Assembly (NCBI RefSeq): GCF_030758315.1
Contig: NZ_CP132336.1
Span: 2,571,001 to 2,635,000 of the forward strand
Reading direction: 5' to 3'
DNA length: 64,000 nt
Source: Pararhizobium sp. IMCC3301
Lineage (GTDB): Bacteria; Pseudomonadota; Alphaproteobacteria; Rhizobiales; GCA-2746425
Positions 1 through 64,000 of the stretch are shown here, one piece after another. Positions within the stretch are counted from its first letter, which is position 1; each line of letters opens with the position of its first letter. Under the pieces are notes generated by a model. The model was given only the letters and a program-made list of their open reading frames with translations, was not told where the DNA came from and did not search any database. The position numbers were made by a program, and so were the translations under genes.

Positions 1-1741
1 AGCCCGGTGGAGGAATGACAATCCCGAAGATCAGATTGCGGTTGCCTTCCGGCAGATATTCCAGTTCCGGCAGGTAATACCAGGCCGCCGTCAGCGCGCC
101 GCCGCCAATCGCTGCCACCATCACCAGCCCGAGCACGCGGCTGGCAATGGTTGCCCGGACATAGGCCATCACCAGACGTGAGAAAAACCGGGCGAAATGA
201 TCGATCACCGGCAGGCCGACCGGCTCCAGCTTGCCGCGGTTGCCCAGCAACCGGCTCGACAGGGCCGGAATCACCGTTACTGCAACCACCAGCGACAGCA
301 CAACTGACACCGAGATTGCCACAGCAATGTCGCGGAACAACTGGCCTGCTTCCAGATCCATCACCAGGATTGGAATGAACACCATGACTGTGGTCAGGGC
401 CGACACCAGAATGGCACCCCAGACCTGCCTTGCACCCTCATAGGCGGCCCGCCGTGAGGAATAGCCCATCTGCCGGAAGCGGAAAATGTTCTCCAGCACG
501 ACAATCGCCGCATCCACCACCATGCCGACCGCAAAGGCGATGCCCGCCAGCGAAATCACATTCAGTGTCCGGCCCATCGCCGCCATGGCCACAAAGGACG
601 CCACCACCGAGACCGGAATTGCCAGCGAAATCACCAGCGTGGCGCGCGGCGAGCGCAGAAACAGCATCAGGATGAAAGCCGCCAGAATGCCGCCGACCCA
701 GATGTTCTGGATCACCAGATCAATGGCGCTGTTGATATACAGCGTTTCATCATAGACCTGATTGAGCACCAGCCCGGCCGGCGCAATATCGCGTTGATTC
801 AGTGCTTCAAGGGTTTGCCGGACGCCTTCCATGGTCTCAATGACATTCGCCCCGGCATCGCGCACCGCATTGATGGCAATTGCGGGCTGGCCCTTGTAGC
901 GGATGCGGGCAGTGGCTTCCTTGTAGTCGAAGCGGACCGTTGCAACATCGCTGACCAGAACCCGGCCCAGCCGGTCGGTGCCCAAATCGGTCTCGCTGCG
1001 CAGCACCACGCTGCTGACCGCCTCCAGCGTGTTCAACTCGCCCTGTGCGCGGACAATGTAGCGCCGCTTGCCTTCCTCCACATCTCCGGCGGAGATCGAG
1101 ATATTCTCCGAGCGCAGTTTTGAGATCACCTGCGGAATGGTCAGGCGGAACCGCGCCAGCCGCTCGGGATTGATAACCACGCGCAATTCGCGTGAGACGC
1201 CGCCAAACACATTGACATTGGCAACGCCTTCAACCCGCTCCAGCTGATCCTTGACGACATCTTCAATGAAGTCACCATATTCGACGATCGGGCGGTTGTT
1301 GCCTTCCGCCCGGATCAAAATGAACCAGGCAATCGGGCTGTCCTCCGCGCCGGAGGTGTTGAGCCTCGGCTGCCCGGCTTCATCGGGATATGAGTTGACC
1401 CGGTCGAGTCGGTTGGAGACCAGCAGCAGGGCGCGGTCCATATTGGTGCCGATGGCAAATTCCAGGGTGACTTCGGCGCGCCCGCTCTGGGAGCGCGACA
1501 GCATGGTCTCCAGACCATCCAGTCCGCGCAGCACATCTTCCTGCGGATTGACGATTTCGCGTTCAACTTCGGCCGGTGCGGCGCCGCCCCAATCCGTTGA
1601 TACCAGGATAATCGGTTTGCGCACATCCGGTGCCAGCTGGATCGGGATCGTGCTCAGTGCGACCAGACCGAACAGCACCGCCATCAACACCGCCGCGATA
1701 ACCGCAATCGGGCGTTCAATGGCATATTTGATGACGTTCAT
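1..1741 (-). CDS. RND efflux pump inner-membrane permease (HAE1/AcrB family), C-terminus cut by window edge
   Basis: About 580 N-terminal residues of a proton-driven RND drug/solute exporter. The start ATG is at 1741 and the frame stays open to the left edge. Visible family features are the first membrane segment after MNVIKYAIERP, the porter-domain pattern IPIQLAPD near residue 32, the EYGDFIEDVVKDQLERVEGV segment, and the TM2-4 block with an AFAVGMVVDAAIVVLEN motif (the Asp of the proton relay lies in TM4). It lies 3 bp after the stop of the adaptor gene, so the two form one operon. RND permeases are about 1030 residues, so roughly half is missing here. The substrate cannot be read from the sequence. 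Confidence 0.95.
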   Translation of the reverse strand, partial: MNVIKYAIERPIAVIAAVLMAVLFGLVALSTIPIQLAPDVRKPIILVSTDWGGAAPAEVEREIVNPQEDVLRGLDGLETMLSRSQSGRAEVTLEFAIGTNMDRALLLVSNRLDRVNSYPDEAGQPRLNTSGAEDSPIAWFILIRAEGNNRPIVEYGDFIEDVVKDQLERVEGVANVNVFGGVSRELRVVINPERLARFRLTIPQVISKLRSENISISAGDVEEGKRRYIVRAQGELNTLEAVSSVVLRSETDLGTDRLGRVLVSDVATVRFDYKEATARIRYKGQPAIAINAVRDAGANVIETMEGVRQTLEALNQRDIAPAGLVLNQVYDETLYINSAIDLVIQNIWVGGILAAFILMLFLRSPRATLVISLAIPVSVVASFVAMAAMGRTLNVISLAGIAFAVGMVVDAAIVVLENIFRFRQMGYSSRRAAYEGARQVWGAILVSALTTVMVFIPILVMDLEAGQLFRDIAVAISVSVVLSLVVAVTVIPALSSRLLGNRGKLEPVGLPVIDHFARFFSRLVMAYVRATIASRVLGLVMVAAIGGGALTAAWYYLPELEYLPEGNRNLIFGIVIPPPG

Positions 1742-1744
1742 CAG

Positions 1745-2965
1745 CTATCCGCCGCTTTTGTCATCTGCAGCCGGATCACCCGCCTCACTCTGCGCCGCTT
1801 TCGGCGCGGCCGGTGATGCACTACCGCCCGCAGCCTGCTCGCCGCCGGGAGGTTCCGTCATGATATCCTGACCCGGCCGCAGCCTTTCATTGCCGCGCAC
1901 CACCACCTGCTGGCCGTCCTGCAGGCCGCTCAGCACCTCAAACCTGTTGCCAACCGCAGCGCCGATCTGTACCGGCCGCGGCTGGGCTTTCCCGGCTTCC
2001 GCAATATACACGATCCAGCCGCCTCGGCCCTGCACCAGAGCGTCCTTGGGAACCGTCAGAACGGATTTTTCTTCCGACACCGGCACCAGAACAGTGACCG
2101 ACTGTCCCACAGCAAAGGGCGCAATCGTATCCCTTGCCTGCGTTTCGGTGAATGGCGCAGTTAGGCGCACCGGGCGGGTGCGGGTGGCAACGGATTCCCG
2201 TGGCAGCACGGCGCGCACCTTGACCTGAAAATTCGCGCCGCCGGCCAGCCGGACGGTGATTTCGCGCCCTTCCGGCAGCCCATTAAGATAGGATGCCGGA
2301 ACATCGGCGACGATTTCCAGATGCGCCTGGTCGAGCAGGCTGACCACTGCGCTGCCGGTGTTGATATATTCACCCGGCTGCGCCTGACGTTCCAGTATGG
2401 TGCCTGAAAACGGTGCCAGAATACTGGCATTCTGCAGATTATAGCGGCTCCGGGCAATCGACACATCCGCGCTTCGAATTCGCGCCTGGGCCTGGGCGAT
2501 CTGGCCCTGGGCGCGCTGCAACTGGCGTTCCAGATCGTTGAACTGGCCCTGCGAGAAGGCGGGCGATGATTTGAGCCGCTCAATACGTTCAAACGCCTGC
2601 CGCGCCAGCGCCAGATCGGCCTCGGCAACTGTCAGCCCGGTGGCCGCCTCGTTGCGCGACGCGTCTGCCGCGCGCAGTTCAATGCCAAGCAATTCTGTAT
2701 CCAGCCGCACCAGCGGGTCACCCTGACTGACTCGGTCGCCGATCTGAACGAAGACTTCGACAATCAGGCCGGGAATGCGGCTTGCCACCACGCTGCTGGT
2801 CGACGCCACGAATTCGCCGAGCACCGGCGCGGTTTCAGTGAAAGAGCGGATTTCAACGGTTTCGACGACAACCCCGGCAGCGCCGCCCTGCGCCTGCGCC
2901 GTTGCAGGCAGAATAGCGCAGACCGCCAGCACCAACAGGGCAGGTGTCCAACGCCGGAGCGTCAT
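1745..2965 (-). CDS. RND efflux periplasmic adaptor (membrane fusion protein)
   Basis: About 406 residues; the periplasmic adaptor that links the RND permease to an outer-membrane channel. From the chosen ATG the protein begins with a clear signal peptide (MTLRRWTPALLVLAV, cleavage after ATAQA). A lipoyl/barrel-sandwich half (EVFVQIGDRVSQGDPLVRLD), a coiled-coil hairpin rich in Gln/Arg/Ala, and the second lipoyl half (ILAPFSGTILERQAQPGEYI) follow in the usual order. In-frame ATGs also exist at 3022 and 3091. The 3022 ATG has a GAAAGA-like upstream site, so a longer N-terminus is possible. First gene of the operon with the permease; divergent from lemA. No outer-membrane gene is in view. Confidence 0.92.
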   Translation of the reverse strand: MTLRRWTPALLVLAVCAILPATAQAQGGAAGVVVETVEIRSFTETAPVLGEFVASTSSVVASRIPGLIVEVFVQIGDRVSQGDPLVRLDTELLGIELRAADASRNEAATGLTVAEADLALARQAFERIERLKSSPAFSQGQFNDLERQLQRAQGQIAQAQARIRSADVSIARSRYNLQNASILAPFSGTILERQAQPGEYINTGSAVVSLLDQAHLEIVADVPASYLNGLPEGREITVRLAGGANFQVKVRAVLPRESVATRTRPVRLTAPFTETQARDTIAPFAVGQSVTVLVPVSEEKSVLTVPKDALVQGRGGWIVYIAEAGKAQPRPVQIGAAVGNRFEVLSGLQDGQQVVVRGNERLRPGQDIMTEPPGGEQAAGGSASPAAPKAAQSEAGDPAADDKSGG

Positions 2966-3152
2966 CTGCTTTGTTGCAGAAATAGCGCAACCCGCCACCG
3001 GCAAGGGGAGCAGAGACTTCATCAGATTGTCTTTCAGTTGGATACCCAATATGAACGGCAATATATCGCGAATAAGCCGACCGGCAAGCAATTGCTTCCA
3101 GCAGCAGCGCGCAAACGGCCTGGAAAACCCTGCCTGGTCGGGGGAGGAACTT

Positions 3153-3707
3153 ATGGATTTGTTACTGATCGGCCTTGTCGTGGTCGTCGGCCTCTATCTG
3201 ATTGTCAGCTACAATGGTCTGGTGAAAGCCCGCCAGATGGCGAAAGAGGCCTGGAGCGGGATTGATGTCCAGCTCAAGCGGCGCGCCAATCTGATCCCCA
3301 ATCTGGTGGAAACCGTGAAGGGCTATGCCACCCATGAAATGGAGACGTTTTCCTGGGTGACGGAACTGCGCGCCCGCGCAGGCCAGGTGGATGATGATGA
3401 TGTCAGCGGCCGTGCCCAAAGCGAAGCCATGCTTGGCGACGCGCTGGTCAAACTGATGGCCGTGGCGGAAGCCTATCCGGAGTTGAAGGCCAACCAGAAT
3501 TTCCAGGATCTGCAGCAGCAACTGAGTGAAATTGAAGGTGAGATCCAGATGTCGCGGCGCTACTATAATGGCGCGGCCCGTGCCCTGAATGTGAAAGTGG
3601 AAAGCTTTCCCTCCAATCTGATCGCCAATAATTTCGGCTTTGCGCAGATGGACTATTTCGAAATCGAGAACGCCACCGACCGGGCCGTGCCGGAAGTCAG
3701 TTTTTGA
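3153..3707 (+). CDS. lemA: LemA family protein
   Basis: A 184-residue protein with one N-terminal membrane helix (MDLLLIGLVVVVGLYLIV) and a helical LemA bundle; the stretch KRRANLIPNLVETVKGYATH near residues 45-65 and RRYYNGAARALN near 137 are family hallmarks. The start is fixed by a strong GGGGAGGA site 6 bp upstream of ATG 3153. LemA proteins are small membrane proteins of unclear biochemical role, often next to a DUF2207 or TPM-domain gene, as here (7-bp gap to the next gene). The frame is open well upstream of the start, but that part has no family similarity. Confidence 0.93.
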   Translation: MDLLLIGLVVVVGLYLIVSYNGLVKARQMAKEAWSGIDVQLKRRANLIPNLVETVKGYATHEMETFSWVTELRARAGQVDDDDVSGRAQSEAMLGDALVKLMAVAEAYPELKANQNFQDLQQQLSEIEGEIQMSRRYYNGAARALNVKVESFPSNLIANNFGFAQMDYFEIENATDRAVPEVSF

Positions 3708-3714
3708 TGCGCCA

Positions 3715-5772
3715 ATGACCGCATATCCGACGTCCCATCCGCTGCCTGCCGGTCTGTTGTGTGCCGGTCTGTTGCGTGCCGGTCTGTTGCGTGCCGGTCT
3801 GTTGCGCTTCGCCGCCGGGCTTTTGCTTGTTCTGGTGGCTGCATTCACCGAGCCGCAGCCTCTTCAGGCCCAATCCACTCACCCGGAAGAGGCCGGGTCT
3901 GGTGAGCGCATCCTTTCGTTTGACAGCAACATCAAGATTCGCGGCGATGGCAAGCTCGATATTCTTGACCGGATTACCGTGCGTGCCGAAGGGCGCGAGA
4001 TCCGGCGCGGGATTTATCGCGATTTCGGCACTGTGCTGGTGCAGCGTGACGGCACACTCGACAAAGTTTCTTATGATTTCAAGAAGATCACCCGCGACGG
4101 CGCGCCGGAAAAGTTTGAAATCAAATATTTTCCAGGGACGATCCGGGTGTTTCTGGGTGATGCTGGAACTTTGCTGACAGCCGGAATTCACGAATACGAA
4201 ATCCGCTACCGCGTCGACCGGCAGATTCAGTTCCAGCCCGAGCAGGATGTTCTGACCTGGAATGCCCTCGGCAATTTCTGGAGCTTTCCCATTGAAGATG
4301 TCACGGTCACCCTGCGTCTTCCCAAACGCGGGCGGCTGAAATCGGTGGATTTTTTCGCCGGTACGCAAGGCGAAGACAGTGCCGCCGAGACGCTGCAGAT
4401 TGCCGCGGACCGCAACATGGCAGTGTTCCGCCGCGAACAGGTGCTGCTGCCCGGCGAGGGCGTGACGCTGCGCGCGGAACTCAACAAGGGCGTGGTTGAA
4501 GCGCCGGGTCTGCGCCAGCAGCTGAAATGGTATCTGCGTGACCGGCTGGAAGCTGTCGGAGCGCTGCTTATTCTGGTTCTGGTCACGGCCTATTATCTGG
4601 CCGCCTGGCTACGCGTCGGGCGCGATCCTCCCGATGGCATCATCGTGCCACAATGGACGCCGCCCGCCGGCATTTCTCCGGCGCTGGCCAGCTACATTCA
4701 GAACCGCGGATTTGGCAGCGACCCGTTTCGCGCCCTGTCCGCCGCTTTCATCAGCCTGGCGGTCAAAGGCTTTGTTACCATATCAGGGTTCGACAAAACG
4801 CCAACTGTGTCCAGAACGGCAAAACCCCGTGACGACAGCGCCATCGGCAAGCTGCCGGCAGGCGAGGCGGCCGTTTTGGGTTCGCTCGACGCGCACAGCA
4901 CGCTGCAGTTTTCCAGGGCCAATGGCAAAATCGTCAAAGCGCTGGTCAGCCGCTTCAGAAGCGCTATCGAGCGTGAGCATGGTGCGGCATTTTTTCGCCT
5001 CAACCGGCTTTACTGCGTTGCCGGCATCGCCCTTTCGCTGGCCGGAGTGGCGGTGCTGCTGGTGCTGTCCAGAGGCAGTCTGGCAAGCCTCATTCCGCTG
5101 CTGCTCATCAATGCGGTGTTTCTCGCCGTCATCACGCTTGTGGCGCTGCGCCTGGTCAAAGCCTTTACCACACGCACCAGCGGCTGGCGGCTGATCGTCT
5201 CGGCCGTGCCGCTGCTGATCATGGCTGTGGTGGCGGCTGTAGCCACCCCCGCTTTGATTGCCGGTTTCGAGATTGAAAATCCGTTTGTTCTGGTCGCCTT
5301 CAGTGCCCTAGCCGGGGTCAATGCGCTGTTCTTCCGGTTGATGCAGGCGCCGACCCCGCTGGGCCAGCAGGTGCTGACCGCGATCGAGGGGCTGCAAACC
5401 TATCTGAAGCTGGCAGAGCAGGACCGCATGAACCTGGAAGGCGCACCGGACATGTCGCCGCAGCATTTTGAAACCCTGCTGCCCTACGCCATTGCCCTGG
5501 AGCTGGAAAAACCCTGGTCGCGGGCGTTTGACCGCTGGCTTGCAACCGCCACTGCAGAGCAGGTGGCCAGCGCCCGGTCCGCCGGCTGGCACAGCCATAC
5601 AGGCCGCGGCCCCGGCCATCTTGGCCGCGATCTGGGGCGCCTGTCGCGCTCGCTGGAAGATGACATGCGCTCCGCCATTCCACCGCCCAGATCCCCCTCC
5701 GGCAGCGGCGGCCATTCCTCCGGCGGCTTTGCCGGCGGTGGCGGCGGCAACATTGGTGGCGGTGGCTGGTAA
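3715..5772 (+). CDS. DUF2207 domain membrane protein with Gly-rich C-terminus
   Basis: About 685 residues. An N-terminal signal sequence is built from repeated AGLLR units and ends near LQAQS. A periplasmic DUF2207 domain follows (FDSNIKIRGDGKLDILDRITV; RRGIYRDFGT near residue 90). Membrane segments are near residues 282-302 (the stretch starting LEAVGALLILVL), 440-460 and 460-545. A cytosolic helical domain ends in a GGHSSGGFAGGGGG-type tail. This architecture and the Gly/Ser tail match the LemA-partner DUF2207 family, whose function is unknown. Translation probably starts at 3715, 7 bp after lemA, with which it forms an operon. The four-copy tandem repeat in the signal peptide is the odd feature. 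Confidence 0.88.
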   Translation: MTAYPTSHPLPAGLLCAGLLRAGLLRAGLLRFAAGLLLVLVAAFTEPQPLQAQSTHPEEAGSGERILSFDSNIKIRGDGKLDILDRITVRAEGREIRRGIYRDFGTVLVQRDGTLDKVSYDFKKITRDGAPEKFEIKYFPGTIRVFLGDAGTLLTAGIHEYEIRYRVDRQIQFQPEQDVLTWNALGNFWSFPIEDVTVTLRLPKRGRLKSVDFFAGTQGEDSAAETLQIAADRNMAVFRREQVLLPGEGVTLRAELNKGVVEAPGLRQQLKWYLRDRLEAVGALLILVLVTAYYLAAWLRVGRDPPDGIIVPQWTPPAGISPALASYIQNRGFGSDPFRALSAAFISLAVKGFVTISGFDKTPTVSRTAKPRDDSAIGKLPAGEAAVLGSLDAHSTLQFSRANGKIVKALVSRFRSAIEREHGAAFFRLNRLYCVAGIALSLAGVAVLLVLSRGSLASLIPLLLINAVFLAVITLVALRLVKAFTTRTSGWRLIVSAVPLLIMAVVAAVATPALIAGFEIENPFVLVAFSALAGVNALFFRLMQAPTPLGQQVLTAIEGLQTYLKLAEQDRMNLEGAPDMSPQHFETLLPYAIALELEKPWSRAFDRWLATATAEQVASARSAGWHSHTGRGPGHLGRDLGRLSRSLEDDMRSAIPPPRSPSGSGGHSSGGFAGGGGGNIGGGGW
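3747..3806 (+). repeat. Four tandem copies of a 15-bp unit (TGCCGGTCTGTTGCG)
   Basis: Four head-to-tail 15-bp units: 3747-3761 (one base variant, GTG end), 3762-3776, 3777-3791 and 3792-3806, the last three identical. Because 15 is a multiple of three, each unit adds AGLLR (AGLLC in the first) to the hydrophobic core of the DUF2207 protein's signal peptide without breaking the frame. Confidence 0.95.
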
Positions 5773-5830
5773 CACTTTATCAACCAGCTTTGTCAGCGCC
5801 GTATTAACTCTGGTTGCCTATTCTGCAACC

Positions 5831-6364
5831 ATGAAAAACAGCCTACACACACAGAGCGGTGGCCCGACCGCACACCCGCCTGCCAACAGCTCCGCTAGCA
5901 GCGCCTTTCCCGGCAGCGCCGGCGGCAGATTGTTTGCGTCCAGAGTGCCAAAACCGGCCAATTTGCAGCGGATTGTCATGGTTCTGGCCATAATTCTGCT
6001 CGCGCTCGCCCTTGTTGGCTGCGCCAGTTACAGCGCATCACGCGTGAACTACCCCAATGCCACCGTCACCTATTCTGACACAAAATGGTGTGTGCCGCGG
6101 CGCCTCAAAAGAGTGCTGCAGGAAGTCGCCGGCCAATTCGGCAATGTCTCGGTTACCTCGACAAAACGCTGGTGGCTGGAAAACTGGCTGAAGGGCGGCG
6201 CCCGCAAATCCTGGCACCGCAAATGCAAGGCCACCGATTTCAGCGTCCGCGCCAATCCCGATCAGGTGGTACGCTTCCTCAAAAGCCACCCCGACGTTGG
6301 CGGCTACAAATACTACCCGGCCGGCTTCTACCACATCGATGTCGGCCCCAGGCGCACCTGGTAG
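5831..6364 (+). CDS. Lipoprotein with M15-type (D-Ala-D-Ala carboxypeptidase-like) C-terminal domain
   Basis: A 177-residue protein. A hydrophobic stretch ends in a lipobox, LALVGCAS (Cys about residue 60), so it is probably a lipoprotein. The C-terminal 100 residues follow the pattern of peptidase M15-like domains in alphaproteobacteria: SWHRKCKATDF, then GFYHIDVGPRRTW. The His, Asp and His at those places would be the zinc ligands. A likely substrate class is the peptidoglycan stem peptide. The start is uncertain: ATG 5831 gives about 50 residues before the lipoprotein signal, while ATG 5978 starts directly at MVLAIILL and is the more natural lipoprotein start. It lies 58 bp after the DUF2207 gene. 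Confidence 0.75.
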   Translation: MKNSLHTQSGGPTAHPPANSSASSAFPGSAGGRLFASRVPKPANLQRIVMVLAIILLALALVGCASYSASRVNYPNATVTYSDTKWCVPRRLKRVLQEVAGQFGNVSVTSTKRWWLENWLKGGARKSWHRKCKATDFSVRANPDQVVRFLKSHPDVGGYKYYPAGFYHIDVGPRRTW

Positions 6365-6485
6365 GGCCAACGATACCCGCAGGCCAGAGGCGGGGACACG
6401 CAGGGCCGCTTATTAATAGCCCGCTGTGCGCAATTCACCGTTGCAGCCCGGATAGGCTTCCGCTAAACAGGGGTCCACACCGCAA

Positions 6486-6562
<77 letters not shown>

Positions 6563-6712
6563 AATTTTTCAATGATTTAGAGCCTACACAAAGCCCACCT
6601 GATCGGGAGGTGTCCACTATATGTCAGCATAATGTGGCGGGACGCCATGGGTTGGGCTGAAATAGTGAACAGGTGGATGACCCCCAGCACGCAACCCGCA
6701 CAGGCAAATCCC

Positions 6713-8128
6713 CTACCAGTTTCGCGATATTGTGACAGCCGCACTGAAAATCTGTTGGTAGCGATCCTTTGAAGCGTGCGGCGTACAGGTATGAAAATCC
6801 GATACTGCCTCAAATTTGCAGCCGGCATGGTCACCGGCCAGCAAAATGGTTCCAAGCCCGGTCAGTTCGGGCATGCGAGCAGACCGGATCACTTTTCCGG
6901 TAACGTTCGCCAGAAACTGAGTGAAATATGGGTTCTTGCTCATGCCGCCATCTATCAGCACTTCATCGGCTAGCGGGATACAGCGGTCCATCGCCTGCAC
7001 CACTTCTGCGGCCCGAAGAGCAACGCCTTCCAGCACGGATTGAACCATCTGATCCTTTGTATGTTCCAGAGACAGGCCCAGCCAGACACCCCGGGCCCGT
7101 GGCTCCCAGTGCGGACACCCGAGGCCCGCAAGGGCGGGTACGAACACAAGACCACTCTCAATTGCGGGCAGCGCAGCAAAGGCATTGATGTCGTGATAGC
7201 TACTGAACAAGCCCAGTGACCTTGCCCAATTCAGCGCGGCACTGGCGGTGAATACCCCGCCATCGACTGCATAAACCGGCTCTTGCCCGTCCAACTGCCA
7301 GGCGACGGTCGGCAACAGGCCAAGTTCCGGTCTGTTCACGATCTCGTCTTCCGTCACCATCAGCGCAAAGGCTCCGGTCCCGAACGTGACCTTGGCCTGT
7401 CCTTTGCGCCGACACCCGAAACCGTAAAGTGCGGCCTGCTGATCAACCACACTCGCTGTCACAGGCACTGGGCCAGAGGCGGTTTTCATACAGCCAAAAT
7501 CGCCGGTTGTCGGCACGATCCGGGGCAGACATTCGATCGGTACTCCAAAAATGTCACACAGCGTCTGATCCCAGCAAAGACCGTCAAGTTTCATCAACGA
7601 TGTACGGCTTGCGGTGGTCACATCGGTGACGAATTGTCCGGTCAGCCGATCAAGAAAAAACGCATCGGTTGTCCCCAAACGCAGAGTTCCACGTTTCAGC
7701 GCCTCTTGCGCCGCGGGCAGGTTGCGCACTATCCACCCCAGCTTGCTTGCAGAAAAATAGGGCGTAAGCGGCAGGCCTGCACGCGCCACGGTTTGTGCTT
7801 CAAGGCCCTGTGCCCGCAGTGTGTCAAGATCAGCCAAAGTGCGGTTGTCCTGCCATACGATCACCGGAGATAGCGCCTTCTTGGTCTGCGCATCCCAGGC
7901 AAGGCAGCTTTCCCCCTGATTGTCGATGCCGATCGCCTCAAGCTTGCCCGCGGCATCGACACAGGCCTGTATGTTGCGCATAAGCTCTTCCGGGTCATGT
8001 TCGACCCAGCCGGTTTGCGGGTAACTTTGCTGATGCGCCACCGAATGCACCACTTCCAGTTTACCATCGCGATTGACGACAAGCGCGCGGGTGCTGGTGG
8101 TTCCCTGATCAATACCGGCGATGCGCAA
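6713..8128 (-). CDS. FGGY-family carbohydrate/polyol kinase (glycerol kinase-like)
   Basis: A 471-residue ATP-dependent sugar/polyol kinase. The N-terminal phosphate-binding loop IDQGTTSTRALV, the GWVEHDPEEL segment near residue 41 and the IGIDNQGES motif are close to glycerol kinase. The C-terminal FGGY signature region (GGMSKNPYFTQFLANVTG) is present. It is somewhat shorter than GlpK (about 500). Third gene of a minus-strand operon with two FAD oxidoreductases; only 1 bp separates it from the gene before it. Together they suggest phosphorylation of an imported polyol followed by flavin-linked oxidation, as in glycerol use. The exact substrate (glycerol or another polyol) is not decided by the sequence. 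Confidence 0.88.
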   Translation of the reverse strand: MRIAGIDQGTTSTRALVVNRDGKLEVVHSVAHQQSYPQTGWVEHDPEELMRNIQACVDAAGKLEAIGIDNQGESCLAWDAQTKKALSPVIVWQDNRTLADLDTLRAQGLEAQTVARAGLPLTPYFSASKLGWIVRNLPAAQEALKRGTLRLGTTDAFFLDRLTGQFVTDVTTASRTSLMKLDGLCWDQTLCDIFGVPIECLPRIVPTTGDFGCMKTASGPVPVTASVVDQQAALYGFGCRRKGQAKVTFGTGAFALMVTEDEIVNRPELGLLPTVAWQLDGQEPVYAVDGGVFTASAALNWARSLGLFSSYHDINAFAALPAIESGLVFVPALAGLGCPHWEPRARGVWLGLSLEHTKDQMVQSVLEGVALRAAEVVQAMDRCIPLADEVLIDGGMSKNPYFTQFLANVTGKVIRSARMPELTGLGTILLAGDHAGCKFEAVSDFHTCTPHASKDRYQQIFSAAVTISRNW

Positions 8129-8129
8129 C

Positions 8130-9368
8130 TCAGTGATCCGATTCTAGCGAAAACCGGATTCCCGTATCGGGGGCCGCGGCTAAAATTCCGGCAATAGGAA
8201 GCTGAACCCGGCGCATTGGCCGCGATTTCAATTTTCCCTTCCAAAGGGTTCGATTGCCGCAGCGTGCAACGATTGTGCTGTCCACCGGCTTGTTCAACCC
8301 CATATAAAACTGTGCCATTCCGCCCGGTTCTCCATTAAGGCATAAACGCTGGGGCACTATGAAGCTGATCGCCCGATCGGACGCGACAACTGTCACGCTC
8401 GAATCCTGCCGTTGCGCAGATCGCTTCAAATCCACGCTCAATCTTTGGGCCGTTTCAATTGCTTCACGCCAGCAAAAACCGGAAGTCTCGGCCGCGCGCA
8501 ACAAATTGCCGGCGCTGAAATATGCCGGGTCTGAACAGCGGCCAAACTGGTCAACCACGGGGCCGCCGCTGCCGTGATCAACTTCAAGGTGGCTGGATCG
8601 CAGCAGCGCTGACTCTGGTCGAAAGTGGCCGGAAATAATGATGCCATCTGCTTCTATCTGTTGGGTTTGCCCGTTTGCATCGACAAATTTCAGCGTCTCT
8701 ACCCGTTCACGGCCAAGGATGCGCAGGTCGCGGACAGCCGAATACAGCGGAATACGCTTGAGCAAAAGGTAAGGGCGCAGCAAGCGGCGTGCCAGAATGC
8801 GATCTGCCTTCTCTACCATCGCCACCGGCTTGATGCCCAAATGTTCGCAAGTCTGGATCGCCGAGAAAGAGACTAGTTCAGACCCCAGGATCACCGGACG
8901 TTTGAAGGGCCTGATTCCCTTCAGATACACCATGGATTGCAAAGCGCCCGTGGTGATGACACCTCCCGGTCGGTCGCCGCTGACAAAACGCTGCGCGCGC
9001 GAGCTTTCCCGAACCCCCATACAAAGAACAACCCGCTGGGCGCGCAGTAAGCTTCGCCCCGCGTTGGTCAGGATTTCCATCTCCCCCCCACGACGCAGGG
9101 CAGTGACAGTGGTACCGGTGCGGATGTCCGCCCCAAGGGACGCGGCGACATCCCGGTTGCGTCGGGCATAGTCGGGCCCTTTGAACAAACGACCATATTC
9201 GCGAAGGCCGAAAGAGTAGTGCCCGCAATGGCGCGGGATGCCCCCCGCCTCTGCTTCGCGTTCAAGAACGACGACTTTGCCCACATCCAGCCGCTGTAAT
9301 TCAGCCGCCAGCGCAAGGCCCGCTGTTCCACCGCCCACGATTGCAACAGTGCAGGTTTCCTCAATCAT
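8130..9368 (-). CDS. FAD/NAD(P)-dependent oxidoreductase, pyridine nucleotide-disulfide type (GlpB/HcnB-like)
   Basis: A 412-residue flavoprotein. The N-terminal dinucleotide fold is VAIVGGGTAGLALAAEL, followed by GGIPRHCGH, which is typical of the small subunit of FAD-dependent dehydrogenase pairs. A central VVLCMGVRESSRAQRF stretch and a second nucleotide-binding region (VILGSELVSFSAIQTC) follow, ending with the FSAGNLLRAAETSGFCWREA motif. The ATG at 9368 overlaps the stop of the upstream oxidoreductase (ATGATTGA), arguing for translational coupling; a TTG at 9380 would add four residues. It probably acts with the neighbouring BFD-containing oxidoreductase as a two-subunit dehydrogenase. 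Confidence 0.85.
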   Translation of the reverse strand: MIEETCTVAIVGGGTAGLALAAELQRLDVGKVVVLEREAEAGGIPRHCGHYSFGLREYGRLFKGPDYARRNRDVAASLGADIRTGTTVTALRRGGEMEILTNAGRSLLRAQRVVLCMGVRESSRAQRFVSGDRPGGVITTGALQSMVYLKGIRPFKRPVILGSELVSFSAIQTCEHLGIKPVAMVEKADRILARRLLRPYLLLKRIPLYSAVRDLRILGRERVETLKFVDANGQTQQIEADGIIISGHFRPESALLRSSHLEVDHGSGGPVVDQFGRCSDPAYFSAGNLLRAAETSGFCWREAIETAQRLSVDLKRSAQRQDSSVTVVASDRAISFIVPQRLCLNGEPGGMAQFYMGLNKPVDSTIVARCGNRTLWKGKLKSRPMRRVQLPIAGILAAAPDTGIRFSLESDH

Positions 9369-10743
9369 TTTCGCACTCAATTGGACGTTTCAACCGACCC
9401 TTCGTGATCTGAGCCAGTTCAGCAATACAGTAGAACCCTTGGCATCGGCCCATTGTGACACGCGTGCGGCGTTTCAGCCCCGACAGCGTAGCAGGCGGCA
9501 TCGGTCCATCCAGAACCCGCTCTATTTCACGCCGTGTGACAAGTTCACAATGACAAACAACACCACCATTGCCTGCCGTTTCCCAATCCCGGCCGTGATA
9601 ATTGGATAGCCGGTCAGCGTCGGGAATGACAGGATCAGACAGGGCCGTGAACTTCACGCCCCTCTGTGCAAGCAACCCTGTAACGTGACGCGCAATGCCA
9701 AGGGCAGAGCTTAGACCGGTAGACCGGATTCCGCCGACAGTGACAGCATTGCAACCCGCGTGCTGTCGGATTTGGTAATCTTGATGTTCGGTGGCTGGAC
9801 GCAAGCCGGCATAGTTCGCTGTAATTTCGCATTGCGCAAGCTCTGGAAGCATCGCGACAGCTTGGTCGCGCAGCGCCAGTAGCGCGTCGCGATCTGTAGA
9901 GGCATCTGTGCGGCTTTGTTGTTCCTCAGCCGTGGGCCCAACCAGAACATTGCCGAAGATCGTCCGGCATAAAACGACACCTTTTGTTGTCTTTGAGGGA
10001 ACCGGCAGGATGATTGACGAAACGAGTTCGGATGCGGGTTTGTCGAAAACGACGAACTGGCCTTTTCGGGGGGTAACGGTGAAATTTCGCTGGCCCATAA
10101 GTCGCTCATCAACGATATCGCCATACAGCCCTGCACAGTTTATGACATGGCTTGCGCAAAACTCGCCCGCCGTGGTGCGCAGGGTCCAGACCCCTTGCGC
10201 AAAGCTCCCTTCCGCAACCTCGGCTCCGGGCACCAGTTCGGCACCATTGGCAAGCGCCTGAAGGATATACATATGCGCTGAGGTCCAGGGGTCTATCAGG
10301 GACTCGCCCGGAACCTCAAACCCACCGTACAGGTTGGGCGCAAGTTTCGGTTCGCGCTGCGTGATCTGCTCGCGGCTCAGCATGGCGACGCTGGCAACAC
10401 CGTTGCGATGAGCTTTTTCGATCAGCGCTGGCAGCTGCGAAAGCTGATCCTCGTCCCATGCCAACACCATCGCACCGCATTTCAGGATCGGCAGCGACAG
10501 GGGTTCAGCAATGTCGAGGTATTCCCGGTAGCCAGCGTTGATGCATTGTTGTTCCAGCGATCCCGGTGGCGCGTCAAATCCGGTGTGCAAAATGGCGCTG
10601 TTACCTTTGGACGCTCCGTCCAGCACATCAAGAGATTTCTCGATCACCACAACACGAGCACCATCAAGGGTGAAGCGGCGAGCCATTGCACAACCGACCA
10701 CGCCTGCACCGATCACTGCGATATCATACGATTTAGACTGCAC
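9361..10743 (-). CDS. FAD-dependent glycerol-3-phosphate dehydrogenase-like oxidoreductase with C-terminal BFD [2Fe-2S] domain
   Basis: 460 residues. The DAO-type FAD fold starts at once (YDIAVIGAGVVGCAMARRF) and runs to about residue 370, with GNSAILHTGFDA near residue 48 and a C-terminal GIRSTGLSSALGIARHV motif. The last 70 residues are a BFD-like iron-sulfur domain: CHC near residue 393 and GRCQGFYC near 435 give the four cysteines. The same architecture occurs in anaerobic glycerol-3-phosphate dehydrogenase subunit A. First gene of the minus-strand operon; divergent from the deoR-TRAP operon. No GlpC-like third subunit is present, so the electron acceptor is unknown. Confidence 0.87.
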   Translation of the reverse strand: MQSKSYDIAVIGAGVVGCAMARRFTLDGARVVVIEKSLDVLDGASKGNSAILHTGFDAPPGSLEQQCINAGYREYLDIAEPLSLPILKCGAMVLAWDEDQLSQLPALIEKAHRNGVASVAMLSREQITQREPKLAPNLYGGFEVPGESLIDPWTSAHMYILQALANGAELVPGAEVAEGSFAQGVWTLRTTAGEFCASHVINCAGLYGDIVDERLMGQRNFTVTPRKGQFVVFDKPASELVSSIILPVPSKTTKGVVLCRTIFGNVLVGPTAEEQQSRTDASTDRDALLALRDQAVAMLPELAQCEITANYAGLRPATEHQDYQIRQHAGCNAVTVGGIRSTGLSSALGIARHVTGLLAQRGVKFTALSDPVIPDADRLSNYHGRDWETAGNGGVVCHCELVTRREIERVLDGPMPPATLSGLKRRTRVTMGRCQGFYCIAELAQITKGRLKRPIECEND

Positions 10744-10999
10744 AGCGCGTCCTGATAGCTCGGAGCCTTGGCCAACGGAATCTGATTAACTCCTCGGCCA
10801 CCTCTAGCGGCAATGTGCAGCAGGCATCGGGATTCAGCAAGTAAAATTCAGAGTATTGATCAATCGGTCATTTTTGTGTGTGAAAACTGATTTATAAGCC
10901 ATTGAAAACACTAACTATAATAAAAAAATAGACCAAATGGGCATAAAATTATGGACATAACTCGATACAGGGCTAGTCTGGTCGGTCAGGAGGGGTGGG
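10744..10999. promoter_or_regulatory. Divergent promoter region between the oxidoreductase operon and the DeoR-TRAP operon
   Basis: A 256-bp AT-rich gap separates two divergent operons. It holds a TTGATCAA palindrome near 10856 and runs of A/T around 10905-10950. A strong AGGAGG at 10988-10993 lies 6 bp before the GTG of the DeoR gene. DeoR proteins usually control such divergent catabolic operons, so operators are expected here, but I cannot define one with confidence. Confidence 0.4.
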
Positions 11000-11770
11000 G
11001 TGATACACAGCAAAACAATGCGGCCATCGGTCAGGCAGGCCGCAGTATTTGAAACGATCGAAAAGCGTGGCCGCGCGACGGTTGAACAGCTCGCCGAAAA
11101 ATTTGGTGCCTCGGTCGAGACGGTCCGCCGGGATCTGGGTGTCCTTGCCGCGGCCGGGCGCGTACGCAAGGTGTATGGCGGGGCGGTCAAGGTCAACATC
11201 GCCAATGAAGGATTATTCGAGGAACGCCTTGCCGCAAATACCCGTGCCAAACAGGAAATAGCAGAGAAGCTTTTGCATCAAGTGCGGCCGGGGCAATCAA
11301 TCATGATTGATACGGGGTCGACAACGCTGATCTGCATTAAGGCACTCATACGTCACCGCGATCTTACCGTGATTACAAATTCCACTCACATTGCGCAGGT
11401 TGTGGCGGCGGCCAGGAACGGCTCGCGTGCCATATTGCTTGGCGGGATCTATAGCGATAACAATGCCCAAACCATCGGCGCACAAACCTGCGCAGAGGTT
11501 CGCCGCATCAGAACCGACCACGTTATCCTTACAATCAGTGCTCTCGACAGTTCGGGGGCCTATGACTTTTCAGAGGATGAAGCACAGGTTGGCCGCGCTA
11601 TGATCGAAGGCGCAACTGCGCTTACTCTGGTGGCGGACGGCTCAAAGCTCGGAAGAGCCTCAACATTCCGGATTTGTGAGTTGACTCAAATTAAAAACGT
11701 CATTCTCAATGTCACGCCCGCACCTGAGCTGAAGGCCGCACTCATTGCCGCTGATGTAAATATCGTGTGA
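11000..11770 (+). CDS. DeoR/GlpR-family transcriptional regulator
   Basis: 256 residues. The N-terminal winged helix has the DeoR pattern (ETIEKRGRATVEQLAEKFGAS, then ETVRRDLGVLAAAGRVRKVYGGA). The effector domain has the sugar-phosphate binding pattern MIDTGSTT and the conserved ILLGG. I chose the GTG at 11000 because AGGAGG sits 6 bp upstream; the ATG at 11018 has no such site. It probably represses both this TRAP operon and the divergent kinase/oxidoreductase operon, with a phosphorylated polyol as inducer. The stop overlaps a possible GTG start of the next gene. Confidence 0.9.
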   Translation: MIHSKTMRPSVRQAAVFETIEKRGRATVEQLAEKFGASVETVRRDLGVLAAAGRVRKVYGGAVKVNIANEGLFEERLAANTRAKQEIAEKLLHQVRPGQSIMIDTGSTTLICIKALIRHRDLTVITNSTHIAQVVAAARNGSRAILLGGIYSDNNAQTIGAQTCAEVRRIRTDHVILTISALDSSGAYDFSEDEAQVGRAMIEGATALTLVADGSKLGRASTFRICELTQIKNVILNVTPAPELKAALIAADVNIV

Positions 11771-11787
11771 ACAAGGAAATTTGGAAC

Positions 11788-12297
11788 GTGCACCGATTTG
11801 CCAGAACCTATGTCAGAACTGTTGACCGCTTCAATCGGTTCATAGGGCGCATGATGATGTATGGCCTCTTTGTCATGGTCGCGATTCTGCTTTGGTCGTC
11901 ACTGTCAAAGGTCTTGTTCACCGTTCCGGCCTTCTGGACCCTGGAAGTGGCGCAATTTGCCCTCGTCGCCTATTATCTGGTTGGCGGTCCCTATTCGATC
12001 CAGCTCGGCTCCAACGTGCGCATGGATCTGTTTTACGGGTCGTGGAGCGACCGCAAAAAGGCCTGGGTGGACAGCTTTACGGTACTGCTGTTGATGTTCT
12101 ATCTGATCGTGCTGCTCTATGGCGGCCTCGATTCAATATCCTATTCCATCCAGTATCAGGAACGCAGCCCCAGCTTGTGGCGACCGCTGATGTGGCCTGT
12201 CAAGGCGGTGATGTGTTTTGGCATCTTTCTGATGCTGCTCCAATCCATATCCGAGTTGATAAAAGACATCGCGAAAATCCGTGGGGAAGTGCTTTAA
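11788..12297 (+). CDS. TRAP transporter small permease subunit (DctQ type)
   Basis: About 169 residues with four predicted membrane helices (residues about 23-45, 58-75, 95-115, 135-155), the standard DctQ layout. The motif GGPYSIQLGSNVRMDLFYG is typical of the family. Two in-frame GTG codons can start it: 11767, overlapping the regulator's stop, or 11788. I favour 11788 because AAGGAA lies about 9 bp upstream. It pairs with the large permease that follows with a one-base overlap (TAATG). Confidence 0.88.
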   Translation: MHRFARTYVRTVDRFNRFIGRMMMYGLFVMVAILLWSSLSKVLFTVPAFWTLEVAQFALVAYYLVGGPYSIQLGSNVRMDLFYGSWSDRKKAWVDSFTVLLLMFYLIVLLYGGLDSISYSIQYQERSPSLWRPLMWPVKAVMCFGIFLMLLQSISELIKDIAKIRGEVL

Positions 12298-13619
12298 TGT
12301 CCTACGAGCTTATCGCGTTTTTGATGTTTGCCTCGATGATGCTGATGCTGATCACCGGACAAAGAGTCTTTGCAGCCATCGGCGGGATTGCTGCCATTGC
12401 CAGCCTTTTTCTCTGGGGGGCCGGTGGTTCTGACATTCCATTTGCAGCCGCCATGAAGGTGATGAAGTGGTACCCGCTGCTGACGCTGCCCATGTTCATA
12501 TTCATGGGGTATGTGTTGAGCGAAAGCCGTATCGCTGATGATCTTTACAAGATGTTCCATGTCTGGATGGGGCCGGTCAACGGCGGGCTTGCGATTGGAA
12601 CCATCGGATTAATGGTGCTGATTTCCGCAATGAACGGGCTGAGCGTGGCGGGTATGGCCATAGGGGCAACCGTCGCTCTGCCGGAGCTTCTTAGACGCAA
12701 TTACGACAAGCGCATGGTGACGGGGGTGATCCAGGCAGGCTCCTCTTTGGGGATACTTGTGCCGCCCTCCGTCGTTCTGGTGCTGTATGCGATGATTGCG
12801 CGTCAGCCGGTCGGGCAGCTTTGGCTTGCCGGAGTGTTCCCCGGCCTGATGATGGCCGCGCTTTTCATCCTTTACATCTATATCCGCTGCAAATTTCAGC
12901 CAGAACTTGGACCCGCTCTCAAAGACGCCGACCGCGATATTACGCGCGCGGAAAAATACCGGCTGTTGCTGGCTGGCCTTCTGCCCGTGATTATCTTTGT
13001 CTGCATGATGTTTCCTTTCCTGAAAGGCTGGACCAGCCTTGTGGAAAGCTCTGCAATCGGGGCGATGACCGCCTTTGTGGCAGCAGTGCTGAAGGGGCGC
13101 ATGACGCGTGAGGTTTTCGAGGTTTCCGTGCGTGAAACCCTGGCGATTTCGTGCATGTTCATGTGGATTGTGCTGGCGGCGCTGGCCTTTGGGGCGGTCT
13201 TTGATGGCTTGGGCGCGGTAAAGGCGATCGAGGGGCTGTTTACAGACAAGCTGCACCTGAACCCTTGGGTCATCCTGATCCTGATGCAACTCAGCTTTAT
13301 CATTATGGGCACCTTCCTTGATGACACTGCCATGCTGGTGATAGTGGCGCCGCTTTATGTGCCCTTGGTCGGTGCGCTTGGTTTTGACTTGATCTGGTAT
13401 GGCATTCTTTACACGATCACCACGCAGATCGCCTATATGACGCCGCCCTTCGGCTATAATCTGTTCCTGATGCGCGCCATGGCCCCGCCCGAGATCAGCA
13501 TCAAAGATATCTATACATCCATCGTTCCGTTCGTTCTTGTGATGGTTATCGCCCTTATCCTGATCATGGTCTTTCCGAATATCGCGATGTGGCTTCCCAA
13601 TTATGTCTATGGGCGCTAA
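12297..13619 (+). CDS. TRAP transporter large permease subunit (DctM type)
   Basis: A 440-residue, highly hydrophobic protein with about 12 membrane helices. Conserved DctM stretches include MFIFMGYVLSES near residue 62, the substrate/ion region SLGILVPPSVVLVLYAMI near 148, and GTFLDDTAMLVI near 338. It forms the ion-coupled translocation channel (usually sodium) with DctQ. The start ATG overlaps the DctQ stop by one base. Full length for the family. Confidence 0.93.
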   Translation: MSYELIAFLMFASMMLMLITGQRVFAAIGGIAAIASLFLWGAGGSDIPFAAAMKVMKWYPLLTLPMFIFMGYVLSESRIADDLYKMFHVWMGPVNGGLAIGTIGLMVLISAMNGLSVAGMAIGATVALPELLRRNYDKRMVTGVIQAGSSLGILVPPSVVLVLYAMIARQPVGQLWLAGVFPGLMMAALFILYIYIRCKFQPELGPALKDADRDITRAEKYRLLLAGLLPVIIFVCMMFPFLKGWTSLVESSAIGAMTAFVAAVLKGRMTREVFEVSVRETLAISCMFMWIVLAALAFGAVFDGLGAVKAIEGLFTDKLHLNPWVILILMQLSFIIMGTFLDDTAMLVIVAPLYVPLVGALGFDLIWYGILYTITTQIAYMTPPFGYNLFLMRAMAPPEISIKDIYTSIVPFVLVMVIALILIMVFPNIAMWLPNYVYGR

Positions 13620-13686
13620 CAATATTCCCTTCAGCAACAGTTCAACAGGCAAGAAAACGCAAAAATGTCCAACAAAGGAGAGTGAC

Positions 13687-14730
13687 ATGACTTCCAGAAG
13701 AAAGTTCTTGACCACAGCCGGCATTGGCAGTGTGGCAGCTTTAACGGCACCAAGCATTGTAAAGGCTCAAGCACCCATCAAATGGCGCATGCAAACCTAT
13801 TCCGGCGCGCCTCTCGGGGCCCATGTCATCAAGCCGCAGATCGAAGCCTTCAACAAGGCGGCGAATGGCGAAATGGAAATCGAACTGTTCTACGCTGACC
13901 AGCTTGTGCCAACGAGCGAGCTGTTCCGCGCTGTGCAGAACGGCACGCTTGACGCGATCCAGTCGGATGACGCCACCATGGCCTCCCCCGCCGATGTCGC
14001 GGATTTCGGGGGATATTTCCCGTTTTCCACGCGCTACAGCCTTGATATGCCTGTTTTGTTTCAGCGTTACGGCCTGAACGAAATCTGGAAAGAGGCTTAT
14101 GACGAAATCGAAGGCGTGGAATGGCTTGGCGCGGGTGCTTGGGATCCATTGCACATCTTTACGGTCAACAAGCCGATCCGGTCGGTCAAGGACATGGCCG
14201 GGCTGAAAGTCTTTGGCGTGCCGACCGCGGGGCGGTTCCTGTCTCGTTATGGTCTGATCCCGGTCACTATTCCCTGGGAAGATGTTGAAGTCGCGATGCA
14301 GACCGGCGAATTGGACGGCGTTGCATGGTGCGGCTTTACCGAGGCTTACGAGGTTGGCTGGGCAGATATCTGCAATTACGGCTTGCTCAACAACGTCACC
14401 GGTGCTTGGTGCGGGTCGTATTTTGCAAACACCGACAGCTGGGCAAAAGTTCCGCCACATCTGCAAGAGCTGTTCCGGATGTCCATGGATCAGTCGCATT
14501 ACTATCGCCAGGTCTGGTACTGGGGTGGCGAGGCCGCTCTGCGTGTGAACGGCGAAAAACTTGAACTGACCACTATCCCGGCCGAAGAATGGGATGGCGT
14601 TGTCGCCGATGCTGCGAGTTTCTGGGATGAACTGGCAGCGACCAATGACCGCGCCGCACGAGTTGTGGAAATATTCAAAAAGTATCAGGATGTCATGGAA
14701 AAGGCCGGCGTTCCCTATCGTTATTCTTGA
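13687..14730 (+). CDS. TRAP transporter periplasmic substrate-binding protein (DctP type)
   Basis: A 347-residue periplasmic binding protein. A twin-arginine-like leader (MTSRRKFLTTAGIGSVAALT) ends near IVKAQA. The DctP fold shows the family arginine/Gly region KDMAGLKVFGVPTAG near residue 175 and WEDVEVAMQTGELDGV near 198. AAAGGAG precedes ATG 13687. It delivers the substrate to the QM permease. Aromatic-rich C-terminal features (YYRQVWYWGG) are shared with TRAP proteins that bind organic acids as well as polyols, so the ligand is not settled. Last gene of the operon, followed by a strong hairpin. Confidence 0.92.
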   Translation: MTSRRKFLTTAGIGSVAALTAPSIVKAQAPIKWRMQTYSGAPLGAHVIKPQIEAFNKAANGEMEIELFYADQLVPTSELFRAVQNGTLDAIQSDDATMASPADVADFGGYFPFSTRYSLDMPVLFQRYGLNEIWKEAYDEIEGVEWLGAGAWDPLHIFTVNKPIRSVKDMAGLKVFGVPTAGRFLSRYGLIPVTIPWEDVEVAMQTGELDGVAWCGFTEAYEVGWADICNYGLLNNVTGAWCGSYFANTDSWAKVPPHLQELFRMSMDQSHYYRQVWYWGGEAALRVNGEKLELTTIPAEEWDGVVADAASFWDELAATNDRAARVVEIFKKYQDVMEKAGVPYRYS

Positions 14731-14736
14731 TTAAAC

Positions 14737-14768
14737 AATGCCTGGCGAATTCTTGTTCGCCAGGCATT
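14737..14768 (+). terminator. Hairpin terminator of the TRAP operon
   Basis: A perfect 13-bp inverted repeat, AATGCCTGGCGAA (14737-14749) and TTCGCCAGGCATT (14756-14768), around a 6-nt loop, starting 7 bp after the DctP stop. There is no immediate T-run, so it may stabilise the mRNA end rather than be a fully intrinsic terminator. Confidence 0.7.
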
Positions 14769-14804
14769 CACACGCATGCTTTTCGCGCAGTATATTGCCG
14801 ACGC

Positions 14805-14975
14805 TAGGCGATAGTTATCGCCATTTAATTCCAGGATTTTCACATGGCGGCGTGAGAACACCTCGAATAGCAACTCCGCTCCCCTTGTCGCCGACAAGGG
14901 GACGTATTCCAGTCCGCCGATGGTCCGCAGATTAAACCGGGCAAGCTGTTTCTGCGGCTTCAACCGACGTTGCAC
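14805..14975 (-). pseudogene. Decayed IS21-family IstB ATPase fragment with internal deletion
   Basis: The minus-strand frame reads KQLARFNL, then EYVPLSATRGAELLFEVFSRR, then directly HVKILELNGDNYRL. These match two separate parts of IstB helper ATPases (Walker B region LGYVPLSxTGAELLFEVFSQR, and the C-terminal HVHILEMNGxSYRL). About 35 residues that normally lie between them are missing, and an extra Arg interrupts SATG. No istA, terminal repeats or start is left, so this is a relic of an old insertion between the TRAP and ABC clusters. Confidence 0.8.
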
Positions 14976-15034
14976 GTCACTGGCCTCAAGCTTCATCGCT
15001 CCGATGAGACCCGGACCACCTCCAAACGAAATTC

Positions 15035-15775
15035 TCAGGCCATCTCGATAGCGCCGGTAATCAGGCCGGTGACTTCCTCGGGAGATGTTTCGGCCACCGG
15101 TTTGTCAGCGACTTTGGTTCCGCGTCGCAAGACCACCACCCGGTCGCAGACCGCAAATACGTCGGGCATTCTGTGGCTGATGAGTATCACCGCGAGCCCC
15201 GCGCCTTGCAGACGCCGGATCAGGTCCAGCACTTCGGCAACCTGCCTGACACTGATAGCGGCGGTCGGTTCGTCCATAATAACGATATTGGGCTTTGACA
15301 GCCGGGTTCGGGCAATTGCAACTGCCTGTCTTTGCCCACCCGACATCTGGCGGACCAGGTCCCTCGGCCGGGTCTCGGATTTGAGATCGGCAAACAGCTC
15401 AGCAGACCGTTCGTTCATTGCAGTACGGTTGAGAAAGCTGAAGGGACCCGCCTTGCGCACAATTTCACGGCCGAGAAAGACATTCATCGATGCCGTGAGA
15501 TTGTCGCACAAGGCAAGGTCCTGATGGACGACTTCAATGCCGGCATCGCGGGCTTCTCGCGGGCGACCAAAAGTCACTGTTTTGCCGTCAAGGCGGATTG
15601 TTCCAGATGTCGGGGGAAAACTGCCTGCAATGATTTTGATCAGCGTGGATTTGCCCGCTCCATTGTCGCCCATCAACCCCAGGACCTGGCCCCGCTCCAG
15701 CTTGATATCGACGCCAGCCAGAGCGTGAATACCGCCAAAGTTTTTGGTGATGCCGGTCAGTTCGAGGATACTCAT
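15035..15775 (-). CDS. Sugar ABC transporter ATP-binding protein, single-domain (FrcA-like)
   Basis: 246 residues; one ABC domain rather than the fused pair of RbsA. Walker A is GDNGAGKST (residue about 37), the signature is MSGGQRQAVAIAR and Walker B is IVIMDEPTAA, followed by the H-loop ISHRM. The single-domain form with binding-protein and permease genes in this order resembles the rhizobial fructose transporter frcBCA, hence a sugar importer. I start at the second of two adjacent ATGs (15775), where AAGGAA has better spacing. Last gene of the three-gene operon; no kinase gene follows, unlike frc. Confidence 0.88.
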   Translation of the reverse strand: MSILELTGITKNFGGIHALAGVDIKLERGQVLGLMGDNGAGKSTLIKIIAGSFPPTSGTIRLDGKTVTFGRPREARDAGIEVVHQDLALCDNLTASMNVFLGREIVRKAGPFSFLNRTAMNERSAELFADLKSETRPRDLVRQMSGGQRQAVAIARTRLSKPNIVIMDEPTAAISVRQVAEVLDLIRRLQGAGLAVILISHRMPDVFAVCDRVVVLRRGTKVADKPVAETSPEEVTGLITGAIEMA

Positions 15776-15830
15776 CATGCCATTCCTTATGCTGGCCCTA
15801 TGCCCGCCCCATGCCGGTCCTATGCCCGTG

Positions 15831-16880
15831 CTAAGCCCGACTCCGCGATGCGGCATATTGATCGAAGGCAACTGCTGCGATGAGGATCAGACCAATGACA
15901 ATTTGCTGCACAAACGAAGATACATTCATCAAGACCAGGCCATTTCGCAGAACGCCGATCAGAAGCGCTCCGACGACGGTACCGAAAATGCTGCCCACTC
16001 CGCCAAACAGCGAGGTGCCACCTATGACCACGGCGGCGATCACGTCGAGTTCCAGCCCCATTCCCGCAACGGCTTCAGCCGAGTTCAATCGCGCCGACAG
16101 CAGAAATGACGCCAGGCCACAGAAGAATCCTACGATCACATAGACCATGAACGTAACCCGGCGTGTGTTGACTCCATTCAGATCCGAAGCAGCCGCATTT
16201 CCGCCGACTGAATAGACGTGCAAACCGAAGCGGGTATGTTTGAGCACAACATGCGCTATTGCGGCAGCTAAAAAAAACAGGATCACTGGCACCGGTATGC
16301 TACCGATGCGCCCCTGGCCCCACCAGGTATACTCCGGGCTGAAGCCGCTGATCGGACCACCACCTGAAAACAGCAGGGCAGCCCCGCGAAACACACTCAG
16401 ACCGCCAAGTGTGACCACGAATGCAGGTACTTTAAGTCTGGTGATTGCCAGCCCCTGGAGTGCACCGCCAACTATTCCCACCGCAATTGCCGCAAGAACT
16501 GCATAGATGACCGGGTTGCCTGTCGCTGCATCCGCACCAATCGCGAAACGGTTATCCAGCCCACCCTTGGAAACATAGGCGCCAACCAACCCCGCAAGGG
16601 CCACCAGAGAGCCCACCGAGAGATCGATACCTGCGGTCAGGATCACGAATGTCATACCGATAGCGATCAGACCGGAAATCGAAACCTGGCGCAGAACGTT
16701 CAGCAGGTTCAGGGGATGCAGGAAATTGGGCTGAAGCAGTGCGAAGACCAGGATGAGCCCAAGCAGAAAAATCGGGGCAGCATATCTTGCCGCAAGCCCA
16801 AACCAGTCAGTTCCGTTGTCCGGTTCTGTCTCGCCAGTTGTGTTGTCTGAATTCATACGCCTGCCCGGAAGGTCCGTCAT
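15831..16880 (-). CDS. Sugar ABC transporter permease (RbsC/FrcC family)
   Basis: 349 residues with about ten membrane helices in the BPD_transp_2 fold. The hallmark ILTAGIDLSVGSLVALAG lies near residue 80 and the GLELDVIAAVVIGGTSLFGG motif near 275. The first 25 residues are polar and variable, and an alternative ATG at 16856 would remove eight of them. It forms the sugar channel for the ATPase and binding protein around it. Confidence 0.93.
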   Translation of the reverse strand: MTDLPGRRMNSDNTTGETEPDNGTDWFGLAARYAAPIFLLGLILVFALLQPNFLHPLNLLNVLRQVSISGLIAIGMTFVILTAGIDLSVGSLVALAGLVGAYVSKGGLDNRFAIGADAATGNPVIYAVLAAIAVGIVGGALQGLAITRLKVPAFVVTLGGLSVFRGAALLFSGGGPISGFSPEYTWWGQGRIGSIPVPVILFFLAAAIAHVVLKHTRFGLHVYSVGGNAAASDLNGVNTRRVTFMVYVIVGFFCGLASFLLSARLNSAEAVAGMGLELDVIAAVVIGGTSLFGGVGSIFGTVVGALLIGVLRNGLVLMNVSSFVQQIVIGLILIAAVAFDQYAASRSRA

Positions 16881-16941
16881 CAGTAACGATCAAGGCCCAC
16901 CACCTTGTTCCGGCGGCGGGCCCGTTACTTGCCAAGTGAAG

Positions 16942-17889
16942 TCAGTTCAGTTCCGAAAGACGTTCGGCCTTGTCGATGTTGTCCTTGGTAATCGCGAACG
17001 GTTCAAGCAGAACCAACGGCTCGGGCTTCGTTCCGTCGCGCAGGTATTTGACCAGCGCCTGAAGTGCAAGACGGCTCTGACCACCTGGCGACTGTTCGAT
17101 TGTTGCGGTTAAACCGCCGTCACGCACACTTGCCAGAGCCTCAGGCAGCGCATCAAATCCAAGGATTGCAATATCGAGGCCTTGCTCCTGGATGACCTGC
17201 AGGGCGCCAAGCGCCATGTCATCATTGGCTGCAACAATGACATCGGGAGGCGAGTCAAGTCCGGCCAGTATCGATTCCGTGACGCTCGCACCCTCTTCCC
17301 GGGCAAAGTTTGCAGTCTGTTCCGCAACGAAAACATATTTGTCCGACATCGAATCCAGGATGTTGTGAACGCCTTTGTTGCGGTCGATGGCCGGGCTCGC
17401 TCCAGGTTGACCCTGAAGATTGACGATGCTCGCCCCGTCAGGGAAGAGTTTGATGATCAGATTTGCCTGTGCCTCGCCACCGATCACGTTATCAGCGCCC
17501 ACATGGCCAAGCACACCCTCGACACCATCGACGCGCCGGTCGATGGTCATGACTGGAATTCCAGCATCGATCACCTGTTTAACACCAGGAGCCAGAGCGA
17601 CGGAATCAAGCGGGCTGATAACCACACCGCTGACCTGGTTGATGATTGCCGCCTCAAGATCGGCTGTCTGTTTGGGCGCCGAGTTCTGGCCATCCTGGTT
17701 GATGATTTCAATGCCGCCGAGTGCTTCTGCTTCGGCGTTAAGCGCATTTTGCATATGAACAAAGAATGGAAATCCGAGGCTCGGCATCGAGGTGACGATC
17801 TTCAATTCCTGCGCCTGAACCGGAGCCGTTGAAATTATCGCGGCGGCGAGTGCCGCAACAATTCCGGATGCAATTCGAAATTTTGTCAT
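16942..17889 (-). CDS. Sugar ABC transporter substrate-binding protein (Peripla_BP_4)
   Basis: A 315-residue periplasmic protein with a signal peptide (MTKFRIASGIVAALAAAI, cleavage near VQAQE). The type I periplasmic binding fold shows QTADLEAAIINQVSGVVISP, GIPVMTIDRRVDGV and VIVAANDDMALGALQVI, as in ribose/fructose-binding proteins. First gene of the operon; a GGGAG site precedes the start, and a 19-bp palindrome lies about 20 bp upstream. The sugar is probably a hexose or pentose, which the sequence alone cannot resolve. Confidence 0.92.
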   Translation of the reverse strand: MTKFRIASGIVAALAAAIISTAPVQAQELKIVTSMPSLGFPFFVHMQNALNAEAEALGGIEIINQDGQNSAPKQTADLEAAIINQVSGVVISPLDSVALAPGVKQVIDAGIPVMTIDRRVDGVEGVLGHVGADNVIGGEAQANLIIKLFPDGASIVNLQGQPGASPAIDRNKGVHNILDSMSDKYVFVAEQTANFAREEGASVTESILAGLDSPPDVIVAANDDMALGALQVIQEQGLDIAILGFDALPEALASVRDGGLTATIEQSPGGQSRLALQALVKYLRDGTKPEPLVLLEPFAITKDNIDKAERLSELN

Positions 17890-17909
17890 TTTTTTCTCCC
17901 AGAAAACAG

Positions 17910-17928
17910 AGACTATTAAATATAGTCT
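17910..17928. promoter_or_regulatory. Palindromic operator candidate upstream of the sugar-binding protein gene
   Basis: AGACTAT-TAAAT-ATAGTCT, a perfect 7-bp inverted repeat with a 5-bp spacer, ending 20 bp before the start codon. Its size and place fit a repressor site for the sugar ABC operon. No LacI- or GntR-type gene adjoins it, so the protein that would bind is unknown. Confidence 0.55.
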
Positions 17929-18504
17929 TCTTCACATAAATGGTCTTACCCGAACATCAGGGACTGGAGGCAACGTTAGGTGCTCCAACGCACTGTGGCA
18001 ACTCAATTTGCGTTTCCCGTGTGGTGCCGTCTTTGCAATCAAATGGAATTTGCTGTCAGACGAATTCGAACCAGTTTCAGTTTGCCTCACGGCAGACAGC
18101 TACGGATCGTTAAGGCGCTGTGAGCTGTGTCGGTGGGGATTGAGCGCGGCGGGTACAGTCGGGTGATGTCTCAGCGGGAATTTGGAGGATGAGCACGCCA
18201 TCCCGTTCCGACGCGATAACAGGAAATAATATGCTGTTGGACAAGATGACTTCGACCTCGAAGAATCTTGTGACGGCAGTCTGCCCGGACTGGAATGTCT
18301 GCATGCAAGCGGGCGACCCCATATATCGTTTCCTTGCTGCCGCATTGGCCTGATCAATCGCCACTCATTTCATTGAATGGGACGTCACGCGGGCCCTCAC
18401 GGCCTTCTTCATGAAACGTGATCCAGGGACGCTTTGGAAGCGAGACAGTAGATGAATGTGGTCACCACCTGCAAGTTCTGGCGGAATGGTCAATTCGTCG
18501 GCAC
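17929..18504. other. Intergenic stretch without a recognisable gene
   Basis: Between the ABC operon promoter and the end of the sensor kinase I see no gene I can name. A minus-strand frame of 84 codons (18110-18364) and a plus-strand frame of 54 codons (18189-18353, ATG directly after GGAGG) are open, but neither resembles a known family and they overlap each other. The region may be debris, as IS remnants lie on both sides of this block. Confidence 0.4.
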
Positions 18505-20031
18505 CTAGCCGGTATGGATCTCGGTGGAAAATATCGTGCCGTCATCAAACGTATACGTATGCGATCCACCAAGCTGCATCACCATACCCTTGATAATCTT
18601 AGTGCCCATCCCGGTGGGATCATTTGCAGGGTCAAACCCCGGTCCGTTGTCCGCAATGACAAGTTTTGCCACGTCCTCTGTCAAGCGCTTGAGGCTGATG
18701 GAAATCAAAGTATCAGGCTTATTCACGTCAACATGTTTCAAAGCGTTGGTGACGACTTCATTGATCAGCAGCGCCAATGGCGTTGCCCGTTCGTGACTGA
18801 TCGACAAGGGATCTATATCGAGGGTCAATTCGGCCGACGAGCCATATGCCTGAATAAGCGTTTCTGTGATTGAAGCAATGAAATCCGGAGCATAGAGGGC
18901 CGCATATGCATCGTAGTTATACATATGCTCGTGGACACTGGACATGGCCGCAAATCGCAACTGAATATCGGTTTTTATGGTTTCAGGAAGATTCTGCATT
19001 CTGACTAGCGATTGCATCGACTGCATATTATTCTTCACCCGGTGATGTATCTCGCGAAACAACATCGTATTTGTGGCTAAAGCTGCTTGCAGTTCTTCAT
19101 GACGACGGCCATCTCGTTGTAGCAGCCGGATGATCCAAATCGCGCATAAGGTCAGGGCGAGAATGGTCGGAATGACTATCGCCAAGAGGACCCAAACGCG
19201 GCGCCAGAACCGCCCCACCGTTTCAGCGGTCCCGACTGAGGCCAAAGCGATAAGGTTAGTGCCCGGTACAGTTTGGTAGCTGACTACTCTTTGTACGCCA
19301 TCGAGGGGAGACTTGCCTCTGTAGACACCAAAGTCTGCATTGGGGAGCAGATCTGCAAAAAGTACGTACGCGCTGAGGTCCAGGGGAGCGTCAGCCGGTG
19401 GGTAGCGGGCAACCAGCATTCCGTCGGAGCGAAAGATACTTATGGTTGCTCCTGTCCCCAGGTCCAGAGAGTCAAGCAAGTCTTCCAGCAGGGCCGCATC
19501 GAATGAAATAACTGCCACACCAATGAAAACACCACCTCGTTCAAGGCGCCGGCTAAACGCGAAGATCTGACTGTCATCAAGGCGACTGATTAGAAGGGAA
19601 GACGTGAAGAACTGTTCGCCCGCTGCCGGGCCGGAGAAATATTCTCGGTCGCGAATGTCGAGGTCCACAAAGTTGGGATCGGTCGTGTAGAGGGTTTGGC
19701 CATCGGCGGCGACAATGTAGGCTTTGGCACTGGCGGGCAGTCCTTCCAGAGCGTCCCGAACGCTGCTTAAAGTCGACGTGTTATTGGGCTGGACATCTAT
19801 TCCAAGAGCCGAGTCCATTCGTCGCAGCGCTTGTGCCGCTACCTCAACGATCCATCCGGTATTGATCTGTACCGCCTTGGCAGCTGCTGTGGCGGTGACT
19901 TCAGCACGATCTTCCGCATCGTTGAACCCCTGATAGACCAGAGAGCCAACGATAGCTGAATAGATCAGCAAAGTTGCGATAATGAATGCTATCGCCGCTC
20001 GCGCAGAACCAGCAATCGCTTTAGTGACCAT
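18505..20031 (-). CDS. Membrane sensor histidine kinase, HisKA_2 type, with periplasmic Cache-like sensor
   Basis: About 508 residues. TM1 is near residues 12-35, then a periplasmic region of about 230 residues with Cache-like features (YIVAADGQTLYTTDP, DIRDREYFSGP, ISRLDDSQIFAFSRRL). TM2 is near 275-300. The cytosolic part has the HisKA_2 phosphoacceptor EIHHRVKNNMQSMQSL and an HATPase with NEVVTNALKH (N box) and DNGPGF (G1 box). HisKA_2 kinases in alphaproteobacteria often feed the general stress response or other single-domain regulators. No response regulator gene is adjacent, so this is an orphan. I chose ATG 20031 over 20058 because it gives the better N-terminus. Confidence 0.9.
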   Translation of the reverse strand: MVTKAIAGSARAAIAFIIATLLIYSAIVGSLVYQGFNDAEDRAEVTATAAAKAVQINTGWIVEVAAQALRRMDSALGIDVQPNNTSTLSSVRDALEGLPASAKAYIVAADGQTLYTTDPNFVDLDIRDREYFSGPAAGEQFFTSSLLISRLDDSQIFAFSRRLERGGVFIGVAVISFDAALLEDLLDSLDLGTGATISIFRSDGMLVARYPPADAPLDLSAYVLFADLLPNADFGVYRGKSPLDGVQRVVSYQTVPGTNLIALASVGTAETVGRFWRRVWVLLAIVIPTILALTLCAIWIIRLLQRDGRRHEELQAALATNTMLFREIHHRVKNNMQSMQSLVRMQNLPETIKTDIQLRFAAMSSVHEHMYNYDAYAALYAPDFIASITETLIQAYGSSAELTLDIDPLSISHERATPLALLINEVVTNALKHVDVNKPDTLISISLKRLTEDVAKLVIADNGPGFDPANDPTGMGTKIIKGMVMQLGGSHTYTFDDGTIFSTEIHTG

Positions 20032-20157
20032 TGAGCATCCACTCCAAAGCAGGACCACGCAACGCTTAGCAAGAATGCATTTTTTTCGCCATAGGCGTTT
20101 TACTCGCGGCCACCATAACGGGAAGGCGCGACTTTTCCCGGGGTCAAATAAAGGAAC

Positions 20158-20358
20158 GACCAGGGGTGTAGTCCTGGCATTTGTTGGATCGGCATTAGGT
20201 TGAATCTTTCTGGTTTATTTGTCCCGATTTTGCAGATGCATTCATATGGTGTGAGACCACCGAGGGTTTTGAGGCTTCGGGCGTAATTCTACGCATTGAT
20301 GTCGTCGTTGAGATGGTCGCGCGGTTGGCAGTGGTCATCGTAGGTACAGTGAAACCCC
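20158..20358 (-). pseudogene. Decayed IS481-type transposase C-terminus
   Basis: On the minus strand the reading is YDDHCQPRDHLNDDINA, a TAG stop (20289-20291), then NYARSLKTLGGLTPYECICK, and on to PERFNLMPIQQMPGL. This follows the C-terminal pattern of IS481-family transposases (YNFAxRLKTLxGLTPYEFICK ... PERFxxxPIHxxPGLNT). The in-frame stop and lack of the catalytic DDE part show it is a relic. Confidence 0.78.
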
Positions 20359-20464
20359 ATCTGCAGTATCGGGCCAAGTCCACTCACTATTCGCGAAACC
20401 TCAGCCTTGCCTGCCTCATTCTCGCTCCTTGACATGCAGGTAAATACCTGCATATAATTTTCCC

Positions 20465-20803
20465 ATGGATGACAAGCGTGAAATGGACGCGGATAAAGTG
20501 TTCCGGGCATTGGCTGACCCCAGTCGGAGGCGTTTGCTGGATCTGTTATGCGGACAAAATGGTCAGACACTTGGCCAGCTCTGCGCGCACCTTGACATGG
20601 CGCGCCAGTCGGCAACCCAACATCTCGGGCTGCTGGAAGAGGCAAACCTGATTGCGACTGTCAAACGCGGGCGGGAAAAGCTGCATTTCATCAATCCCGT
20701 GCCTCTCCATGACATTTACCAGCGATGGGTCCGGAAGTTCGAAGTTGAACGCCTCAGCCTGCTGCATGATCTGAAACAGGAACTCGAAGGAAAGCCAAGA
20801 TGA
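20465..20803 (+). CDS. ArsR-family transcriptional regulator (first ArsR-SRPBCC pair)
   Basis: 112 residues forming a winged helix: FRALADPSRRRLLDLLC at the N-terminus, then the recognition helix MARQSATQHLGLLEEANLIA and the wing VKRGREKLHFINP. No CxC metal site is seen, so this belongs to the ArsR branch paired with SRPBCC proteins rather than metal sensors. Its stop overlaps the next gene by 4 bp (ATGA). A hexamer CAGGTA / TACCTG pair lies just upstream of the start (20435-20455) and could be an operator. Confidence 0.9.
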   Translation: MDDKREMDADKVFRALADPSRRRLLDLLCGQNGQTLGQLCAHLDMARQSATQHLGLLEEANLIATVKRGREKLHFINPVPLHDIYQRWVRKFEVERLSLLHDLKQELEGKPR

Positions 20804-21276
20804 CCACAGAAACAACCAGCTTCGTCTACGTCACTTACATCTTGTCGACGCCGCAAAAAGTGTTCGACGCGATTACAAAACCGGAAGTCGCACGGCGTTA
20901 CTGGGCCCACGAGAACGTATCGGACTGGCAGCCCGGATCGAAGTGGGAACATATCCGCGCCGGTAAGGACCGCACTGTAGAACTGATAGGAAAGGTGGTC
21001 GAATGCGTGCCACCAAAGCGTCTGGTTATGACATGGGCGAATGCCTCTCAACAGTCTGATCCGGCGAAGCACAGCCGGGTCACGTTTGATGTCGAGCCGC
21101 TCGACGACATGGTCCGGCTGACGCTCACACATGATGAACTGGAGCCTGGAAGCGGGATGCAGAAGGCGATCAGCCAAGGTTGGCCGACCGTCCTGTCGAG
21201 CATGAAATCATATCTGGAAACCGGGCGCGCTATCGACATCTTTGCAGACCCCATGCGGCCAAAATCCGCAGAGTGA
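20800..21276 (+). CDS. SRPBCC (AHSA1-like) domain protein
   Basis: 158 residues. The helix-grip fold pattern starts YVTYILSTPQKVFDAITKPEVARRYW, with LVMTWAN and the terminal helix QGWPTVLSSMKSYLET. These proteins bind hydrophobic small ligands; partners of ArsR regulators are common in proteobacteria but their ligands are mostly unknown. Translationally coupled to the ArsR gene (4-bp overlap), so regulator and ligand-binding protein are made together. Confidence 0.9.
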   Translation: MTTETTSFVYVTYILSTPQKVFDAITKPEVARRYWAHENVSDWQPGSKWEHIRAGKDRTVELIGKVVECVPPKRLVMTWANASQQSDPAKHSRVTFDVEPLDDMVRLTLTHDELEPGSGMQKAISQGWPTVLSSMKSYLETGRAIDIFADPMRPKSAE

Positions 21277-21325
21277 TGATGAGCGATATTTGAAGCGGCG
21301 GCTGCGGCTGCCAGTTTGAGAGACA

Positions 21326-21913
21326 TTACCGCTCGTTCAACCCCTTGCCATCCATGATCTTTGACCGGCTCTTCTCAATTCTCGATGTCCGCGTCCTGGA
21401 CTGCTTGGCATCCGAAAAATGCAGGACATAGCCCCGCTGGCGTCCAGGGGTCAGCTCATTGAAGGCTTCGGCCAATTCGGGGTTTTCGTTCAGCGCGACC
21501 TGAAGCTCGTCGGGATATGCGAGAGTGTGCTTCTCGTCGAAATCCACCTCCAGACCATCCCTCTCCACTTGGATTGCCTTTCCAATGTAGCTCTTGATGA
21601 GGTTTTCGCTGTCGGTGATTTCATCGAGGTTTTCGAACCGCAGCTGGCGCATGGCCTGAGAGTGTTTGCCGGGTTGCACCAGCACATCTTTGTTGTCATC
21701 GAGCAGGGACCCCTTGAAAAATCCAAGTGCGCAGTAGGTCTTCAATCCGTAGATGATGACGACATTGCTGGACCGGTACGAATAGCACAGCTTGCCCCAC
21801 TTCACGTTCTCATCAAGGCCGCAATCGAGGATCAGAGAACGCAGCTTCCTGCGTTCTTTGTACCACTTCGCCGTGTTCAGCAGGTTTTCGACTTCCGGCA
21901 TTATTTTTGTCAT
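21326..21913 (-). CDS. YdeI/DUF1801-like protein
   Basis: 195 residues. The N-terminal DUF1801 fold shows CGLDENVKWGKLCYSY and VVIIYGLKTYCALGFFKGSLL. The C-terminal part has the YdeI/OmdA pattern (PDELQVALNENPELAEAFNELTPG, RGYVLHFSDAKQSRTR, ending in Lys/Arg-rich KIMDGKGLNER). Members are soluble and of unknown or stress-related function. I start at ATG 21913, preceded by AAGGCTG; the frame is open to 22003. Convergent with the SRPBCC gene and divergent from tetR. Confidence 0.85.
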   Translation of the reverse strand: MTKIMPEVENLLNTAKWYKERRKLRSLILDCGLDENVKWGKLCYSYRSSNVVIIYGLKTYCALGFFKGSLLDDNKDVLVQPGKHSQAMRQLRFENLDEITDSENLIKSYIGKAIQVERDGLEVDFDEKHTLAYPDELQVALNENPELAEAFNELTPGRQRGYVLHFSDAKQSRTRTSRIEKSRSKIMDGKGLNER

Positions 21914-22089
21914 CGCACAGCCTTTCCCGAATTGGTTTGGAGCGGCGAGTTCCTCAGCCGTCCCATGGCGATAATCGCGCAGATGACCACCACTCCGAGC
22001 CACGACGGTAAACTCAGAAATTGGTCAATTAAAGCGTTTGCCGAAAATTTAGTTTCTAGCGATTCATGTCTTCGAATCTGTGTCACTTG

Positions 22090-22115
22090 ACATACATACC
22101 AACTAAAATGTATGT
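22090..22115. promoter_or_regulatory. Inverted repeat upstream of the TetR gene, likely operator
   Basis: ACATACAT (22090-22097) and ATGTATGT (22108-22115) form a perfect 8-bp inverted repeat with a 10-bp spacer, ending 7 bp before the TetR start. The position over the ribosome-binding/promoter zone fits autoregulation by the TetR protein. Confidence 0.65.
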
Positions 22116-22122
22116 ATTCTTC

Positions 22123-22803
22123 ATGTCCAGACCAACCAAATATCAACCCGAACGCGGCAATGCCCGAACCCGACTTCTCGAAGCGGCACGGGACGTCGTC
22201 CGCCAGCAGGGTTTTGCAGCGACAACCATTGACGATTTATGCAGGTCGGCTGGCGTCACCAAAGGGGCCTTCTTCCATCACTTCGATAGTAAGGAAGCGC
22301 TTGGCGTCGCGGCGGCGACGTTCTGGGCGCAGACCACCTCGGCACTTTTCCGGACCGCGCCCTATCACAACCATGTCGATCCGCTGGATCGCGTGCTCGC
22401 CTATGTCGACTTTCGCAAGTCGATCATCGAGGGCAACATTGCCGAATTCACCTGCCTCGTCGGCACCATGGTGCAGGAGACATACGGCTCGTCTCAGGGA
22501 ATTCGCGACGCCTGTGCAGCAAGCATTTTCGGTCATGCCGCAACGCTCGAACCGGATATCTCGGCGGCGATGGAACAGCGCGGCATCACAGCCGACTGGA
22601 CGCCGGCGGGTCTGGCCCGGCACACCCAGGCGGTCCTGCAGGGCGCCTTTATTCTCGCCAAAGCGACCGGCGACCGTAAGGTCGCGCGCGAAAGCGTCGA
22701 TCATCTGAAACGCTATATCGAACTGCTGTTTGCCGAGCTGCCCAACGGAGGGGCCGACATGTGCCTCCCGCAAGGCATTCATACCAACAAACCTGATGCA
22801 TAA
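22123..22803 (+). CDS. TetR-family transcriptional regulator
   Basis: 226 residues. The TetR N-terminal DNA-binding domain is clear: RTRLLEAARDVVRQQGFAAT, TIDDLCRSAGVTKGAFFHHF, then DSKEALGVAA. The C-terminal ligand domain is of the kind seen in regulators of VOC/SRPBCC operons (FTCLVGTMVQETY). The ATG at 22123 sits next to a matching palindrome. It probably controls itself and the two VOC genes after it (17-bp and 108-bp gaps). Confidence 0.93.
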   Translation: MSRPTKYQPERGNARTRLLEAARDVVRQQGFAATTIDDLCRSAGVTKGAFFHHFDSKEALGVAAATFWAQTTSALFRTAPYHNHVDPLDRVLAYVDFRKSIIEGNIAEFTCLVGTMVQETYGSSQGIRDACAASIFGHAATLEPDISAAMEQRGITADWTPAGLARHTQAVLQGAFILAKATGDRKVARESVDHLKRYIELLFAELPNGGADMCLPQGIHTNKPDA

Positions 22804-22820
22804 CCGAAAAGGAGACGACA

Positions 22821-23606
22821 ATGACCAATCGTGAAGGCACCCCCATCTGGTACGAATTTATGGCGCAGAACCCGGATTCGGCGCAGGACTTCTATGGCTC
22901 CGTCATGGGATGGACATTCGCGGCCATGCCCGGCGCGCCCGACAACGATTATCGCATCGCGTCTGCGGGCAGCGAAACCGTCGCTGGCGTGATGCGCACA
23001 CAGGATCACGCAAAGGCCATGCCCGACATGTGGTTCTTCTATGTGGGCGTGAGCGACGTTGATGCAGCCGCACAGAAGGTGAAGTCGCTCGGTGGCAGGA
23101 TCGACATCGAACCGACCGATATTCCTGATGTCGGGCGTTTTGCCTTCGTTGCCGATCCACAAGGCGCGCATTTCTATTTGATGCGCGGCAACAGCGATCA
23201 GCCGAGCACGGCGTTCGCCCCGATGAAGACGGGTCATTGCAGCTGGAACGAGCTTGTCACCTCCGACCAGAACGCCGCCCTCGAGTTTTATGGAAAATTA
23301 TTCGCCTGGGAGAAGGGTGGCTCAATGCCGATGGGCGATAACATGGGCGATTACACTTTCATCAATCACAACAATGAGATGATCGGCGCGGTGATGGATG
23401 CCCCTGAAAAGGACACCAAACCGTTCTGGAACTTCGCCCTGCAGGTAGCCGATATCGATGCCGCCAGGACAGCGGTCGAAAACGGCGGAGGCACGGTGCG
23501 GATGGGTCCGACCGAATTGCCGGACGACAGCGGCTGGCTGATTCAGGTGACCGATCCGCGGGGTGCCAGGATCATGTTCACAGGACCGCGCAAGGCAGCC
23601 ACATGA
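22821..23606 (+). CDS. VOC family protein, two glyoxalase-like domains
   Basis: 261 residues made of two vicinal-oxygen-chelate modules, residues about 5-118 and 130-255. Each begins with a pattern like WYEFMAQNPDSAQDFYGSVMGWTF and ends in FVADPQGAHFYLMRG or VTDPRGARIMFTGP. The His and Glu residues that would chelate the metal are only partly visible, so the enzyme activity is open. AAGGAG lies 6 bp before the ATG. Co-transcribed with tetR. Confidence 0.9.
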   Translation: MTNREGTPIWYEFMAQNPDSAQDFYGSVMGWTFAAMPGAPDNDYRIASAGSETVAGVMRTQDHAKAMPDMWFFYVGVSDVDAAAQKVKSLGGRIDIEPTDIPDVGRFAFVADPQGAHFYLMRGNSDQPSTAFAPMKTGHCSWNELVTSDQNAALEFYGKLFAWEKGGSMPMGDNMGDYTFINHNNEMIGAVMDAPEKDTKPFWNFALQVADIDAARTAVENGGGTVRMGPTELPDDSGWLIQVTDPRGARIMFTGPRKAAT

Positions 23607-23714
23607 ACCGGCCCGCCGCCAATCGGCTTCAGGAACCGGCAAAACCGATCTGAGGTAAGGCACGAGAATTGCGCATGATAGCAATTTGGAAATGCGCCGA
23701 ACAGGAGAAAGCTT

Positions 23715-24200
23715 ATGGACAAGATCAGCACCCATCTATGGTTCGACGGCGAGGCAGAGCAAGCCGCGGACTTTTACACCGGCCTGTTTCCCGACAGCCA
23801 TATCGCCAGCATCACCTATGCACCGACCGATTATCCCAGTGGCAAGGCTGGCGATGTTCTGCAAATTGCCTTCACCCTTGGGGGGCGCAGTTTTCTCGCG
23901 TTGAACGGTGGCCCCAGCTTTCCCTTCACCGAAGCCATTTCGCTATCGATTGATTGCAGGGACCAAGAGGAAGTCGATCGCTATTGGGAAGCACTTTCAG
24001 CGCATCCGGAAAATGAACAATGCGGTTGGGTGAAGGATCGGTTCGGCCTCTCGTGGCAGATCATTCCGCGCGCGCTGCCGGAGTTGTTGGCCGATCCGGA
24101 CAGGGCGAAAGCCAAACGCGCCATGGATGCCATGATGACAATGAAGAAAATCAATATCGCGGTACTTCAAGCGGCAGCGAAGGCTGAAACTACGTCGTAG
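23715..24200 (+). CDS. VOC family protein (PhnB / 3-demethylubiquinone methyltransferase-like fold)
   Basis: 161 residues with the PhnB pattern ISTHLWFDGEAEQAADFYTG, LQIAFTLGGRSFLALNGGP, FGLSWQIIPRALPELL, and a C-terminal helix with MDAMMTMKKIN. These are small dimeric metal-fold proteins; the old methyltransferase name is not supported by chemistry. AGGAGA precedes the ATG. Third gene of the TetR-VOC-VOC set; convergent with an SRPBCC gene. Confidence 0.9.
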   Translation: MDKISTHLWFDGEAEQAADFYTGLFPDSHIASITYAPTDYPSGKAGDVLQIAFTLGGRSFLALNGGPSFPFTEAISLSIDCRDQEEVDRYWEALSAHPENEQCGWVKDRFGLSWQIIPRALPELLADPDRAKAKRAMDAMMTMKKINIAVLQAAAKAETTS

Positions 24201-24288
24201 CAGCTCTTGCAGACCTATCCCCGGTGTCGGCCAGCACGGGCCTGCCCCGACTTGGTTGGCTGTCACCGGGTGCCAGGGAAAAGCGCGA

Positions 24289-24717
24289 TCACCCCGCATG
24301 TACCGAGCTTCGCAGCGCGGCCATATGCTTGTCCCAGCCATCATCAAGCGCCATCAGCAGGTTTAGCGCCGCATCGCCGCTTGCCTCGGCAATGCCGTCA
24401 TGGCTGAGATGCAGGCGGGTTCCGCCTGCCGCCTCTTCCAGCAGCCATGTGACAGTCGTCGAATTGGACCCGAAAGGGCCGATGACAAAACTCGTTACCA
24501 GTTTTGACGGGGCTTCCATGACCAGAACCGCACCGCTGACCTTCGTCACTTGTGTGCCATCCTCGTCAAGTGCATAGAGGCAGTAATCTTCGCCGGGAGC
24601 CAGATCCGCCATTGCCGGATAATACCATTCGCCAAGCTTGTCCTTATTGGTCAGATACGACCAGACAGTCTGTTTGGTGGCGTTGAAAAAGGCAGTCTTG
24701 GTGATGCTGGTTGTCAT
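24289..24717 (-). CDS. SRPBCC (AHSA1-like) domain protein (second ArsR-SRPBCC pair)
   Basis: 142 residues. N-terminal pattern ITKTAFFNATKQTVWSYLTNKDKLGEWY, middle LVTSFVIGPFG, and C-terminal LLMALDDGWDKHMAALRSSV. It is the downstream partner of an ArsR gene, overlapping it by 4 bp (ATGA). It differs clearly from the 20.8-kb SRPBCC protein, so the two pairs are not a recent duplication. Confidence 0.9.
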   Translation of the reverse strand: MTTSITKTAFFNATKQTVWSYLTNKDKLGEWYYPAMADLAPGEDYCLYALDEDGTQVTKVSGAVLVMEAPSKLVTSFVIGPFGSNSTTVTWLLEEAAGGTRLHLSHDGIAEASGDAALNLLMALDDGWDKHMAALRSSVHAG

Positions 24718-25103
24718 GTTGCAGTCTTTCTCTTGCTGGATTTAGGGGGATGCAGGTCTGCATCATCCGGGTTGTCGTGTTCGATGGCTTTGTGCAGCGC
24801 CGACAGGCGCTCATCCCAGAAGCGGTCAAAATAGTTCAACCAGTCGGACGCCCGTTTCAGGGCGAGCGGCTCCAGCCGGTTGATGCGTTGCCGGCCACGG
24901 GGCTGAACCGAGATCAGCCGGCCTTCCTGCAAAATGGTGAGGTGTTTCTTGACCGCCGCGCGGGTGATTTCGAAGCGGTCGGCCACGTCCCCGATAGTCA
25001 TGTCATCTTCGCTCAGCAGCAGCAGAATCTCGCGCCGCGTCGGATCGGCAAGGGCGCGAAACGCCCCTTGAACAGCATGATCGTTCAGGTGCTGCGCGAT
25101 CAT
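24714..25103 (-). CDS. ArsR-family transcriptional regulator (second ArsR-SRPBCC pair)
   Basis: About 129 residues: FRALADPTRREILLLLSEDDMTIGD, the helix-turn-helix FEITRAAVKKHLTILQEGRLI and the wing VQPRGRQRINRLEP. No metal-binding CxC. I start at ATG 25103; a GTG at 25121 is also in frame. The ATG overlaps the stop of a 54-codon frame upstream, which suggests coupling. Two operator-like repeats lie farther upstream at 25280-25319. Confidence 0.9.
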   Translation of the reverse strand: MIAQHLNDHAVQGAFRALADPTRREILLLLSEDDMTIGDVADRFEITRAAVKKHLTILQEGRLISVQPRGRQRINRLEPLALKRASDWLNYFDRFWDERLSALHKAIEHDNPDDADLHPPKSSKRKTAT

Positions 25104-25264
25104 CGTGAAAGCGCCGCCCACGCCGGCAGATAAACGGGATACCCGTTTTGAAAAGGGAGCCGGATGTCGGTTTCTTTGAAATTACGCCTCCTGACACGGG
25201 CAATATCACCGGCTGTGTTGCAAAACCTGCCGGTCGATAATTTGTCTGATGCAGAATTGGCCAT
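25100..25264 (-). CDS. Possible 54-residue leader protein coupled to the ArsR gene
   Basis: An open frame from ATG 25264 whose TGA overlaps the ArsR ATG (ATGA). It fills the space between the operator-like repeats and the regulator. The product begins MANSASDKLSTGRFC, is basic in the middle (ARVRRRNF), and resembles nothing I recognise. A GGAA about 8 bp before the ATG could serve as a weak ribosome-binding site. It may be a real small gene or only untranslated leader. Confidence 0.35.
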   Translation of the reverse strand: MANSASDKLSTGRFCNTAGDIARVRRRNFKETDIRLPFQNGYPVYLPAWAALSR

Positions 25265-25279
25265 GACGGGTTCCATATA

Positions 25280-25319
25280 ATACCAAAAGGTATCACTTAT
25301 ATATGATACCAAACAGTAT
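25280..25319. promoter_or_regulatory. Tandem operator-like repeats upstream of the second ArsR gene
   Basis: Two near-identical palindromic sites: ATACCAAAAGGTAT (25280-25293) and ATACCAAACAGTAT (25306-25319), with starts 26 bp apart (about 2.5 helix turns). Such paired A/T-rich dyads are typical ArsR binding sites. They lie in a promoter-like region, about 180 bp from the ArsR start, between it and the divergent complex I-like cluster. Confidence 0.6.
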
Positions 25320-25469
25320 TATGTCAACCTTTTTTGTCGGATGGAATCCCGAAGCACTCCCGGATGGTCCGGTCGGATTGCGCGCATTGCGCCATCCGCC
25401 AGGTCTCGAACGCCTATCGGTTCGGTTTACAGGTGCGATGATCCGATTTTGGACTATTTGAAGTAACTC

Positions 25470-25499
25470 TTGCCGCCTTCTTGCGTCTAAGACTATGAT
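25470..25499 (+). promoter_or_regulatory. Candidate sigma-70 promoter of the complex I-like operon
   Basis: TTGCCG (25470-25475), 18-bp spacer, TATGAT (25494-25499), about 85 bp before the first gene of the operon. The match is by eye only. The rest of 25320-25583 shows no gene. Confidence 0.3.
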
Positions 25500-25583
25500 T
25501 CTGACATATCATTGTGATTGTTCTACTCCTGTGCCATCGCGACAACGTCGTGGAACGAATCCTCCAATAAGGGTCCTGATCAG

Positions 25584-25976
25584 ATGAACGCCCTTGCCCA
25601 ATACGCCATTTTATTCGGACTGACGCTTGGGACGGTCGGTCTTGTCTTCATCCTTTACGGTCTGGCGCGTGCCATTGGAGGCGGCAGCGACACGGCCGGT
25701 ATGACCGATGCCGCCATGGATGAGCTTGGCAAGGACGTCCCGGCCAGTGCCGGCACATTGTCGCGCGATCCGGTCTGGGTCCGTTATCACGCCAAATATT
25801 ATGGCTACGCCCTGCTGTTTCTCGCCTTCGATATGGAGATGGCCTTCATGTATCCCTGGTCCGTGGTTTACCGCGAGGAGGGGTTGGTGGCGCTGCTTGA
25901 TATGGGCGTGTTTCTGGCGATTCTGTTTCTGGGCCTGCTCTATGGCTGGAGCCAGGGCGCGTTGAGGCGGCAATGA
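25584..25976 (+). CDS. Complex I subunit A-like protein (NuoA homologue)
   Basis: 130 residues with three membrane helices (about 7-30, 70-92, 98-120). The second helix carries LLFLAFDMEMAFMYPWSVV, the NuoA hallmark with its acidic pair (FDxExAF). The loop between TM1 and TM2 normally has a YECG motif with a quinone-site cysteine; here it reads VPASAGT, with no Cys. First gene of an eight-gene overlapping cluster; its stop overlaps the next start by 4 bp. In complex I, NuoA sits where the peripheral arm meets the membrane arm. Confidence 0.88.
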   Translation: MNALAQYAILFGLTLGTVGLVFILYGLARAIGGGSDTAGMTDAAMDELGKDVPASAGTLSRDPVWVRYHAKYYGYALLFLAFDMEMAFMYPWSVVYREEGLVALLDMGVFLAILFLGLLYGWSQGALRRQ

Positions 25977-27874
25977 TGATTGGCGCGCGCCCGGGCACAA
26001 TGAGCGGTCTGCGCCGGATTATCGCCGCAGCGATGGCGCGCGACTTGTGCGCCTTTGTAGTGCCGGGACTGGATGTCGCGCGGGCGCACGGGCTCAATCT
26101 CGTAGCAGTGGGGCTGCATCTCGCTGCCACGCCACGCCACGCCAATGTGCTGCTGATTGTCGGGAAGCTGCCTCCGGGCCTCGCTGAAGCGGCTTCTGTC
26201 GCTTATGCCCAAATGCCGCGGCCGCGTGCAATCCTCGCATTGGGGGCGAGGGATATTGCGCCCTTGCCCGTAGCCGATGCCATCGGGGACCTGTCGCAGG
26301 CCGGGCTTGCCGCGGCTCTGGCCGATCTGCGCGCGGTCTTTGCCAGCGGTGCCTTCGCGCCCAGGGTGACGCAGTTCGAAGCGCCGGTGTTGCAAATCCG
26401 CATTGAATATACCTGTCCGATGCACCCCGAGGTGGTTAGCGACGAGCCCGGTTCCTGCCCGATTTGCGGCATGACGCTGGTGCCCGGAGAAACATCAGCA
26501 AGTGCCCATGCCGGTCACGCTGGTCATGGCAATCACGCCGGTCCTGCGAAAGAGGCCGCGATGCCGGCTCATGCGCCGGCCATGCCTTCCGCCAGCCACG
26601 ACCACAGCAAACACGCAGCTGCGCCGGCGCAATACACTTGCCCGATGCATCCCGAAGTACTCAGCGACGAACCTGGTTCCTGCCCGAAATGCGGCATGAC
26701 ACTGGTGCCGGTCGAAGACACGAAGAGCGGGGAAAGCGGCCACAGCGCTCACGGTGGACATGCCAGTCACGGAGATGGCAGTCACGGCGGACAGGATCAC
26801 AGCATGCACGGTGGTCATAGTGGTCATGGCGGCGGTGAAACCATCGCAGGAATCGAGCCGCATTTCATGTCGATGGTCGGTCTGACCCGCGATATGCCGG
26901 CCAGCCCCGATGGTTTGCGGATGGACTGGATTGACGTGCCGTTCGGGCCATTCTTCCCGGGTCTGCCAGCGGGCCTCGATCTGAACCTGACACTGGATGG
27001 CGATACCGTCGTTAAAACTCGGGTGCGAAGTCTGCTCAATGCCGGGCCAGCCCTTGCCGATAGGGCCATTCCGAACGATCTTTGCGACCGTCTGGCAGCA
27101 CTGGTGCCGCTTGCACCTGTCGCCATGCGGGAACTGGCTTGCCGCGCGCTGGAGAGCGCAGCGGACGCGCAGGAGGCGCCCGATGCAGCTGTTGCCCGTG
27201 CCGCTGCAGTCGAGCGCGAGCGGATCGTCAGCCATCTTGGCTGGCTGGCGGGTTTTGCTGGCCAAACCGGGATGGTCTGGCTGGAACGCCGTGCCGCAGC
27301 ACTGCAGCTGGTGCTGCGCGCATCGCCCGTCGATGAAATCGCCCGGCGCGCCGGATCGGTTCGGGCGCTTATGAGCCGGGTCAGGGCAACGCCGCTGATG
27401 AAGGCAAAACTTGCCGGTATCGGCCTGCTCGATAATGATGCTTCGGTGGGCGGTCCGGTTGGCCGCGCTTCCGGCAGGCAGGAGGATGCCCGTGCGCGCG
27501 ATCCTGTCTATACCGCTCTGGGCTTTGCGATTGTCACCCAAACCGGCGGTGATGCGCTTGCCCGGCTGCACCAGCGCTGTGATGAGATCGCCCAGAGCCA
27601 GGACTTGATCGCGAGCGCCGGTGCGATAGCATTTCCCGCTTCCTCCTACATCGGCAAAATATCCGGTGAGGGCAGGGCAGAAATCGAGACGCCGCGCGGC
27701 CCGGCACAACTTGAACTGTCGCTGGAAAACGGTCGCATCGCCAGCGCCCGGCTGACCACACCCTTTGCCGCACAGATCGATCTGATCGACGGGCTCACAG
27801 CGCAGACCGAACTGGCCGACGCGCTGACCGCGATCGGCTCGCTGGATCTTGATCCGTGGGAGGTACAGGCGTGA
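25973..27874 (+). CDS. Fusion of NuoB-like domain, two heavy-metal-binding domains and NuoD-like domain
   Basis: A 633-residue fusion. Residues about 1-140 follow NuoB (the stretch starting HANVLLIVGKLP, then QMPRPRAILALGARD), but the CC and GSC cysteines that hold cluster N2 in NuoB are absent. Residues 146-171 and 221-246 are two heavy-metal-binding domains (YTCPMHPE, then CPICGM or CPKCGM), each followed by His/Gly-rich linkers (GHAGHGNH; GHSAHGGHASHGDGSHGG). From about residue 300 the pattern is that of NuoD / hydrogenase large subunits: FGPFFPGLPAGL, where NuoD has GPQHPSTHG, and RERIVSHLGWLAGFAGQTGM. The quinone-site His is gone. Overlaps the NuoH-like gene (GTGA). Likely a metal-binding, redox-altered peripheral arm; function unknown. 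Confidence 0.85.
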   Translation: MMIGARPGTMSGLRRIIAAAMARDLCAFVVPGLDVARAHGLNLVAVGLHLAATPRHANVLLIVGKLPPGLAEAASVAYAQMPRPRAILALGARDIAPLPVADAIGDLSQAGLAAALADLRAVFASGAFAPRVTQFEAPVLQIRIEYTCPMHPEVVSDEPGSCPICGMTLVPGETSASAHAGHAGHGNHAGPAKEAAMPAHAPAMPSASHDHSKHAAAPAQYTCPMHPEVLSDEPGSCPKCGMTLVPVEDTKSGESGHSAHGGHASHGDGSHGGQDHSMHGGHSGHGGGETIAGIEPHFMSMVGLTRDMPASPDGLRMDWIDVPFGPFFPGLPAGLDLNLTLDGDTVVKTRVRSLLNAGPALADRAIPNDLCDRLAALVPLAPVAMRELACRALESAADAQEAPDAAVARAAAVERERIVSHLGWLAGFAGQTGMVWLERRAAALQLVLRASPVDEIARRAGSVRALMSRVRATPLMKAKLAGIGLLDNDASVGGPVGRASGRQEDARARDPVYTALGFAIVTQTGGDALARLHQRCDEIAQSQDLIASAGAIAFPASSYIGKISGEGRAEIETPRGPAQLELSLENGRIASARLTTPFAAQIDLIDGLTAQTELADALTAIGSLDLDPWEVQA

Positions 27875-28770
27875 GCGTTGCAATGCCGCTTCTAGCGCTG
27901 GCCCTTGGAGCTTATGGTCTCGCCGTGCTGGAGGGTTGGGTCGTGCATGGCCGGTTGAGCCTGGGTCGCCCGGCAATTGCAGCGCTGGCTTTGCTGGGGC
28001 GCGAATCGGTGCTGGCGCGCACTTCGGACCGCCTGTTCTTCGAAGCCGGGCCCGTGCTTCTGCTGGTCGCCGGACTGCTGGCTGTGTCGGTAATTCCCCT
28101 GGCACCGGCTCTGATCATCACCGATCTGGCCAATGGTGCTCTGTTTTTGAATGCCGCATTGGCCTATGTGCTGGTGGCGCTCATCATGGCCGGATGGGGG
28201 CCGAATGGCGCTTACGCCATGATTGGCGGCTGGCGTTTTCTCGGGCAATTCATTGCCTATGCGATGCTCATCGTGATGCCGATTACGGCGGTGGCAATGC
28301 GCGCGGAATCGCTCTCCACTATTGTCATCGTCACCTCGCAGGAGGGGTTGTGGAACATCCTCTACCAGCCGATCGGTTTCGTGCTGTTTATCGTTGCTGC
28401 AATGGGGCTGGCCTGGCTGCCGCCGCTTGATCTGCCAACTGCGCCGGGTGATCTGGCCGGTGGCATTGAGGCGGAATATACCGGAGCGCGGCTGGCTGTG
28501 CTGCGGCTGGCGCGGATGGTCATTATTCTGGCGCTCGCCGGAGCCACTGTAACTTTCTATCTGGGCGGCTGGCTTGGTCCCTGGCTGCCGGCCTGGGCCT
28601 GGAGCGCCATCAAGATTCTGGCCGTTGCTGCAGCGATGCTGATCTTCGGACGCTTTGTGCCACGGGTTCGCGAGGCGCGTTATCTGGCGGTCAGCTGGAA
28701 ATTGGGCATCTCGCTGGCGCTCGCCAATATATTTCTTGTCGGCGTCATCGCGCTGCTGGTGCCGCTATGA
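27871..28770 (+). CDS. Complex I subunit H-like membrane protein (NuoH homologue)
   Basis: 299 residues with about eight membrane helices. Family landmarks are RTSDRLFFEAGPVLLLVAGLL, the GWGPNGAYAMIGGWRFLGQ segment and PPLDLPTAPGDLAGGIEAEYTG. Compared with usual NuoH, the N-terminal RGPNRVG loop is missing. Glutamates normally found in SYE and AExNRxPFDLPEAE are replaced (AYAM; GLAWLPPLDLPTAP), which removes part of the acidic channel that links quinone chemistry to pumping. The GTG at 27871 overlaps the previous stop (GTGA). A related fold also occurs in membrane hydrogenases (HycD). Confidence 0.85.
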   Translation: MSVAMPLLALALGAYGLAVLEGWVVHGRLSLGRPAIAALALLGRESVLARTSDRLFFEAGPVLLLVAGLLAVSVIPLAPALIITDLANGALFLNAALAYVLVALIMAGWGPNGAYAMIGGWRFLGQFIAYAMLIVMPITAVAMRAESLSTIVIVTSQEGLWNILYQPIGFVLFIVAAMGLAWLPPLDLPTAPGDLAGGIEAEYTGARLAVLRLARMVIILALAGATVTFYLGGWLGPWLPAWAWSAIKILAVAAAMLIFGRFVPRVREARYLAVSWKLGISLALANIFLVGVIALLVPL

Positions 28771-29291
28771 CCGGCATAAATGCGCAGATGATTTTCCTCG
28801 CCTTCTTTGGCGTGGCGGCAGTGTGGTTCGGCGTTGGTGTTTTCCGCACCCATTCAATGGTGCGCTCCGCCCTTGCATTGCTGTTCTCGCAAACCGCTGT
28901 CGGCCTGATGTTTCTCGTCATGCAGGCGGAGTTTCTCGGCATCCTGCAGATCATGATGATGGCCACCGAAATGAGTGTGATGGCGATCTTCATGGTGATG
29001 TTCATGATGGACCCGGGCGGTATGGGAGCCATGGACATGACCCACCAGAAGCGCCTCTCGCTCTGGGTCGGCGGCGTCGCACTGGTGGCCGCGCTTTTGG
29101 TGTCATTGCTGGCCGACTGGGGCCCGCCCGCAACGGATATCCCTGAAGCCGCACAGCAGACCGCAGATCTGGGGCGGGAACTGCTCGGCCGGTCAATGCT
29201 GATATTCCAGTCGGCGGGGCTGACAATCCTGACCGCGATGGTCGCCGCGACGATGGTCGCGATTGTGCCGAACAAGGAGCCAGGCAAGTGA
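28767..29291 (+). CDS. Complex I subunit J-like membrane protein (NuoJ homologue), Met-rich
   Basis: 174 residues with five membrane helices. FRTHSMVRSALALLFSQTAVG and MQAEFLGILQI follow NuoJ, but the TM3 motif YaGAvmVLF is replaced by MMMATEMSVMAIF. Residues 63-95 hold about 13 methionines and end in DPGGMGAMDMTHQK. ATGA overlaps both sides show tight translational coupling. In complex I, TM3 of NuoJ undergoes a helix change during turnover; loss of its motif fits a different coupling mode. Confidence 0.85.
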   Translation: MTGINAQMIFLAFFGVAAVWFGVGVFRTHSMVRSALALLFSQTAVGLMFLVMQAEFLGILQIMMMATEMSVMAIFMVMFMMDPGGMGAMDMTHQKRLSLWVGGVALVAALLVSLLADWGPPATDIPEAAQQTADLGRELLGRSMLIFQSAGLTILTAMVAATMVAIVPNKEPGK

Positions 29292-29599
29292 TTATTGAGC
29301 TGATAATCGCGCTCAGCGTCGGCGCGGGAATGTTTGGCGTCGGGCTTTATGGCGCACTCAGCCAGACCAATCTTGTGATGATCATCATGGGGGTCGAACT
29401 GATCCTGGCTGCCGCGCTTGTCAATCTGGTTGCCTTCTGGCGCTATCTTCACCCCGATGAGCCGGCTGCGCAGATGTTCGTGCTGATTGTCATGGCAGTG
29501 ATGGCGGTCGAGATGACGGTCGGTTTTGGCATTGCCATCGCACGGTTCCGCTCACGCGGATCGCTGGAAATGGAAGAAGCCCGCGAGTTGAGGGGATGA
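29288..29599 (+). CDS. Complex I subunit K-like membrane protein (NuoK homologue)
   Basis: 103 residues with three membrane helices. Both acidic residues of the NuoK proton path are kept: the Glu in MIIMGVELILAAALVNLVAF (TM2) and the Glu in VMAVMAVEMTVGFGIAIA (TM3). The GTG start overlaps the nuoJ-like stop (GTGA). It resembles MrpC of cation/proton antiporters as well. Intact, in contrast to the B, D and H homologues. Confidence 0.9.
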   Translation: MIIELIIALSVGAGMFGVGLYGALSQTNLVMIIMGVELILAAALVNLVAFWRYLHPDEPAAQMFVLIVMAVMAVEMTVGFGIAIARFRSRGSLEMEEARELRG

Positions 29600-31491
29600 T
29601 GATGCTGGCACTCACCCTGCTTGCGCCGCTGCTGGCAGCTCTCGCCATTCTTCTCGTGCGCCGCGCGCCCGGCCCTGTTGCACTCAGTGGCGCAGCGCTG
29701 AGTTTGGCAGGTGCGCTCGGCCTGCTCTACGGTATCTCAGGCATCGACGCCGTCGAAGCAGTCTTGCCCGGCCTTCCCGGCATGCCGCTGCGGCTGACCG
29801 CCACGCCATTGACGGTGGTGCTCTCGCTGCTGGTCGCAACCGTGGCCGCTTTCGTTCTGATCTATGCTGTCGGCTATATGCGCAACGATCCGCAGCGTGT
29901 GCGGTTTTTTGGCACGATGCTGTTGTTTGTCACCGCAATGCAGGCGCTGGTGCTGTCAGGTGACTGGATCACCTTGCTGGCGGCATGGGAGATGATCGGT
30001 TTTGCCAGCTATCTGCTGATCGGATTCTGGCATGACCGACCAGATGTAGCCAGCTCCGCCACACGGGCTTTTCTGTACACTCGCAGTGCCGATCTGGGGC
30101 TCTATATCGGCGTCTTTTTGCTCATTGGCACCGCTGGCAGCAGCGAGATTTCGCTGACCCTCTTGACCACCGGTACGCCTGCACTGATTGCCGGTTTGTT
30201 GCTGCTGCTGGCCGCGATGGGCAAGTCGGCCCAGGTGCCGTTGCAGAACTGGCTGCAACGCGCCATGGCCGGCCCCACTCCGGTCTCGGCCCTGCTGCAC
30301 TCGGCGACGCTGGTGGCGGCCGGGGCAATCCTGTTGATCCGCACCGCGCCGATGCTGCCCGGCGGCGCACTGCTGGCAGTCGGTATCGTTGGCGGTGTCA
30401 CCGCCGTCGTGACTGGATTGATAGCCCTGGCGGAGCGTGATCTGAAGCGCCTGCTCGCCGCCTCTACGTCAAGCCAGTATGGTCTGATGCTGGTCGCGAT
30501 CGGCGCTGGAGCACCGGTCGCGGCGCTGTTGCATCTGATCGCCCATGCCGCCATCAAGAGTGCGCTGTTCCTTGGCGCCGGTGTGTTCCAGCATGACCGC
30601 GGCGACACAGACCTTGATGGTCTGGCCGGTGCGGGCCGGGCGCGGCCGGCAATCTATACCGGCTTTGCCATTGCGGCACTGGCTCTGGTCGGCATTCCGC
30701 CACTGGCCGGGTTCTTTTCCAAGGATGCTATCATTGCCTCCGCGCTCGCCGGCTCCTCGGTGGTCTGGCTGGCACCGCTGGCACTGGCCGGAACGCTGCT
30801 GACCGGCGCCTATATGGGCCGGGCGCTAAGCGTGCTGTGGCGCGGTGCTGCCGGACCGGCGCGCGAGCGCATTCCCGAAATGGCGCTGGGCTTTGCTGTG
30901 CTGGTGGCGCTGGCTGTGGTGCTGGGCGCTGTGTTCGGTCCGCTCGAACGGCTGCTTGACGCTGGCATGGCCGAAGTTGGACTGATTGTGCCGGCGCTTG
31001 GGCTGGGGGCTAGTCTGAGTGGCCTTCTGCTGGGCTGGTTCGTCGCGCCGCGCCGGCTGCTCGGTGCGTTGTTCAACCCGGCCCGGGGCGGCTTTACCAT
31101 AGCCGGCGGCATGGACCGGCTGGTCCTGCGCCCGGCTCTGGCTATCGCCGCCGACTGCGAGCGGCTGGAACAGCTTATCTATCGCTCAGTGCTGGCGTTC
31201 GGCCTGCGTCCGGCTCTGGCAATCGCCGCGGCCTGCGAGCGGTTGGAACAGTTTCTCTATCGCTTAGTGCTGGCGTTCGGACGGATCAATTTGTTGTTCG
31301 GCGGCTTGGTCCGGCGCGCCGATGCGGAGGCTATTGACGCGCTGATCTTCGGGCTGGTGCGGCGCATCATCGCCAGCGGCAACCGCGCCCGCCGCCTGCA
31401 AAGCGGTCTGATCCACCGCGAGCTTGCCATTACAGTCGTCGGCATCGCACTGATTGCGGTGGTGCTGCTCGCCGCACCGTTTTATTCCTGA
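29596..31491 (+). CDS. Complex I antiporter-like subunit L (NuoL homologue)
   Basis: 631 residues. The 14-helix antiporter core keeps the main charged residues: Glu in AAWEMIGFASYLLIGFW, Lys in MGKSAQVPLQNWLQRAM, His in GPTPVSALLHSATLVAAG, Lys in HAAIKSALFLGAG and Lys in GFFSKDAI. A lateral helix region and a last membrane segment (ELAITVVGIALIAVVLLAA) follow. The C-terminal lateral region contains a 26-residue tandem repeat (31129-31284). Three ATGs in a row start the gene; the first overlaps the previous stop. Proton or cation translocation is the likely role. Confidence 0.93.
   Translation: MMMLALTLLAPLLAALAILLVRRAPGPVALSGAALSLAGALGLLYGISGIDAVEAVLPGLPGMPLRLTATPLTVVLSLLVATVAAFVLIYAVGYMRNDPQRVRFFGTMLLFVTAMQALVLSGDWITLLAAWEMIGFASYLLIGFWHDRPDVASSATRAFLYTRSADLGLYIGVFLLIGTAGSSEISLTLLTTGTPALIAGLLLLLAAMGKSAQVPLQNWLQRAMAGPTPVSALLHSATLVAAGAILLIRTAPMLPGGALLAVGIVGGVTAVVTGLIALAERDLKRLLAASTSSQYGLMLVAIGAGAPVAALLHLIAHAAIKSALFLGAGVFQHDRGDTDLDGLAGAGRARPAIYTGFAIAALALVGIPPLAGFFSKDAIIASALAGSSVVWLAPLALAGTLLTGAYMGRALSVLWRGAAGPARERIPEMALGFAVLVALAVVLGAVFGPLERLLDAGMAEVGLIVPALGLGASLSGLLLGWFVAPRRLLGALFNPARGGFTIAGGMDRLVLRPALAIAADCERLEQLIYRSVLAFGLRPALAIAAACERLEQFLYRLVLAFGRINLLFGGLVRRADAEAIDALIFGLVRRIIASGNRARRLQSGLIHRELAITVVGIALIAVVLLAAPFYS
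31129..31284 (+). repeat. Two tandem 78-bp units in the NuoL-like gene
   Basis: Units 31129-31206 and 31207-31284 encode RPALAIAADCERLEQLIYRS(...)GL and RPALAIAAACERLEQFLYRL(...)GR. The two are closely similar in DNA and protein, so this is an in-frame duplication of one amphipathic helix in the lateral-helix region. Confidence 0.93.
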
Positions 31492-31504
31492 GGAGACCCG
31501 TCCC

Positions 31505-32968
31505 ATGTTGCCACTCCTGACCCTCGCAACCTTCCTGCCGATTGCCGGTGGCCTTGTCCTGATGGCGCTGCCGGACCGCTCGGCGCGCATGGCGCATGGC
31601 GTCTCTATCGTGGTCAGCGGCCTGACCTTTCTGGTCACCCTTGTCATCTGGTGGCGCGGCGTTCAACCTGGCGGCTTTGCCCAGATTGAAGAAATGGCCT
31701 GGATTCCGGCCATCGGCGCGGCCTACCGGCTGGGCGTGGATGGGCTCAGTCTGCCACTGGTACTGCTGACCTCGTTGCTGTTTTTCCTCTCGGCAATCTA
31801 TTCGGCACGGGTGAGCGAGCGCGCCTCCACCTATGTGGTGGTGTTGCTGATGCTGGAAACCGCTTCGCTCGGCACATTCATGGCGCTGGACGGGCTGCTG
31901 TTCTACGTGTTTTTCGAAGTTTCGCTTGTGGGCATGTATTTCATGATAGCCGGGTGGGGCCATGAGGATCGCCAGCGCGCGGCGCTGATGTTCTTTCTCT
32001 ATACGCTTTTGGGCAGCCTGCCGCTGCTGCTGGCGATCCTCGGACTTTATCTCGGCAGCGGCAGCTTCGACATGCGCGTCTGGATCGACGCGCCGCCGCT
32101 GCAGGGGTTGGCCGCAATGCTGGCGCTGATTGCGATGCTCATCACATTTGCCATCAAGATTCCGGCCTTTCCGGTGCATACCTGGCTACCGGCCGCCCAT
32201 GTGCAGGCCCCCACGGCAGGCAGCGTCATCCTCGCCGGGGTGATGCTGAAATTCGGCACTTATGGACTGATCCGCTTCGCGCTTCAGATGACGCCGGAAG
32301 CCTTTATCCAGGCCGGCCAGTTCATTCTGGCCTTCGGGGTAATCAGCGCGCTCTACGGCGCGTTCGCGGCGCTGGCCCAGAATGATTTGAAGAGAATGAT
32401 TGCCTACACGTCAATCAACCATATGGGTTATGTGGTGATGGGTGTGGCTGTCGCGGCGCTGACGCTCGACCCCGCCATTCGCATTGTGGCGCTTGATGGC
32501 GCGACTTTGCAGATGGTCAGCCACGGCCTGGTCACCGGCGCGCTGTTCTTCCTGGTCGGCATGTTGCAGGATCGTGCCCACAGCCGCGAGATGGCGGATT
32601 TCGGCGGGTTGTTGGGCAGTGTTCCGTGGCTCGGATGGGCCTTTATCCTCTCCGCTTTCGCCTCGCTCGGCCTGCCCGGGTTGGCGCATTTCCCGGCCGA
32701 ATTCCAGATTTTCCTGGCAACGCTGAACGCCACCCCCTGGGCAATCATCGCGATCCTTGCCATCGTCGTCACGGCGGGGCTGTATCTGCGCGCCATTGCC
32801 AGAGTCTTTCTCGGCGCGGCGAACGAAAAATGGCAAGCGATGCCCGATCTCGACCGGCGCGAGAAACTGGCTATTGTGCCGCTTCTGGTCCTGACAATCC
32901 TGATTGGCGTGGCACCAGCCTGGCTGATTGACCTGATCCATACCACCATGGCGAGCCTTGCTTTCTGA
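31505..32968 (+). CDS. Complex I antiporter-like subunit M (NuoM homologue)
   Basis: 487 residues with about 14 membrane helices. Key motifs are FFEVSLVGMYFMIAGWG (Glu), FAIKIPAFPVHTWLPAAHVQ (Lys), APTAGSVILAGVMLKFGTYGL (Lys) and AYTSINHMGYVVMGVAV. All charged residues expected for a proton half-channel appear present. GAGGAG about 10 bp upstream supports ATG 31505; this is the only gene in the cluster with a small gap (13 bp) before it. The next start overlaps its stop. Confidence 0.94.
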   Translation: MLPLLTLATFLPIAGGLVLMALPDRSARMAHGVSIVVSGLTFLVTLVIWWRGVQPGGFAQIEEMAWIPAIGAAYRLGVDGLSLPLVLLTSLLFFLSAIYSARVSERASTYVVVLLMLETASLGTFMALDGLLFYVFFEVSLVGMYFMIAGWGHEDRQRAALMFFLYTLLGSLPLLLAILGLYLGSGSFDMRVWIDAPPLQGLAAMLALIAMLITFAIKIPAFPVHTWLPAAHVQAPTAGSVILAGVMLKFGTYGLIRFALQMTPEAFIQAGQFILAFGVISALYGAFAALAQNDLKRMIAYTSINHMGYVVMGVAVAALTLDPAIRIVALDGATLQMVSHGLVTGALFFLVGMLQDRAHSREMADFGGLLGSVPWLGWAFILSAFASLGLPGLAHFPAEFQIFLATLNATPWAIIAILAIVVTAGLYLRAIARVFLGAANEKWQAMPDLDRREKLAIVPLLVLTILIGVAPAWLIDLIHTTMASLAF

Positions 32969-34332
32969 TGGCCCACGACCTCTCCTTTCTGATCCCGGAG
33001 ATGACGCTGGCCGTGACGGTCGTCTTCATGCTGCTCGCCGAGATGGCGCGCATGCCGCGGTTGGCGCTGGGCTTCGGGCTGGCCGGTCTGGCACTGGCGG
33101 TGGCGGCGACATTTCCGGTTCTCGACGCCGCAAACACGGTCTTCGGCGGCACCTACCGGATCGATTTGCTGAGTGGCTGGGCCAAGCTGATTCTGCTGCC
33201 GGGCACGGCACTGGCGCTGCTGCTGGCGCGGGCGGAACTGGCCGGCAAGGACCGTGAGGGCAGCGTCTATTCCCTGCTCTGCCTTGTCACACTCGGTGCG
33301 CTGATGCTGGCGGGCGGCGACGACATGATGCTGCTGGTGCTTGGCGTTGTGCTGACCGGGCTGGGGTCCTTTGCGCTGGTGGCCTATCCGCGCAATGATG
33401 CAGCGACCGAAGCGGGAATGAAATATCTGGTTTTCGGCGCGGTCACCGGGTCGGTGATGATCTACGGACTGACCTTCTGGTTCGGCGGCGCCGGAACCAC
33501 CTTGTTTTCCGGCCTCGGCGTGCTGGGCGAACGGCCCCTCATCGCCATTGCAGGGCTGCTCGCAGTGATTGTCGGACTGGGCTACAAAGCCGCGCTGGTG
33601 CCGTTTCATTTCTGGGCACCTGACGCTTATGACGGAGCGCCGGTTTGCGTCGCGGCCTATCTGTCGGTCATTACCAAAGTGGCGGCGTTGTTCGCCTTTG
33701 TCCGGGTGCTGGGCGAACTGCCGCCCGCCACCGGCTGGCCTCTGGTGATCGCCCTGATTGCGGCGGCGACCATGACCTATGGCTATCTTGCAGCTCTGGT
33801 GCAGACCAATCTGGTGCGGCTGATCGCCTATTCCTCGGTCGCCCAATCGGGGTATTTCCTGCTTGGCATCGCGGCGCTCGGGGTCAGTCCGCTGGCCGTG
33901 CCGGGCGTCATTGTCTTTGGGGCTGCCTATGTGGCGATGAATCTCGGTGCTTTTGCTATCGTCATGGTGGCCGGGCGAAATCTCGATGACATGCGCGGCT
34001 TTGGCCGCCGCGCCCCTTTTGCCGGTGTTGCGATGGTGATCTTCCTGTTGTCACTAACCGGTATTCCGCCGCTGTTCGGCTTTGTCGGCAAGGTCTATCT
34101 GTTCGGCGCTGCAATTGAAGCCGGCTTTCTCTGGCTGGCAGTGATCGGCATTCTCAACACGGTGCTTGCGCTTGGGGTCTATCTGCGCATTGTCGTGCCG
34201 ATGTATCACACAGCGGATAACGGCAGCACGGCCACCGCCCCGCCCGGATTGCCACTGCTGACATTCGTCTGGGCTGTGGCGGCGCTCGTCACCCTGTTTA
34301 TGGGACTGTTTGCCAGCGTCCTGCCGGGTTGA
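32968..34332 (+). CDS. Complex I antiporter-like subunit N (NuoN homologue)
   Basis: 454 residues with about 13-14 membrane helices. Landmarks are TEAGMKYLVFGAVTGSVMIYG (Glu, Lys), LGYKAALVPFHFWAPDAYDGAPVCVAAYLSVITK (Lys in TM7 and TM8) and LIAYSSVAQSGYFLLG. The end matches NuoN (LSLTGIPPLFGFVGKVYLF). Start overlaps the nuoM-like stop by one base (TGATG). Last gene of the cluster; genes for C, E, F, G and I are absent, and 261 bp without a gene follow. Confidence 0.94.
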   Translation: MAHDLSFLIPEMTLAVTVVFMLLAEMARMPRLALGFGLAGLALAVAATFPVLDAANTVFGGTYRIDLLSGWAKLILLPGTALALLLARAELAGKDREGSVYSLLCLVTLGALMLAGGDDMMLLVLGVVLTGLGSFALVAYPRNDAATEAGMKYLVFGAVTGSVMIYGLTFWFGGAGTTLFSGLGVLGERPLIAIAGLLAVIVGLGYKAALVPFHFWAPDAYDGAPVCVAAYLSVITKVAALFAFVRVLGELPPATGWPLVIALIAAATMTYGYLAALVQTNLVRLIAYSSVAQSGYFLLGIAALGVSPLAVPGVIVFGAAYVAMNLGAFAIVMVAGRNLDDMRGFGRRAPFAGVAMVIFLLSLTGIPPLFGFVGKVYLFGAAIEAGFLWLAVIGILNTVLALGVYLRIVVPMYHTADNGSTATAPPGLPLLTFVWAVAALVTLFMGLFASVLPG

Positions 34333-34593
34333 AAGCTGACACGAAGTGACTGGGTTGGCCTGTCCCCCGATTTCATCGGATCTATTGTGAAGTGACCGCA
34401 CGGCAGGCTGCCATTTTTCGGAAACGCGCCGATTTCTGCGGCTTCACAGTAGGTATTCCACTTTACCGATAATTTACGATATTCCCAACTTGTCACATCG
34501 CGCGCAATGACCTTTAGGGAATAGGAAATTTTGAGCGGTAGGGTAACGCTGGCAACAAAAGACAATCGTGCCTTTGTGCACAGGGGATATTTG

Positions 34594-36759
34594 ATGAACC
34601 GGAAACTGACCAGAAGAATTACAGTGCTTCTGTTCGGCGCAGTCGCCGTAACGATTTTTACCATCAGCGCGGTACTGGTCTGGATGTCAGGAGAATTTAA
34701 CCAGAAATCCCTCCAGGATTCCCGGGTCATGATGAATGGTGGCCTGGAAGCCATCGACGATACATTACGTCTCGTCACCGTAGATTATTCCTGGTGGCAG
34801 GATGCCTATGACAATATCCGTGCAGATGATGCCGGTTGGCTAGTGTCTAACATCGGTTCCGGCGTGACCGATTCTTCTGCGCTCGATCTTGTTGTTCTGT
34901 CCCCCGCCGATGGACCGCCCAAATATGGCTGGATCAAAGGCCAGGAACAGGATGGACCGCAAGCGGATCTGCTGACGCCGGTACAGATACAACAGATGCG
35001 CGACTTGCTCATCGATGCGCCGACAGATGAAGTTGTGGCCCGGACACAGTTTGTCAAGATCGGCGATAAGATGTTTCTGCTGGCCGCAGCTTATATAACG
35101 TCCGACGATCTGGAAGGTCTCGATTTCGACACGCTGACCGTCAATATTTCCGGCTTCATGCTCGACGAGGAGCGCATTGCGGCATTGGGCGCAACGTTTC
35201 TGACAGATGACCTTGAACTGTCCGATACGCAAGATCCGGGTAAGGAGCATATCGAACTGGTTGGGGCAGAAGGCGAAATCCTGGGGCATCTGACATGGAC
35301 CGCGCCAACTCCAGGTGACGAATTACTGCAAAAAAGTCTGCTTCCTCTCTCCGCGGCCCTCCTTTCTTTCGCCGGTATCGGGCTTCTCGTCGCCTTTGGT
35401 GCCCGTAAATTTGCTGAAGAGCTCGGCCGCAAGGAAGCTGAATCTTTCGAAAACGCCCGAACCGACAGCATGACAAAGCTGCCCAACCGGTTTCACTTTG
35501 TCGAACGACTAAGCGAACCGACAACACGTCGGGCTTGCGCCAGCGGCCAACTCGCCATTATTTTTCTGGATGTCGATGGCTTCAAGAATGTCAATGACAC
35601 GATTGGTCATGCTGGCGGGGATGATCTCATCTGTCAGGTCGCCGACCGCTTGGCAGCGGCGCTTCCGAAAAACGGCTTTCTCGCCCGCGTTGGCGGAGAC
35701 GAATTCAATATTCTGGTAACTGGAGATGACATTATCTCCTCGGTGGAGAACACCGCGAAAAAATGCTTTTCCGAAATCCAGCGGGATTTCCTTGTAAAAG
35801 GACGCATCTTCCGCGTCTCTGTATCAATCGGCTATGCCATCGCGAAACATCAGACCACCAGCTGCGAAGAACTGGTCCGCCAGGCGGATGTGGCGATGTA
35901 TCAGGCCAAGGCCAGGAAAGCTGGCGAACCGATTATCTATCGCGAAGAATATGAATCATCCCTGTTCAAGAACCGCAAGATTGATCAGGCCCTGCGCGCG
36001 GCACTGACTGCCGGTGAAATTAAAGTCCATTATCAGCCGATCGTGCATTCCCAAACCGGCCAGATGGAATTGGCGGAAGCCCTGGTTTACTGGAATTCCA
36101 CGGAGTTCGGGCGGATGTCGCCTGAATCCTTCATTCCTGTGGCCGAAGAATCCGGCCTGATCAGCATTCTGGGAACCTATGTGTTCCGCCGGGTCTGTGA
36201 GGATATGGTCGGACGGCCGGATCTCAAGGTCAGTGTCAATCTGTCGCCGGTTCAACTGCTCGATCCGATGCTGACAGAGGATCTGCTGGCCATCGCGCAA
36301 GAGACCGGTATCGAAACACACCGCATCGAGCTTGAATTGACCGAACGCATTGTTGTCAGCCACCCGGGACTGGCCAGGGAAAAACTCAATGCCCTGAAAT
36401 CCGCCGGATTTGGAATTGTGCTGGATGATTTCGGTACCGGATTCTCATCAATCGGCTATCTGCGCCAATTGCCGTTTGACAAGCTGAAAATCGACCAGAG
36501 TTTTGTCATGGGTGTTGAACAGAATGTGGAAGCGCTTAACCTGATGGAATCCATTGCCAGCCTTGGCCGTGCCCTTGATCTGACGGTGGTTGCCGAAGGC
36601 GTGGAAACTGCCGAACAGGCCAACCTTGCCCACCTGGCAGGATGCAATCAAATTCAGGGGTTTCTGTTCAGCGGGCCGCTTCCAATTGAAGAGCTGACAA
36701 GATGGCTTCGGCCACCGGGCCAAAAAGTACAAAAAATTGCCCGTCTGCTGCGCGCCTGA
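34594..36759 (+). CDS. Membrane c-di-GMP enzyme: CHASE4 - GGDEF - EAL
   Basis: 721 residues. TM1 is near residues 9-30, then a CHASE4-like periplasmic sensor (the YSWWQDAYDNI motif near residue 65), TM2 near 245-270, a GGDEF domain with an intact RVGGDEFNIL (near 366), and an EAL domain with AEAL, ELTERI, DDFGTGFSS, KIDQSFV and TVVAEGVET. Both active sites look complete, so the protein may both make and break c-di-GMP, switching by signal. ATG 34594 has AGGGGA 7 bp upstream; the upstream frame is open but lacks a good start. Monocistronic. Confidence 0.95.
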   Translation: MNRKLTRRITVLLFGAVAVTIFTISAVLVWMSGEFNQKSLQDSRVMMNGGLEAIDDTLRLVTVDYSWWQDAYDNIRADDAGWLVSNIGSGVTDSSALDLVVLSPADGPPKYGWIKGQEQDGPQADLLTPVQIQQMRDLLIDAPTDEVVARTQFVKIGDKMFLLAAAYITSDDLEGLDFDTLTVNISGFMLDEERIAALGATFLTDDLELSDTQDPGKEHIELVGAEGEILGHLTWTAPTPGDELLQKSLLPLSAALLSFAGIGLLVAFGARKFAEELGRKEAESFENARTDSMTKLPNRFHFVERLSEPTTRRACASGQLAIIFLDVDGFKNVNDTIGHAGGDDLICQVADRLAAALPKNGFLARVGGDEFNILVTGDDIISSVENTAKKCFSEIQRDFLVKGRIFRVSVSIGYAIAKHQTTSCEELVRQADVAMYQAKARKAGEPIIYREEYESSLFKNRKIDQALRAALTAGEIKVHYQPIVHSQTGQMELAEALVYWNSTEFGRMSPESFIPVAEESGLISILGTYVFRRVCEDMVGRPDLKVSVNLSPVQLLDPMLTEDLLAIAQETGIETHRIELELTERIVVSHPGLAREKLNALKSAGFGIVLDDFGTGFSSIGYLRQLPFDKLKIDQSFVMGVEQNVEALNLMESIASLGRALDLTVVAEGVETAEQANLAHLAGCNQIQGFLFSGPLPIEELTRWLRPPGQKVQKIARLLRA

Positions 36760-36901
36760 TCCTGTTCCGTGAAAGAACAAATCAACTTCGCTTCCGCCTT
36801 TTGAATTTGTTCAATAGCGTTCAATCGAAATGCAATTAAGCCGGCCACAATTCTGCGGTCGGCCTAACTCGTTTCAATGTGAGCAGGAAATCGTGCGGTG
36901 A

Positions 36902-39900
36902 TCACCCGAACAGGAATGAATCTTCCGGGGTCAGCGCGCTGGTCAGATCAACGCTGCTGACGGTGATGCTGTTGCTTGAATCCAGCTGTACGATGGTATC
37001 AGACCCGTCGAACCTGAAATCGTCGAAATCAGCCAGAGTTGTAAAGCCGTAGGCGGCGACATCGATGAGGTCGCCTTCGCTGGTGGAGAAATCGCCAATC
37101 GTGTCATCGCCGTTGCCGGTCCTGAAGACGAACGTATCAGCCCTGCCGCCGCCGAACAGCAGATCGTCTCCGGCCGCTCCATCCAGAACGTTGGCAAGAT
37201 TATTGCCGCTGAGCTCATCATCATAGGCACTGCCGACCAGATTTTCGATATTGCGCAACTGGTCTCTGCCCGCTGCGCCGGTATTCTGGCCGCGTGTCGA
37301 GGCAAGCGTGACGGAAACACCCTGGTCGGTGCCATCATAGGATGCCGTATCTATTCCATTGCCGCCATCCAGCTTGTCATTGCCGGCACCGCCATTGAGT
37401 ATGTCATCGCCGTTGCGGCCGTTGATCCGGTCATTACCGTCGAGGCCGTAAATCCAGTCCGAATCGTTGCTGCCATTATAGCGGTCGCGCCCTCCGCTCA
37501 GATAAATCTGGGTGAGGTCATCATCGACAATCGTGCCGATTGCCACACCTGTCCCGACAATCAGATCGCCGGTCGGGTTGGTGAGGCTGACAGCGAAGGT
37601 CTCATCGCCCTCTGAATCGGTGTCGCCCCGAACCGAGAAGGTCACGGTTTTTGTGGTTTCGCCGACGGCGAACAGCACTGAGCCAGACGGCAGAACACCG
37701 CCTTCAAAATCGGCACTGTTGGCCGCATTTGCGCCTGTTCCGCTAACTGCAAAATCGACTGACTGCTCACTCGCTGATGCCTTGTCGAGGGCAATGGTGA
37801 AACTCAGTTGCGTTGTCGCTGCATCGCCTTCCGCAGCGCGCGCCCGAAGCCCCGAAACTGAGACGACAGAAGGCAGGCTGACGACAACATCATCAAATTG
37901 AAGCTGTTCAATCTGCTCGACCGTATCGGTTCCGTCCGGTCCGCTGACAGTAAAGCGTCCAGCGTCGAAGCCGATCGTATATTGCGACCGGTTACCGCTG
38001 AAGACCGCTGTGTCCGTGCCTTGTCCGCCGATCAGCGTATCATCATCCGCGCCGCCGTTGAGAATGTCATCACCAGCGCCGCCAATCAGCGTGTCCGACC
38101 CGCCGGCACCATTTATTCGGTCCGCGCCTGCCAGCCCGTCAATCCGCTCGTCGGTCGCATCGCCAATGTGAACATCATTGCCGGACGTCAGTGCAACGGT
38201 CATCATGTCGCCGGCGTTGACTGTGACGTCGGAGAACTGGAAGAATTCCACATTGGCCAGCGTGTCGGTGCCGTCCGGACCGGTGATCGTGAATTCACCG
38301 CTCTGTGGATCATAGACAATTGTCGATGCCGCCAGGGTACTGTTGAAGACAGCCGTATCACTGTCCGAGCCGCCATCCAGATAGTCGTTACCGAGGCCGC
38401 CGCGCAGCGTGTCATCACCCTTGCCGCCTTCCAGCCGGTTGGCATTTCGATTTCCGGTCAGATCGTCGTTGCCATCGCCGCCGGTGACGTTTTCGATGTT
38501 GCGTATCGTGTCTCTGCCTGCGGCCCCGGTGTTTTGGGCGCGCAGATTGTTGAGATCCACTGTGACACCTCCGATTGTGCCTGCATATGAAGCCGTATCC
38601 AGGCCTTTGCCGCCATCCAGCCGGTCATTGCCATCTCCGCCGATCAGGACATCATTGCCATTGCCGCCGGACAGCCGGTCATGATTGCCAAGACCTGAAA
38701 TCAGATCATCGCCATTCGTGCCGTTGAGGCGGTTTCTGCCACCATCGCCGGTGATGATATTATATTGCGAGCGGGTGGCGAAATTCAGTGCCCCGCTGCC
38801 GGCAATGCCGCCAAAGCCATTCTCCGAACTGTCGCGAATGGCTCCGGCATCGACAGTCACATAATAGCTGCTGCCGGATGCCAGATCCGCAGCCGGATTG
38901 ACCCGGACGGTCTTGCCGACAATGCTGATCTGACTGGCGTCGGTCACATCAATGCTGCGCCACACAGTGCCATTGGAATTGTGGATCACAATGAATCCGG
39001 TGCCCGCCTTCACGGCCTCGTTGAAAGTCAGCACTATGTCAGCGTCGACGTTGACCGCGCTGGCCTCATCTGCCGGCGTGCTGGCAGTCAGCAGCGGCGC
39101 GGTCACATCCAGACCGGCAGCCTGGATTTCGATGGTCTGATCGTCAAAGGCGAGGAATTCGAAATTTGTCAGTGTGTCGGTACCGCTGGCACCGCTCACT
39201 GTCACGACACCGCCGGAGTTGGTAATGGTATAATCGGCCAGATTGCCGAAGAAAACCGCCGTATCGGTTCCATCGCCGCCATCCATCGTGTCATCGCCGC
39301 GCATGCCGTAAATGCTGTTGTCAAGACTGTTGCCGGTGATCAGATCATCGCCATCGCCGGCAATGGCATGTTCAATGCTGGTGCCGGCAGCGATGGTCAG
39401 AAAGGCTGTGCCGGCAAGCGTCGAAGTGCTGCCTTCTGTCAGGTTCAGGACGAGATTGCGATACATCGCCGAGGCGTCGATCCAGTCCACGCCGCCATCG
39501 GAATCCGTCAGAACCTCGCGGCCATTCTGGGCGGCCTGGGCTGTCAGGACTTCGTCGGTATAATGATAGACGTCGTCGGCGCTGATGGCTGAGCCATAGC
39601 CGGTGAACTTCACCGATTGCAGCGTGCCCTGGTCGGCGCCATAGGTGTCTTCAATCTCAACCGTCCACTGACCGTAGCTGGTTTCACCACGATAGCCGTC
39701 GAGTCCGAACGTATAGGAAAAATTGCCATCGGCAGTGGTGCCGTCGCCGCTCGATCCGTCATAGAACGACATCTGTGTCCCGTCGGGCGATATCAGATCC
39801 ATCCGCAGATCGGTGAAATAGCTGTGGGTCAGAGAAATCGTCAGCGCCACATATTCCAGTGCAATGCTCTGGCTGACCATGAAGGAAAAGCTCAGCGTTG

Positions 39901-41041
39901 CCAGATCGACAATTGCCTTGTTCGCCGTAACCGTGCCCGACGTGACACTTTGTTCGTTGGCCGATGTCGCCGGTGCCGGATTGAAAGCGCTCCAGACTTC
40001 GGCCATGCGAACTGCGTTGAACGCATTGACCATGCCGTAGCCGTAATCTTCGCTGAAATGCAGGCCGCCGCCATTCCAGTTGTCAGCACCAGTCCATTTC
40101 CAGCTGCTGTTTTCATAGGTGGTCGGTCCGGAATACAGGCTGCCTGTGCCGACCGAAGAATAGCTCAGTATATTCTGCACATCCCGCCACCCCAGACCCG
40201 GATTGGCGTCCAGCATCAGCGAGACAACGCCGGCAGTGATTGGTGAGGCCGCAGATGTGCCGCCAAACTTATTGGTGTAGTCGCCGTTCAACAGCCCGTC
40301 ATAGCCATTGCCGTTGCCAAGACGGTCAGTCGTCACCGACCCGGCGGGAGCAGAGACCAGCAGATGAGCACCATAGGTGGAGTAGGAAGCAACCTGACCG
40401 CTTGAATCCAGTGCGCCGACTGTCACCGTGAAACGGCTTGCGTCAAGCGCTTCGCCATTGCCGTCAATATTGCTGTTTCCGGCGGATTTGACGTTGACGG
40501 TTCCCAGACCGCCGCGACCAACCTCGGCCGATTTTTCAAACTTCGCGACATCACTGTAGACGTAAAAACTCGGTGACCCGCCATAGCTGTGATTGGTGAC
40601 GTCAAAGTCACCCAGATGATCCAGCGTCTTGAGGTATCGTGACCAGTTGGAGTTGATATCGTCAGCGCCGCCAAAAATGCGGATACCGGTAACGCTGGCC
40701 TCAAACGCCACACCAACGCCGCCAATGCCGTTATTTTCAGCCGCGATCAGGCCCGCAACGGCGGTTCCATGCCCGTCGGTTGCGGTCAGTGGCTGTCCAT
40801 TGTTGGGCGTTCCGTCAATGGTAACCTGCATACTGGCATTATAATTGCCATCAAGGTCCCAGTGGCTGGCCTGCACGCCGTCATCCCAGATACCGACTTG
40901 GACACCATCTCCCCTATGATCCGCCCAGATCCGTTCCAGTCCGGCAAAATCTGTCCCCAGGGTGAAGCCCAGACGGCCGATTGACGCCAGATGCCATTGC
41001 TGGTTGAAAAGCGGATCAGAAGGTGTGTATGTCGGAATCAA
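36902..41041 (-). CDS. Secreted subtilisin-like (S8) protease with RTX repeats, Calx-beta and P-domain
   Basis: 1379 residues. An S8 peptidase domain spans residues about 30-350: Asp53 (VGIWDDG), His91 (DGHGTAVAGLIAA), Asn in SAGNSN, and catalytic Ser near 266 (FGGTSAASPITAGV). Then come a P/proprotein-convertase domain (about 360-480), an SbsA-type Ig-like domain (about 655-760), RTX Ca-binding nonapeptide blocks (GGNGNDVLIGGDGNDRLDGG type; about 770-860, 990-1040, 1200-1330) and a Calx-beta domain (about 1080-1190). There is no N-terminal signal; the RTX C-terminus ending in DSFLFG points to type I secretion by the divergent ABC/HlyD genes. Likely an extracellular calcium-dependent protease. 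No pro-region is visible. Confidence 0.95.
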   Translation of the reverse strand: MIPTYTPSDPLFNQQWHLASIGRLGFTLGTDFAGLERIWADHRGDGVQVGIWDDGVQASHWDLDGNYNASMQVTIDGTPNNGQPLTATDGHGTAVAGLIAAENNGIGGVGVAFEASVTGIRIFGGADDINSNWSRYLKTLDHLGDFDVTNHSYGGSPSFYVYSDVAKFEKSAEVGRGGLGTVNVKSAGNSNIDGNGEALDASRFTVTVGALDSSGQVASYSTYGAHLLVSAPAGSVTTDRLGNGNGYDGLLNGDYTNKFGGTSAASPITAGVVSLMLDANPGLGWRDVQNILSYSSVGTGSLYSGPTTYENSSWKWTGADNWNGGGLHFSEDYGYGMVNAFNAVRMAEVWSAFNPAPATSANEQSVTSGTVTANKAIVDLATLSFSFMVSQSIALEYVALTISLTHSYFTDLRMDLISPDGTQMSFYDGSSGDGTTADGNFSYTFGLDGYRGETSYGQWTVEIEDTYGADQGTLQSVKFTGYGSAISADDVYHYTDEVLTAQAAQNGREVLTDSDGGVDWIDASAMYRNLVLNLTEGSTSTLAGTAFLTIAAGTSIEHAIAGDGDDLITGNSLDNSIYGMRGDDTMDGGDGTDTAVFFGNLADYTITNSGGVVTVSGASGTDTLTNFEFLAFDDQTIEIQAAGLDVTAPLLTASTPADEASAVNVDADIVLTFNEAVKAGTGFIVIHNSNGTVWRSIDVTDASQISIVGKTVRVNPAADLASGSSYYVTVDAGAIRDSSENGFGGIAGSGALNFATRSQYNIITGDGGRNRLNGTNGDDLISGLGNHDRLSGGNGNDVLIGGDGNDRLDGGKGLDTASYAGTIGGVTVDLNNLRAQNTGAAGRDTIRNIENVTGGDGNDDLTGNRNANRLEGGKGDDTLRGGLGNDYLDGGSDSDTAVFNSTLAASTIVYDPQSGEFTITGPDGTDTLANVEFFQFSDVTVNAGDMMTVALTSGNDVHIGDATDERIDGLAGADRINGAGGSDTLIGGAGDDILNGGADDDTLIGGQGTDTAVFSGNRSQYTIGFDAGRFTVSGPDGTDTVEQIEQLQFDDVVVSLPSVVSVSGLRARAAEGDAATTQLSFTIALDKASASEQSVDFAVSGTGANAANSADFEGGVLPSGSVLFAVGETTKTVTFSVRGDTDSEGDETFAVSLTNPTGDLIVGTGVAIGTIVDDDLTQIYLSGGRDRYNGSNDSDWIYGLDGNDRINGRNGDDILNGGAGNDKLDGGNGIDTASYDGTDQGVSVTLASTRGQNTGAAGRDQLRNIENLVGSAYDDELSGNNLANVLDGAAGDDLLFGGGRADTFVFRTGNGDDTIGDFSTSEGDLIDVAAYGFTTLADFDDFRFDGSDTIVQLDSSNSITVSSVDLTSALTPEDSFLFG

Positions 41042-41081
41042 TGCGCTAACTCTTTGGTCAATAATGAAAATTTATAACGTG

Positions 41082-41381
41082 TCACTGTGTTTTACCGGCA
41101 GCAGGTTTTGAGAGCAGTATTTTATCAACCCGAAACGTCAGGGGTAATTGCTGACACGTTGAACGCGCAACAAAAGTTCCAGAGAAATCAAAATCTTTTC
41201 CAATCGGTGCATCTGCTGGCCTGATCCCCATCAGGGAAACTGTTTTCCCGTCCTGGGTTTTGAGTATTGGACAGGTAATGCCGCCCGGCACCACCATTCC
41301 GGATAGAATGGTGGCTTCAGACGTGATGCCGGGTTGCGGTACCAGCAGTGACAGCAATAAGGCGCTCGATCTGATAAGCAT
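41082..41381 (-). CDS. Small secreted protein upstream of the RTX protease
   Basis: About 99 residues with a signal peptide (MLIRSSALLLSLLVPQPG) and a small beta-rich domain. Pattern: GMVVPGGITCPILKTQDGKTVSLMG, then a strand region with a second Cys (STCQQ), probably a disulfide; it resembles small OB-like domains of the DUF5818 type. Same strand as and 40 bp before the protease gene, so likely co-transcribed. The position suggests a chaperone or inhibitor of the protease, but this is inference. I start at ATG 41381 (GGGAG upstream) rather than GTG 41402. Confidence 0.65.
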   Translation of the reverse strand: MLIRSSALLLSLLVPQPGITSEATILSGMVVPGGITCPILKTQDGKTVSLMGIRPADAPIGKDFDFSGTFVARSTCQQLPLTFRVDKILLSKPAAGKTQ

Positions 41382-41392
41382 TGTTCTCCCGC

Positions 41393-41440
41393 AGTGTTTC
41401 ACGTCCCCAGTGTTTCACGTCCCCAGTGTTTCACGTCCCC
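41393..41440. repeat. Three tandem copies of a 16-bp unit in the protease/secretion intergenic region
   Basis: AGTGTTTCACGTCCCC at 41393-41408, 41409-41424 and 41425-41440, identical. It lies just upstream of the small secreted-protein gene, between that operon and the divergent type I secretion operon, so it sits in the shared promoter zone. Confidence 0.95.
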
Positions 41441-41588
41441 AGTCGGTCCGGAGCCGACTCAGGACGGAAATTTCTAGCGCAAACCAATACATAAATTATT
41501 AATATCTATTCTAGCATGTTAAACAAAGTTTCGGAATGCGACCTTAAACTGCACTTTGCATTCGGACACGGGGCTGAAAAGGCCGGAA

Positions 41589-43454
41589 ATGAACCGTCAG
41601 AAAAATCCAGACATGACCACATCACGACAACCGCCCGAAGCCTCGGAGGATGTGTCAGACCATTCCGGAAATGGAAAACGGGCACTGTCGCTGCTGCGTC
41701 TGATGCCGGTCTCTGTCGTCTGGTTCAGTCTGGTCACCAATCTGCTGATGCTGACCGGCCCCCTGTTCATGCTTCAGGTCTATGACCGCGTTCTGGCCAG
41801 CGGCAGCGTTTCCACCCTGATAGCCTTGTCGATTCTGGTGATCATCCTTTATGCGCTGTATGGCTTTCTGGAATTTATCCGGGGACGGATTATGGCGCGC
41901 GTCGGCCAGCAGGTGGAAGAGCGGTTTCGCACCACTGCTTTTGATTTGGTGAACCATCATGCCAGGCTCGGCCACGCCCAGGTTCGGCTGTCACCGATTC
42001 AGGATCTGGTCACGCTGCGCAACTTTGTATCCGGGCCGGGTCCGCTGGCGTTTCTCGATATGCCATGGGCTCCGGTCTATCTGTTTGTGATCTATCTCAT
42101 GCATCCTGTCCTGGGGCTGGCTTCTTTGCTGGCAGTGCTGTTGCTGGCTGCGCTTGCAATGCTCAACAACCGGCTGATCACCGGACCGACCGAGGCGTCG
42201 CAAAAGGCCCAGTCCGCAGCGCAGGATCTGGGAGATGAAAGCCGTCGCAATGTTGAAACCAGTTCGGTTCTGGGGATGAGCGATGTGGTGCGGGACCGCT
42301 GGGCACAGCTGCAGATGGCAGCGTTGCAGGCGCAGAGCAGCGCTGCGGACAGAGGCGGTGTCATTTCTGCCACATCGCGTACTTTACGACTGGTATTTCA
42401 GTCCGCCATTCTGGCCATCGGCGCATATCTGGCAGTGCGCCAGCAGATATCTCCCGGCACCATGATTGCCGCCTCGATCATCATGTCGCGGGCGCTGGCA
42501 CCGGTCGAGCAATCCGTTGTTCACTGGCAGGCCTTTGTGTCGTTCCGGCAGGCCTGGCAACGTTTTTCAAACCTCATCGCCGGTCAGCCTGCGCCGGTCG
42601 CCCGGCTGACCCTTCCAGATCCCGAAGGCCGCATCAGTGTGGAGGGTCTGAGCGTGTTTTCATCGACTGACAGGCGGGCGCTGATACAGGGCATCAGCTT
42701 CCGGCTGGAACCGGGCAGCGGTCTTGGTATTATCGGTCCGACAGGTGCGGGAAAAACCACGCTTGCACGCGCCCTGATCGGCAATGCGCCGTTGAAACAG
42801 GGTGTGGTACGGCTGGATGGCGCAGATCTGGACCACTGGGACCCGGTGAAACTGGGTCCACATCTGGGCTATCTGCCGCAGAAAGTCGATTTGTTTGAAG
42901 GCAGCATCAGTCAGAATATCGCCCGGTTCCAACCCGCAGCGCGGGCTGACGATATTGTCTCGGCTGCCAGGCAGGCGGCGGTCCATGACATGATCCAGCA
43001 ATTGCCCGATGGTTATAATACGATGATCGGTCCGCGCGGCGGCACCCTGTCTGCCGGCCAGTGTCAGCGCATCGGTCTTGCCCGAGCGCTTTACGGTCAG
43101 CCGGTTCTGGTGATACTGGACGAACCCAATGCAAATCTGGACGCTGAAGGCGAAGCTGCCCTGATCAAGGCGGTTCTGGCGGTGCGTGCTCGCGGCGGCA
43201 CAATCATTGTCGTGGCCCACCGGCCCAGCGCAATTGCGGCGCTGGATAAGCTGATGATGCTGCGCAACGGCCGGATGGTAGCCTTTGGAGATCGCGATGA
43301 GGTTCTGGGAAAAGTGATCGCGCCGCGTCCCGAAGCGGATGAATATGCTCCATCGGATGCCGGCTCGGGGGCCGCTGGCGAGAAGCAGGACACGCCGCGC
43401 CCGGCCCAGCAGCTCGCTGTGGTTGGCAAAACCGTGAAGGATGCATCGGCATGA
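41589..43454 (+). CDS. Type I secretion ABC transporter (PrtD/RTX exporter family)
   Basis: About 621 residues. An exporter membrane domain (six helices, residues about 40-330) precedes an ABC domain with Walker A GPTGAGKTT (near 384), signature LSAGQCQRIGLARAL, Walker B VLVILDEPNANLD and an H-loop His (VVAHRPS). PrtD-type exporters lack a C39 peptidase domain, as here. It should export the adjacent RTX protease together with the HlyD-like partner; the outer-membrane TolC-type channel is not in the window. ATG 41589 chosen; TTG 41556 is also in frame. A 4-bp overlap follows. Confidence 0.93.
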   Translation: MNRQKNPDMTTSRQPPEASEDVSDHSGNGKRALSLLRLMPVSVVWFSLVTNLLMLTGPLFMLQVYDRVLASGSVSTLIALSILVIILYALYGFLEFIRGRIMARVGQQVEERFRTTAFDLVNHHARLGHAQVRLSPIQDLVTLRNFVSGPGPLAFLDMPWAPVYLFVIYLMHPVLGLASLLAVLLLAALAMLNNRLITGPTEASQKAQSAAQDLGDESRRNVETSSVLGMSDVVRDRWAQLQMAALQAQSSAADRGGVISATSRTLRLVFQSAILAIGAYLAVRQQISPGTMIAASIIMSRALAPVEQSVVHWQAFVSFRQAWQRFSNLIAGQPAPVARLTLPDPEGRISVEGLSVFSSTDRRALIQGISFRLEPGSGLGIIGPTGAGKTTLARALIGNAPLKQGVVRLDGADLDHWDPVKLGPHLGYLPQKVDLFEGSISQNIARFQPAARADDIVSAARQAAVHDMIQQLPDGYNTMIGPRGGTLSAGQCQRIGLARALYGQPVLVILDEPNANLDAEGEAALIKAVLAVRARGGTIIVVAHRPSAIAALDKLMMLRNGRMVAFGDRDEVLGKVIAPRPEADEYAPSDAGSGAAGEKQDTPRPAQQLAVVGKTVKDASA

Positions 43455-44749
43455 TCGGTTCTCCGGCAAGATCGATCCGGCGCTATCAATTGGCCGGCGG
43501 ACTGGCGATCATTGTCGTTTTGGGCAGTATCGGCGCCTGGGCCAGTTTCACCAGCATCAGCGGTGCGGTGATAGCGCCCGGCACAATCGTCGTGGAAAGC
43601 AGCACCAAACGCATTCAGCATCGCGAAGGTGGGATTGTCGCGGAAATTCTGGTTGACGAAGGAGATCCGGTTGAAGCGGGTGATCTGCTGTTGCGGCTCG
43701 ACAACACCGATGCTCAGGCCGAATTGTCGATCCTGGAATCTGCCAGGCTGGAATTGCTGGCCAAAAGCGCCCGGCTGCGGGCGGAACGGGATTTCTCAAC
43801 ACAGATCGACTTCGATGAGGATCTGTTGTCGCGGGGTGATGATCCAACTGTGACAGCTCTGATGCTGGGGCAACGCCGCCTTTTGCAGACCCAGAATGCA
43901 GCTATTCAGGGGCGGCTCGATCAACTGGACCAGCGTATTGAGCAATATGGCGAGGAGATCAAGGGCCTGACAGCCCAACAGGCTGCCAAACAGGCCCAGA
44001 TCGGATTCATCACCGAAGAACAGAATGACATTGAATCCCTGATCAGCCGCGGTCTCATACCCAAATCCCGGGTCCTCTCGCTGCAGCGCGAACAGGCGCG
44101 TCTGGGCGGCGAAGCCGGGCAACTCAGCTCGGAAATTGCACGCGTATCGGGACGCATCAGCGAAACCCGGCTGCAAGCCATTCAGATCACCGATGATTTC
44201 CGCGCCAGGGCTCTTGATGAGTTGCGCGATGCTGAAGCCCGGCTCGGTGAATATCGCGAGCGCCGCAACGCGGTCTCGGCGCGTTTGCGCCGCACCGACA
44301 TCGTTGCGCCGCGTGCCGGGCAGGTTCTGGATCTGTCAGTGACCACCATCGGTGCCGTGCTGGCACCGGGCGAAACCGTGATGCAGCTTGTACCACGTGG
44401 CGACCGGCTGGTGGTGGAGGCAAGAGTGCGCCCCCAGGACATCGACCGGATCAGCACCGGGCAGAGTGCGTTGTTGCTGTTTCCCAACGCCGACAGCAGG
44501 CTGACACCGCAAATCCGCGGTGAGGTGACCCGCATTTCGGCGGATCTGAATCAACCCAATGTCGATACGCCGCCCTTCTACAAAGTGCGCCTGACCCTCG
44601 ACAAAACCGAAGAAGCCAAGCTTGGTTCTCTGGTGCTCAAGCCCGGCATGCCGGTCGAAGCGTTTCTGCAAACCGGAGACCGCTCGCCCATGAACTATTT
44701 CCTCAAACCGTTTTCCGACCAGCTGCAGCATGCCTTTCGCGAAAAATAG
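43451..44749 (+). CDS. Type I secretion periplasmic adaptor (HlyD/PrtE family)
   Basis: 432 residues. One membrane helix is near residues 20-40 (the stretch starting LAGGLAIIVVLGS), then the lipoyl half (QHREGGIVAEILVDEGDPVEAGDLLLRLD), a long coiled coil (about 90-280) and the second half (IVAPRAGQVLDLSVTTIGAVLAPGE). The C-terminal MNYFLKPFSDQLQHAFRE stretch is the usual adaptor ending. Starts within the ABC exporter stop (ATGA), so one operon. Confidence 0.93.
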   Translation: MIGSPARSIRRYQLAGGLAIIVVLGSIGAWASFTSISGAVIAPGTIVVESSTKRIQHREGGIVAEILVDEGDPVEAGDLLLRLDNTDAQAELSILESARLELLAKSARLRAERDFSTQIDFDEDLLSRGDDPTVTALMLGQRRLLQTQNAAIQGRLDQLDQRIEQYGEEIKGLTAQQAAKQAQIGFITEEQNDIESLISRGLIPKSRVLSLQREQARLGGEAGQLSSEIARVSGRISETRLQAIQITDDFRARALDELRDAEARLGEYRERRNAVSARLRRTDIVAPRAGQVLDLSVTTIGAVLAPGETVMQLVPRGDRLVVEARVRPQDIDRISTGQSALLLFPNADSRLTPQIRGEVTRISADLNQPNVDTPPFYKVRLTLDKTEEAKLGSLVLKPGMPVEAFLQTGDRSPMNYFLKPFSDQLQHAFREK

Positions 44750-44875
44750 GTTCTGAATTACGCTACCGGCAGAAGCCTGGCTGGGTTGGTTTGCGGGGCG
44801 GCGTCTTGCTTGTGATGGACCTGTCGGCACAAAGCGACTATGAAACCCATCCTGTATTCAAGAGAGACACACCCT

Positions 44876-45490
44876 ATGACCATCCGCCTGCATAAAAACG
44901 ATCTGCCTGATGACTATGATCCGGGCAGCTCGGTTGCCATTGATACCGAGACAATGGGACTGATCCCGCACCGCGACCGGCTCTGCCTCGTCCAGATATC
45001 CAGAGGCGACAACACCGCCGATCTGGTTCAGATCAGCCAGGAACAGGAAACTGCGCCCAATCTGAAACGGATTCTGAATGATCGGTCGGTTTTGAAACTG
45101 TTCCATTTTGCCAGATTTGATGTGGCTGTCCTGCTGCATCGCTTTGGTGCACTTACTGCGCCGATTTATTGCACCAAGATTGCGTCACGGCTGGTGCGCA
45201 CCTATACGGACCGCCATGGTCTGAAGGATTTGTGCCGCGAGCTGATTGATGTTGATTTGTCGAAACAACAGCAAAGCTCCAATTGGGGTGCAGATGAACT
45301 GACCCAGGCGCAACAGGAATATGCTGCCAGCGATGTGCTGTATCTGCACGCGCTGAAACAGCAACTCGATGAGCGGCTTGCCCGTGAAGGCCGCACGGAA
45401 ATTGCGCAAAGTTGTTTTGATTTCCTGCCGACAAGGGCGCGGCTTGATCTGATGGGCTGGCCGGAGACGGATATTTTCGCCCATTCCTGA
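44876..45490 (+). CDS. rnd: Ribonuclease D-type 3'-5' exonuclease
   Basis: 204 residues, a lone DEDDy exonuclease domain without the HRDC domains of E. coli RNase D; this short form is normal in alphaproteobacteria. The catalytic set is visible: DTETMGL (Asp, Glu), HFARFDVAVL (Asp) and YAASDVLYL (Tyr and Asp). It matures structured RNAs. AGAGAGA precedes ATG 44876. It lies about 200 bp before lptC, the usual neighbour in rhizobia-type genomes. Confidence 0.92.
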   Translation: MTIRLHKNDLPDDYDPGSSVAIDTETMGLIPHRDRLCLVQISRGDNTADLVQISQEQETAPNLKRILNDRSVLKLFHFARFDVAVLLHRFGALTAPIYCTKIASRLVRTYTDRHGLKDLCRELIDVDLSKQQQSSNWGADELTQAQQEYAASDVLYLHALKQQLDERLAREGRTEIAQSCFDFLPTRARLDLMGWPETDIFAHS

Positions 45491-45688
45491 GCCTGCGCGA
45501 CAAATCCGCTTCTCGCACCATACGACATACTCTCACCAAAACTTTCCGGTTTATAGATATTGTGAATGGAAGCCTTTATGGTCTGACGACCGGTCTTGCG
45601 GTGGAGACGATGGACGAAACACAACTGGGTCTGCTGGCCGTTGAGTGAAACTGTTTCAAACGGATCAAGAATTCTGACCGCCGGTGGC

Positions 45689-46381
45689 ATGACACCTGCG
45701 CGCGATCACCTGCGCGTTTCCGACAATCTGAAGCCGTCCGAGCGCTCGAAATTCTTCAGAAAAATCCGCCGCCACACTCTGTGGGTCAAGGTCTTGCGGC
45801 TGCTTCTGCCGCTTCTCGGTGTTGGCGCCGTGGCGGCACTGGTCATCATTACCAGCTTCATTCCGAAAATCGGAGTGGAGGGTTTTGAACTCGACCCCGG
45901 GATGACGCTGTCATTCAACGGTTCGTCGATCCTGATGAACAATCCGAAACTCAGCGGTTTCGGCGATGATGGCCAATCCTACGAGGTGAAAGCCGACAGC
46001 GCCTCCCAGTCGATTCTGCTTCCCGGCCTCATCAACCTCAATGGTCTGTTTGCCAAGATAACCCTCGATGATGGCACTTGGGCGGATGTGCGCTCCAAGG
46101 ATGGAATTTACAACAACAACACGGCTGCGCTCAGCATCAATTCGCCAATCAAGGTCGATTCCAGTGAAGGCTACAAGGTGACGCTGCAAAACGCTGAAGT
46201 CGATCTGAAAAGCGGAACCTTGATCAGCCGCTCGCCGGTTGAAGTGCGCAGCGAAACCGGCTTTATGCAGGCCAATCAGCTGATTATTGACAATAGCGGC
46301 AAGCGAATCCGGTTTACAAATGGCATCCGGCTGACGATTGTACCGCCGGAATCAGATGCAAAGCTGATATTTGAGGAATAG
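45689..46381 (+). CDS. lptC: LPS export ABC transporter periplasmic protein LptC
   Basis: 230 residues. A basic cytosolic N-terminus (about 40 residues) precedes one membrane helix (WVKVLRLLLPLLGVGAVAAL). The periplasmic beta-jellyroll of the LptC type follows (VEGFELDPGMTLSFNG, MNNPKLSGFGDDGQSYEVKAD, DLKSGTLISRSPVEVRSE). It passes LPS from LptB2FG to LptA. Followed by lptA after 10 bp. Confidence 0.92.
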   Translation: MTPARDHLRVSDNLKPSERSKFFRKIRRHTLWVKVLRLLLPLLGVGAVAALVIITSFIPKIGVEGFELDPGMTLSFNGSSILMNNPKLSGFGDDGQSYEVKADSASQSILLPGLINLNGLFAKITLDDGTWADVRSKDGIYNNNTAALSINSPIKVDSSEGYKVTLQNAEVDLKSGTLISRSPVEVRSETGFMQANQLIIDNSGKRIRFTNGIRLTIVPPESDAKLIFEE

Positions 46382-46391
46382 TGGTGACTTA

Positions 46392-46982
46392 ATGATCCCG
46401 AAAAAATTCAATTTTCTGCCACCGGCCTCCGGCCGGGGATTGCGAAGCGCTGTTATGATGCCTTTTGCCCACTTGCTTATGGCTTTGCTGGTGGCATTTG
46501 CGGTGGCTGGGCCAGCGATGGCGCAAGACGTCTCGGACGCCTTTTCAGGCTTGTCGTCCTCCTCGAAAGATCCGATCGAAATTGAAGCCGATGAACTGGA
46601 AGTTCAGGACCGCGACAAGACTGCAGTGTTCCGCGGCAATGTGCGTCTGGTCCAGGGTCCGACAACGCTGCGGGCCAGCAGCATCACAGTGTATTATGCC
46701 GGCCGGGCCACAGGTACCAATCAGCAGATTTCAAAAGTCGAGGCGCGCGGTCCGGTTCGCGTCACCAATCTGGATCAGACCGCAAGCGGCGATCTCGCCA
46801 CATTCCAGATGGCGACCCAGATCCTGACCCTGACCGGCAATGTCATTTTGACAAAAGGTAGCAATGAGCTGCGCGGTCAGCGGCTGATCGTCAATCTGAA
46901 AACCGGAGAAAGCCGGGTCGAGGCGCCAAATAACAAGTCTGGCGGCCGGGTCCGGGGTGTGTTCCTGCCAGGCAGGCAATAG
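46392..46982 (+). CDS. lptA: LPS transport periplasmic protein LptA
   Basis: 196 residues with a signal peptide (cleavage near GPAMAQD) and an OstA-like beta-jellyroll: PIEIEADELEVQDRDKTAVFRGNV, VQGPTTLRASSITVYYAG and LTGNVILTKGSNELRGQRLIVNLKTGESRV. It forms the periplasmic bridge for LPS transport between LptC and LptD. In-frame TTG 46371 would overlap lptC; ATG 46392 is preferred. Second gene of the lptC-lptA-lptB-rpoN set. Confidence 0.93.
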   Translation: MIPKKFNFLPPASGRGLRSAVMMPFAHLLMALLVAFAVAGPAMAQDVSDAFSGLSSSSKDPIEIEADELEVQDRDKTAVFRGNVRLVQGPTTLRASSITVYYAGRATGTNQQISKVEARGPVRVTNLDQTASGDLATFQMATQILTLTGNVILTKGSNELRGQRLIVNLKTGESRVEAPNNKSGGRVRGVFLPGRQ

Positions 46983-47067
46983 CATCTGTCGGCGCGCGCG
47001 CATCGACATGGCTTTTGAAGCAGGCTATTGAACACCACGCATATCATGTTCCGGGGTTGCCGCATCA

Positions 47068-48273
47068 GTGAAAAAATTCAGAACCTCCAGGCCAGCGAAC
47101 CGTGGGCATGATTCGCCGCGCGAAAATTCTGCGGATTTTGCCGAACCTGACACCTGGAATGAAGTCGTGATCGCAGGTGATGAGCCGCACCGTGGTCAGT
47201 TGCGCTCGATTTATGATGACGAGGTGGATGAAAGGCGTCGCGCCAGCGCGATGTCCGGGAACGAACGCGGCTCCTTTCGGCTGAAAGACCTCGCAAAGGC
47301 TGTGCTGGCTCCCTTTAAGGCACTGCGACCCAAACGAAAATCGGCCAAGTCCGGCCCTGATCGCGTTCGAACCGAGCGTCCGGCAGCCGAGCCCAACCGC
47401 AAGCACATTCCTGAAGCAGATCGGATTCAATCCCGAAATAATCGGGAAGACGCCGCCCGGTCCCGTGTCGGCGGCGGCGTGACAGGCGCGGTCGCGGCGC
47501 CTGCACTGCGGCGTCAGCGGCCCCGGAAAGGCACCCGGTTCAGCGATGAAGATGGCTGGCTGGTGGCCCAGAATCTCGCCAAGAGCTTCCGCCGCCGGCC
47601 CGTGGTCCGAGATGTCACACTTGCGGTCCGCCAGGGCGAAGCGGTTGGACTGCTTGGACCGAACGGAGCTGGCAAGACCACGGTATTTTACATGATTACC
47701 GGGCTGATTCGTCCCGATCAGGGTGGTATTCGCATTGACGGATTTGATGTCACCTCTCTGCCGATGTATTCACGCGCAAGGCTCGGGGTCGGGTATCTGC
47801 CGCAGGAAACCTCGATTTTTCGTGGCCTGACTGTGGAAAACAATATCAAGGCGGTTCTGGAAATCGTCGAGCCGGACCGGCGTCAGCGCAAGCAGGATCT
47901 GGAACGTCTGTTGCAGGAATTCGGGATAGAACATTTGCGCAAATCGCCAAGCATTGCGCTTTCAGGCGGGGAACGGCGGCGTTGCGAGATTGCCCGTGCT
48001 CTGGCCAGCAGGCCGGCTTTTATGCTGCTGGATGAGCCGTTTGCCGGGATTGATCCGATTGCCGTCGGCGACATCCAGCAACTGGTGCGGCAATTGACTG
48101 CACGTGGAATTGGTGTCCTGATCACCGATCATAATGTGCGCGAAACGCTGGGACTGATCGACCGGGCCTATATCATCCACTCCGGCGAGGTCCTGATGGA
48201 AGGCACGCCGGATGATATCGTGCGCAATGAAGACGTGCGGCGCGTTTATCTTGGCGATCAATTTACTCTTTGA
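47068..48273 (+). CDS. lptB: LPS export ABC ATPase LptB with long N-terminal extension
   Basis: 401 residues. Residues about 163-401 are a normal LptB: AQNLAKSFRRRPVVRDVTL, Walker A GPNGAGKTT, YLPQETSIFRGLTVENN (Q-loop), signature LSGGERRRCEIARAL, Walker B FMLLDEPFAGIDP and H-loop ITDHNVRE. About 160 residues before that are basic, low in hydrophobics and unlike LptB. Starts at GTG 47068; a later ATG (around residue 62) is possible, but no start close to the ABC domain has a clear ribosome-binding site. It powers LPS extraction with LptF/G. Followed by rpoN 99 bp later. Confidence 0.93.
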   Translation: MKKFRTSRPANRGHDSPRENSADFAEPDTWNEVVIAGDEPHRGQLRSIYDDEVDERRRASAMSGNERGSFRLKDLAKAVLAPFKALRPKRKSAKSGPDRVRTERPAAEPNRKHIPEADRIQSRNNREDAARSRVGGGVTGAVAAPALRRQRPRKGTRFSDEDGWLVAQNLAKSFRRRPVVRDVTLAVRQGEAVGLLGPNGAGKTTVFYMITGLIRPDQGGIRIDGFDVTSLPMYSRARLGVGYLPQETSIFRGLTVENNIKAVLEIVEPDRRQRKQDLERLLQEFGIEHLRKSPSIALSGGERRRCEIARALASRPAFMLLDEPFAGIDPIAVGDIQQLVRQLTARGIGVLITDHNVRETLGLIDRAYIIHSGEVLMEGTPDDIVRNEDVRRVYLGDQFTL

Positions 48274-48372
48274 ACACAACAGCCTGCTCCGATAGAGTCG
48301 CACTTGAAAGACAGCGGCCCAACTGGAACGAACACGTCCGCATTGTCACAGACCTCAGGGAACGCATAGCCG

Positions 48373-49935
48373 ATGGCCGGGCCAAATTCATTTTCAGGTG
48401 CTGGCGGGTTGAGCCAGAAGCTTGCGCCCGGATTGCGGCAGAATCTGTCCCAGTCTCTGGTGATGACGCCACAACTCGTGCAGGCGATCAAGCTGTTGCA
48501 GATGTCGCATCTGGAGCTCCTAAAACACGTTGACGAGGAGTTGGAGCGCAATCCGCTGCTCGAACGCGATGCAGACACCGACACGGACGATGCCGCGCCG
48601 CCTCCAACAGAATCCGAGGACTGGCACGCAAGAGAGCTGACTGAAGCCAATAACGATCTCAGCGGCCCGCCGGATTCCGATTACAGCAATCTGTATCAGG
48701 ATGACAATGAAACGGCTCTGACACCCTCACAAATATCCGCTTACGACCGGGCGCTGGAAGGTCCGTCCATGCTGGGCAGAGCGATTGGCGAGGATATGGC
48801 GTTCGACGCAAGGCTGGCTGGCACCACAAGCCTGCGCACGCGCCTGGAAGATCAGCTGCTCCTGATGACCACGGACCCGGTATTACGGGCACTGTGCCGG
48901 TATCTCGTCAGCCAGCTTGACGGCGCCGGTTATCTGCAACTCGACAGTGTTGCGATCTGCGAACAGTTTTCCACCGACGAGACAATGATCGAGGCGGCAA
49001 TTGCCCTGATACACGCCTGTGAACCGGTCGGCATTGGCGCCCGCAGTCTGAAAGAATGTCTGGAACTGCAACTCAGGGACCAGGGCATGCTGGATGCCGC
49101 AATGGCAACAATTCTGGACAATCTTGCAATGCTGGCACAACAGGACTTTACCGGCCTGCAAAGTCTGACCGGATTGTCCGATGCGGCACTCAGCCGGAAA
49201 ATTGCCTGTATCCGCTCGCTCAATCCCAAGCCCGGAGAAATGTTTGAAACATTGGAGCCGGAAAGTCTGGTGCCCGATGTGCTGGTGAGACCGCGCGCAT
49301 CAGAGGCCGTTGACGGCAGCTGGCATATTGAACTGAACAGCGATGTGCTGCCCCGCCTGTTGCTCAATGAAGTTTATTATCAGACCGTTTCAAAACACGC
49401 CAAACAGGATGAAAAGACCTTTTTGAACACCAGTCTGCAGTCCGCCAGCGGGTTGATCAAAGCACTGGACCAAAGAGCCCGCAGTATTTTGAAGGTCGCC
49501 ACAGAAATTGTGCGCATGCAGGATGCATTCCTTACTCACGGGATCGAATATCTCAAGCCGATGACGCTGAAACAGGTGGCAGATGCCATCGACATGCATG
49601 AATCGACAGTCAGCCGGGTCACTTCCAGCAAATATATCTCCACGCCGCGCGGCATTTTTGAAATGAAATTCTTCTTTTCCTCGTCCATCGCCGGGCTTAA
49701 TGGTGAGGTTCATTCCGGAGAATCGGTTCGCCACAGGATGCGGCAGTTGATCAATCAGGAAATCGCCAGCGCAATCCTCAGTGATGATGCGCTTGTGGAA
49801 AAATTGAAGGCGTCCGGCATCGACATTGCCCGGCGAACCGTGGCAAAATATCGCGAAGCACTTGGCATACCCTCGAGTGTGGCACGGCGCAGAGAAAAGC
49901 GGGTGGCTGTCGAACAGACCAGACGAAACGGTTGA
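48373..49935 (+). CDS. rpoN: RNA polymerase sigma-54 factor RpoN
   Basis: 520 residues. Region I is Gln/Leu-rich (LRQNLSQSLVMTPQLVQAIKLLQMSHLELL). An acidic linker follows (residues about 60-110), then the core-binding region and the DNA-binding part (TLKQVADAIDMHESTVSRVTSSKYISTPRGIFEMKFFF). The RpoN box is ARRTVAKYRE near the C-terminus. It directs transcription from -24/-12 promoters with enhancer-binding activators, for nitrogen and other regulons. Downstream of lptB and upstream of hpf and ptsN, the classic rpoN neighbourhood. Confidence 0.97.
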   Translation: MAGPNSFSGAGGLSQKLAPGLRQNLSQSLVMTPQLVQAIKLLQMSHLELLKHVDEELERNPLLERDADTDTDDAAPPPTESEDWHARELTEANNDLSGPPDSDYSNLYQDDNETALTPSQISAYDRALEGPSMLGRAIGEDMAFDARLAGTTSLRTRLEDQLLLMTTDPVLRALCRYLVSQLDGAGYLQLDSVAICEQFSTDETMIEAAIALIHACEPVGIGARSLKECLELQLRDQGMLDAAMATILDNLAMLAQQDFTGLQSLTGLSDAALSRKIACIRSLNPKPGEMFETLEPESLVPDVLVRPRASEAVDGSWHIELNSDVLPRLLLNEVYYQTVSKHAKQDEKTFLNTSLQSASGLIKALDQRARSILKVATEIVRMQDAFLTHGIEYLKPMTLKQVADAIDMHESTVSRVTSSKYISTPRGIFEMKFFFSSSIAGLNGEVHSGESVRHRMRQLINQEIASAILSDDALVEKLKASGIDIARRTVAKYREALGIPSSVARRREKRVAVEQTRRNG

Positions 49936-50022
49936 TGCATCGCTGCCATGCGCCCGGAATTATGACCGGAATTATAGATTGACGAATGGTCCCATCTCGG
50001 GACGCAGTTGAAAGGACAAATT

Positions 50023-50592
50023 ATGGAACTTCGCATATCCGGAAAAAACATGGATGTGGGCGACAGTCTGCGGGAAGAAATTCAAAACAGGATCGGCGAG
50101 GCAGTAGACAAATATTTCAACGGTACATTTTCAGGACATGTCACCCTGACCAAGGAACCCAACGGGTTTTCTTCAGAGTGCCTTATTCACCTGAGCACGG
50201 GAGCCAATCTTTCGGCTTCGGGAAATGCTCATGAGCCCCGCGCAAGTTTCGAAAAATCGGCCGAACGGGTGGAAAAACAGCTGCGTCGTTACAAGCGAAA
50301 ACTGAAAGATCACCATCACCGTGCCAACCGCGAAAATGCGATGATTGCGGCAAGCTATATTCTGGCCGCTCCCCTCGACGATGAGGAGGTGCCGGAAGAT
50401 TTCAATCCGGTGATCATTGCCGAAACCGCAGCCAGTCTGCCCTCATTCACTGTTGGAAATGCAGTCATGGAAATGGACATGACAGATGTGCCGATTCTGG
50501 TTTTCCGAAATGCTGGACATGGCGGCATAAACGTGGTCTACCGTCGCGCCGACGGCAATATTGGCTGGGTTGACCCATCATTGCAGGTTTGA
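50023..50592 (+). CDS. hpf: Long-form ribosome hibernation promoting factor
   Basis: 189 residues. The N-terminal RaiA/HPF domain (MELRISGKNMDVGDSLREE to about residue 105, with RVEKQLRRYKRKLKDHHH) is followed by a linker and the C-terminal dimerisation domain (MEMDMTDVPILVFRNAGHGGINVVYRRADGNIGWVDPS). The long form pairs two 70S ribosomes into 100S dimers on its own. AAAGGA precedes ATG 50023. Expression may be sigma-54 or stationary-phase linked as a neighbour of rpoN. Confidence 0.94.
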   Translation: MELRISGKNMDVGDSLREEIQNRIGEAVDKYFNGTFSGHVTLTKEPNGFSSECLIHLSTGANLSASGNAHEPRASFEKSAERVEKQLRRYKRKLKDHHHRANRENAMIAASYILAAPLDDEEVPEDFNPVIIAETAASLPSFTVGNAVMEMDMTDVPILVFRNAGHGGINVVYRRADGNIGWVDPSLQV

Positions 50593-50703
50593 TGGGTGTC
50601 GTTTAGACGCGATCGCAACCCGGAACAGACTGGCTGACAGCAGCCAGTCTGTGAAGCAGAGACACGTGCCGCAAAAAATTTGAACCAATGATGGATATTT
50701 GCG

Positions 50704-51168
50704 ATGGATCTGAGTGATCTGGTTTCGCCCAACGCAGTAATACCTACGTTGAAGGTGCAATCCAAAAAACAGGCCATCCAGGCACTCGCCGAAAAGGCGG
50801 CGTCTCTGACCGGCGTGCCCGAGCGCGAGATATTTGACACTCTGCTTCAGCGCGAACGGCTGGGGTCCACTGGTGTTGGCCACGGGATTGCCATTCCCCA
50901 TGGCAAATTGGTGACCTTTGACGGCATTACCGGTGTTTTTGCCCGTCTGGAAACGCCAATCGAATTTGAATCACTCGACGGTGAGCCGGTCGATCTGATT
51001 TTTCTGCTGCTCGCATCCGAAGGCGCGGGCGCGGACCATCTGAAAGCCCTGGCACGCATCGCCAGAGTATTCCGCAACAATCATATCACGGCCAAGCTGC
51101 GCGAAACTCGTGATTCTGCCGGTCTGTATGCCATCCTTACCGAAGACATCGCCTCCAACGCCGCTTGA
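50704..51168 (+). CDS. ptsN: Nitrogen-regulatory PTS IIA protein PtsN
   Basis: 154 residues, a single PTS_EIIA type-2 domain. The phosphorylated His is in GVGHGIAIPHGK (second His of the motif), with FESLDGEPVDLIFLLLASEG after it. PtsN is the end receiver of the nitrogen PTS chain (PtsP-NPr) and controls potassium, nitrogen and envelope functions. It lies 111 bp after hpf, the common order in this lineage. Confidence 0.95.
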   Translation: MDLSDLVSPNAVIPTLKVQSKKQAIQALAEKAASLTGVPEREIFDTLLQRERLGSTGVGHGIAIPHGKLVTFDGITGVFARLETPIEFESLDGEPVDLIFLLLASEGAGADHLKALARIARVFRNNHITAKLRETRDSAGLYAILTEDIASNAA

Positions 51169-51379
51169 TTTGCTGCAGCATCTGCTTGTCCGAATTCGGG
51201 CACCGGGACGTCGTCTTCTCAAAACGGTCACCTTTGCAGCTGACACTGCAACTTGTCCGCCCGGATTTGAAACGTTCATCCAAAATATCGCAGGAAACGG
51301 CAGGCGCAACAATCCGTGCGCTCTGGCTCTCGTATCAAGTCAAGGGCAAAATTTGCAAGTGCAACCTTTGGAGAAATTT

Positions 51380-51832
51380 ATGAAATCGGTTCTTTTGGGC
51401 TTTGCGATCATCATCGCATCCGTTTCGGCCAATGCGGCTGATCTTGTTTCCAGGACAAGCCCTCATTCAGTAGCGGACACCATGGATCGTCTGGTGATGG
51501 CAGTGGAAAATGCAGGAGCTACGGTATTTGTCCGGGTAGACCATGCAGCGGGCGCGGAGCAAATCGGAGCTGATCTGAAACCCAATCAGATGCTTGTATT
51601 CGGCAATCCGAAAATCGGAACTCCTGTCTTGCAGGCAGACCCTGCTTCCGGGCTTGACCTGCCGCTTCGCGTTGCGATCTTTGAAAATACGGCTGGTACG
51701 ACCACACTGGTCTATCGTGATCCTCAAGCCTTTGCCGGGGACCACAATGTGCCTGCCGATCTGGAGGCGCTGGATATGATGGCTGGCGCGCTGTCCAAAT
51801 TGACCGACTTCGCGGTAAGCACGTCACAATAG
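51380..51832 (+). CDS. Secreted DUF302 domain protein
   Basis: 150 residues with a signal peptide (MKSVLLGFAIIIASVSANA) and a DUF302 fold: SVADTMDRLVMAVENAGATVFVRVDHAAGA, MLVFGNPKIGTPVLQADPASGLDLPLR and VYRDPQAFAG. DUF302 proteins are small periplasmic or cytosolic domains with no clear activity. ATG 51380 is preceded by TTTGGAG. The 211 bp between ptsN and this gene shows no gene of its own. A perfect hairpin follows the stop. Confidence 0.9.
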   Translation: MKSVLLGFAIIIASVSANAADLVSRTSPHSVADTMDRLVMAVENAGATVFVRVDHAAGAEQIGADLKPNQMLVFGNPKIGTPVLQADPASGLDLPLRVAIFENTAGTTTLVYRDPQAFAGDHNVPADLEALDMMAGALSKLTDFAVSTSQ

Positions 51833-51862
51833 AGCCCGATCAACCAGGCGGCAGTTTTAATA

Positions 51863-51891
51863 AAATGGCGCCGGTCTTGCCGGCGCCATTT
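51863..51891. terminator. Bidirectional hairpin terminator
   Basis: AAATGGCGCCGG (51863-51874) and CCGGCGCCATTT (51880-51891), a perfect 12-bp stem with a 5-nt loop, between two convergent genes. It is flanked by A-rich and T-containing ends and could serve both strands. Confidence 0.85.
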
Positions 51892-51908
51892 GTATAAAAA
51901 CTGCGGGA

Positions 51909-52313
51909 TCAGTTAATGTCAAACGGTTGAACGACAGGTTTGTCATTCACCACAACCGGCAGATCATCATTCGTGTTATCGGGACCGAATTCATAGACGC
52001 CGAGTTTGCCAGTGTCCTTGTGCAACATCGCCAGGGCCTTGCCGGAAGGCTTTTTGTCCAGCGCAACACGGACGTTTTCATGTTTGCCAGCAGTGATATA
52101 GGTGTGTCCGATCGAAGATGGCGCAACCGGTTTTCCATCGACAATATCATGGATTACGAGAAAGCCGTTTTCCGATGCCTCAACGGAATCGATGGTGACG
52201 CTGACACCCAGATCCTGGCCGGAAACAGACAGAGTATCTCCATCGGCAAACGCCGAACCGGCCATCATTGTGGCGGAGATCAGAACGGCGGCTTTTATTG
52301 ATTTGGTATTCAT
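51909..52313 (-). CDS. Small secreted DUF7282-like protein
   Basis: 134 residues with a signal peptide (MNTKSIKAAVLISATMMAGSAFA) and one beta-rich domain: LSVSGQDLGVSVTIDSVEASENGFLVIHD, GHTYITAGKHENVRVALDKKPSG and LHKDTGKLGVYEFG. The order of strands resembles DUF7282, a cupredoxin-like domain, but I see no copper ligands. Divergent from the ECF sigma factor gene, which suggests it could be one of that sigma factor's targets. Upstream frame is open but ATG 52313 with the signal peptide is clearly the start. Confidence 0.8.
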   Translation of the reverse strand: MNTKSIKAAVLISATMMAGSAFADGDTLSVSGQDLGVSVTIDSVEASENGFLVIHDIVDGKPVAPSSIGHTYITAGKHENVRVALDKKPSGKALAMLHKDTGKLGVYEFGPDNTNDDLPVVVNDKPVVQPFDIN

Positions 52314-52452
52314 AGCTTCAGTCCAATTCAAAAGAGTTGATCGGGAGCGCCGGTTTGAGGCGTCTCGCCAAGTCAACGTCGCCGGCCTGCAAACACTTCC
52401 ATCTTTTTTGAAAGAATTTTCAATTCGCGCCGTCACGCAGTATAATTTTTCA

Positions 52453-52483
52453 GGGAATAAATCCGATATCGGCCGCGTGTCTA
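52453..52483 (+). promoter_or_regulatory. Candidate ECF-type promoter of the sigma factor operon
   Basis: GGGAATAA (52453-52460), a spacer of about 17 bp, then GTCTA (52479-52483), about 28 bp before the sigma factor start codon. This has the -35 GGGAAT / -10 GTCTA shape of several ECF promoters and would allow self-activation. By eye only. Confidence 0.4.
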
Positions 52484-52511
52484 TAATTAAGATCATCAGG
52501 AACCCAACCGG

Positions 52512-53033
52512 ATGCCCGGGAAATTCGATCAATTGACAGAAGTCACGCCAGCCTTGCGGCGCTATGCGTACACTCTGACCGGTAACCAGCAGCGCGCTGA
52601 CGATCTGGTCCAGGATTGTCTGGAACGCGCTTTGCGCAAATTGCGCTTCAAGCGGGCCTCTGCACCCTTGCGGCCGTGGCTGTTTCGAATGATGCGTAAC
52701 ATTCACATCGACACCTGGCGCAAAGGCCGTCGCGAAACCGACCACCTGATCCTCGATGAAATGGCTCAGGAGCCTTTTGAAGCGGAACGGCAGAGCCATA
52801 ACAGCGAGTTGCAGAAACTTATGCGCCTGATCCTGAATTTACCCGCTGATCAGCGCGAAGCGATTGTGCTGATCGGTGTTGAGGGTTTTACCTATGGCGA
52901 GGCAGCGCATATTCTCGATGTTCCGGAAGGCACAGTGATGTCACGGTTGAGCAGGGCGCGCAGCAAATTACGGGCTTCCCGCAGCGAAACGGGGCCGGAG
53001 CGGCCAAAATCCCGACTGAGGGCCGTACAATGA
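52512..53033 (+). CDS. ECF-family RNA polymerase sigma factor
   Basis: 173 residues. Region 2: LRRYAYTLTGNQQRADDLVQDCLERAL and RPWLFRMMRNIHIDTWRK. Region 4: LPADQREAIVLIGVEGFTYGEAAHILDVPEGTVMSRLSRARSKLR. AGGAA lies just before the ATG. The next gene overlaps its stop by 4 bp and codes for the membrane anti-sigma factor, the usual pair. No other role can be read from the sequence. Confidence 0.93.
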   Translation: MPGKFDQLTEVTPALRRYAYTLTGNQQRADDLVQDCLERALRKLRFKRASAPLRPWLFRMMRNIHIDTWRKGRRETDHLILDEMAQEPFEAERQSHNSELQKLMRLILNLPADQREAIVLIGVEGFTYGEAAHILDVPEGTVMSRLSRARSKLRASRSETGPERPKSRLRAVQ

Positions 53034-53809
53034 CAAAGATCGTGGAGACCCGGGTCAGCGAAGAGGATCTGTTGCTTTATGTGGATGGTGCACTTGATGA
53101 TGCACGCCATGAGCGCATTGCCGAATTTCTCGAACACAATCCAGAGGTGCGGGCGCGGGTGATCGCAGACAGCAACCTGAACCGGGACATGAAAGCGGCT
53201 TTTGCCGAAATCCAGTCTGGACCGGTGCCGGACCGCCTTGATGTCAGCAATCTTCAGCCCAGGCGTGGAGTTTCCCGGTGGAGCGGCCTGAGCCAGATTG
53301 CGGCGGCCATAGGGATAGCTGTCCTTGCCGGCACGGCAGGGTGGCAGTTGAAGCCGACAGTCCAGCCGCCTCAGACGGCAGCCTTATCGAGCTTTGCCAT
53401 GGAGGCGAGGGCGGCTCACGATACGTTTGTTGTCGAGGTTGCCCATCCTGTCGAAGTAGAGGCGGCGCGCGGCGGGCATCTGGCGACCTGGCTCAGCAAC
53501 CGGCTGAAACGGCCCATCAAGCTGCCTGATCTTCGGATTGCAAGATTGGAGCTGATCGGCGGCCGGCTTTTGCCCTCGGTGGAAAGTCCGGCAGCGCAAC
53601 TGATGTATCAGACACCGGAGGGGACACGTGTCACGGTCTATCTGCGCGCCAGCGAAGCCGAGACAGTGTCCTTCCGCTTCGCAAGTCAGGATGGGTCAAA
53701 CGCGTTTTTCTGGAGCGATACCGGCTTTGCCTATGCCCTGACCGGAGATGTTGAACGCGCTCAATTGCTGGAAGTCGCGCATCTGCTGCAAAGCCAATTG
53801 GCCGAGTAA
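53030..53809 (+). CDS. Membrane anti-sigma factor
   Basis: 259 residues. The N-terminal helical anti-sigma domain is ETRVSEEDLLLYVDGALDDARHERIAEFLEHN; the zinc-ligand HxxxCxxC motif is absent. One membrane helix lies near residues 88-108 (IAAAIGIAVLAGTAGW). The periplasmic part of about 150 residues has HLATWLSNRLKRPIKLPDL, as in RskA/ChrR-like anti-sigmas of alphaproteobacteria. It would hold the sigma factor inactive until an envelope signal. ATGA overlap with the sigma gene. Confidence 0.9.
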   Translation: MTKIVETRVSEEDLLLYVDGALDDARHERIAEFLEHNPEVRARVIADSNLNRDMKAAFAEIQSGPVPDRLDVSNLQPRRGVSRWSGLSQIAAAIGIAVLAGTAGWQLKPTVQPPQTAALSSFAMEARAAHDTFVVEVAHPVEVEAARGGHLATWLSNRLKRPIKLPDLRIARLELIGGRLLPSVESPAAQLMYQTPEGTRVTVYLRASEAETVSFRFASQDGSNAFFWSDTGFAYALTGDVERAQLLEVAHLLQSQLAE

Positions 53810-53815
53810 TGCGCT

Positions 53816-54508
53816 CTATTGGCTGCCGTTGCGGATGATCGCGGCAATATCCTGATAGTTGCGGTTTTCCGCATGGGCCAGCGGTGTGACGCCGTTGCGG
53901 TCGGCAATTGAGCGGTCCGCTCCCGCTGCAACCAGCGCTTTGACCGTGGCCAAGTGGTCCGGTCCGCCATCGCCCAGAATGACGGCTTCAATCAGCGCGG
54001 TCCATCCCAGATTGTTGACATGATCCAGTGGAGCACCGGCGTCGATCAAACGCTGGACAATTTCCTGATGACCCAGATGCGCTGCGGCAATCAGCGCCGT
54101 ACCATCATAAATACTGGTGGTGAGATCAGCCCGATTGCCGCGCCGGATGGCCAGTGACATCAACTCAGGATCATTCGCCACGGCGGCAATGGTGACGACA
54201 TCATAAAGACCAGCTTCCAGCGCGTTCAAATCGGCACCTGCGTCAGCCAGGGCGGCCAGGGCCTTGTCGTTCGACGCGAAGGCCGCAACATGGGCCGGCG
54301 TTCTGCGATAGGAATCGCGGGCGTTGATGTCTGCACCGGTTTTGGCAAGCCGCCCGATTTCGACGACATCATTCGCGTATGCGGCTTGGTGTATACCGGT
54401 ATACTGCTTAATCTGTGCTGCCGATGGTGGCGTTTGTGCCGAAGCGCCGCCGCTCAGCGACCCGCCTGCCAGCGAAATGCTGAGCAGCACAATAATTTTT
54501 CTGAACAT
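53816..54508 (-). CDS. Periplasmic ankyrin-repeat protein
   Basis: 230 residues with a signal peptide (MFRKIIVLLSISLAG, cleavage near GASAQ). Five to six ankyrin repeats follow: DIGRLAKTGADINARDSYRRTPAHVAAF-type units, then LIDAGAPLDHVNNLGWTALIEAVILG and LVAAGADRSIADRNGVTPLAHAEN. Ankyrin folds bind proteins; the partner is unknown. AAGGAG precedes ATG 54508. Same strand as and 56 bp after the GlcG/HbpS-like gene, so possibly one transcript. Confidence 0.9.
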   Translation of the reverse strand: MFRKIIVLLSISLAGGSLSGGASAQTPPSAAQIKQYTGIHQAAYANDVVEIGRLAKTGADINARDSYRRTPAHVAAFASNDKALAALADAGADLNALEAGLYDVVTIAAVANDPELMSLAIRRGNRADLTTSIYDGTALIAAAHLGHQEIVQRLIDAGAPLDHVNNLGWTALIEAVILGDGGPDHLATVKALVAAGADRSIADRNGVTPLAHAENRNYQDIAAIIRNGSQ

Positions 54509-54564
54509 CACATGCTCCTTGCAGAAAGGCCCGCTGCGGTAAACGCAGCGGGTAATCTGTCCGA

Positions 54565-55047
54565 TTATTCAGCGCCGATGGCATCAAGGCCGGCGCGGGC
54601 GCAGGCCGCATCCAGATCGCCGGAAGGGGCACCGCCCACACCAATACCGCCGACCAGCGCGCCGCCGAATTTGATCGGCAGGCCGCCGGCTTGAATGACG
54701 AGGCGTGGATCCATGTCGCGCAGACCGTCATTTTGCGGATTGTCACCGATGAATCCGGCCAGACCTGCGGTATCGCGGCCCATGCTTGCTGAAGTGAAAC
54801 CTTTGCCGATGCTGCTGCCGATCGAGTGTGGTCCGGCATTATCGGCGCGCAGCAACACTTTGGTCTCGCCGCTGCGCGCGACGATTGCGACGCTGACATT
54901 ATAGCCGTCAGCGGCACAGGATTCGATGGTTTTCTGAGCCGCCGTCAGCGCCATGTCGAGGGGCAGATAGGGCGCTGTTGGCAGTTCCTGTGCCAAAGCG
55001 GCGCTTGAGACAAAAGCTGATGTCAGCAAAATCAAAGTAGGTTTCAT
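54565..55047 (-). CDS. Secreted GlcG/HbpS-like (DUF336) protein
   Basis: 160 residues with a signal peptide (MKPTLILLTSAFVSSAALA) and a GlcG/HbpS domain: MALTAAQKTIESCAADGYNVSVAIVARSGETKVLLRADNAGPHSIGSS and IQAGGLPIKFGGALVGGIGVGGAPSGDLDAACARAGL. HbpS of Streptomyces binds heme outside the cell and works with a sensor kinase. Here the gene is next to a sensor kinase and response regulator, 100 bp after the regulator and on the same strand. Confidence 0.9.
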   Translation of the reverse strand: MKPTLILLTSAFVSSAALAQELPTAPYLPLDMALTAAQKTIESCAADGYNVSVAIVARSGETKVLLRADNAGPHSIGSSIGKGFTSASMGRDTAGLAGFIGDNPQNDGLRDMDPRLVIQAGGLPIKFGGALVGGIGVGGAPSGDLDAACARAGLDAIGAE

Positions 55048-55147
55048 TGCGATCTCCAGTGGTTGACCAGTGTTTGAATGGTGGGAAGACCCTAAATCAG
55101 CCAGGCACAAGTCACACTTCGTAACCTTCCCGGCGGCATCCGTATAT

Positions 55148-55759
55148 CTACGCAGAGGAGGCATTGCCTTCCTGCCACAGCCGTGCCTGTTCCGCTGCCG
55201 AAGTGGTGCCCAGCTTATGCCCGATTGCGGCGCGGTGGCTTTCCACTGTGCGCGGGGACAGTGACAGGATGTCGGCGATCTGCGCACTCGTGATACCGCG
55301 CGCCACCATCTCCAGAACCTCGGATTCCCGTTTGCTGAGATGGCTCAGCAATGCGATGGTTTCGGCCGTTTCGGACTGGCGTTGCAAAGTCCGGTCAAGC
55401 ATCGCCAGTCCTTTCTGAATGGCGTCGATCAGATCCTGCTCGTCAATCGGCTTGCTGAGAAAATCAATCGCACCGTTCTGGAAGGCGCGGCGGCACGCTT
55501 CAATGTCGCCATGTCCGCTGATGATGATGGTTGGCCAGTTGACGCCGCGCTCATTCAACTGTTGCTGCAGCTTCAGCCCGGTGACCATCGGCATGCGAAT
55601 ATCCAGGATCAGGCAACCGGGATCGAGTTTGGAAATGGTCTGCAGAAAAATTTCCGGCGTATGGAACGCGGTGACCTGTATACCAACGGTTTCGAGCAGC
55701 AAAGTCAGTGCCTTGCGCACCGCATCATCATCATCAACCAGATACACAGGTGATGTCAT
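55148..55759 (-). CDS. Response regulator, FixJ/LuxR type
   Basis: 203 residues. The receiver domain has the acidic pocket DDDD near residue 8, the phospho-acceptor Asp in LILDIRMP, and the switch Lys in LSKPID. A LuxR-type helix-turn-helix follows: LSKRESEVLEMVARGITSAQIADILSLSPRTVESHRAAI. The start ATG overlaps the kinase stop (ATGA). It likely regulates its neighbours when phosphorylated by the adjacent sensor. Confidence 0.95.
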   Translation of the reverse strand: MTSPVYLVDDDDAVRKALTLLLETVGIQVTAFHTPEIFLQTISKLDPGCLILDIRMPMVTGLKLQQQLNERGVNWPTIIISGHGDIEACRRAFQNGAIDFLSKPIDEQDLIDAIQKGLAMLDRTLQRQSETAETIALLSHLSKRESEVLEMVARGITSAQIADILSLSPRTVESHRAAIGHKLGTTSAAEQARLWQEGNASSA

Positions 55760-57309
55760 TGGGCGGCAACCTGTACGGATCGCGGCTCCGCCAGGGGCAG
55801 CTCGATACGGAAGATCGTTGCAGACCGGGTTTCCACCAGCGCAACCGTACCGCCCATCCGCTCCATCAGCCGCTGGCAAAGCGCCAGGCCGAGGCCCGTG
55901 CCGGCCGGCTTGTTTGTAACAAATGGATCGAACAGCCGCGGCTTGATGTCATCTGCGACGCCGCCGCCATTGTCCTGTACCTCAAGAATTGCCCGCCCGG
56001 ATTGCTGATAGCTGCGGATTTCCACACATCCGGCTTCGACATTGGCGACTGCGTCAAGTCCATTGCGCACCAGATTGAAAATGACCTGCTCCAGTTCCAC
56101 CGGATCAGCCCTGACGAGCAGCGGTACGCCGTCGGCAAGATCAACGATCAGCCGGATATTCTGCCGCTTGGCTTCAGACAACAGCAGGGCTTCGACATCT
56201 CTGGCGGCTTGCGCCAGAGAGCTTTCAGTCGATACCTCCGGCATCGGTCTGGTCCAGCGCCGCATTCTGTCCAGAATCGTGGAGCCTCTGCGGGCCTGGG
56301 CAATCGTATCCTCGAGCACTGATGTTACGGCCTTTATGTCGCCTTTTGCCAGCAGATGCTTGCCGGCCTGCGACTGGCTGAGAATGGCCGTCAGGGGCTG
56401 GGTCAGCTCATGGGCCAGTCCGCTTGCCATTTCACCCAGCGCGTTGACCCGCGAAGCATGCGCCAGACGCGCTTCCTGTTCGCTCAGTTGCGCTCTTTTT
56501 TCCGCCTGCCGGGTGCGCAGCACCTGCCGCAGGATCAACAGAATCAGCAAATAGGCCAAACTCATCGCGATGACGGTGGTGACAATCGGCTTCCATGGAA
56601 ACAACACAGCCCATGACGGTGTCACCGCCGCTTCCAGCAACAACGGCTGGGATGTGCTGCCAAGCCGTTTTGAATAGCTTGGATCGGGACCGACCGGAGC
56701 GCCTGCAATCTGGGTTCCATCCGGCAGGCTGAGGCTGTACCGCGCCGCAGGAGAAGCCCAGAAAGTTGAATCCGTTGCCACCAGCGCCTGCCCGTCAATG
56801 GTCAGGGACAGGCCGTATCTCGGTGTGTCCGTATTTGGGCTGCGCTTGATCAGCAGGTAAGTGCCCGGACTTACCGGATTGGCGCGTAATTTCAGCGCAC
56901 GATCCGATGAAGCTGCGGCATCCACGACCAGCGCGGCGATCTTCGGCGCGGTTTCCCCGCCTGTGCTCAAAGTGTCGTTCGGTGTCTCCAGCGACACCAG
57001 ATCTATCGAAATGATACGGTCATAAAACCGCAAAATCGTATTCGCAACATCCAGAAACAGAACTCCCGGCACATCATTGCCGGCGGTCGCGACCGCCGAC
57101 AGAGCCGTCAGATGCGCGTCATGCTGGTCCGCCCGCTGTGAGGCCAACCGGTGGAGAATGGCACTTTCGCTGGCAAGTTCGCTCCGCAGCAACCGGTTCT
57201 CATTCAATGACACAACCGCAATTGTCACCAGCAGCAGGCCAAGCCAGCCCCAAAAGGGCCAGTTTTTGGCGAGGATATTCTTTCCCGCAAATGTCACTGG
57301 TAAATTCAT
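55756..57309 (-). CDS. Membrane sensor histidine kinase (DctB/FixL type)
   Basis: 517 residues. TM1 is near residues 17-35, a periplasmic sensor region spans about 40-250, and TM2 is near 252-277 (VTTVIAMSLAYLLILLIL). A HisKA domain with the phosphoacceptor in GLAHELTQPLTAI and an HATPase domain with FNLVRNGLDAV (N box), DNGGG (G1) and GTGLGLAL (G2) complete it. The sensor is transmembrane rather than heme-PAS, so it is not FixL proper. It pairs with the overlapping regulator gene. The periplasmic GlcG-like protein nearby may feed it a signal. Confidence 0.92.
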   Translation of the reverse strand: MNLPVTFAGKNILAKNWPFWGWLGLLLVTIAVVSLNENRLLRSELASESAILHRLASQRADQHDAHLTALSAVATAGNDVPGVLFLDVANTILRFYDRIISIDLVSLETPNDTLSTGGETAPKIAALVVDAAASSDRALKLRANPVSPGTYLLIKRSPNTDTPRYGLSLTIDGQALVATDSTFWASPAARYSLSLPDGTQIAGAPVGPDPSYSKRLGSTSQPLLLEAAVTPSWAVLFPWKPIVTTVIAMSLAYLLILLILRQVLRTRQAEKRAQLSEQEARLAHASRVNALGEMASGLAHELTQPLTAILSQSQAGKHLLAKGDIKAVTSVLEDTIAQARRGSTILDRMRRWTRPMPEVSTESSLAQAARDVEALLLSEAKRQNIRLIVDLADGVPLLVRADPVELEQVIFNLVRNGLDAVANVEAGCVEIRSYQQSGRAILEVQDNGGGVADDIKPRLFDPFVTNKPAGTGLGLALCQRLMERMGGTVALVETRSATIFRIELPLAEPRSVQVAAQ

Positions 57310-57362
57310 CAGCGAACCATATTGGAATTGCCGATGCAGTCAAAGAATGAATAAAACGCTTT

Positions 57363-58343
57363 CTAGTTCAGCAATGCGCGCAAGGTGTCGACGCGGTCAT
57401 TGACGAGCCAGCCATAATAATTTTCTTCGGGCAATTTCAGACTTTCGCCGGCCGCCTCGCGGCGCTGGTTTTCACGGGCAAGCGCCACGGCCCGTCCTCT
57501 GGTTCCCCCAAGATTGTACAAGGTGGACGTAAGTCCGGGATTGTTGGAAATATCAAAACCGGCAATTTGCTGGTAGTCATCGATCGCACTGCGCAACACC
57601 GCCGCCATATAGTGCAGCGATTTATCTGGATCCATGATGGTCTGATAGATATCGCTGGGCTTGTGCACGTCAAGCTTGCGTTGCCGGCCAAAAGACCTTG
57701 CCATATCGGTCATCATCAACGCTGTTAACGGGTTGAGCTGACCAAGGCCAAAGGTCTGACCGGCAAACAACGGCTGAAAAAAGGTTTTGCCGAAGGACTG
57801 GTCCGGATAGGTTCTGCCGTCAACAGACTGGCCGCGAAATACGGCATTGAACACGTCTTCCCGGCAGGTCCAGAGTGAGTAGGAATCGGTCAGTCCGAGG
57901 CAGGCGGAAAATTCGGGGCGAGTGATGAATTCGGTAACGTCCTCGCCCTCATATTCAAACCTGATGCGGGTCTCCGCATAGGCCAGCGCCTTGACGTAAT
58001 AGGACTGCAACTGGTCTACCGCATCCACATTATAAGTGTGCTCTCCGACAATGGCACCGATCATGTGGACCGGATCTATATCGTAGCGCTGTGCCGTCTT
58101 GCGGATTTTGCTGACAAGCTTTGGGTCATTCCGGAACAGCCGCAACACCTTTTCAAACTTGCCCTCGAAAGTGTCGCCGGTCTGTTGGGTCCGGACAATG
58201 GCATCGTGGGGTATCTCCGGCTGGGTGGCATTGCGGTTGCCGGCAGGAACGGCAATCAGGGCCCAGGCTCCAGCCGTCAGAATCAGCACGATCAGCGCTG
58301 ACAGAACAGCGGAAAGGAATCGAAATGGCATCATGGTTGTCAT
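57363..58343 (-). CDS. DUF1402 family secreted/membrane protein
   Basis: About 326 residues. An N-terminal hydrophobic segment (the stretch starting FLSAVLSALIVL) serves as signal or anchor. The DUF1402 body has KIRKTAQRYDIDPVHMIGAIVGEHTYNVDAVDQLQSYYVKAL, FGLGQLNPLTALMMTDM, and LYNLGGTRGRAVAL. The Glu in GAIVGEHTYN and the GQLNP motif recall lytic-transglycosylase-type lysozyme folds, so a role in peptidoglycan is plausible but unproven. The family is restricted mainly to alphaproteobacteria. In-frame ATGs at 58334 and 58331 are also possible. Confidence 0.85.
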   Translation of the reverse strand: MTTMMPFRFLSAVLSALIVLILTAGAWALIAVPAGNRNATQPEIPHDAIVRTQQTGDTFEGKFEKVLRLFRNDPKLVSKIRKTAQRYDIDPVHMIGAIVGEHTYNVDAVDQLQSYYVKALAYAETRIRFEYEGEDVTEFITRPEFSACLGLTDSYSLWTCREDVFNAVFRGQSVDGRTYPDQSFGKTFFQPLFAGQTFGLGQLNPLTALMMTDMARSFGRQRKLDVHKPSDIYQTIMDPDKSLHYMAAVLRSAIDDYQQIAGFDISNNPGLTSTLYNLGGTRGRAVALARENQRREAAGESLKLPEENYYGWLVNDRVDTLRALLN

Positions 58344-58759
58344 CTTGTTGTGGCTTGTTGTCAGAAATGTGCTCCAGCGTTGGAGCTGCGATATGGTGAC
58401 CCGGTCGGACCGGGTGAGGAACAGGGGTTCAGCCTTGTATCCCACCATGTGGCCTGTGCCAATTAAACATATCCGTGATTGGGAAAAATCGGCATCTTGC
58501 CAATGAAATGTCCGATTCGCCGTTCCCGCACACTCCCGAGCACCGGTTATGCCGCGAAGACCCAATGCGCGTTGGTCGGGATTGATATTTGCTCCATTTC
58601 CGCTCGACGCAACAGGGTCAGATGTGCATTCTTACAAGTTCATCCGATCATTCCAGACTTTTTGATCCGGACCGAATGGACACCGTGTTGCAAGTTCACT
58701 GCTCGAGCACGGTTTCCGCCCCCCGAATCAGATCGATCGACTGCAAAAAGGACTTTTTC
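58344..58759. other. Intergenic region between DUF1402 and the aldo/keto reductase
   Basis: 416 bp between two divergent genes, so it should hold both promoters. Open frames run into it from both sides, but none has a good start or family match. I see no repeat or RNA gene. An AAAAGGA site close to 58745 belongs to the aldo/keto reductase. Confidence 0.5.
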
Positions 58760-59752
58760 ATGAAACAGCGTCAACTTCTGAGCGACGGCACTCTGGTGTC
58801 GGAAATCGGCCTCGGCTGTATGAGTTTTGCCGGGTTTTACGGCCCGACCGACGAGGCCGCCTCGCACAACACGCTGGCAGCCACGCTCGATCTTGGCATT
58901 GATTTTCTCGATACTGCAAATGTCTATGGCATGGGCCTGTCAGAAACGATCATCGGGTCCTTTCTGAAAGGCGATGCCGGCAAATTCAGCATTGCCACCA
59001 AAGGCGCCATCTGGCGCAATCCTGACACCGGCACACGCGGCTTCAACAACAAGCCGGAGCATCTGCGCAGTGAGTTGGAGAAATCTCTCAAGCGGCTCGG
59101 GCTGGAGCATGTCGCACTCTACTATATTCACCGCCGCGACCCGGATGTGGAGATTGAAGACGTGATGGAAACATTGCTCGGCTTCAAGGCTGAGGGCAAG
59201 ATCGGCGGGATCGGCTTTTCGGAGATTTCCCCGGCCTCGCTGCGCCGTGCCTGCGCCATTGGTCCGGTCGATGCAGTACAGAGCGAATATTCCCTGTGGA
59301 CCCGCTACCCGGATCTTGGCATGTTGCAGACCTGCGCCGAACTTGGCGTCGCCTTTGTGCCCTTCTCACCAGTTGGCCGCGGCATATTTGCTGCCAAAAC
59401 GCTTGATCCGGACCAGTTCAGCGCTACCGATTTCCGTGTCGGCACTCCGCGTTTTATTGAGCCGAATTTCAGCTATAATGCCCTGATCGTCGAAGGCTTC
59501 AAAAGCTTTGCTGCGGACCTTGGCACCAGTCCGATCACTCTGGCGCTGGCCTGGTGTCTGGCGCGCGGCGACCATCTTATTCCAATTCCGGGAACCCGTA
59601 CGGCTGCCCATCTGGCAGAGTGCGCCGCAGCAAGTGATTTCGTCATGACCGACGAGATCATGACCGGCATCGATACCCTCCTGCCGGTTGGCTGGGCCCA
59701 TGGCGACCGCTATACCCGTGCCCAGTGGCTCGGTCCGGAAGGCTATTGCTAG
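58760..59752 (+). CDS. Aldo/keto reductase
   Basis: 330 residues, a TIM-barrel NADPH-dependent oxidoreductase. Family landmarks are GLGCMSFAGFYGP, FLDTANVYGMGLSETIIG (catalytic Asp and Tyr), IATKGAIW (Lys), YYIHRRDP (His), QSEYSLWTR and IPIPGTRTAAHLAE (NADP site). The pattern is close to the YajO/AKR13-like group. ATG 58760 follows AAAAGGA. Its stop TAG is the first part of a MITE-like element. Substrate unknown. Confidence 0.93.
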   Translation: MKQRQLLSDGTLVSEIGLGCMSFAGFYGPTDEAASHNTLAATLDLGIDFLDTANVYGMGLSETIIGSFLKGDAGKFSIATKGAIWRNPDTGTRGFNNKPEHLRSELEKSLKRLGLEHVALYYIHRRDPDVEIEDVMETLLGFKAEGKIGGIGFSEISPASLRRACAIGPVDAVQSEYSLWTRYPDLGMLQTCAELGVAFVPFSPVGRGIFAAKTLDPDQFSATDFRVGTPRFIEPNFSYNALIVEGFKSFAADLGTSPITLALAWCLARGDHLIPIPGTRTAAHLAECAAASDFVMTDEIMTGIDTLLPVGWAHGDRYTRAQWLGPEGYC

Positions 59753-60015
59753 AGCGCTTCACGGTTACATTGAAGCATTTGACCGGTTTTGCTCGTTTGC
59801 CGGCTAGGCACACTTCGCGCCGTGGTCTTCATGACCACAAGCGGAGTGTAACGACGTCCGGCAGGCGTGCAAAACTAGCCTTCGGTGCTCCATATCAGCC
59901 CATCGGACAGCGTTAGCCAACTTGCCCGATGCCCTGCATCGCACTGCGTTGACTGCCTTGCCAATGAACTGATCTGGAGCATCAAATGGTTCAATGTAAC
60001 CGTGAAACGCTCTAG
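59749..60015. repeat. MITE-like palindromic element with about 32-bp terminal inverted repeats
   Basis: The left end CTAGAGCGCTTCACGGTTAC (from 59749, continuing ATTGAAGCATTTGA) and the reverse complement of the right end (to 60015) differ at two positions over about 32 bp. A second, internal dyad is present: the pair GTGGTC/GACCAC around TTCAT (59822-59838), with outer arms CACACTTCGC / GCGGAGTGT. There is no coding frame. The element uses the aldo/keto reductase stop TAG and ends 6 bp before the SDR stop. CTAG at both ends fits a TA-type duplication. Confidence 0.88.
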
Positions 60016-60021
60016 AGTGGC

Positions 60022-60786
60022 TCAATAGCCGCCGGACAGAACCACAGTTTCTCCGGTCATGAAACTGCATGCATCGGAAGCCAGGAACAGCGCGGCTCCG
60101 ACCATTTCCTCAGCTGTTCCCTCCCGGCCCATCCAGTTCAGCCCGGCAGCGTAGCGCTGCCAGGCTTCAGGATCAGCCTGCTTGCGCTCGGCATTGCGGT
60201 CCGTATCGATAAGACCGGGTGCCAGCGTATTCAGCAATACATTGTGCTTGGCAAAGTCCCGGGCCTGACTTTGAATGATATTGTGCTGCGCGGCTTTGGT
60301 GGCAGCGTAAGCGGTGACTATCGATTTGGGACGAGACTGGTTGATCGAGCCGATACTCACCACGCGACCCCATTTTTGCGCCGCCATTTTCGGCAGGACT
60401 GCCTGCAGCATGGCAAGGGTTGAGCGCAGATTGACCGCCAGCTGCAGTTCCAGATCCTCGCTGGTTAAGTCATCAAGCGTCGCATTGATCTGCGCAGAGG
60501 CATTGATCACAAGGATATCAAGCCGGCCGGTAAAGTGAAGCGCCTGTGCAATCAGATGGCTTCCTGCATTTGGACCGGCAAGGTCCGCACCAATGCTGAA
60601 AGCCGTTCCGCCTGTGGCGCTGATGGCATCGCAGGTCGCTGCGGTGGCGTCTTTGCTCTGCCCGTGAACAATGACCGAGGCACCGGCATCCGCCAGACCT
60701 TTTGCAATGGCCGCGCCGATGCCCCGGCTGGAACCGGTGACAAGCGCCGTGCGCCCCTCTAGGCCGAATATGGATTGCAGCGACAT
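60022..60786 (-). CDS. SDR family oxidoreductase
   Basis: 254 residues, a Rossmann-fold short-chain dehydrogenase. The cofactor motif is TGSSRGIGAAIAKGL, with NASAQ (usual NNAG) and the catalytic Ser/Tyr/Lys set in GSINQSRPKSIVTAYAATKAAQ. The C-terminal MTGETVVLSGGY is typical of this family. Same strand as, and 3 bp after, the IclR-SMP30 gene, so it is likely the last step of a sugar or sugar-acid pathway. Confidence 0.92.
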   Translation of the reverse strand: MSLQSIFGLEGRTALVTGSSRGIGAAIAKGLADAGASVIVHGQSKDATAATCDAISATGGTAFSIGADLAGPNAGSHLIAQALHFTGRLDILVINASAQINATLDDLTSEDLELQLAVNLRSTLAMLQAVLPKMAAQKWGRVVSIGSINQSRPKSIVTAYAATKAAQHNIIQSQARDFAKHNVLLNTLAPGLIDTDRNAERKQADPEAWQRYAAGLNWMGREGTAEEMVGAALFLASDACSFMTGETVVLSGGY

Positions 60787-60789
60787 GGC

Positions 60790-62556
60790 TTAAAGCATTT
60801 CATCGTTGATTTTAAACAGATTGGAGGCGATGCCCTGCACGCCCGGCTGGCAGGCAAACAACCCGCCCGACAAGGGCGCTTCGGACAGTGTGGAAGCCGG
60901 CAGACGGGTGCGGGCACTGGTAATGTACAGCGTTTTCAGATCAGCCCCGCCAAAACAAACACTTGTTGGGCGCGGCACCGGCAGATCAATTGTTCGATCA
61001 AGTGTTCCGTCCGGCAGATAGCGGTTGACGCGCCAACCGTCCCATATCGCGCACCACACACCGCCTTCAGCATCGATTGTCAGACCACCGGGCCGCCCTT
61101 CAGTTTCCGATATGGCAGCAAAGACGCGCCGATTGGCGATTTTACCTGTGCCGGGTTGCGCATCGTAAGCGTAGATCAGTCCGGGAACTGTATCGACAAA
61201 ATAGAAAACCTTGGTATCCGGGCTCCAGCCCATTCCGTTGGAGACCGAGATGCCGCGCTCATTCTGCTCCACTTTTCCGTCACCGGTGACGCGGTAAAGT
61301 GCCCCCGTCGGCTTGCTCGCATCCAGCCGCATCGAGCCGACCCAGATCGCGCCGCCGGGTCCAACCTTGGCATCATTCAGGCGGTTATCACGCATATCTT
61401 TTTCAGGATCGGCAAATGGGCGGGTCTGACCTGTGGCAAAATCCAGCGTCTCGATGCCATCCTGCGATGCGACCAGAAGCCTGCCGCCTGAAGCCGGCAG
61501 AATTGCACTGACGATTTTGCCTGGCTGGCAAATCGCATTCTGCGCCTTGTCGGGTGAAAACCGGTAGACCGCCGGATGCAGAATATCGACCCAGTAAAGT
61601 GCGCTTTCCGCCTCATGCCAGACCGGCGCTTCGCCAAGCTGCGCGCCCCAGGGCAGAACACATTCCAACCCATCGACAGGTTGCACAGACCGGCTGCGCG
61701 GCCTTGGCCGCGAACTCAGCGCGATGGCTCCGGCCGATCCGGTGATGTGCCGCGCGGCGGCAATCAGTTCACGGCCCACCGGATGGACCTCTGACGCCCC
61801 CAGCCGCGAAGATGGCCCCAGCGCCACAATCGCGCCAATGGGCAGTCCGTCTTTGCCCGCGATCATCGCCGCCACAGAACTCACGCCGTGCAGATGTTCT
61901 TCAATCGAAACCGAATAGCCCCGCGCCCGTGTCAGCGTCAGGTCAGCTTCAAACAATTTGCGGTCGGTGATGGTCTTGTCGGTAAATGCCTCATAGCTGA
62001 TCTGGTCCAGCAGAGCACGGGCGATCGATGGCTCCTGGAATGCAAGCAGCACCTTGCCGGCGGCGGTGGCATGCAGCGGCACACGGCGGCCGACATCGAC
62101 GCGCACGCCCAGTCCATCACCGGAGCGCTCCTCCAGGTAGAGCACTGTGTTTCCTTCCAGTCGACACAACGCCACCGTTTCACCAAGCTCTTTTGACAGG
62201 CGCTCAAGCTCGGGTAATGCGAAGGTCGCCAGATCAAACGTATCCCAGACCCGGTGCGTCATTTCCAGAAAACGCGGACCAAGTCGGTAAGTGCCCTTCG
62301 CCTCGTCCTGATGCACCAGCCCAAAGGCAATCAGCGTGCGCAGGATGCGCGCGAAAGTCGGCTTCGGCAGGTCCGAAAGCCGCATCAACTCGGCAAAGCG
62401 CATCGGCTGTTCGGCATCTGCCACAAGGTCAAGCAGGCGCAGCCCTTTGGCAAGGGCCGCTGCACCAGCAGGGACTTTCCTGTCCTCGAGTTTTACGATG
62501 ATCGGCGCCTCCTGCGGGCTTCGCCGGCCTCTTTGACCATCCGCTCGATCGTCCAT
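60790..62556 (-). CDS. Fusion of IclR-family regulator and SMP-30/gluconolactonase domain
   Basis: 588 residues without a break. Residues about 32-285 are a full IclR regulator: winged helix FAELMRLSDLPKPTFARILRTL and effector domain HATAAGKVLLAF, RGYSVSIEEHLHGVSSVAAMI. Residues about 300-588 are an SMP-30 lactonase-like beta-propeller: GEAPVWHEAESALYWVDI (metal Glu), RLNDAKVGPGGAIWVGSM (Asn, Asp), SNGMGWSPDTKVFYFVDT (Asn, Asp), RPGGLTIDAEGGVWCAIWDGW. The start ATG is 64 bp inside the upstream gene; I see no better start. A regulator that also carries its pathway enzyme or a lactone sensor domain is unusual. Confidence 0.9.
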   Translation of the reverse strand: MDDRADGQRGRRSPQEAPIIVKLEDRKVPAGAAALAKGLRLLDLVADAEQPMRFAELMRLSDLPKPTFARILRTLIAFGLVHQDEAKGTYRLGPRFLEMTHRVWDTFDLATFALPELERLSKELGETVALCRLEGNTVLYLEERSGDGLGVRVDVGRRVPLHATAAGKVLLAFQEPSIARALLDQISYEAFTDKTITDRKLFEADLTLTRARGYSVSIEEHLHGVSSVAAMIAGKDGLPIGAIVALGPSSRLGASEVHPVGRELIAAARHITGSAGAIALSSRPRPRSRSVQPVDGLECVLPWGAQLGEAPVWHEAESALYWVDILHPAVYRFSPDKAQNAICQPGKIVSAILPASGGRLLVASQDGIETLDFATGQTRPFADPEKDMRDNRLNDAKVGPGGAIWVGSMRLDASKPTGALYRVTGDGKVEQNERGISVSNGMGWSPDTKVFYFVDTVPGLIYAYDAQPGTGKIANRRVFAAISETEGRPGGLTIDAEGGVWCAIWDGWRVNRYLPDGTLDRTIDLPVPRPTSVCFGGADLKTLYITSARTRLPASTLSEAPLSGGLFACQPGVQGIASNLFKINDEML

Positions 62557-63476
62557 ACCGGTTGATACCCCAAAATCCGACGAATTTTCTCGTTTGAGGT
62601 CTGATAATAGACGCCCTGGCCGGGTAAATCAGCAATGATTATCGGCAGGCCCGTTATGTCGGACATGTGCACAAGCAGCGCTTCAAAATCAACCGGATCG
62701 GTGGCGCCCAGATTAAAGACTTGTCCGGCAGCATCTTCATGCTGCAGAGCCAGCAACACCCCCTGCACCATGTCGCGCGTATCGGTGATGTGCATCTGGT
62801 AAGGCCGGCCATGTTCGTTGCGCGCCAGAATATGCGCCGGCTCGCCCGTGTCCAATACCCGCAAGATTTCGGCCACAGCGTGATTGCCAAAATTTTCCTG
62901 CTGTCTGATACGCGGGCGCAGAAAGAAGCGCGGTCCGGAGAAGAAACTGTTTTCATCCAGCAATTCGCTGGCGTCCTGCGTATGCGAAAAACGCAGGATG
63001 ACGGTTTGCATTTTTCCGGCGCGCTGATGGAATCTGACAATCTCCTCGCCAAGCAGTTTCGTCAGGCCGTAGGGCGAATTGGCATTGAGCGGTTGATCCT
63101 CGGTGACAGGCAGGCTGAGCGGCGCATTTTCCGGATAAACCTCGCCGGAACTTGCAAACACAAAGCGCCTTACCCCGGCGGCCGAGGCCGCATGGGCCAG
63201 TAAACGGGTGCCTTCCACATTGGCACTGAACATTTTCGCCTTGTCCTGCGGTGCCCACGACATGAAGGCGCCCAGATGCAGCACAGCATCGACCTGAGAA
63301 ACCGCGTTTTCCACAGCGCGCACATCATCCAGCGAGCCGGTGACCTCGTCATAATGGCTGGAGGAGCGGCCCGAAGCACGCAGATCAAAGCCGCGAACCG
63401 TATGGTCTTTCGCAAGCAGCGCCTCGACCACAGCTAAACCGATCCGGCCGGAGGAGCCGGTGACCAGAACTTTCAT
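62493..63476 (-). CDS. NAD-dependent epimerase/dehydratase (uronate dehydrogenase-like)
   Basis: 327 residues, an extended SDR: VTGSSGRIGLAVVEALL (NAD site), ASSGEVYPENAP (Ser), and YGLTKLLGEE (the catalytic Tyr and Lys of YxxxK), with the C-terminal part EKIRRILGYQPVWTIERMV. The type resembles uronate dehydrogenases and UDP-sugar epimerases. Next to a SMP-30 lactonase domain, a sugar-acid dehydrogenase followed by lactone opening is a reasonable reading. ATG 63476 overlaps the upstream stop by one base (TGATG). Confidence 0.9.
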   Translation of the reverse strand: MKVLVTGSSGRIGLAVVEALLAKDHTVRGFDLRASGRSSSHYDEVTGSLDDVRAVENAVSQVDAVLHLGAFMSWAPQDKAKMFSANVEGTRLLAHAASAAGVRRFVFASSGEVYPENAPLSLPVTEDQPLNANSPYGLTKLLGEEIVRFHQRAGKMQTVILRFSHTQDASELLDENSFFSGPRFFLRPRIRQQENFGNHAVAEILRVLDTGEPAHILARNEHGRPYQMHITDTRDMVQGVLLALQHEDAAGQVFNLGATDPVDFEALLVHMSDITGLPIIIADLPGQGVYYQTSNEKIRRILGYQPVWTIERMVKEAGEARRRRRSS

Positions 63477-64000
63477 CACCGCAGGGCTTCTTCAGTTGTG
63501 GCATCGAACAGATAGAGATTTTCAGGATCAAAGGAGAGTGCAATTTCCTCACCTTCATCCATGCGCCCTGAATGACTGACGCGCGCGATCAGGCCTTTGG
63601 TATTATCCTCTTCGGTTTCGGCACCGCGGCTCACCTGCTGGTCTCCGCCGCTGAAATAGACATATTTTTCCGAACCGAGACTTTCCACAAGAACGGGAAT
63701 GGCCCTGATGTTTACCTTGCCTTGTCCAAGCTCGATATGTTCCGGGCGAAGGCCGACAATCACATCGGTGACACCGCCGGTATGCAGGTGATCCACCGGT
63801 GCATTCGCACCCAGAATATTGACGGTCTTGCCGCCATTGGTCTGCTCAATTTTGCTTTGCAGGAAGTTCATGCCGGGTGAGCCGATAAAACCGGCCACAA
63901 ACAGATTGTCCGGCTGCTGGAACAACGTATCGGGATCAGCGATCTGTTGTATGATACCATCGCGCATGATGACCACCCGGTCGGCCATCGTCATGGCTTC
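63476..64000 (-). CDS. Sugar ABC transporter ATP-binding protein (MalK/UgpC family), C-terminal part
   Basis: About 175 C-terminal residues; the frame is open to the right edge. It begins EAMTMADRVVIMRDG, the sequence that follows the H-loop in MalK-type ATPases, and goes on to the OB-fold regulatory domain (PDTLFQQPDNLFVAGFIGSPGMNFL, then VIVGLRPEHIEL). Such ATPases serve CUT1 importers of oligosaccharides or glycerol-phosphate. The Walker motifs lie outside the window. Same operon as the epimerase gene. Confidence 0.95.
   Translation of the reverse strand, partial: EAMTMADRVVIMRDGIIQQIADPDTLFQQPDNLFVAGFIGSPGMNFLQSKIEQTNGGKTVNILGANAPVDHLHTGGVTDVIVGLRPEHIELGQGKVNIRAIPVLVESLGSEKYVYFSGGDQQVSRGAETEEDNTKGLIARVSHSGRMDEGEEIALSFDPENLYLFDATTEEALR

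Follow-up and report, generated by a model that had tools for sequence, protein, structure and literature searches.

The peripheral arm encoded by a complex I-like gene cluster of Pararhizobium sp. IMCC3301 appears to be redox-dead and metal-binding, an interpretation supported by the residue comparisons given below. The cluster lies in the 64,000-nucleotide stretch of DNA that was analysed (the window) and consists of eight genes in the order A, B/D fusion, H, J, K, L, M, N, recognised from open reading frames and Pfam/NCBIfam matches (positions 25584–34332; Table 1). With just short of even confidence, we propose that the gene products may form, on a complex I scaffold, a proton-coupled transporter of soft metals that carries out no redox chemistry and most probably moves Cu(I) (or Ag(I)). 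For this proposal we infer the identity of the metal, its transport and direction, the coupling, the cytosolic side of the arm and the complex I-like assembly of the subunits.

The way in which complex I couples quinone chemistry to proton movement is a matter of dispute. A naturally occurring relative that has the antiporter subunits without electrons, a quinone site and key E-channel residues would provide an independent test of those subunits alone, and of whether the complex I scaffold can couple protons to non-redox processes.

Layout and recurrence of the gene cluster

The initial annotation had counted eight membrane-arm genes plus a fusion; the cluster and the fusion stand, and the fusion is itself one of the eight genes, the other seven encoding membrane subunits. 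In agreement with that annotation, the open reading frames of positions 24000–36500 of the window include no recognisable C, E, F, G or I gene, and no NuoE/F/G or NuoC/I was annotated in the 24–29 kb stretches of eight plasmids with family loci, for which the gene tables are incomplete. A normal nuo operon, identified from where it lies and from matches to B, D, H, J, K, L, M and N, is present elsewhere in the genome (about 122–137 kb). Borrowing of the redox arm from a normal complex I is unlikely as a rule, because no other NuoD was found in seven of seven Alcanivorax-type genomes.

Table 1. Features of the complex I-like cluster in the window.
Feature	Position	Strand	Evidence
NuoA-like subunit	25584..25976	+	Pfam PF00507 1.4e-22
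B/D fusion: NuoB-like part, metal-binding inserts, NuoD-like part	25973..27874	+	
NuoB-like part, fusion residues 1–140, without N2 cysteines	25973..26392	+	MbhJ/NuoB profile, best E 2.5e-7
HMBD 1, CPMHPE...CPICGM	26408..26488	+	PF19335, two stretches; motif at 26414
His-rich linker between HMBD 1 and 2	26489..26632	+	sequence, linker composition
HMBD 2, CPMHPE...CPKCGM	26633..26713	+	PF19335 residues 221–247; motif at 26639
Second His-rich linker	26714..26863	+	sequence, linker composition
FMSM..xT...P.S.DGL.M motif ahead of D-like fold	26864..26929	+	three invariant Met
NuoD-like part, quinone His/Tyr replaced	26930..27871	+	PF00346 9.4e-14
NuoH-like subunit	27856..28770	+	PF00146 1.6e-50
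NuoJ-like subunit, Met-rich (11.5% Met)	28767..29291	+	PF00499 3.4e-21
NuoJ residues 63–81, third-helix invariant methionines	28953..29009	+	
NuoK-like subunit	29288..29599	+	PF00420 7e-19
NuoL-like antiporter subunit	29596..31491	+	PF00361 6.3e-58
NuoM-like antiporter subunit	31505..32968	+	TIGR01972 3.5e-146, above cut-off
NuoN-like antiporter subunit	32968..34332	+	PF00361 7.2e-52

The eight genes were found to recur as a unit, a point that the initial annotation had left to be checked: all eight were present in 49 of 65 further loci, always in identical order, and 14 of the 16 loci without the full set were cut by contig ends. The 65 loci span the Alpha- and Gammaproteobacteria, Actinomycetota, Chloroflexota and Bacteroidota, and three more Bacteroidota loci (L172–L174) have all eight genes in order. 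The cluster has spread horizontally and occurs on plasmids. A midpoint-rooted tree of J+K, with a canonical set of 30 alphaproteobacterial sequences plus E. coli, did not place the deeper origin of the membrane arm. Locus L088 (same record as L044) was dropped, as were the fusions L107 and L066 and those not in one open frame.

A decayed or spare nuo operon would fit the missing redox residues and the broken or gapped frames at a few loci (L062, L096, L098, L103). However, dN/dS was low in all eight genes (0.06–0.19, relative to L051), and the gene order and new residues are invariant over four phyla. Because of this selection and conservation, decay was rejected as highly improbable, and the genes are not the non-conserved decay products that the initial annotation had named as an alternative.

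Redox residues and metal-binding inserts of the peripheral arm

At each of the positions equivalent to the N2 cysteines of E. coli NuoB (C63, C64, C129 and C158), Cys was present in 0 of 52 fusions. The B-like part contained at most one Cys in 49 of these 52 and never more than two, and 6 of 51 fusions had no Cys at all outside the linker. In the D-like part of the window fusion, GPFFPGLPAG stands in place of the GPQHPSTHG of NuoD. Both the missing N2 cysteines and the missing GPQHPSTHG had been reported in the initial annotation. Across the family, NuoD H224 is replaced by Pro in 51 of 51 fusions and Y273 in 49 of 51 (gaps in 2), and NuoH R37 and R46 fall in alignment gaps in 63 of 63 sequences, in a segment ten residues shorter than in the two canonical NuoH used for comparison. 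We take NuoD H224/Y273 and NuoH R37...R46 to be quinone-site residues. The CxxC motif was absent from the D-like part in 53 of 53 fusions, and therefore this part has no NiFe ligand pairs.

Eddie et al. suggested for a Marinobacter cassette (PMC8233155, in excerpt) a copper-redox proton pump, in which bound copper takes over from N2 and pumping is powered by electrons that Cu(I) or thiols supply. Such a pump would be consistent with the copper context described below and with the retention of the pump subunits. We consider it improbable, because the loss of the NuoH R37/R46 motif and the replacement of NuoD H224/Y273 leave no known electron acceptor site. Furthermore, the potentials of free Cu(II)/Cu(I) and of ubiquinone are close, so that there would be little driving force.

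The two CPMHPE...CPxCGM domains with His-rich linkers that had initially been noticed between the B- and D-like parts were confirmed, as the HMBD profile PF19335 matched the window fusion twice (E 2.1e-30). Complex1_49kDa matched residues 470–549 (9.4e-14), and the match to Oxidored_q6 was weak (0.0038, under its own cut-off). When an AlphaFold2 model of the fusion (pLDDT 80, pTM 0.73) was compared using Foldseek, the nameable chains among the matches listed were NuoD/49-kDa or hydrogenase large subunits and no NuoB chain was nameable among them, so the B fold was assigned from sequence profiles.

A metal-binding linker was present in every fusion measured, and its kind varied, with one to five HMBDs or none. 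HMBDs, two of which are present in the window fusion, are not universal in the family: because five loci (L101, L102, L172–L174) lack them and have linkers that are just His- or His/Met-rich, the HMBD was rejected as a family-defining feature. His-rich linkers would also fit Zn or Ni. In the FMSM..M segment, M299, M301 and M317 were invariant in 45 aligned sequences. The D-part was used as the homologue query because the full-length fusion was swamped by HMBDs. L051, which the pattern failed to catch, does not figure in the residue counts for linker and D-part.

Substitutions in the membrane subunits

All eight residues tested in NuoL were kept (44 of 44 sequences), as were E144, K234, K265, H322, H348 and E407 of NuoM (57 of 57). 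In NuoN, E133 and H305 are lost and the four tested lysines are kept, with one exception in one row. The Met content of L, M and N is not raised. In these counts, rows with X or with less than 85% of the query length were dropped, which left 44–64 rows per subunit.

In the coupling core, NuoH E157 is replaced in all 63 sequences, E216 is never Glu (Asp in 16 of 63) and D213/E228 are kept. NuoJ Y59 is replaced in all rows, and E68 is a new invariant Glu. NuoK E36 is kept, with E72 kept in 61 of 64, and NuoA keeps D79/E81 (E. coli numbering). The acids kept in NuoK, NuoA and NuoH, together with the Asp at H 216 and with J E68, would make a proton path through the core possible.

The Met content of NuoJ was 11.1% (n = 63, minimum 9.8), whereas canonical NuoJ had 3.8% (n = 30, maximum 5.9); the corresponding values for NuoK were 9.1% (n = 64, minimum 6.8) and 4.5% (n = 30, maximum 6.9). 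Eleven NuoJ Met are invariant in 63 of 63 family sequences, and none of the 30 canonical NuoJ has Met at these positions; M63, 64, 65, 69, 72, 76 and 81 are among the eleven, whereas M78 and M80 are common to both groups. Residues 63–81 lie inside a predicted helix (56–81) of a low-confidence model (pLDDT 65, pTM 0.39). The nine third-helix Met together have no common helix face (R 0.16, p 0.68), and a single face for all of them is therefore unsupported; the M65/69/72/76 subset was chosen post hoc. NuoK carries M31, M69, M72 and M76. NuoA has H69, M84, M86, M89 and M107 (59 of 59), which are absent from the one canonical sequence compared, E. coli NuoA. NuoH has new Met at 137, 141 and 148 (63 of 63) relative to the two canonical NuoH, although as a whole it is not Met-enriched (3.4% versus 4.9 and 4.3).

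These new invariant Met in the alignments of J, K, A and H suggest that metal is located in the membrane core too, beyond the arm. Taken with the replaced coupling residues of H, J and N, they indicate that the pump is not simply intact. The tested residues of L and M thus bear out the initial description of an intact pump with its charged residues kept, whereas the losses in N (E133, H305) and in the coupling core (H E157, J Y59) contradict it.

In a metal-gated, Mrp-like proton/cation antiporter, arm-bound copper (or another metal) would switch a proton or Na+/K+ flux and restore pH or membrane potential in metal stress, the metal being a signal that never crosses. The kept proton residues of L and M, a linker that is always found but variable in kind, the new acid J E68 and the copper/heavy-metal context are consistent with this, but it leaves unexplained the Met that replace intramembrane core residues of J and K and are invariant over four phyla, and we regard it as rather unlikely.

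The loss of the electron and quinone sites, the metal inserts, the Met-rich core and the copper/heavy-metal neighbours together point to what may be a proton-powered copper transporter instead of a respiratory enzyme. In this proposed transporter, the cytosolic B/D arm would gather Cu through its His-, HMBD- or Met-rich linkers and hand it via the invariant FMSM..M segment to a site equivalent to the complex I quinone cavity. From there, Cu would travel along Met of NuoJ (the third helix and the M89-x-M91-x-H93 loop), NuoK, NuoA and NuoH, which would replace part of the E-channel, and proton flow via L, M and N would drive the metal movement or be driven by it. The likeliest direction would be export, within metal resistance. 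A proton or cation module whose arm senses or carries metal had been proposed initially. The findings support this proposal as regards an arm that binds metal but is redox-dead, a membrane arm that translocates protons, and the copper context, but not as regards an intact pump or the placing of metal on the arm alone.

More tentatively, evolution may here have turned complex I, a proton pump powered by electrons, into a copper pump powered by protons. On this reading, a large part of the glutamate-based E-channel would have given way to a ladder of methionines, copper would enter where complex I has its quinone cavity, the former electron arm would act as a copper sponge, and plasmids and metal-resistance islands would carry the eight-gene machine between phyla. 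If the metal reading is true, a new class of heavy-metal transporter is concealed under NADH dehydrogenase annotations, and caution is needed in genome surveys that equate nuo gene counts with respiration.

Neighbouring genes and related systems

Copper/heavy-metal genes were found near 21 of 35 testable loci compared to 0 of 20 control stretches, which were chromosomes of one class (p 4.7e-6), and near 3 of 3 Bacteroidota loci. Seven loci (L043, L044, L045, L048, L049, L050 and L088) were left out of this count because the label proteins were drawn from six of their records. After grouping at 90% NuoH identity, 13 (strictly 11) of 19 groups had such neighbours, L103 being left out as it has no usable NuoH. 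At 13 of the 35 loci, the labels included one that was neither P-type ATPase nor CDF. There was no label at 14 of the 35 or at 19 of 24 loci with shorter flanks, and no copper gene was found in the window among ten neighbours scanned or by motif. CPC is missing in 7 of 20 neighbouring ATPases, and the one at L053 looks non-Cu. Copper is the best-supported metal from these gene contexts.

A metal importer, or a copper supplier to cuproenzymes, would use the Met path in the inward direction; nothing known about the path fixes a direction, and multicopper oxidases and cupredoxins are among the neighbours. We consider this quite improbable, since the labelled neighbours are mostly of the efflux/resistance type (P-type ATPase 14, CsoR 6, CopA-type oxidase 4 and CopB 3 over 35 loci) and the metal-binding load of the arm is large.

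All seven membrane subunits of the family (A, H, J, K, L, M, N) have homologues in complex I (NDH-1, Nuo), and its arm parts resemble NuoB and NuoD. L and M retain the antiporter-like Lys/Glu/His network at the residues tested (44/44, 57/57), and the nearest solved chain to the family NuoH is E. coli NuoH (E 1.3e-37). Unlike complex I, the family is without adjoining C/E/F/G/I, N2 ligands, the NuoH quinone motif and the NuoD quinone His/Tyr, has Met-rich J/K and metal-binding inserts, and has an altered E-channel (H E157, J Y59 and N E133 replaced in all). The hydrogenase-related, complex I-like Ehr complexes resemble the family in their degenerate large subunit without NiFe Cys but have an Fe-S small subunit, whereas the B-like part of the family has no N2-type ligands; to our knowledge, Ehr complexes as described are also set apart by having no HMBD/His inserts, NuoA or copper context. 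Mrp antiporters resemble the family in their antiporter-like subunits and non-redox action; the family has A, B/D and H parts in place of the MrpA–G set, and we know of no H-, A-, B- or D-like subunit in Mrp. In the DAB2 (DabA/DabB) CO2 hydration system, a non-redox cytosolic metal protein, which is carbonic anhydrase-like, is coupled to a single antiporter-like (NuoL-like) subunit.

For both arm parts, the best profile matches to solved structures were to Mbh of the group 4 [NiFe] hydrogenases (6cfw; MbhL 1.7e-22, MbhJ 2.5e-7), from which the family differs in having no CxxC pairs in the D-like part and in having A and a full L/M/N arm. As functional precedents for a Met path for Cu(I), with no sequence relation claimed, the excerpts consulted describe the proton-driven CusA, with its methionine ladder (PMC7558416), and the MX3M filter of Ctr1 (PMC6437178).

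The initial view that no described system has this layout is nearly right: in the literature covered here, the fusion/HMBD anatomy is undescribed and the family itself unrecognised, but Eddie et al. (2021) reported a NuoADHJKL cassette in a copper-resistance operon of Marinobacter atlanticus (PMC8233155). As described in the excerpt of that paper, the cassette lacks M and N and has no metal-binding fusion. It probably belongs to the same family, and it was co-expressed with copper genes under conditions that were electrode potentials and not added copper (PMC8233155, in excerpt).

The cluster, its surroundings and its relatives

The features discussed are listed in the table. The B/D fusion of the window consists of a NuoB-like and a NuoD-like part, between which lie two heavy-metal-binding domains (HMBD, PF19335) and their His-rich linkers. 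A second, normal nuo operon is present elsewhere in the same genome, and so the cluster is an additional system. The G+C content of the cluster was 63.0%, compared to 57.5% for the window, and no match to it was found in the four same-genus genomes of the sample; on these grounds of composition and distribution the cluster looks acquired. Its downstream neighbour is a GGDEF/EAL protein, and no copper gene was found beside it, either in the ten neighbouring ORFs scanned or in a motif search.

Coordinates of the cluster and other features (L-numbers are loci of relatives in other genomes)
Feature	Position	Strand	Remarks
A, B/D fusion, H, J, K, L, M, N	window 25584-34332		ORFs and profile matches; adjacent genes overlap or abut
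ArsR-type regulator and SRPBCC/AHSA1-like gene (latter read by eye)	window 24289-25121	both divergent from cluster	upstream; pair possibly regulates the cluster
1379-aa RTX subtilase adjoining ABC exporter and HlyD protein	window 36902-44749		apparent type I secretion unit
Normal nuo operon	4.58-Mb genome, about 122-137 kb		
Orphan NuoN-like fragment by cluster	L047:9179	minus	perhaps remnant of a second copy
Orphan NuoN-like fragment by cluster	L073:4571	minus	perhaps remnant of a second copy
P-type ATPase by cluster, Rhodobacterales-type locus	L050:22549-25065		CPD instead of CPC/CPH
P-type ATPase by cluster, Rhodobacterales-type locus	L075:18409 onward		CPD instead of CPC/CPH

With the D-like part as tblastn query, 12 plasmids were found with at least 80% of the query covered at one place, the carriers being Nitratireductor, Paracoccus, Sulfitobacter, Roseovarius, Thioclava and two Rubrobacter (Actinomycetota). 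The same neighbourhood of eight genes was present in all eight plasmids opened, with the annotated H split in the Rubrobacter marinus plasmid. A profile scan of genome contigs yielded at least 58 loci; the 58 among the matches listed and the eight plasmids, less one repeated record, gave 65 distinct loci. The initial annotation had left to be checked whether the eight genes recur as a unit, and it was found that they do: 49 of the 65 loci contain all eight, in the same order in 49/49, and a single open frame spans B and D in 46. Of the 16 incomplete loci, 14 stop at a contig end within the cluster, and the others are interrupted by runs of the letter N, covering K and the start of L in L066 and lying in L in L062, after which M and N were not found.

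The family comes from four phyla: Pseudomonadota (Alpha and Gamma), Actinomycetota, Chloroflexota and Bacteroidota. At E 1e-30, carriers were 2 of 301 Chloroflexota and 4 of 296 Bacteroidota genomes (both figures include the carrier that served as centre), and the three Bacteroidota loci opened each had the eight genes in the same order. A full-length match was present in 2 of 297 genomes of the window's taxonomic order. A J+K tree separated 62 family members from 31 canonical complex I sequences (30 alphaproteobacterial plus E. coli) with support of 0.90, and an H+M+N tree placed near-identical clusters from different bacterial families together (for example, Aliihoeflea beside Sulfitobacter), which indicates recent transfer. 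Relative to locus L051, crude dN/dS was 0.06-0.19 for all eight genes, at 0.34-0.62 synonymous differences per site. L051 and L070 are two different cluster copies in one assembly, the MAG of Aurantimonas coralicida isolate HyVt-316. On three plasmids (L045, L046, L048), ISKra4-family transposases lie 3′ of N and are a possible route of spread.

Redox sites and the membrane core

The peripheral arm had been described as redox-dead, and the family bears this out. Cysteine was absent from all four N2 positions in 52/52 fusions, and H224 and Y273 of NuoCD (E. coli numbering), which we take to be quinone residues of NuoD, are replaced, the former by Pro in 51/51 fusions and the latter by Pro in 49/51, with a gap in the other two. 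The B-like part contained no cysteine in 28 fusions, one in 21 and two in 3 (n = 52), the residue occupying each N2 position being alignment-dependent. There was no cysteine outside the linker in 6 of 51 fusions and no CxxC in any of 53 D-like parts. The nearest solved chains by profile were MbhL (1.7e-22) and then NdhH (3e-20) for the D-like part, and MbhJ (2.5e-7) for the B-like part. Modelled with AlphaFold2 (pLDDT 80, pTM 0.73), the fusion matched NuoD-type chains at target TM-scores of 0.53 to 0.76 among the 50 matches listed.

The linker, taken from residue 140 (135 or 150 in two fusions) up to the FMSM motif, is the variable part of the fusion, with 1-5 HMBD copies by pattern. HMBD-free linkers were rich in His and Met in L101 and L102, and in His in the Bacteroidota loci L172-L174. 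Over the linkers of 51 fusions, mean His content was 15% (minimum 8.6%). M299, M301 and M317, beside the linker, were invariant in 45 aligned sequences.

The membrane subunits were aligned as 44-64 family rows each, including the window, together with E. coli K-12 and, except for A, the same-genome normal subunits. The earlier view of an intact pump held for L and M, in which all tested residues are kept (L: E144, D178, K229, H254, H334, H338, K342 and K399, 44/44; M: E144, K234, K265, H322, H348 and E407, 57/57), but not for N, NuoH or NuoJ. N retains K158, K247 and K395 (57/57) and K217 (56/57), whereas E133 is replaced by Val/Leu and H305 by Gln in 57/57. In NuoH, the R37/R46 segment is ten residues shorter, with both Arg in gaps, and E157 is Ala/Ser (both 63/63); position 216 is Glu in 0/63 and Asp in 16, and the acids D213 (63/63) and E228 (62/63) are retained. 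Tyr59 of NuoJ is Met in 63/63. According to the Sazanov review (PMC10212512), H, A, J and K surround the E-channel, and the NuoJ third-helix tyrosine is an open/closed switch. The membrane core of the cluster is rebuilt, a point missed in the initial annotation.

With the N2 ligands, the NuoD quinone residues and the NuoH motif lost, the known electron and quinone roles are gone. The retention of L, M and N under selection argues that proton flow would matter to function.

Methionines and copper genes

Met content was 11.1% in family NuoJ (63 rows, minimum 9.8) versus 3.8% in canonical NuoJ (n = 30, maximum 5.9), and 9.1% in NuoK (64 rows, minimum 6.8) versus 4.5% (n = 30, maximum 6.9). Overall Met was not elevated in NuoH (3.4%), L (2.8%), M (4.0%) or N (3.6%). 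NuoJ positions 31, 63, 64, 65, 69, 72, 76, 81, 89, 91 and 144 are Met in 63/63 family and 0/30 canonical sequences; the family also has invariant H93 and E68, the latter a new acid, and M78, M80 and M158 are common to family and canonical NuoJ. Conserved as well are NuoA H69, M84, M86, M89 and M107 (59/59; reference, E. coli NuoA only), NuoK M31, M69 and M72 (64/64) and M76 (62/64), and NuoH M137, M141 and M148 (63/63; reference, two canonical sequences). The K and H sets, three residues each and chosen post hoc, each map to one face of a helix (p 0.014 and 0.005, respectively). The nine NuoJ third-helix Met taken together do not share a single face (p 0.68); a post hoc subset, M65-M69-M72-M76, is spaced 4, 3, 4, and residues 56-81 form one helix in a weak NuoJ model (pLDDT 65, pTM 0.39).

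Copper/heavy-metal neighbours were sought by searching 27 label proteins, taken from six plasmid loci, against the flanks of all 66 loci at thresholds of at least 60 bits (at least 300 for P-type ATPases). Leaving out the six source loci and L088, a copper/heavy-metal label was found near 21 of the 35 loci whose flanks total at least 5 kb: P-type ATPase in 14, CsoR in 6, CopA-type oxidase in 4, CopB and CopZ in 3 each, CusA, CusB and DUF305 in 2 each, and others in 1 each. Thirteen of the 35 had a label beyond P-type ATPase or CDF, and 5 of 24 loci with shorter flanks had a label. The control value was 0/20 for 20-kb stretches picked arbitrarily in 14 alphaproteobacterial genomes (Fisher p 4.7e-6), one CusB-like match of 29 bits being below threshold. 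Merging near-identical loci gave 19 groups from 34 loci, of which 13 groups, or 11 on a strict count, had a label. Plasmid carriage may account for part of the excess, because the controls are chromosomes of one class and many of the loci are plasmid-borne or belong to other phyla. The Bacteroidota loci had a label in 3/3, two being near-copies of each other.

Among 20 rows of neighbouring P-type ATPases (L044 and L088 being one gene), CPC was present in 13, YN in 16, MxxSS in 16 and all three, presumably marking the Cu(I) type, in 9. CPC was missing in seven, and the L053 protein also lacked YN and MxxSS. The ATPases of four more Rhodobacterales-type loci, L055, L057, L064 and L073, have no CPC/CPH and have YN and MSGSS, as in L050 and L075. 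At nine loci (L045, L050, L052, L053, L056, L057, L064, L075, L098), a divergent DUF6629 gene, a possible partner of the cluster, lies within about 2.5 kb upstream.

Classification, predicted function and published record

Complex I, group 4 hydrogenase and Mrp were each rejected as the class of the cluster because defining features tested for each are missing; by descent, the cluster forms a new branch within the complex I superfamily. In a NuoD-family search of 19 carrier genomes, most of them drafts, NuoD besides the cluster was absent from 7/7 Alcanivorax/Alloalcanivorax and present in the 12 others. The seven genomes suggest that the system as a rule would not depend on normal complex I for electrons.

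The invariant new Met in J, K, A and H, the His-, HMBD- and Met-rich arm, and the copper/heavy-metal setting across four phyla agree best with a proton-coupled transporter of Cu(I) or a soft metal, in which transport, direction and metal are predictions from sequence. The methionine ladder of CusA (PMC7558416) and the MX3M filter of Ctr1 (PMC6437178) are chemical precedents. The strongest rival is a metal-gated antiporter. If the transporter reading holds, the cluster is also functionally a machine of a new kind.

Beyond Eddie et al. 2021 (PMC8233155), nothing among the open-access papers listed was recognised as the eight-gene system. Its authors describe a cassette named NuoADHJKL within a copper-resistance operon of Marinobacter atlanticus, all seven genes of which, together with copper genes, were more highly expressed in electrode-attached cells (160 mV), and suggest that copper redox reactions may supply it with energy. 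M and N are not among the genes they report. The M. orientalis locus L091 has all eight genes with P-type ATPase and CopB-like neighbours, and from it we infer that the M. atlanticus cassette is probably a member of the family.
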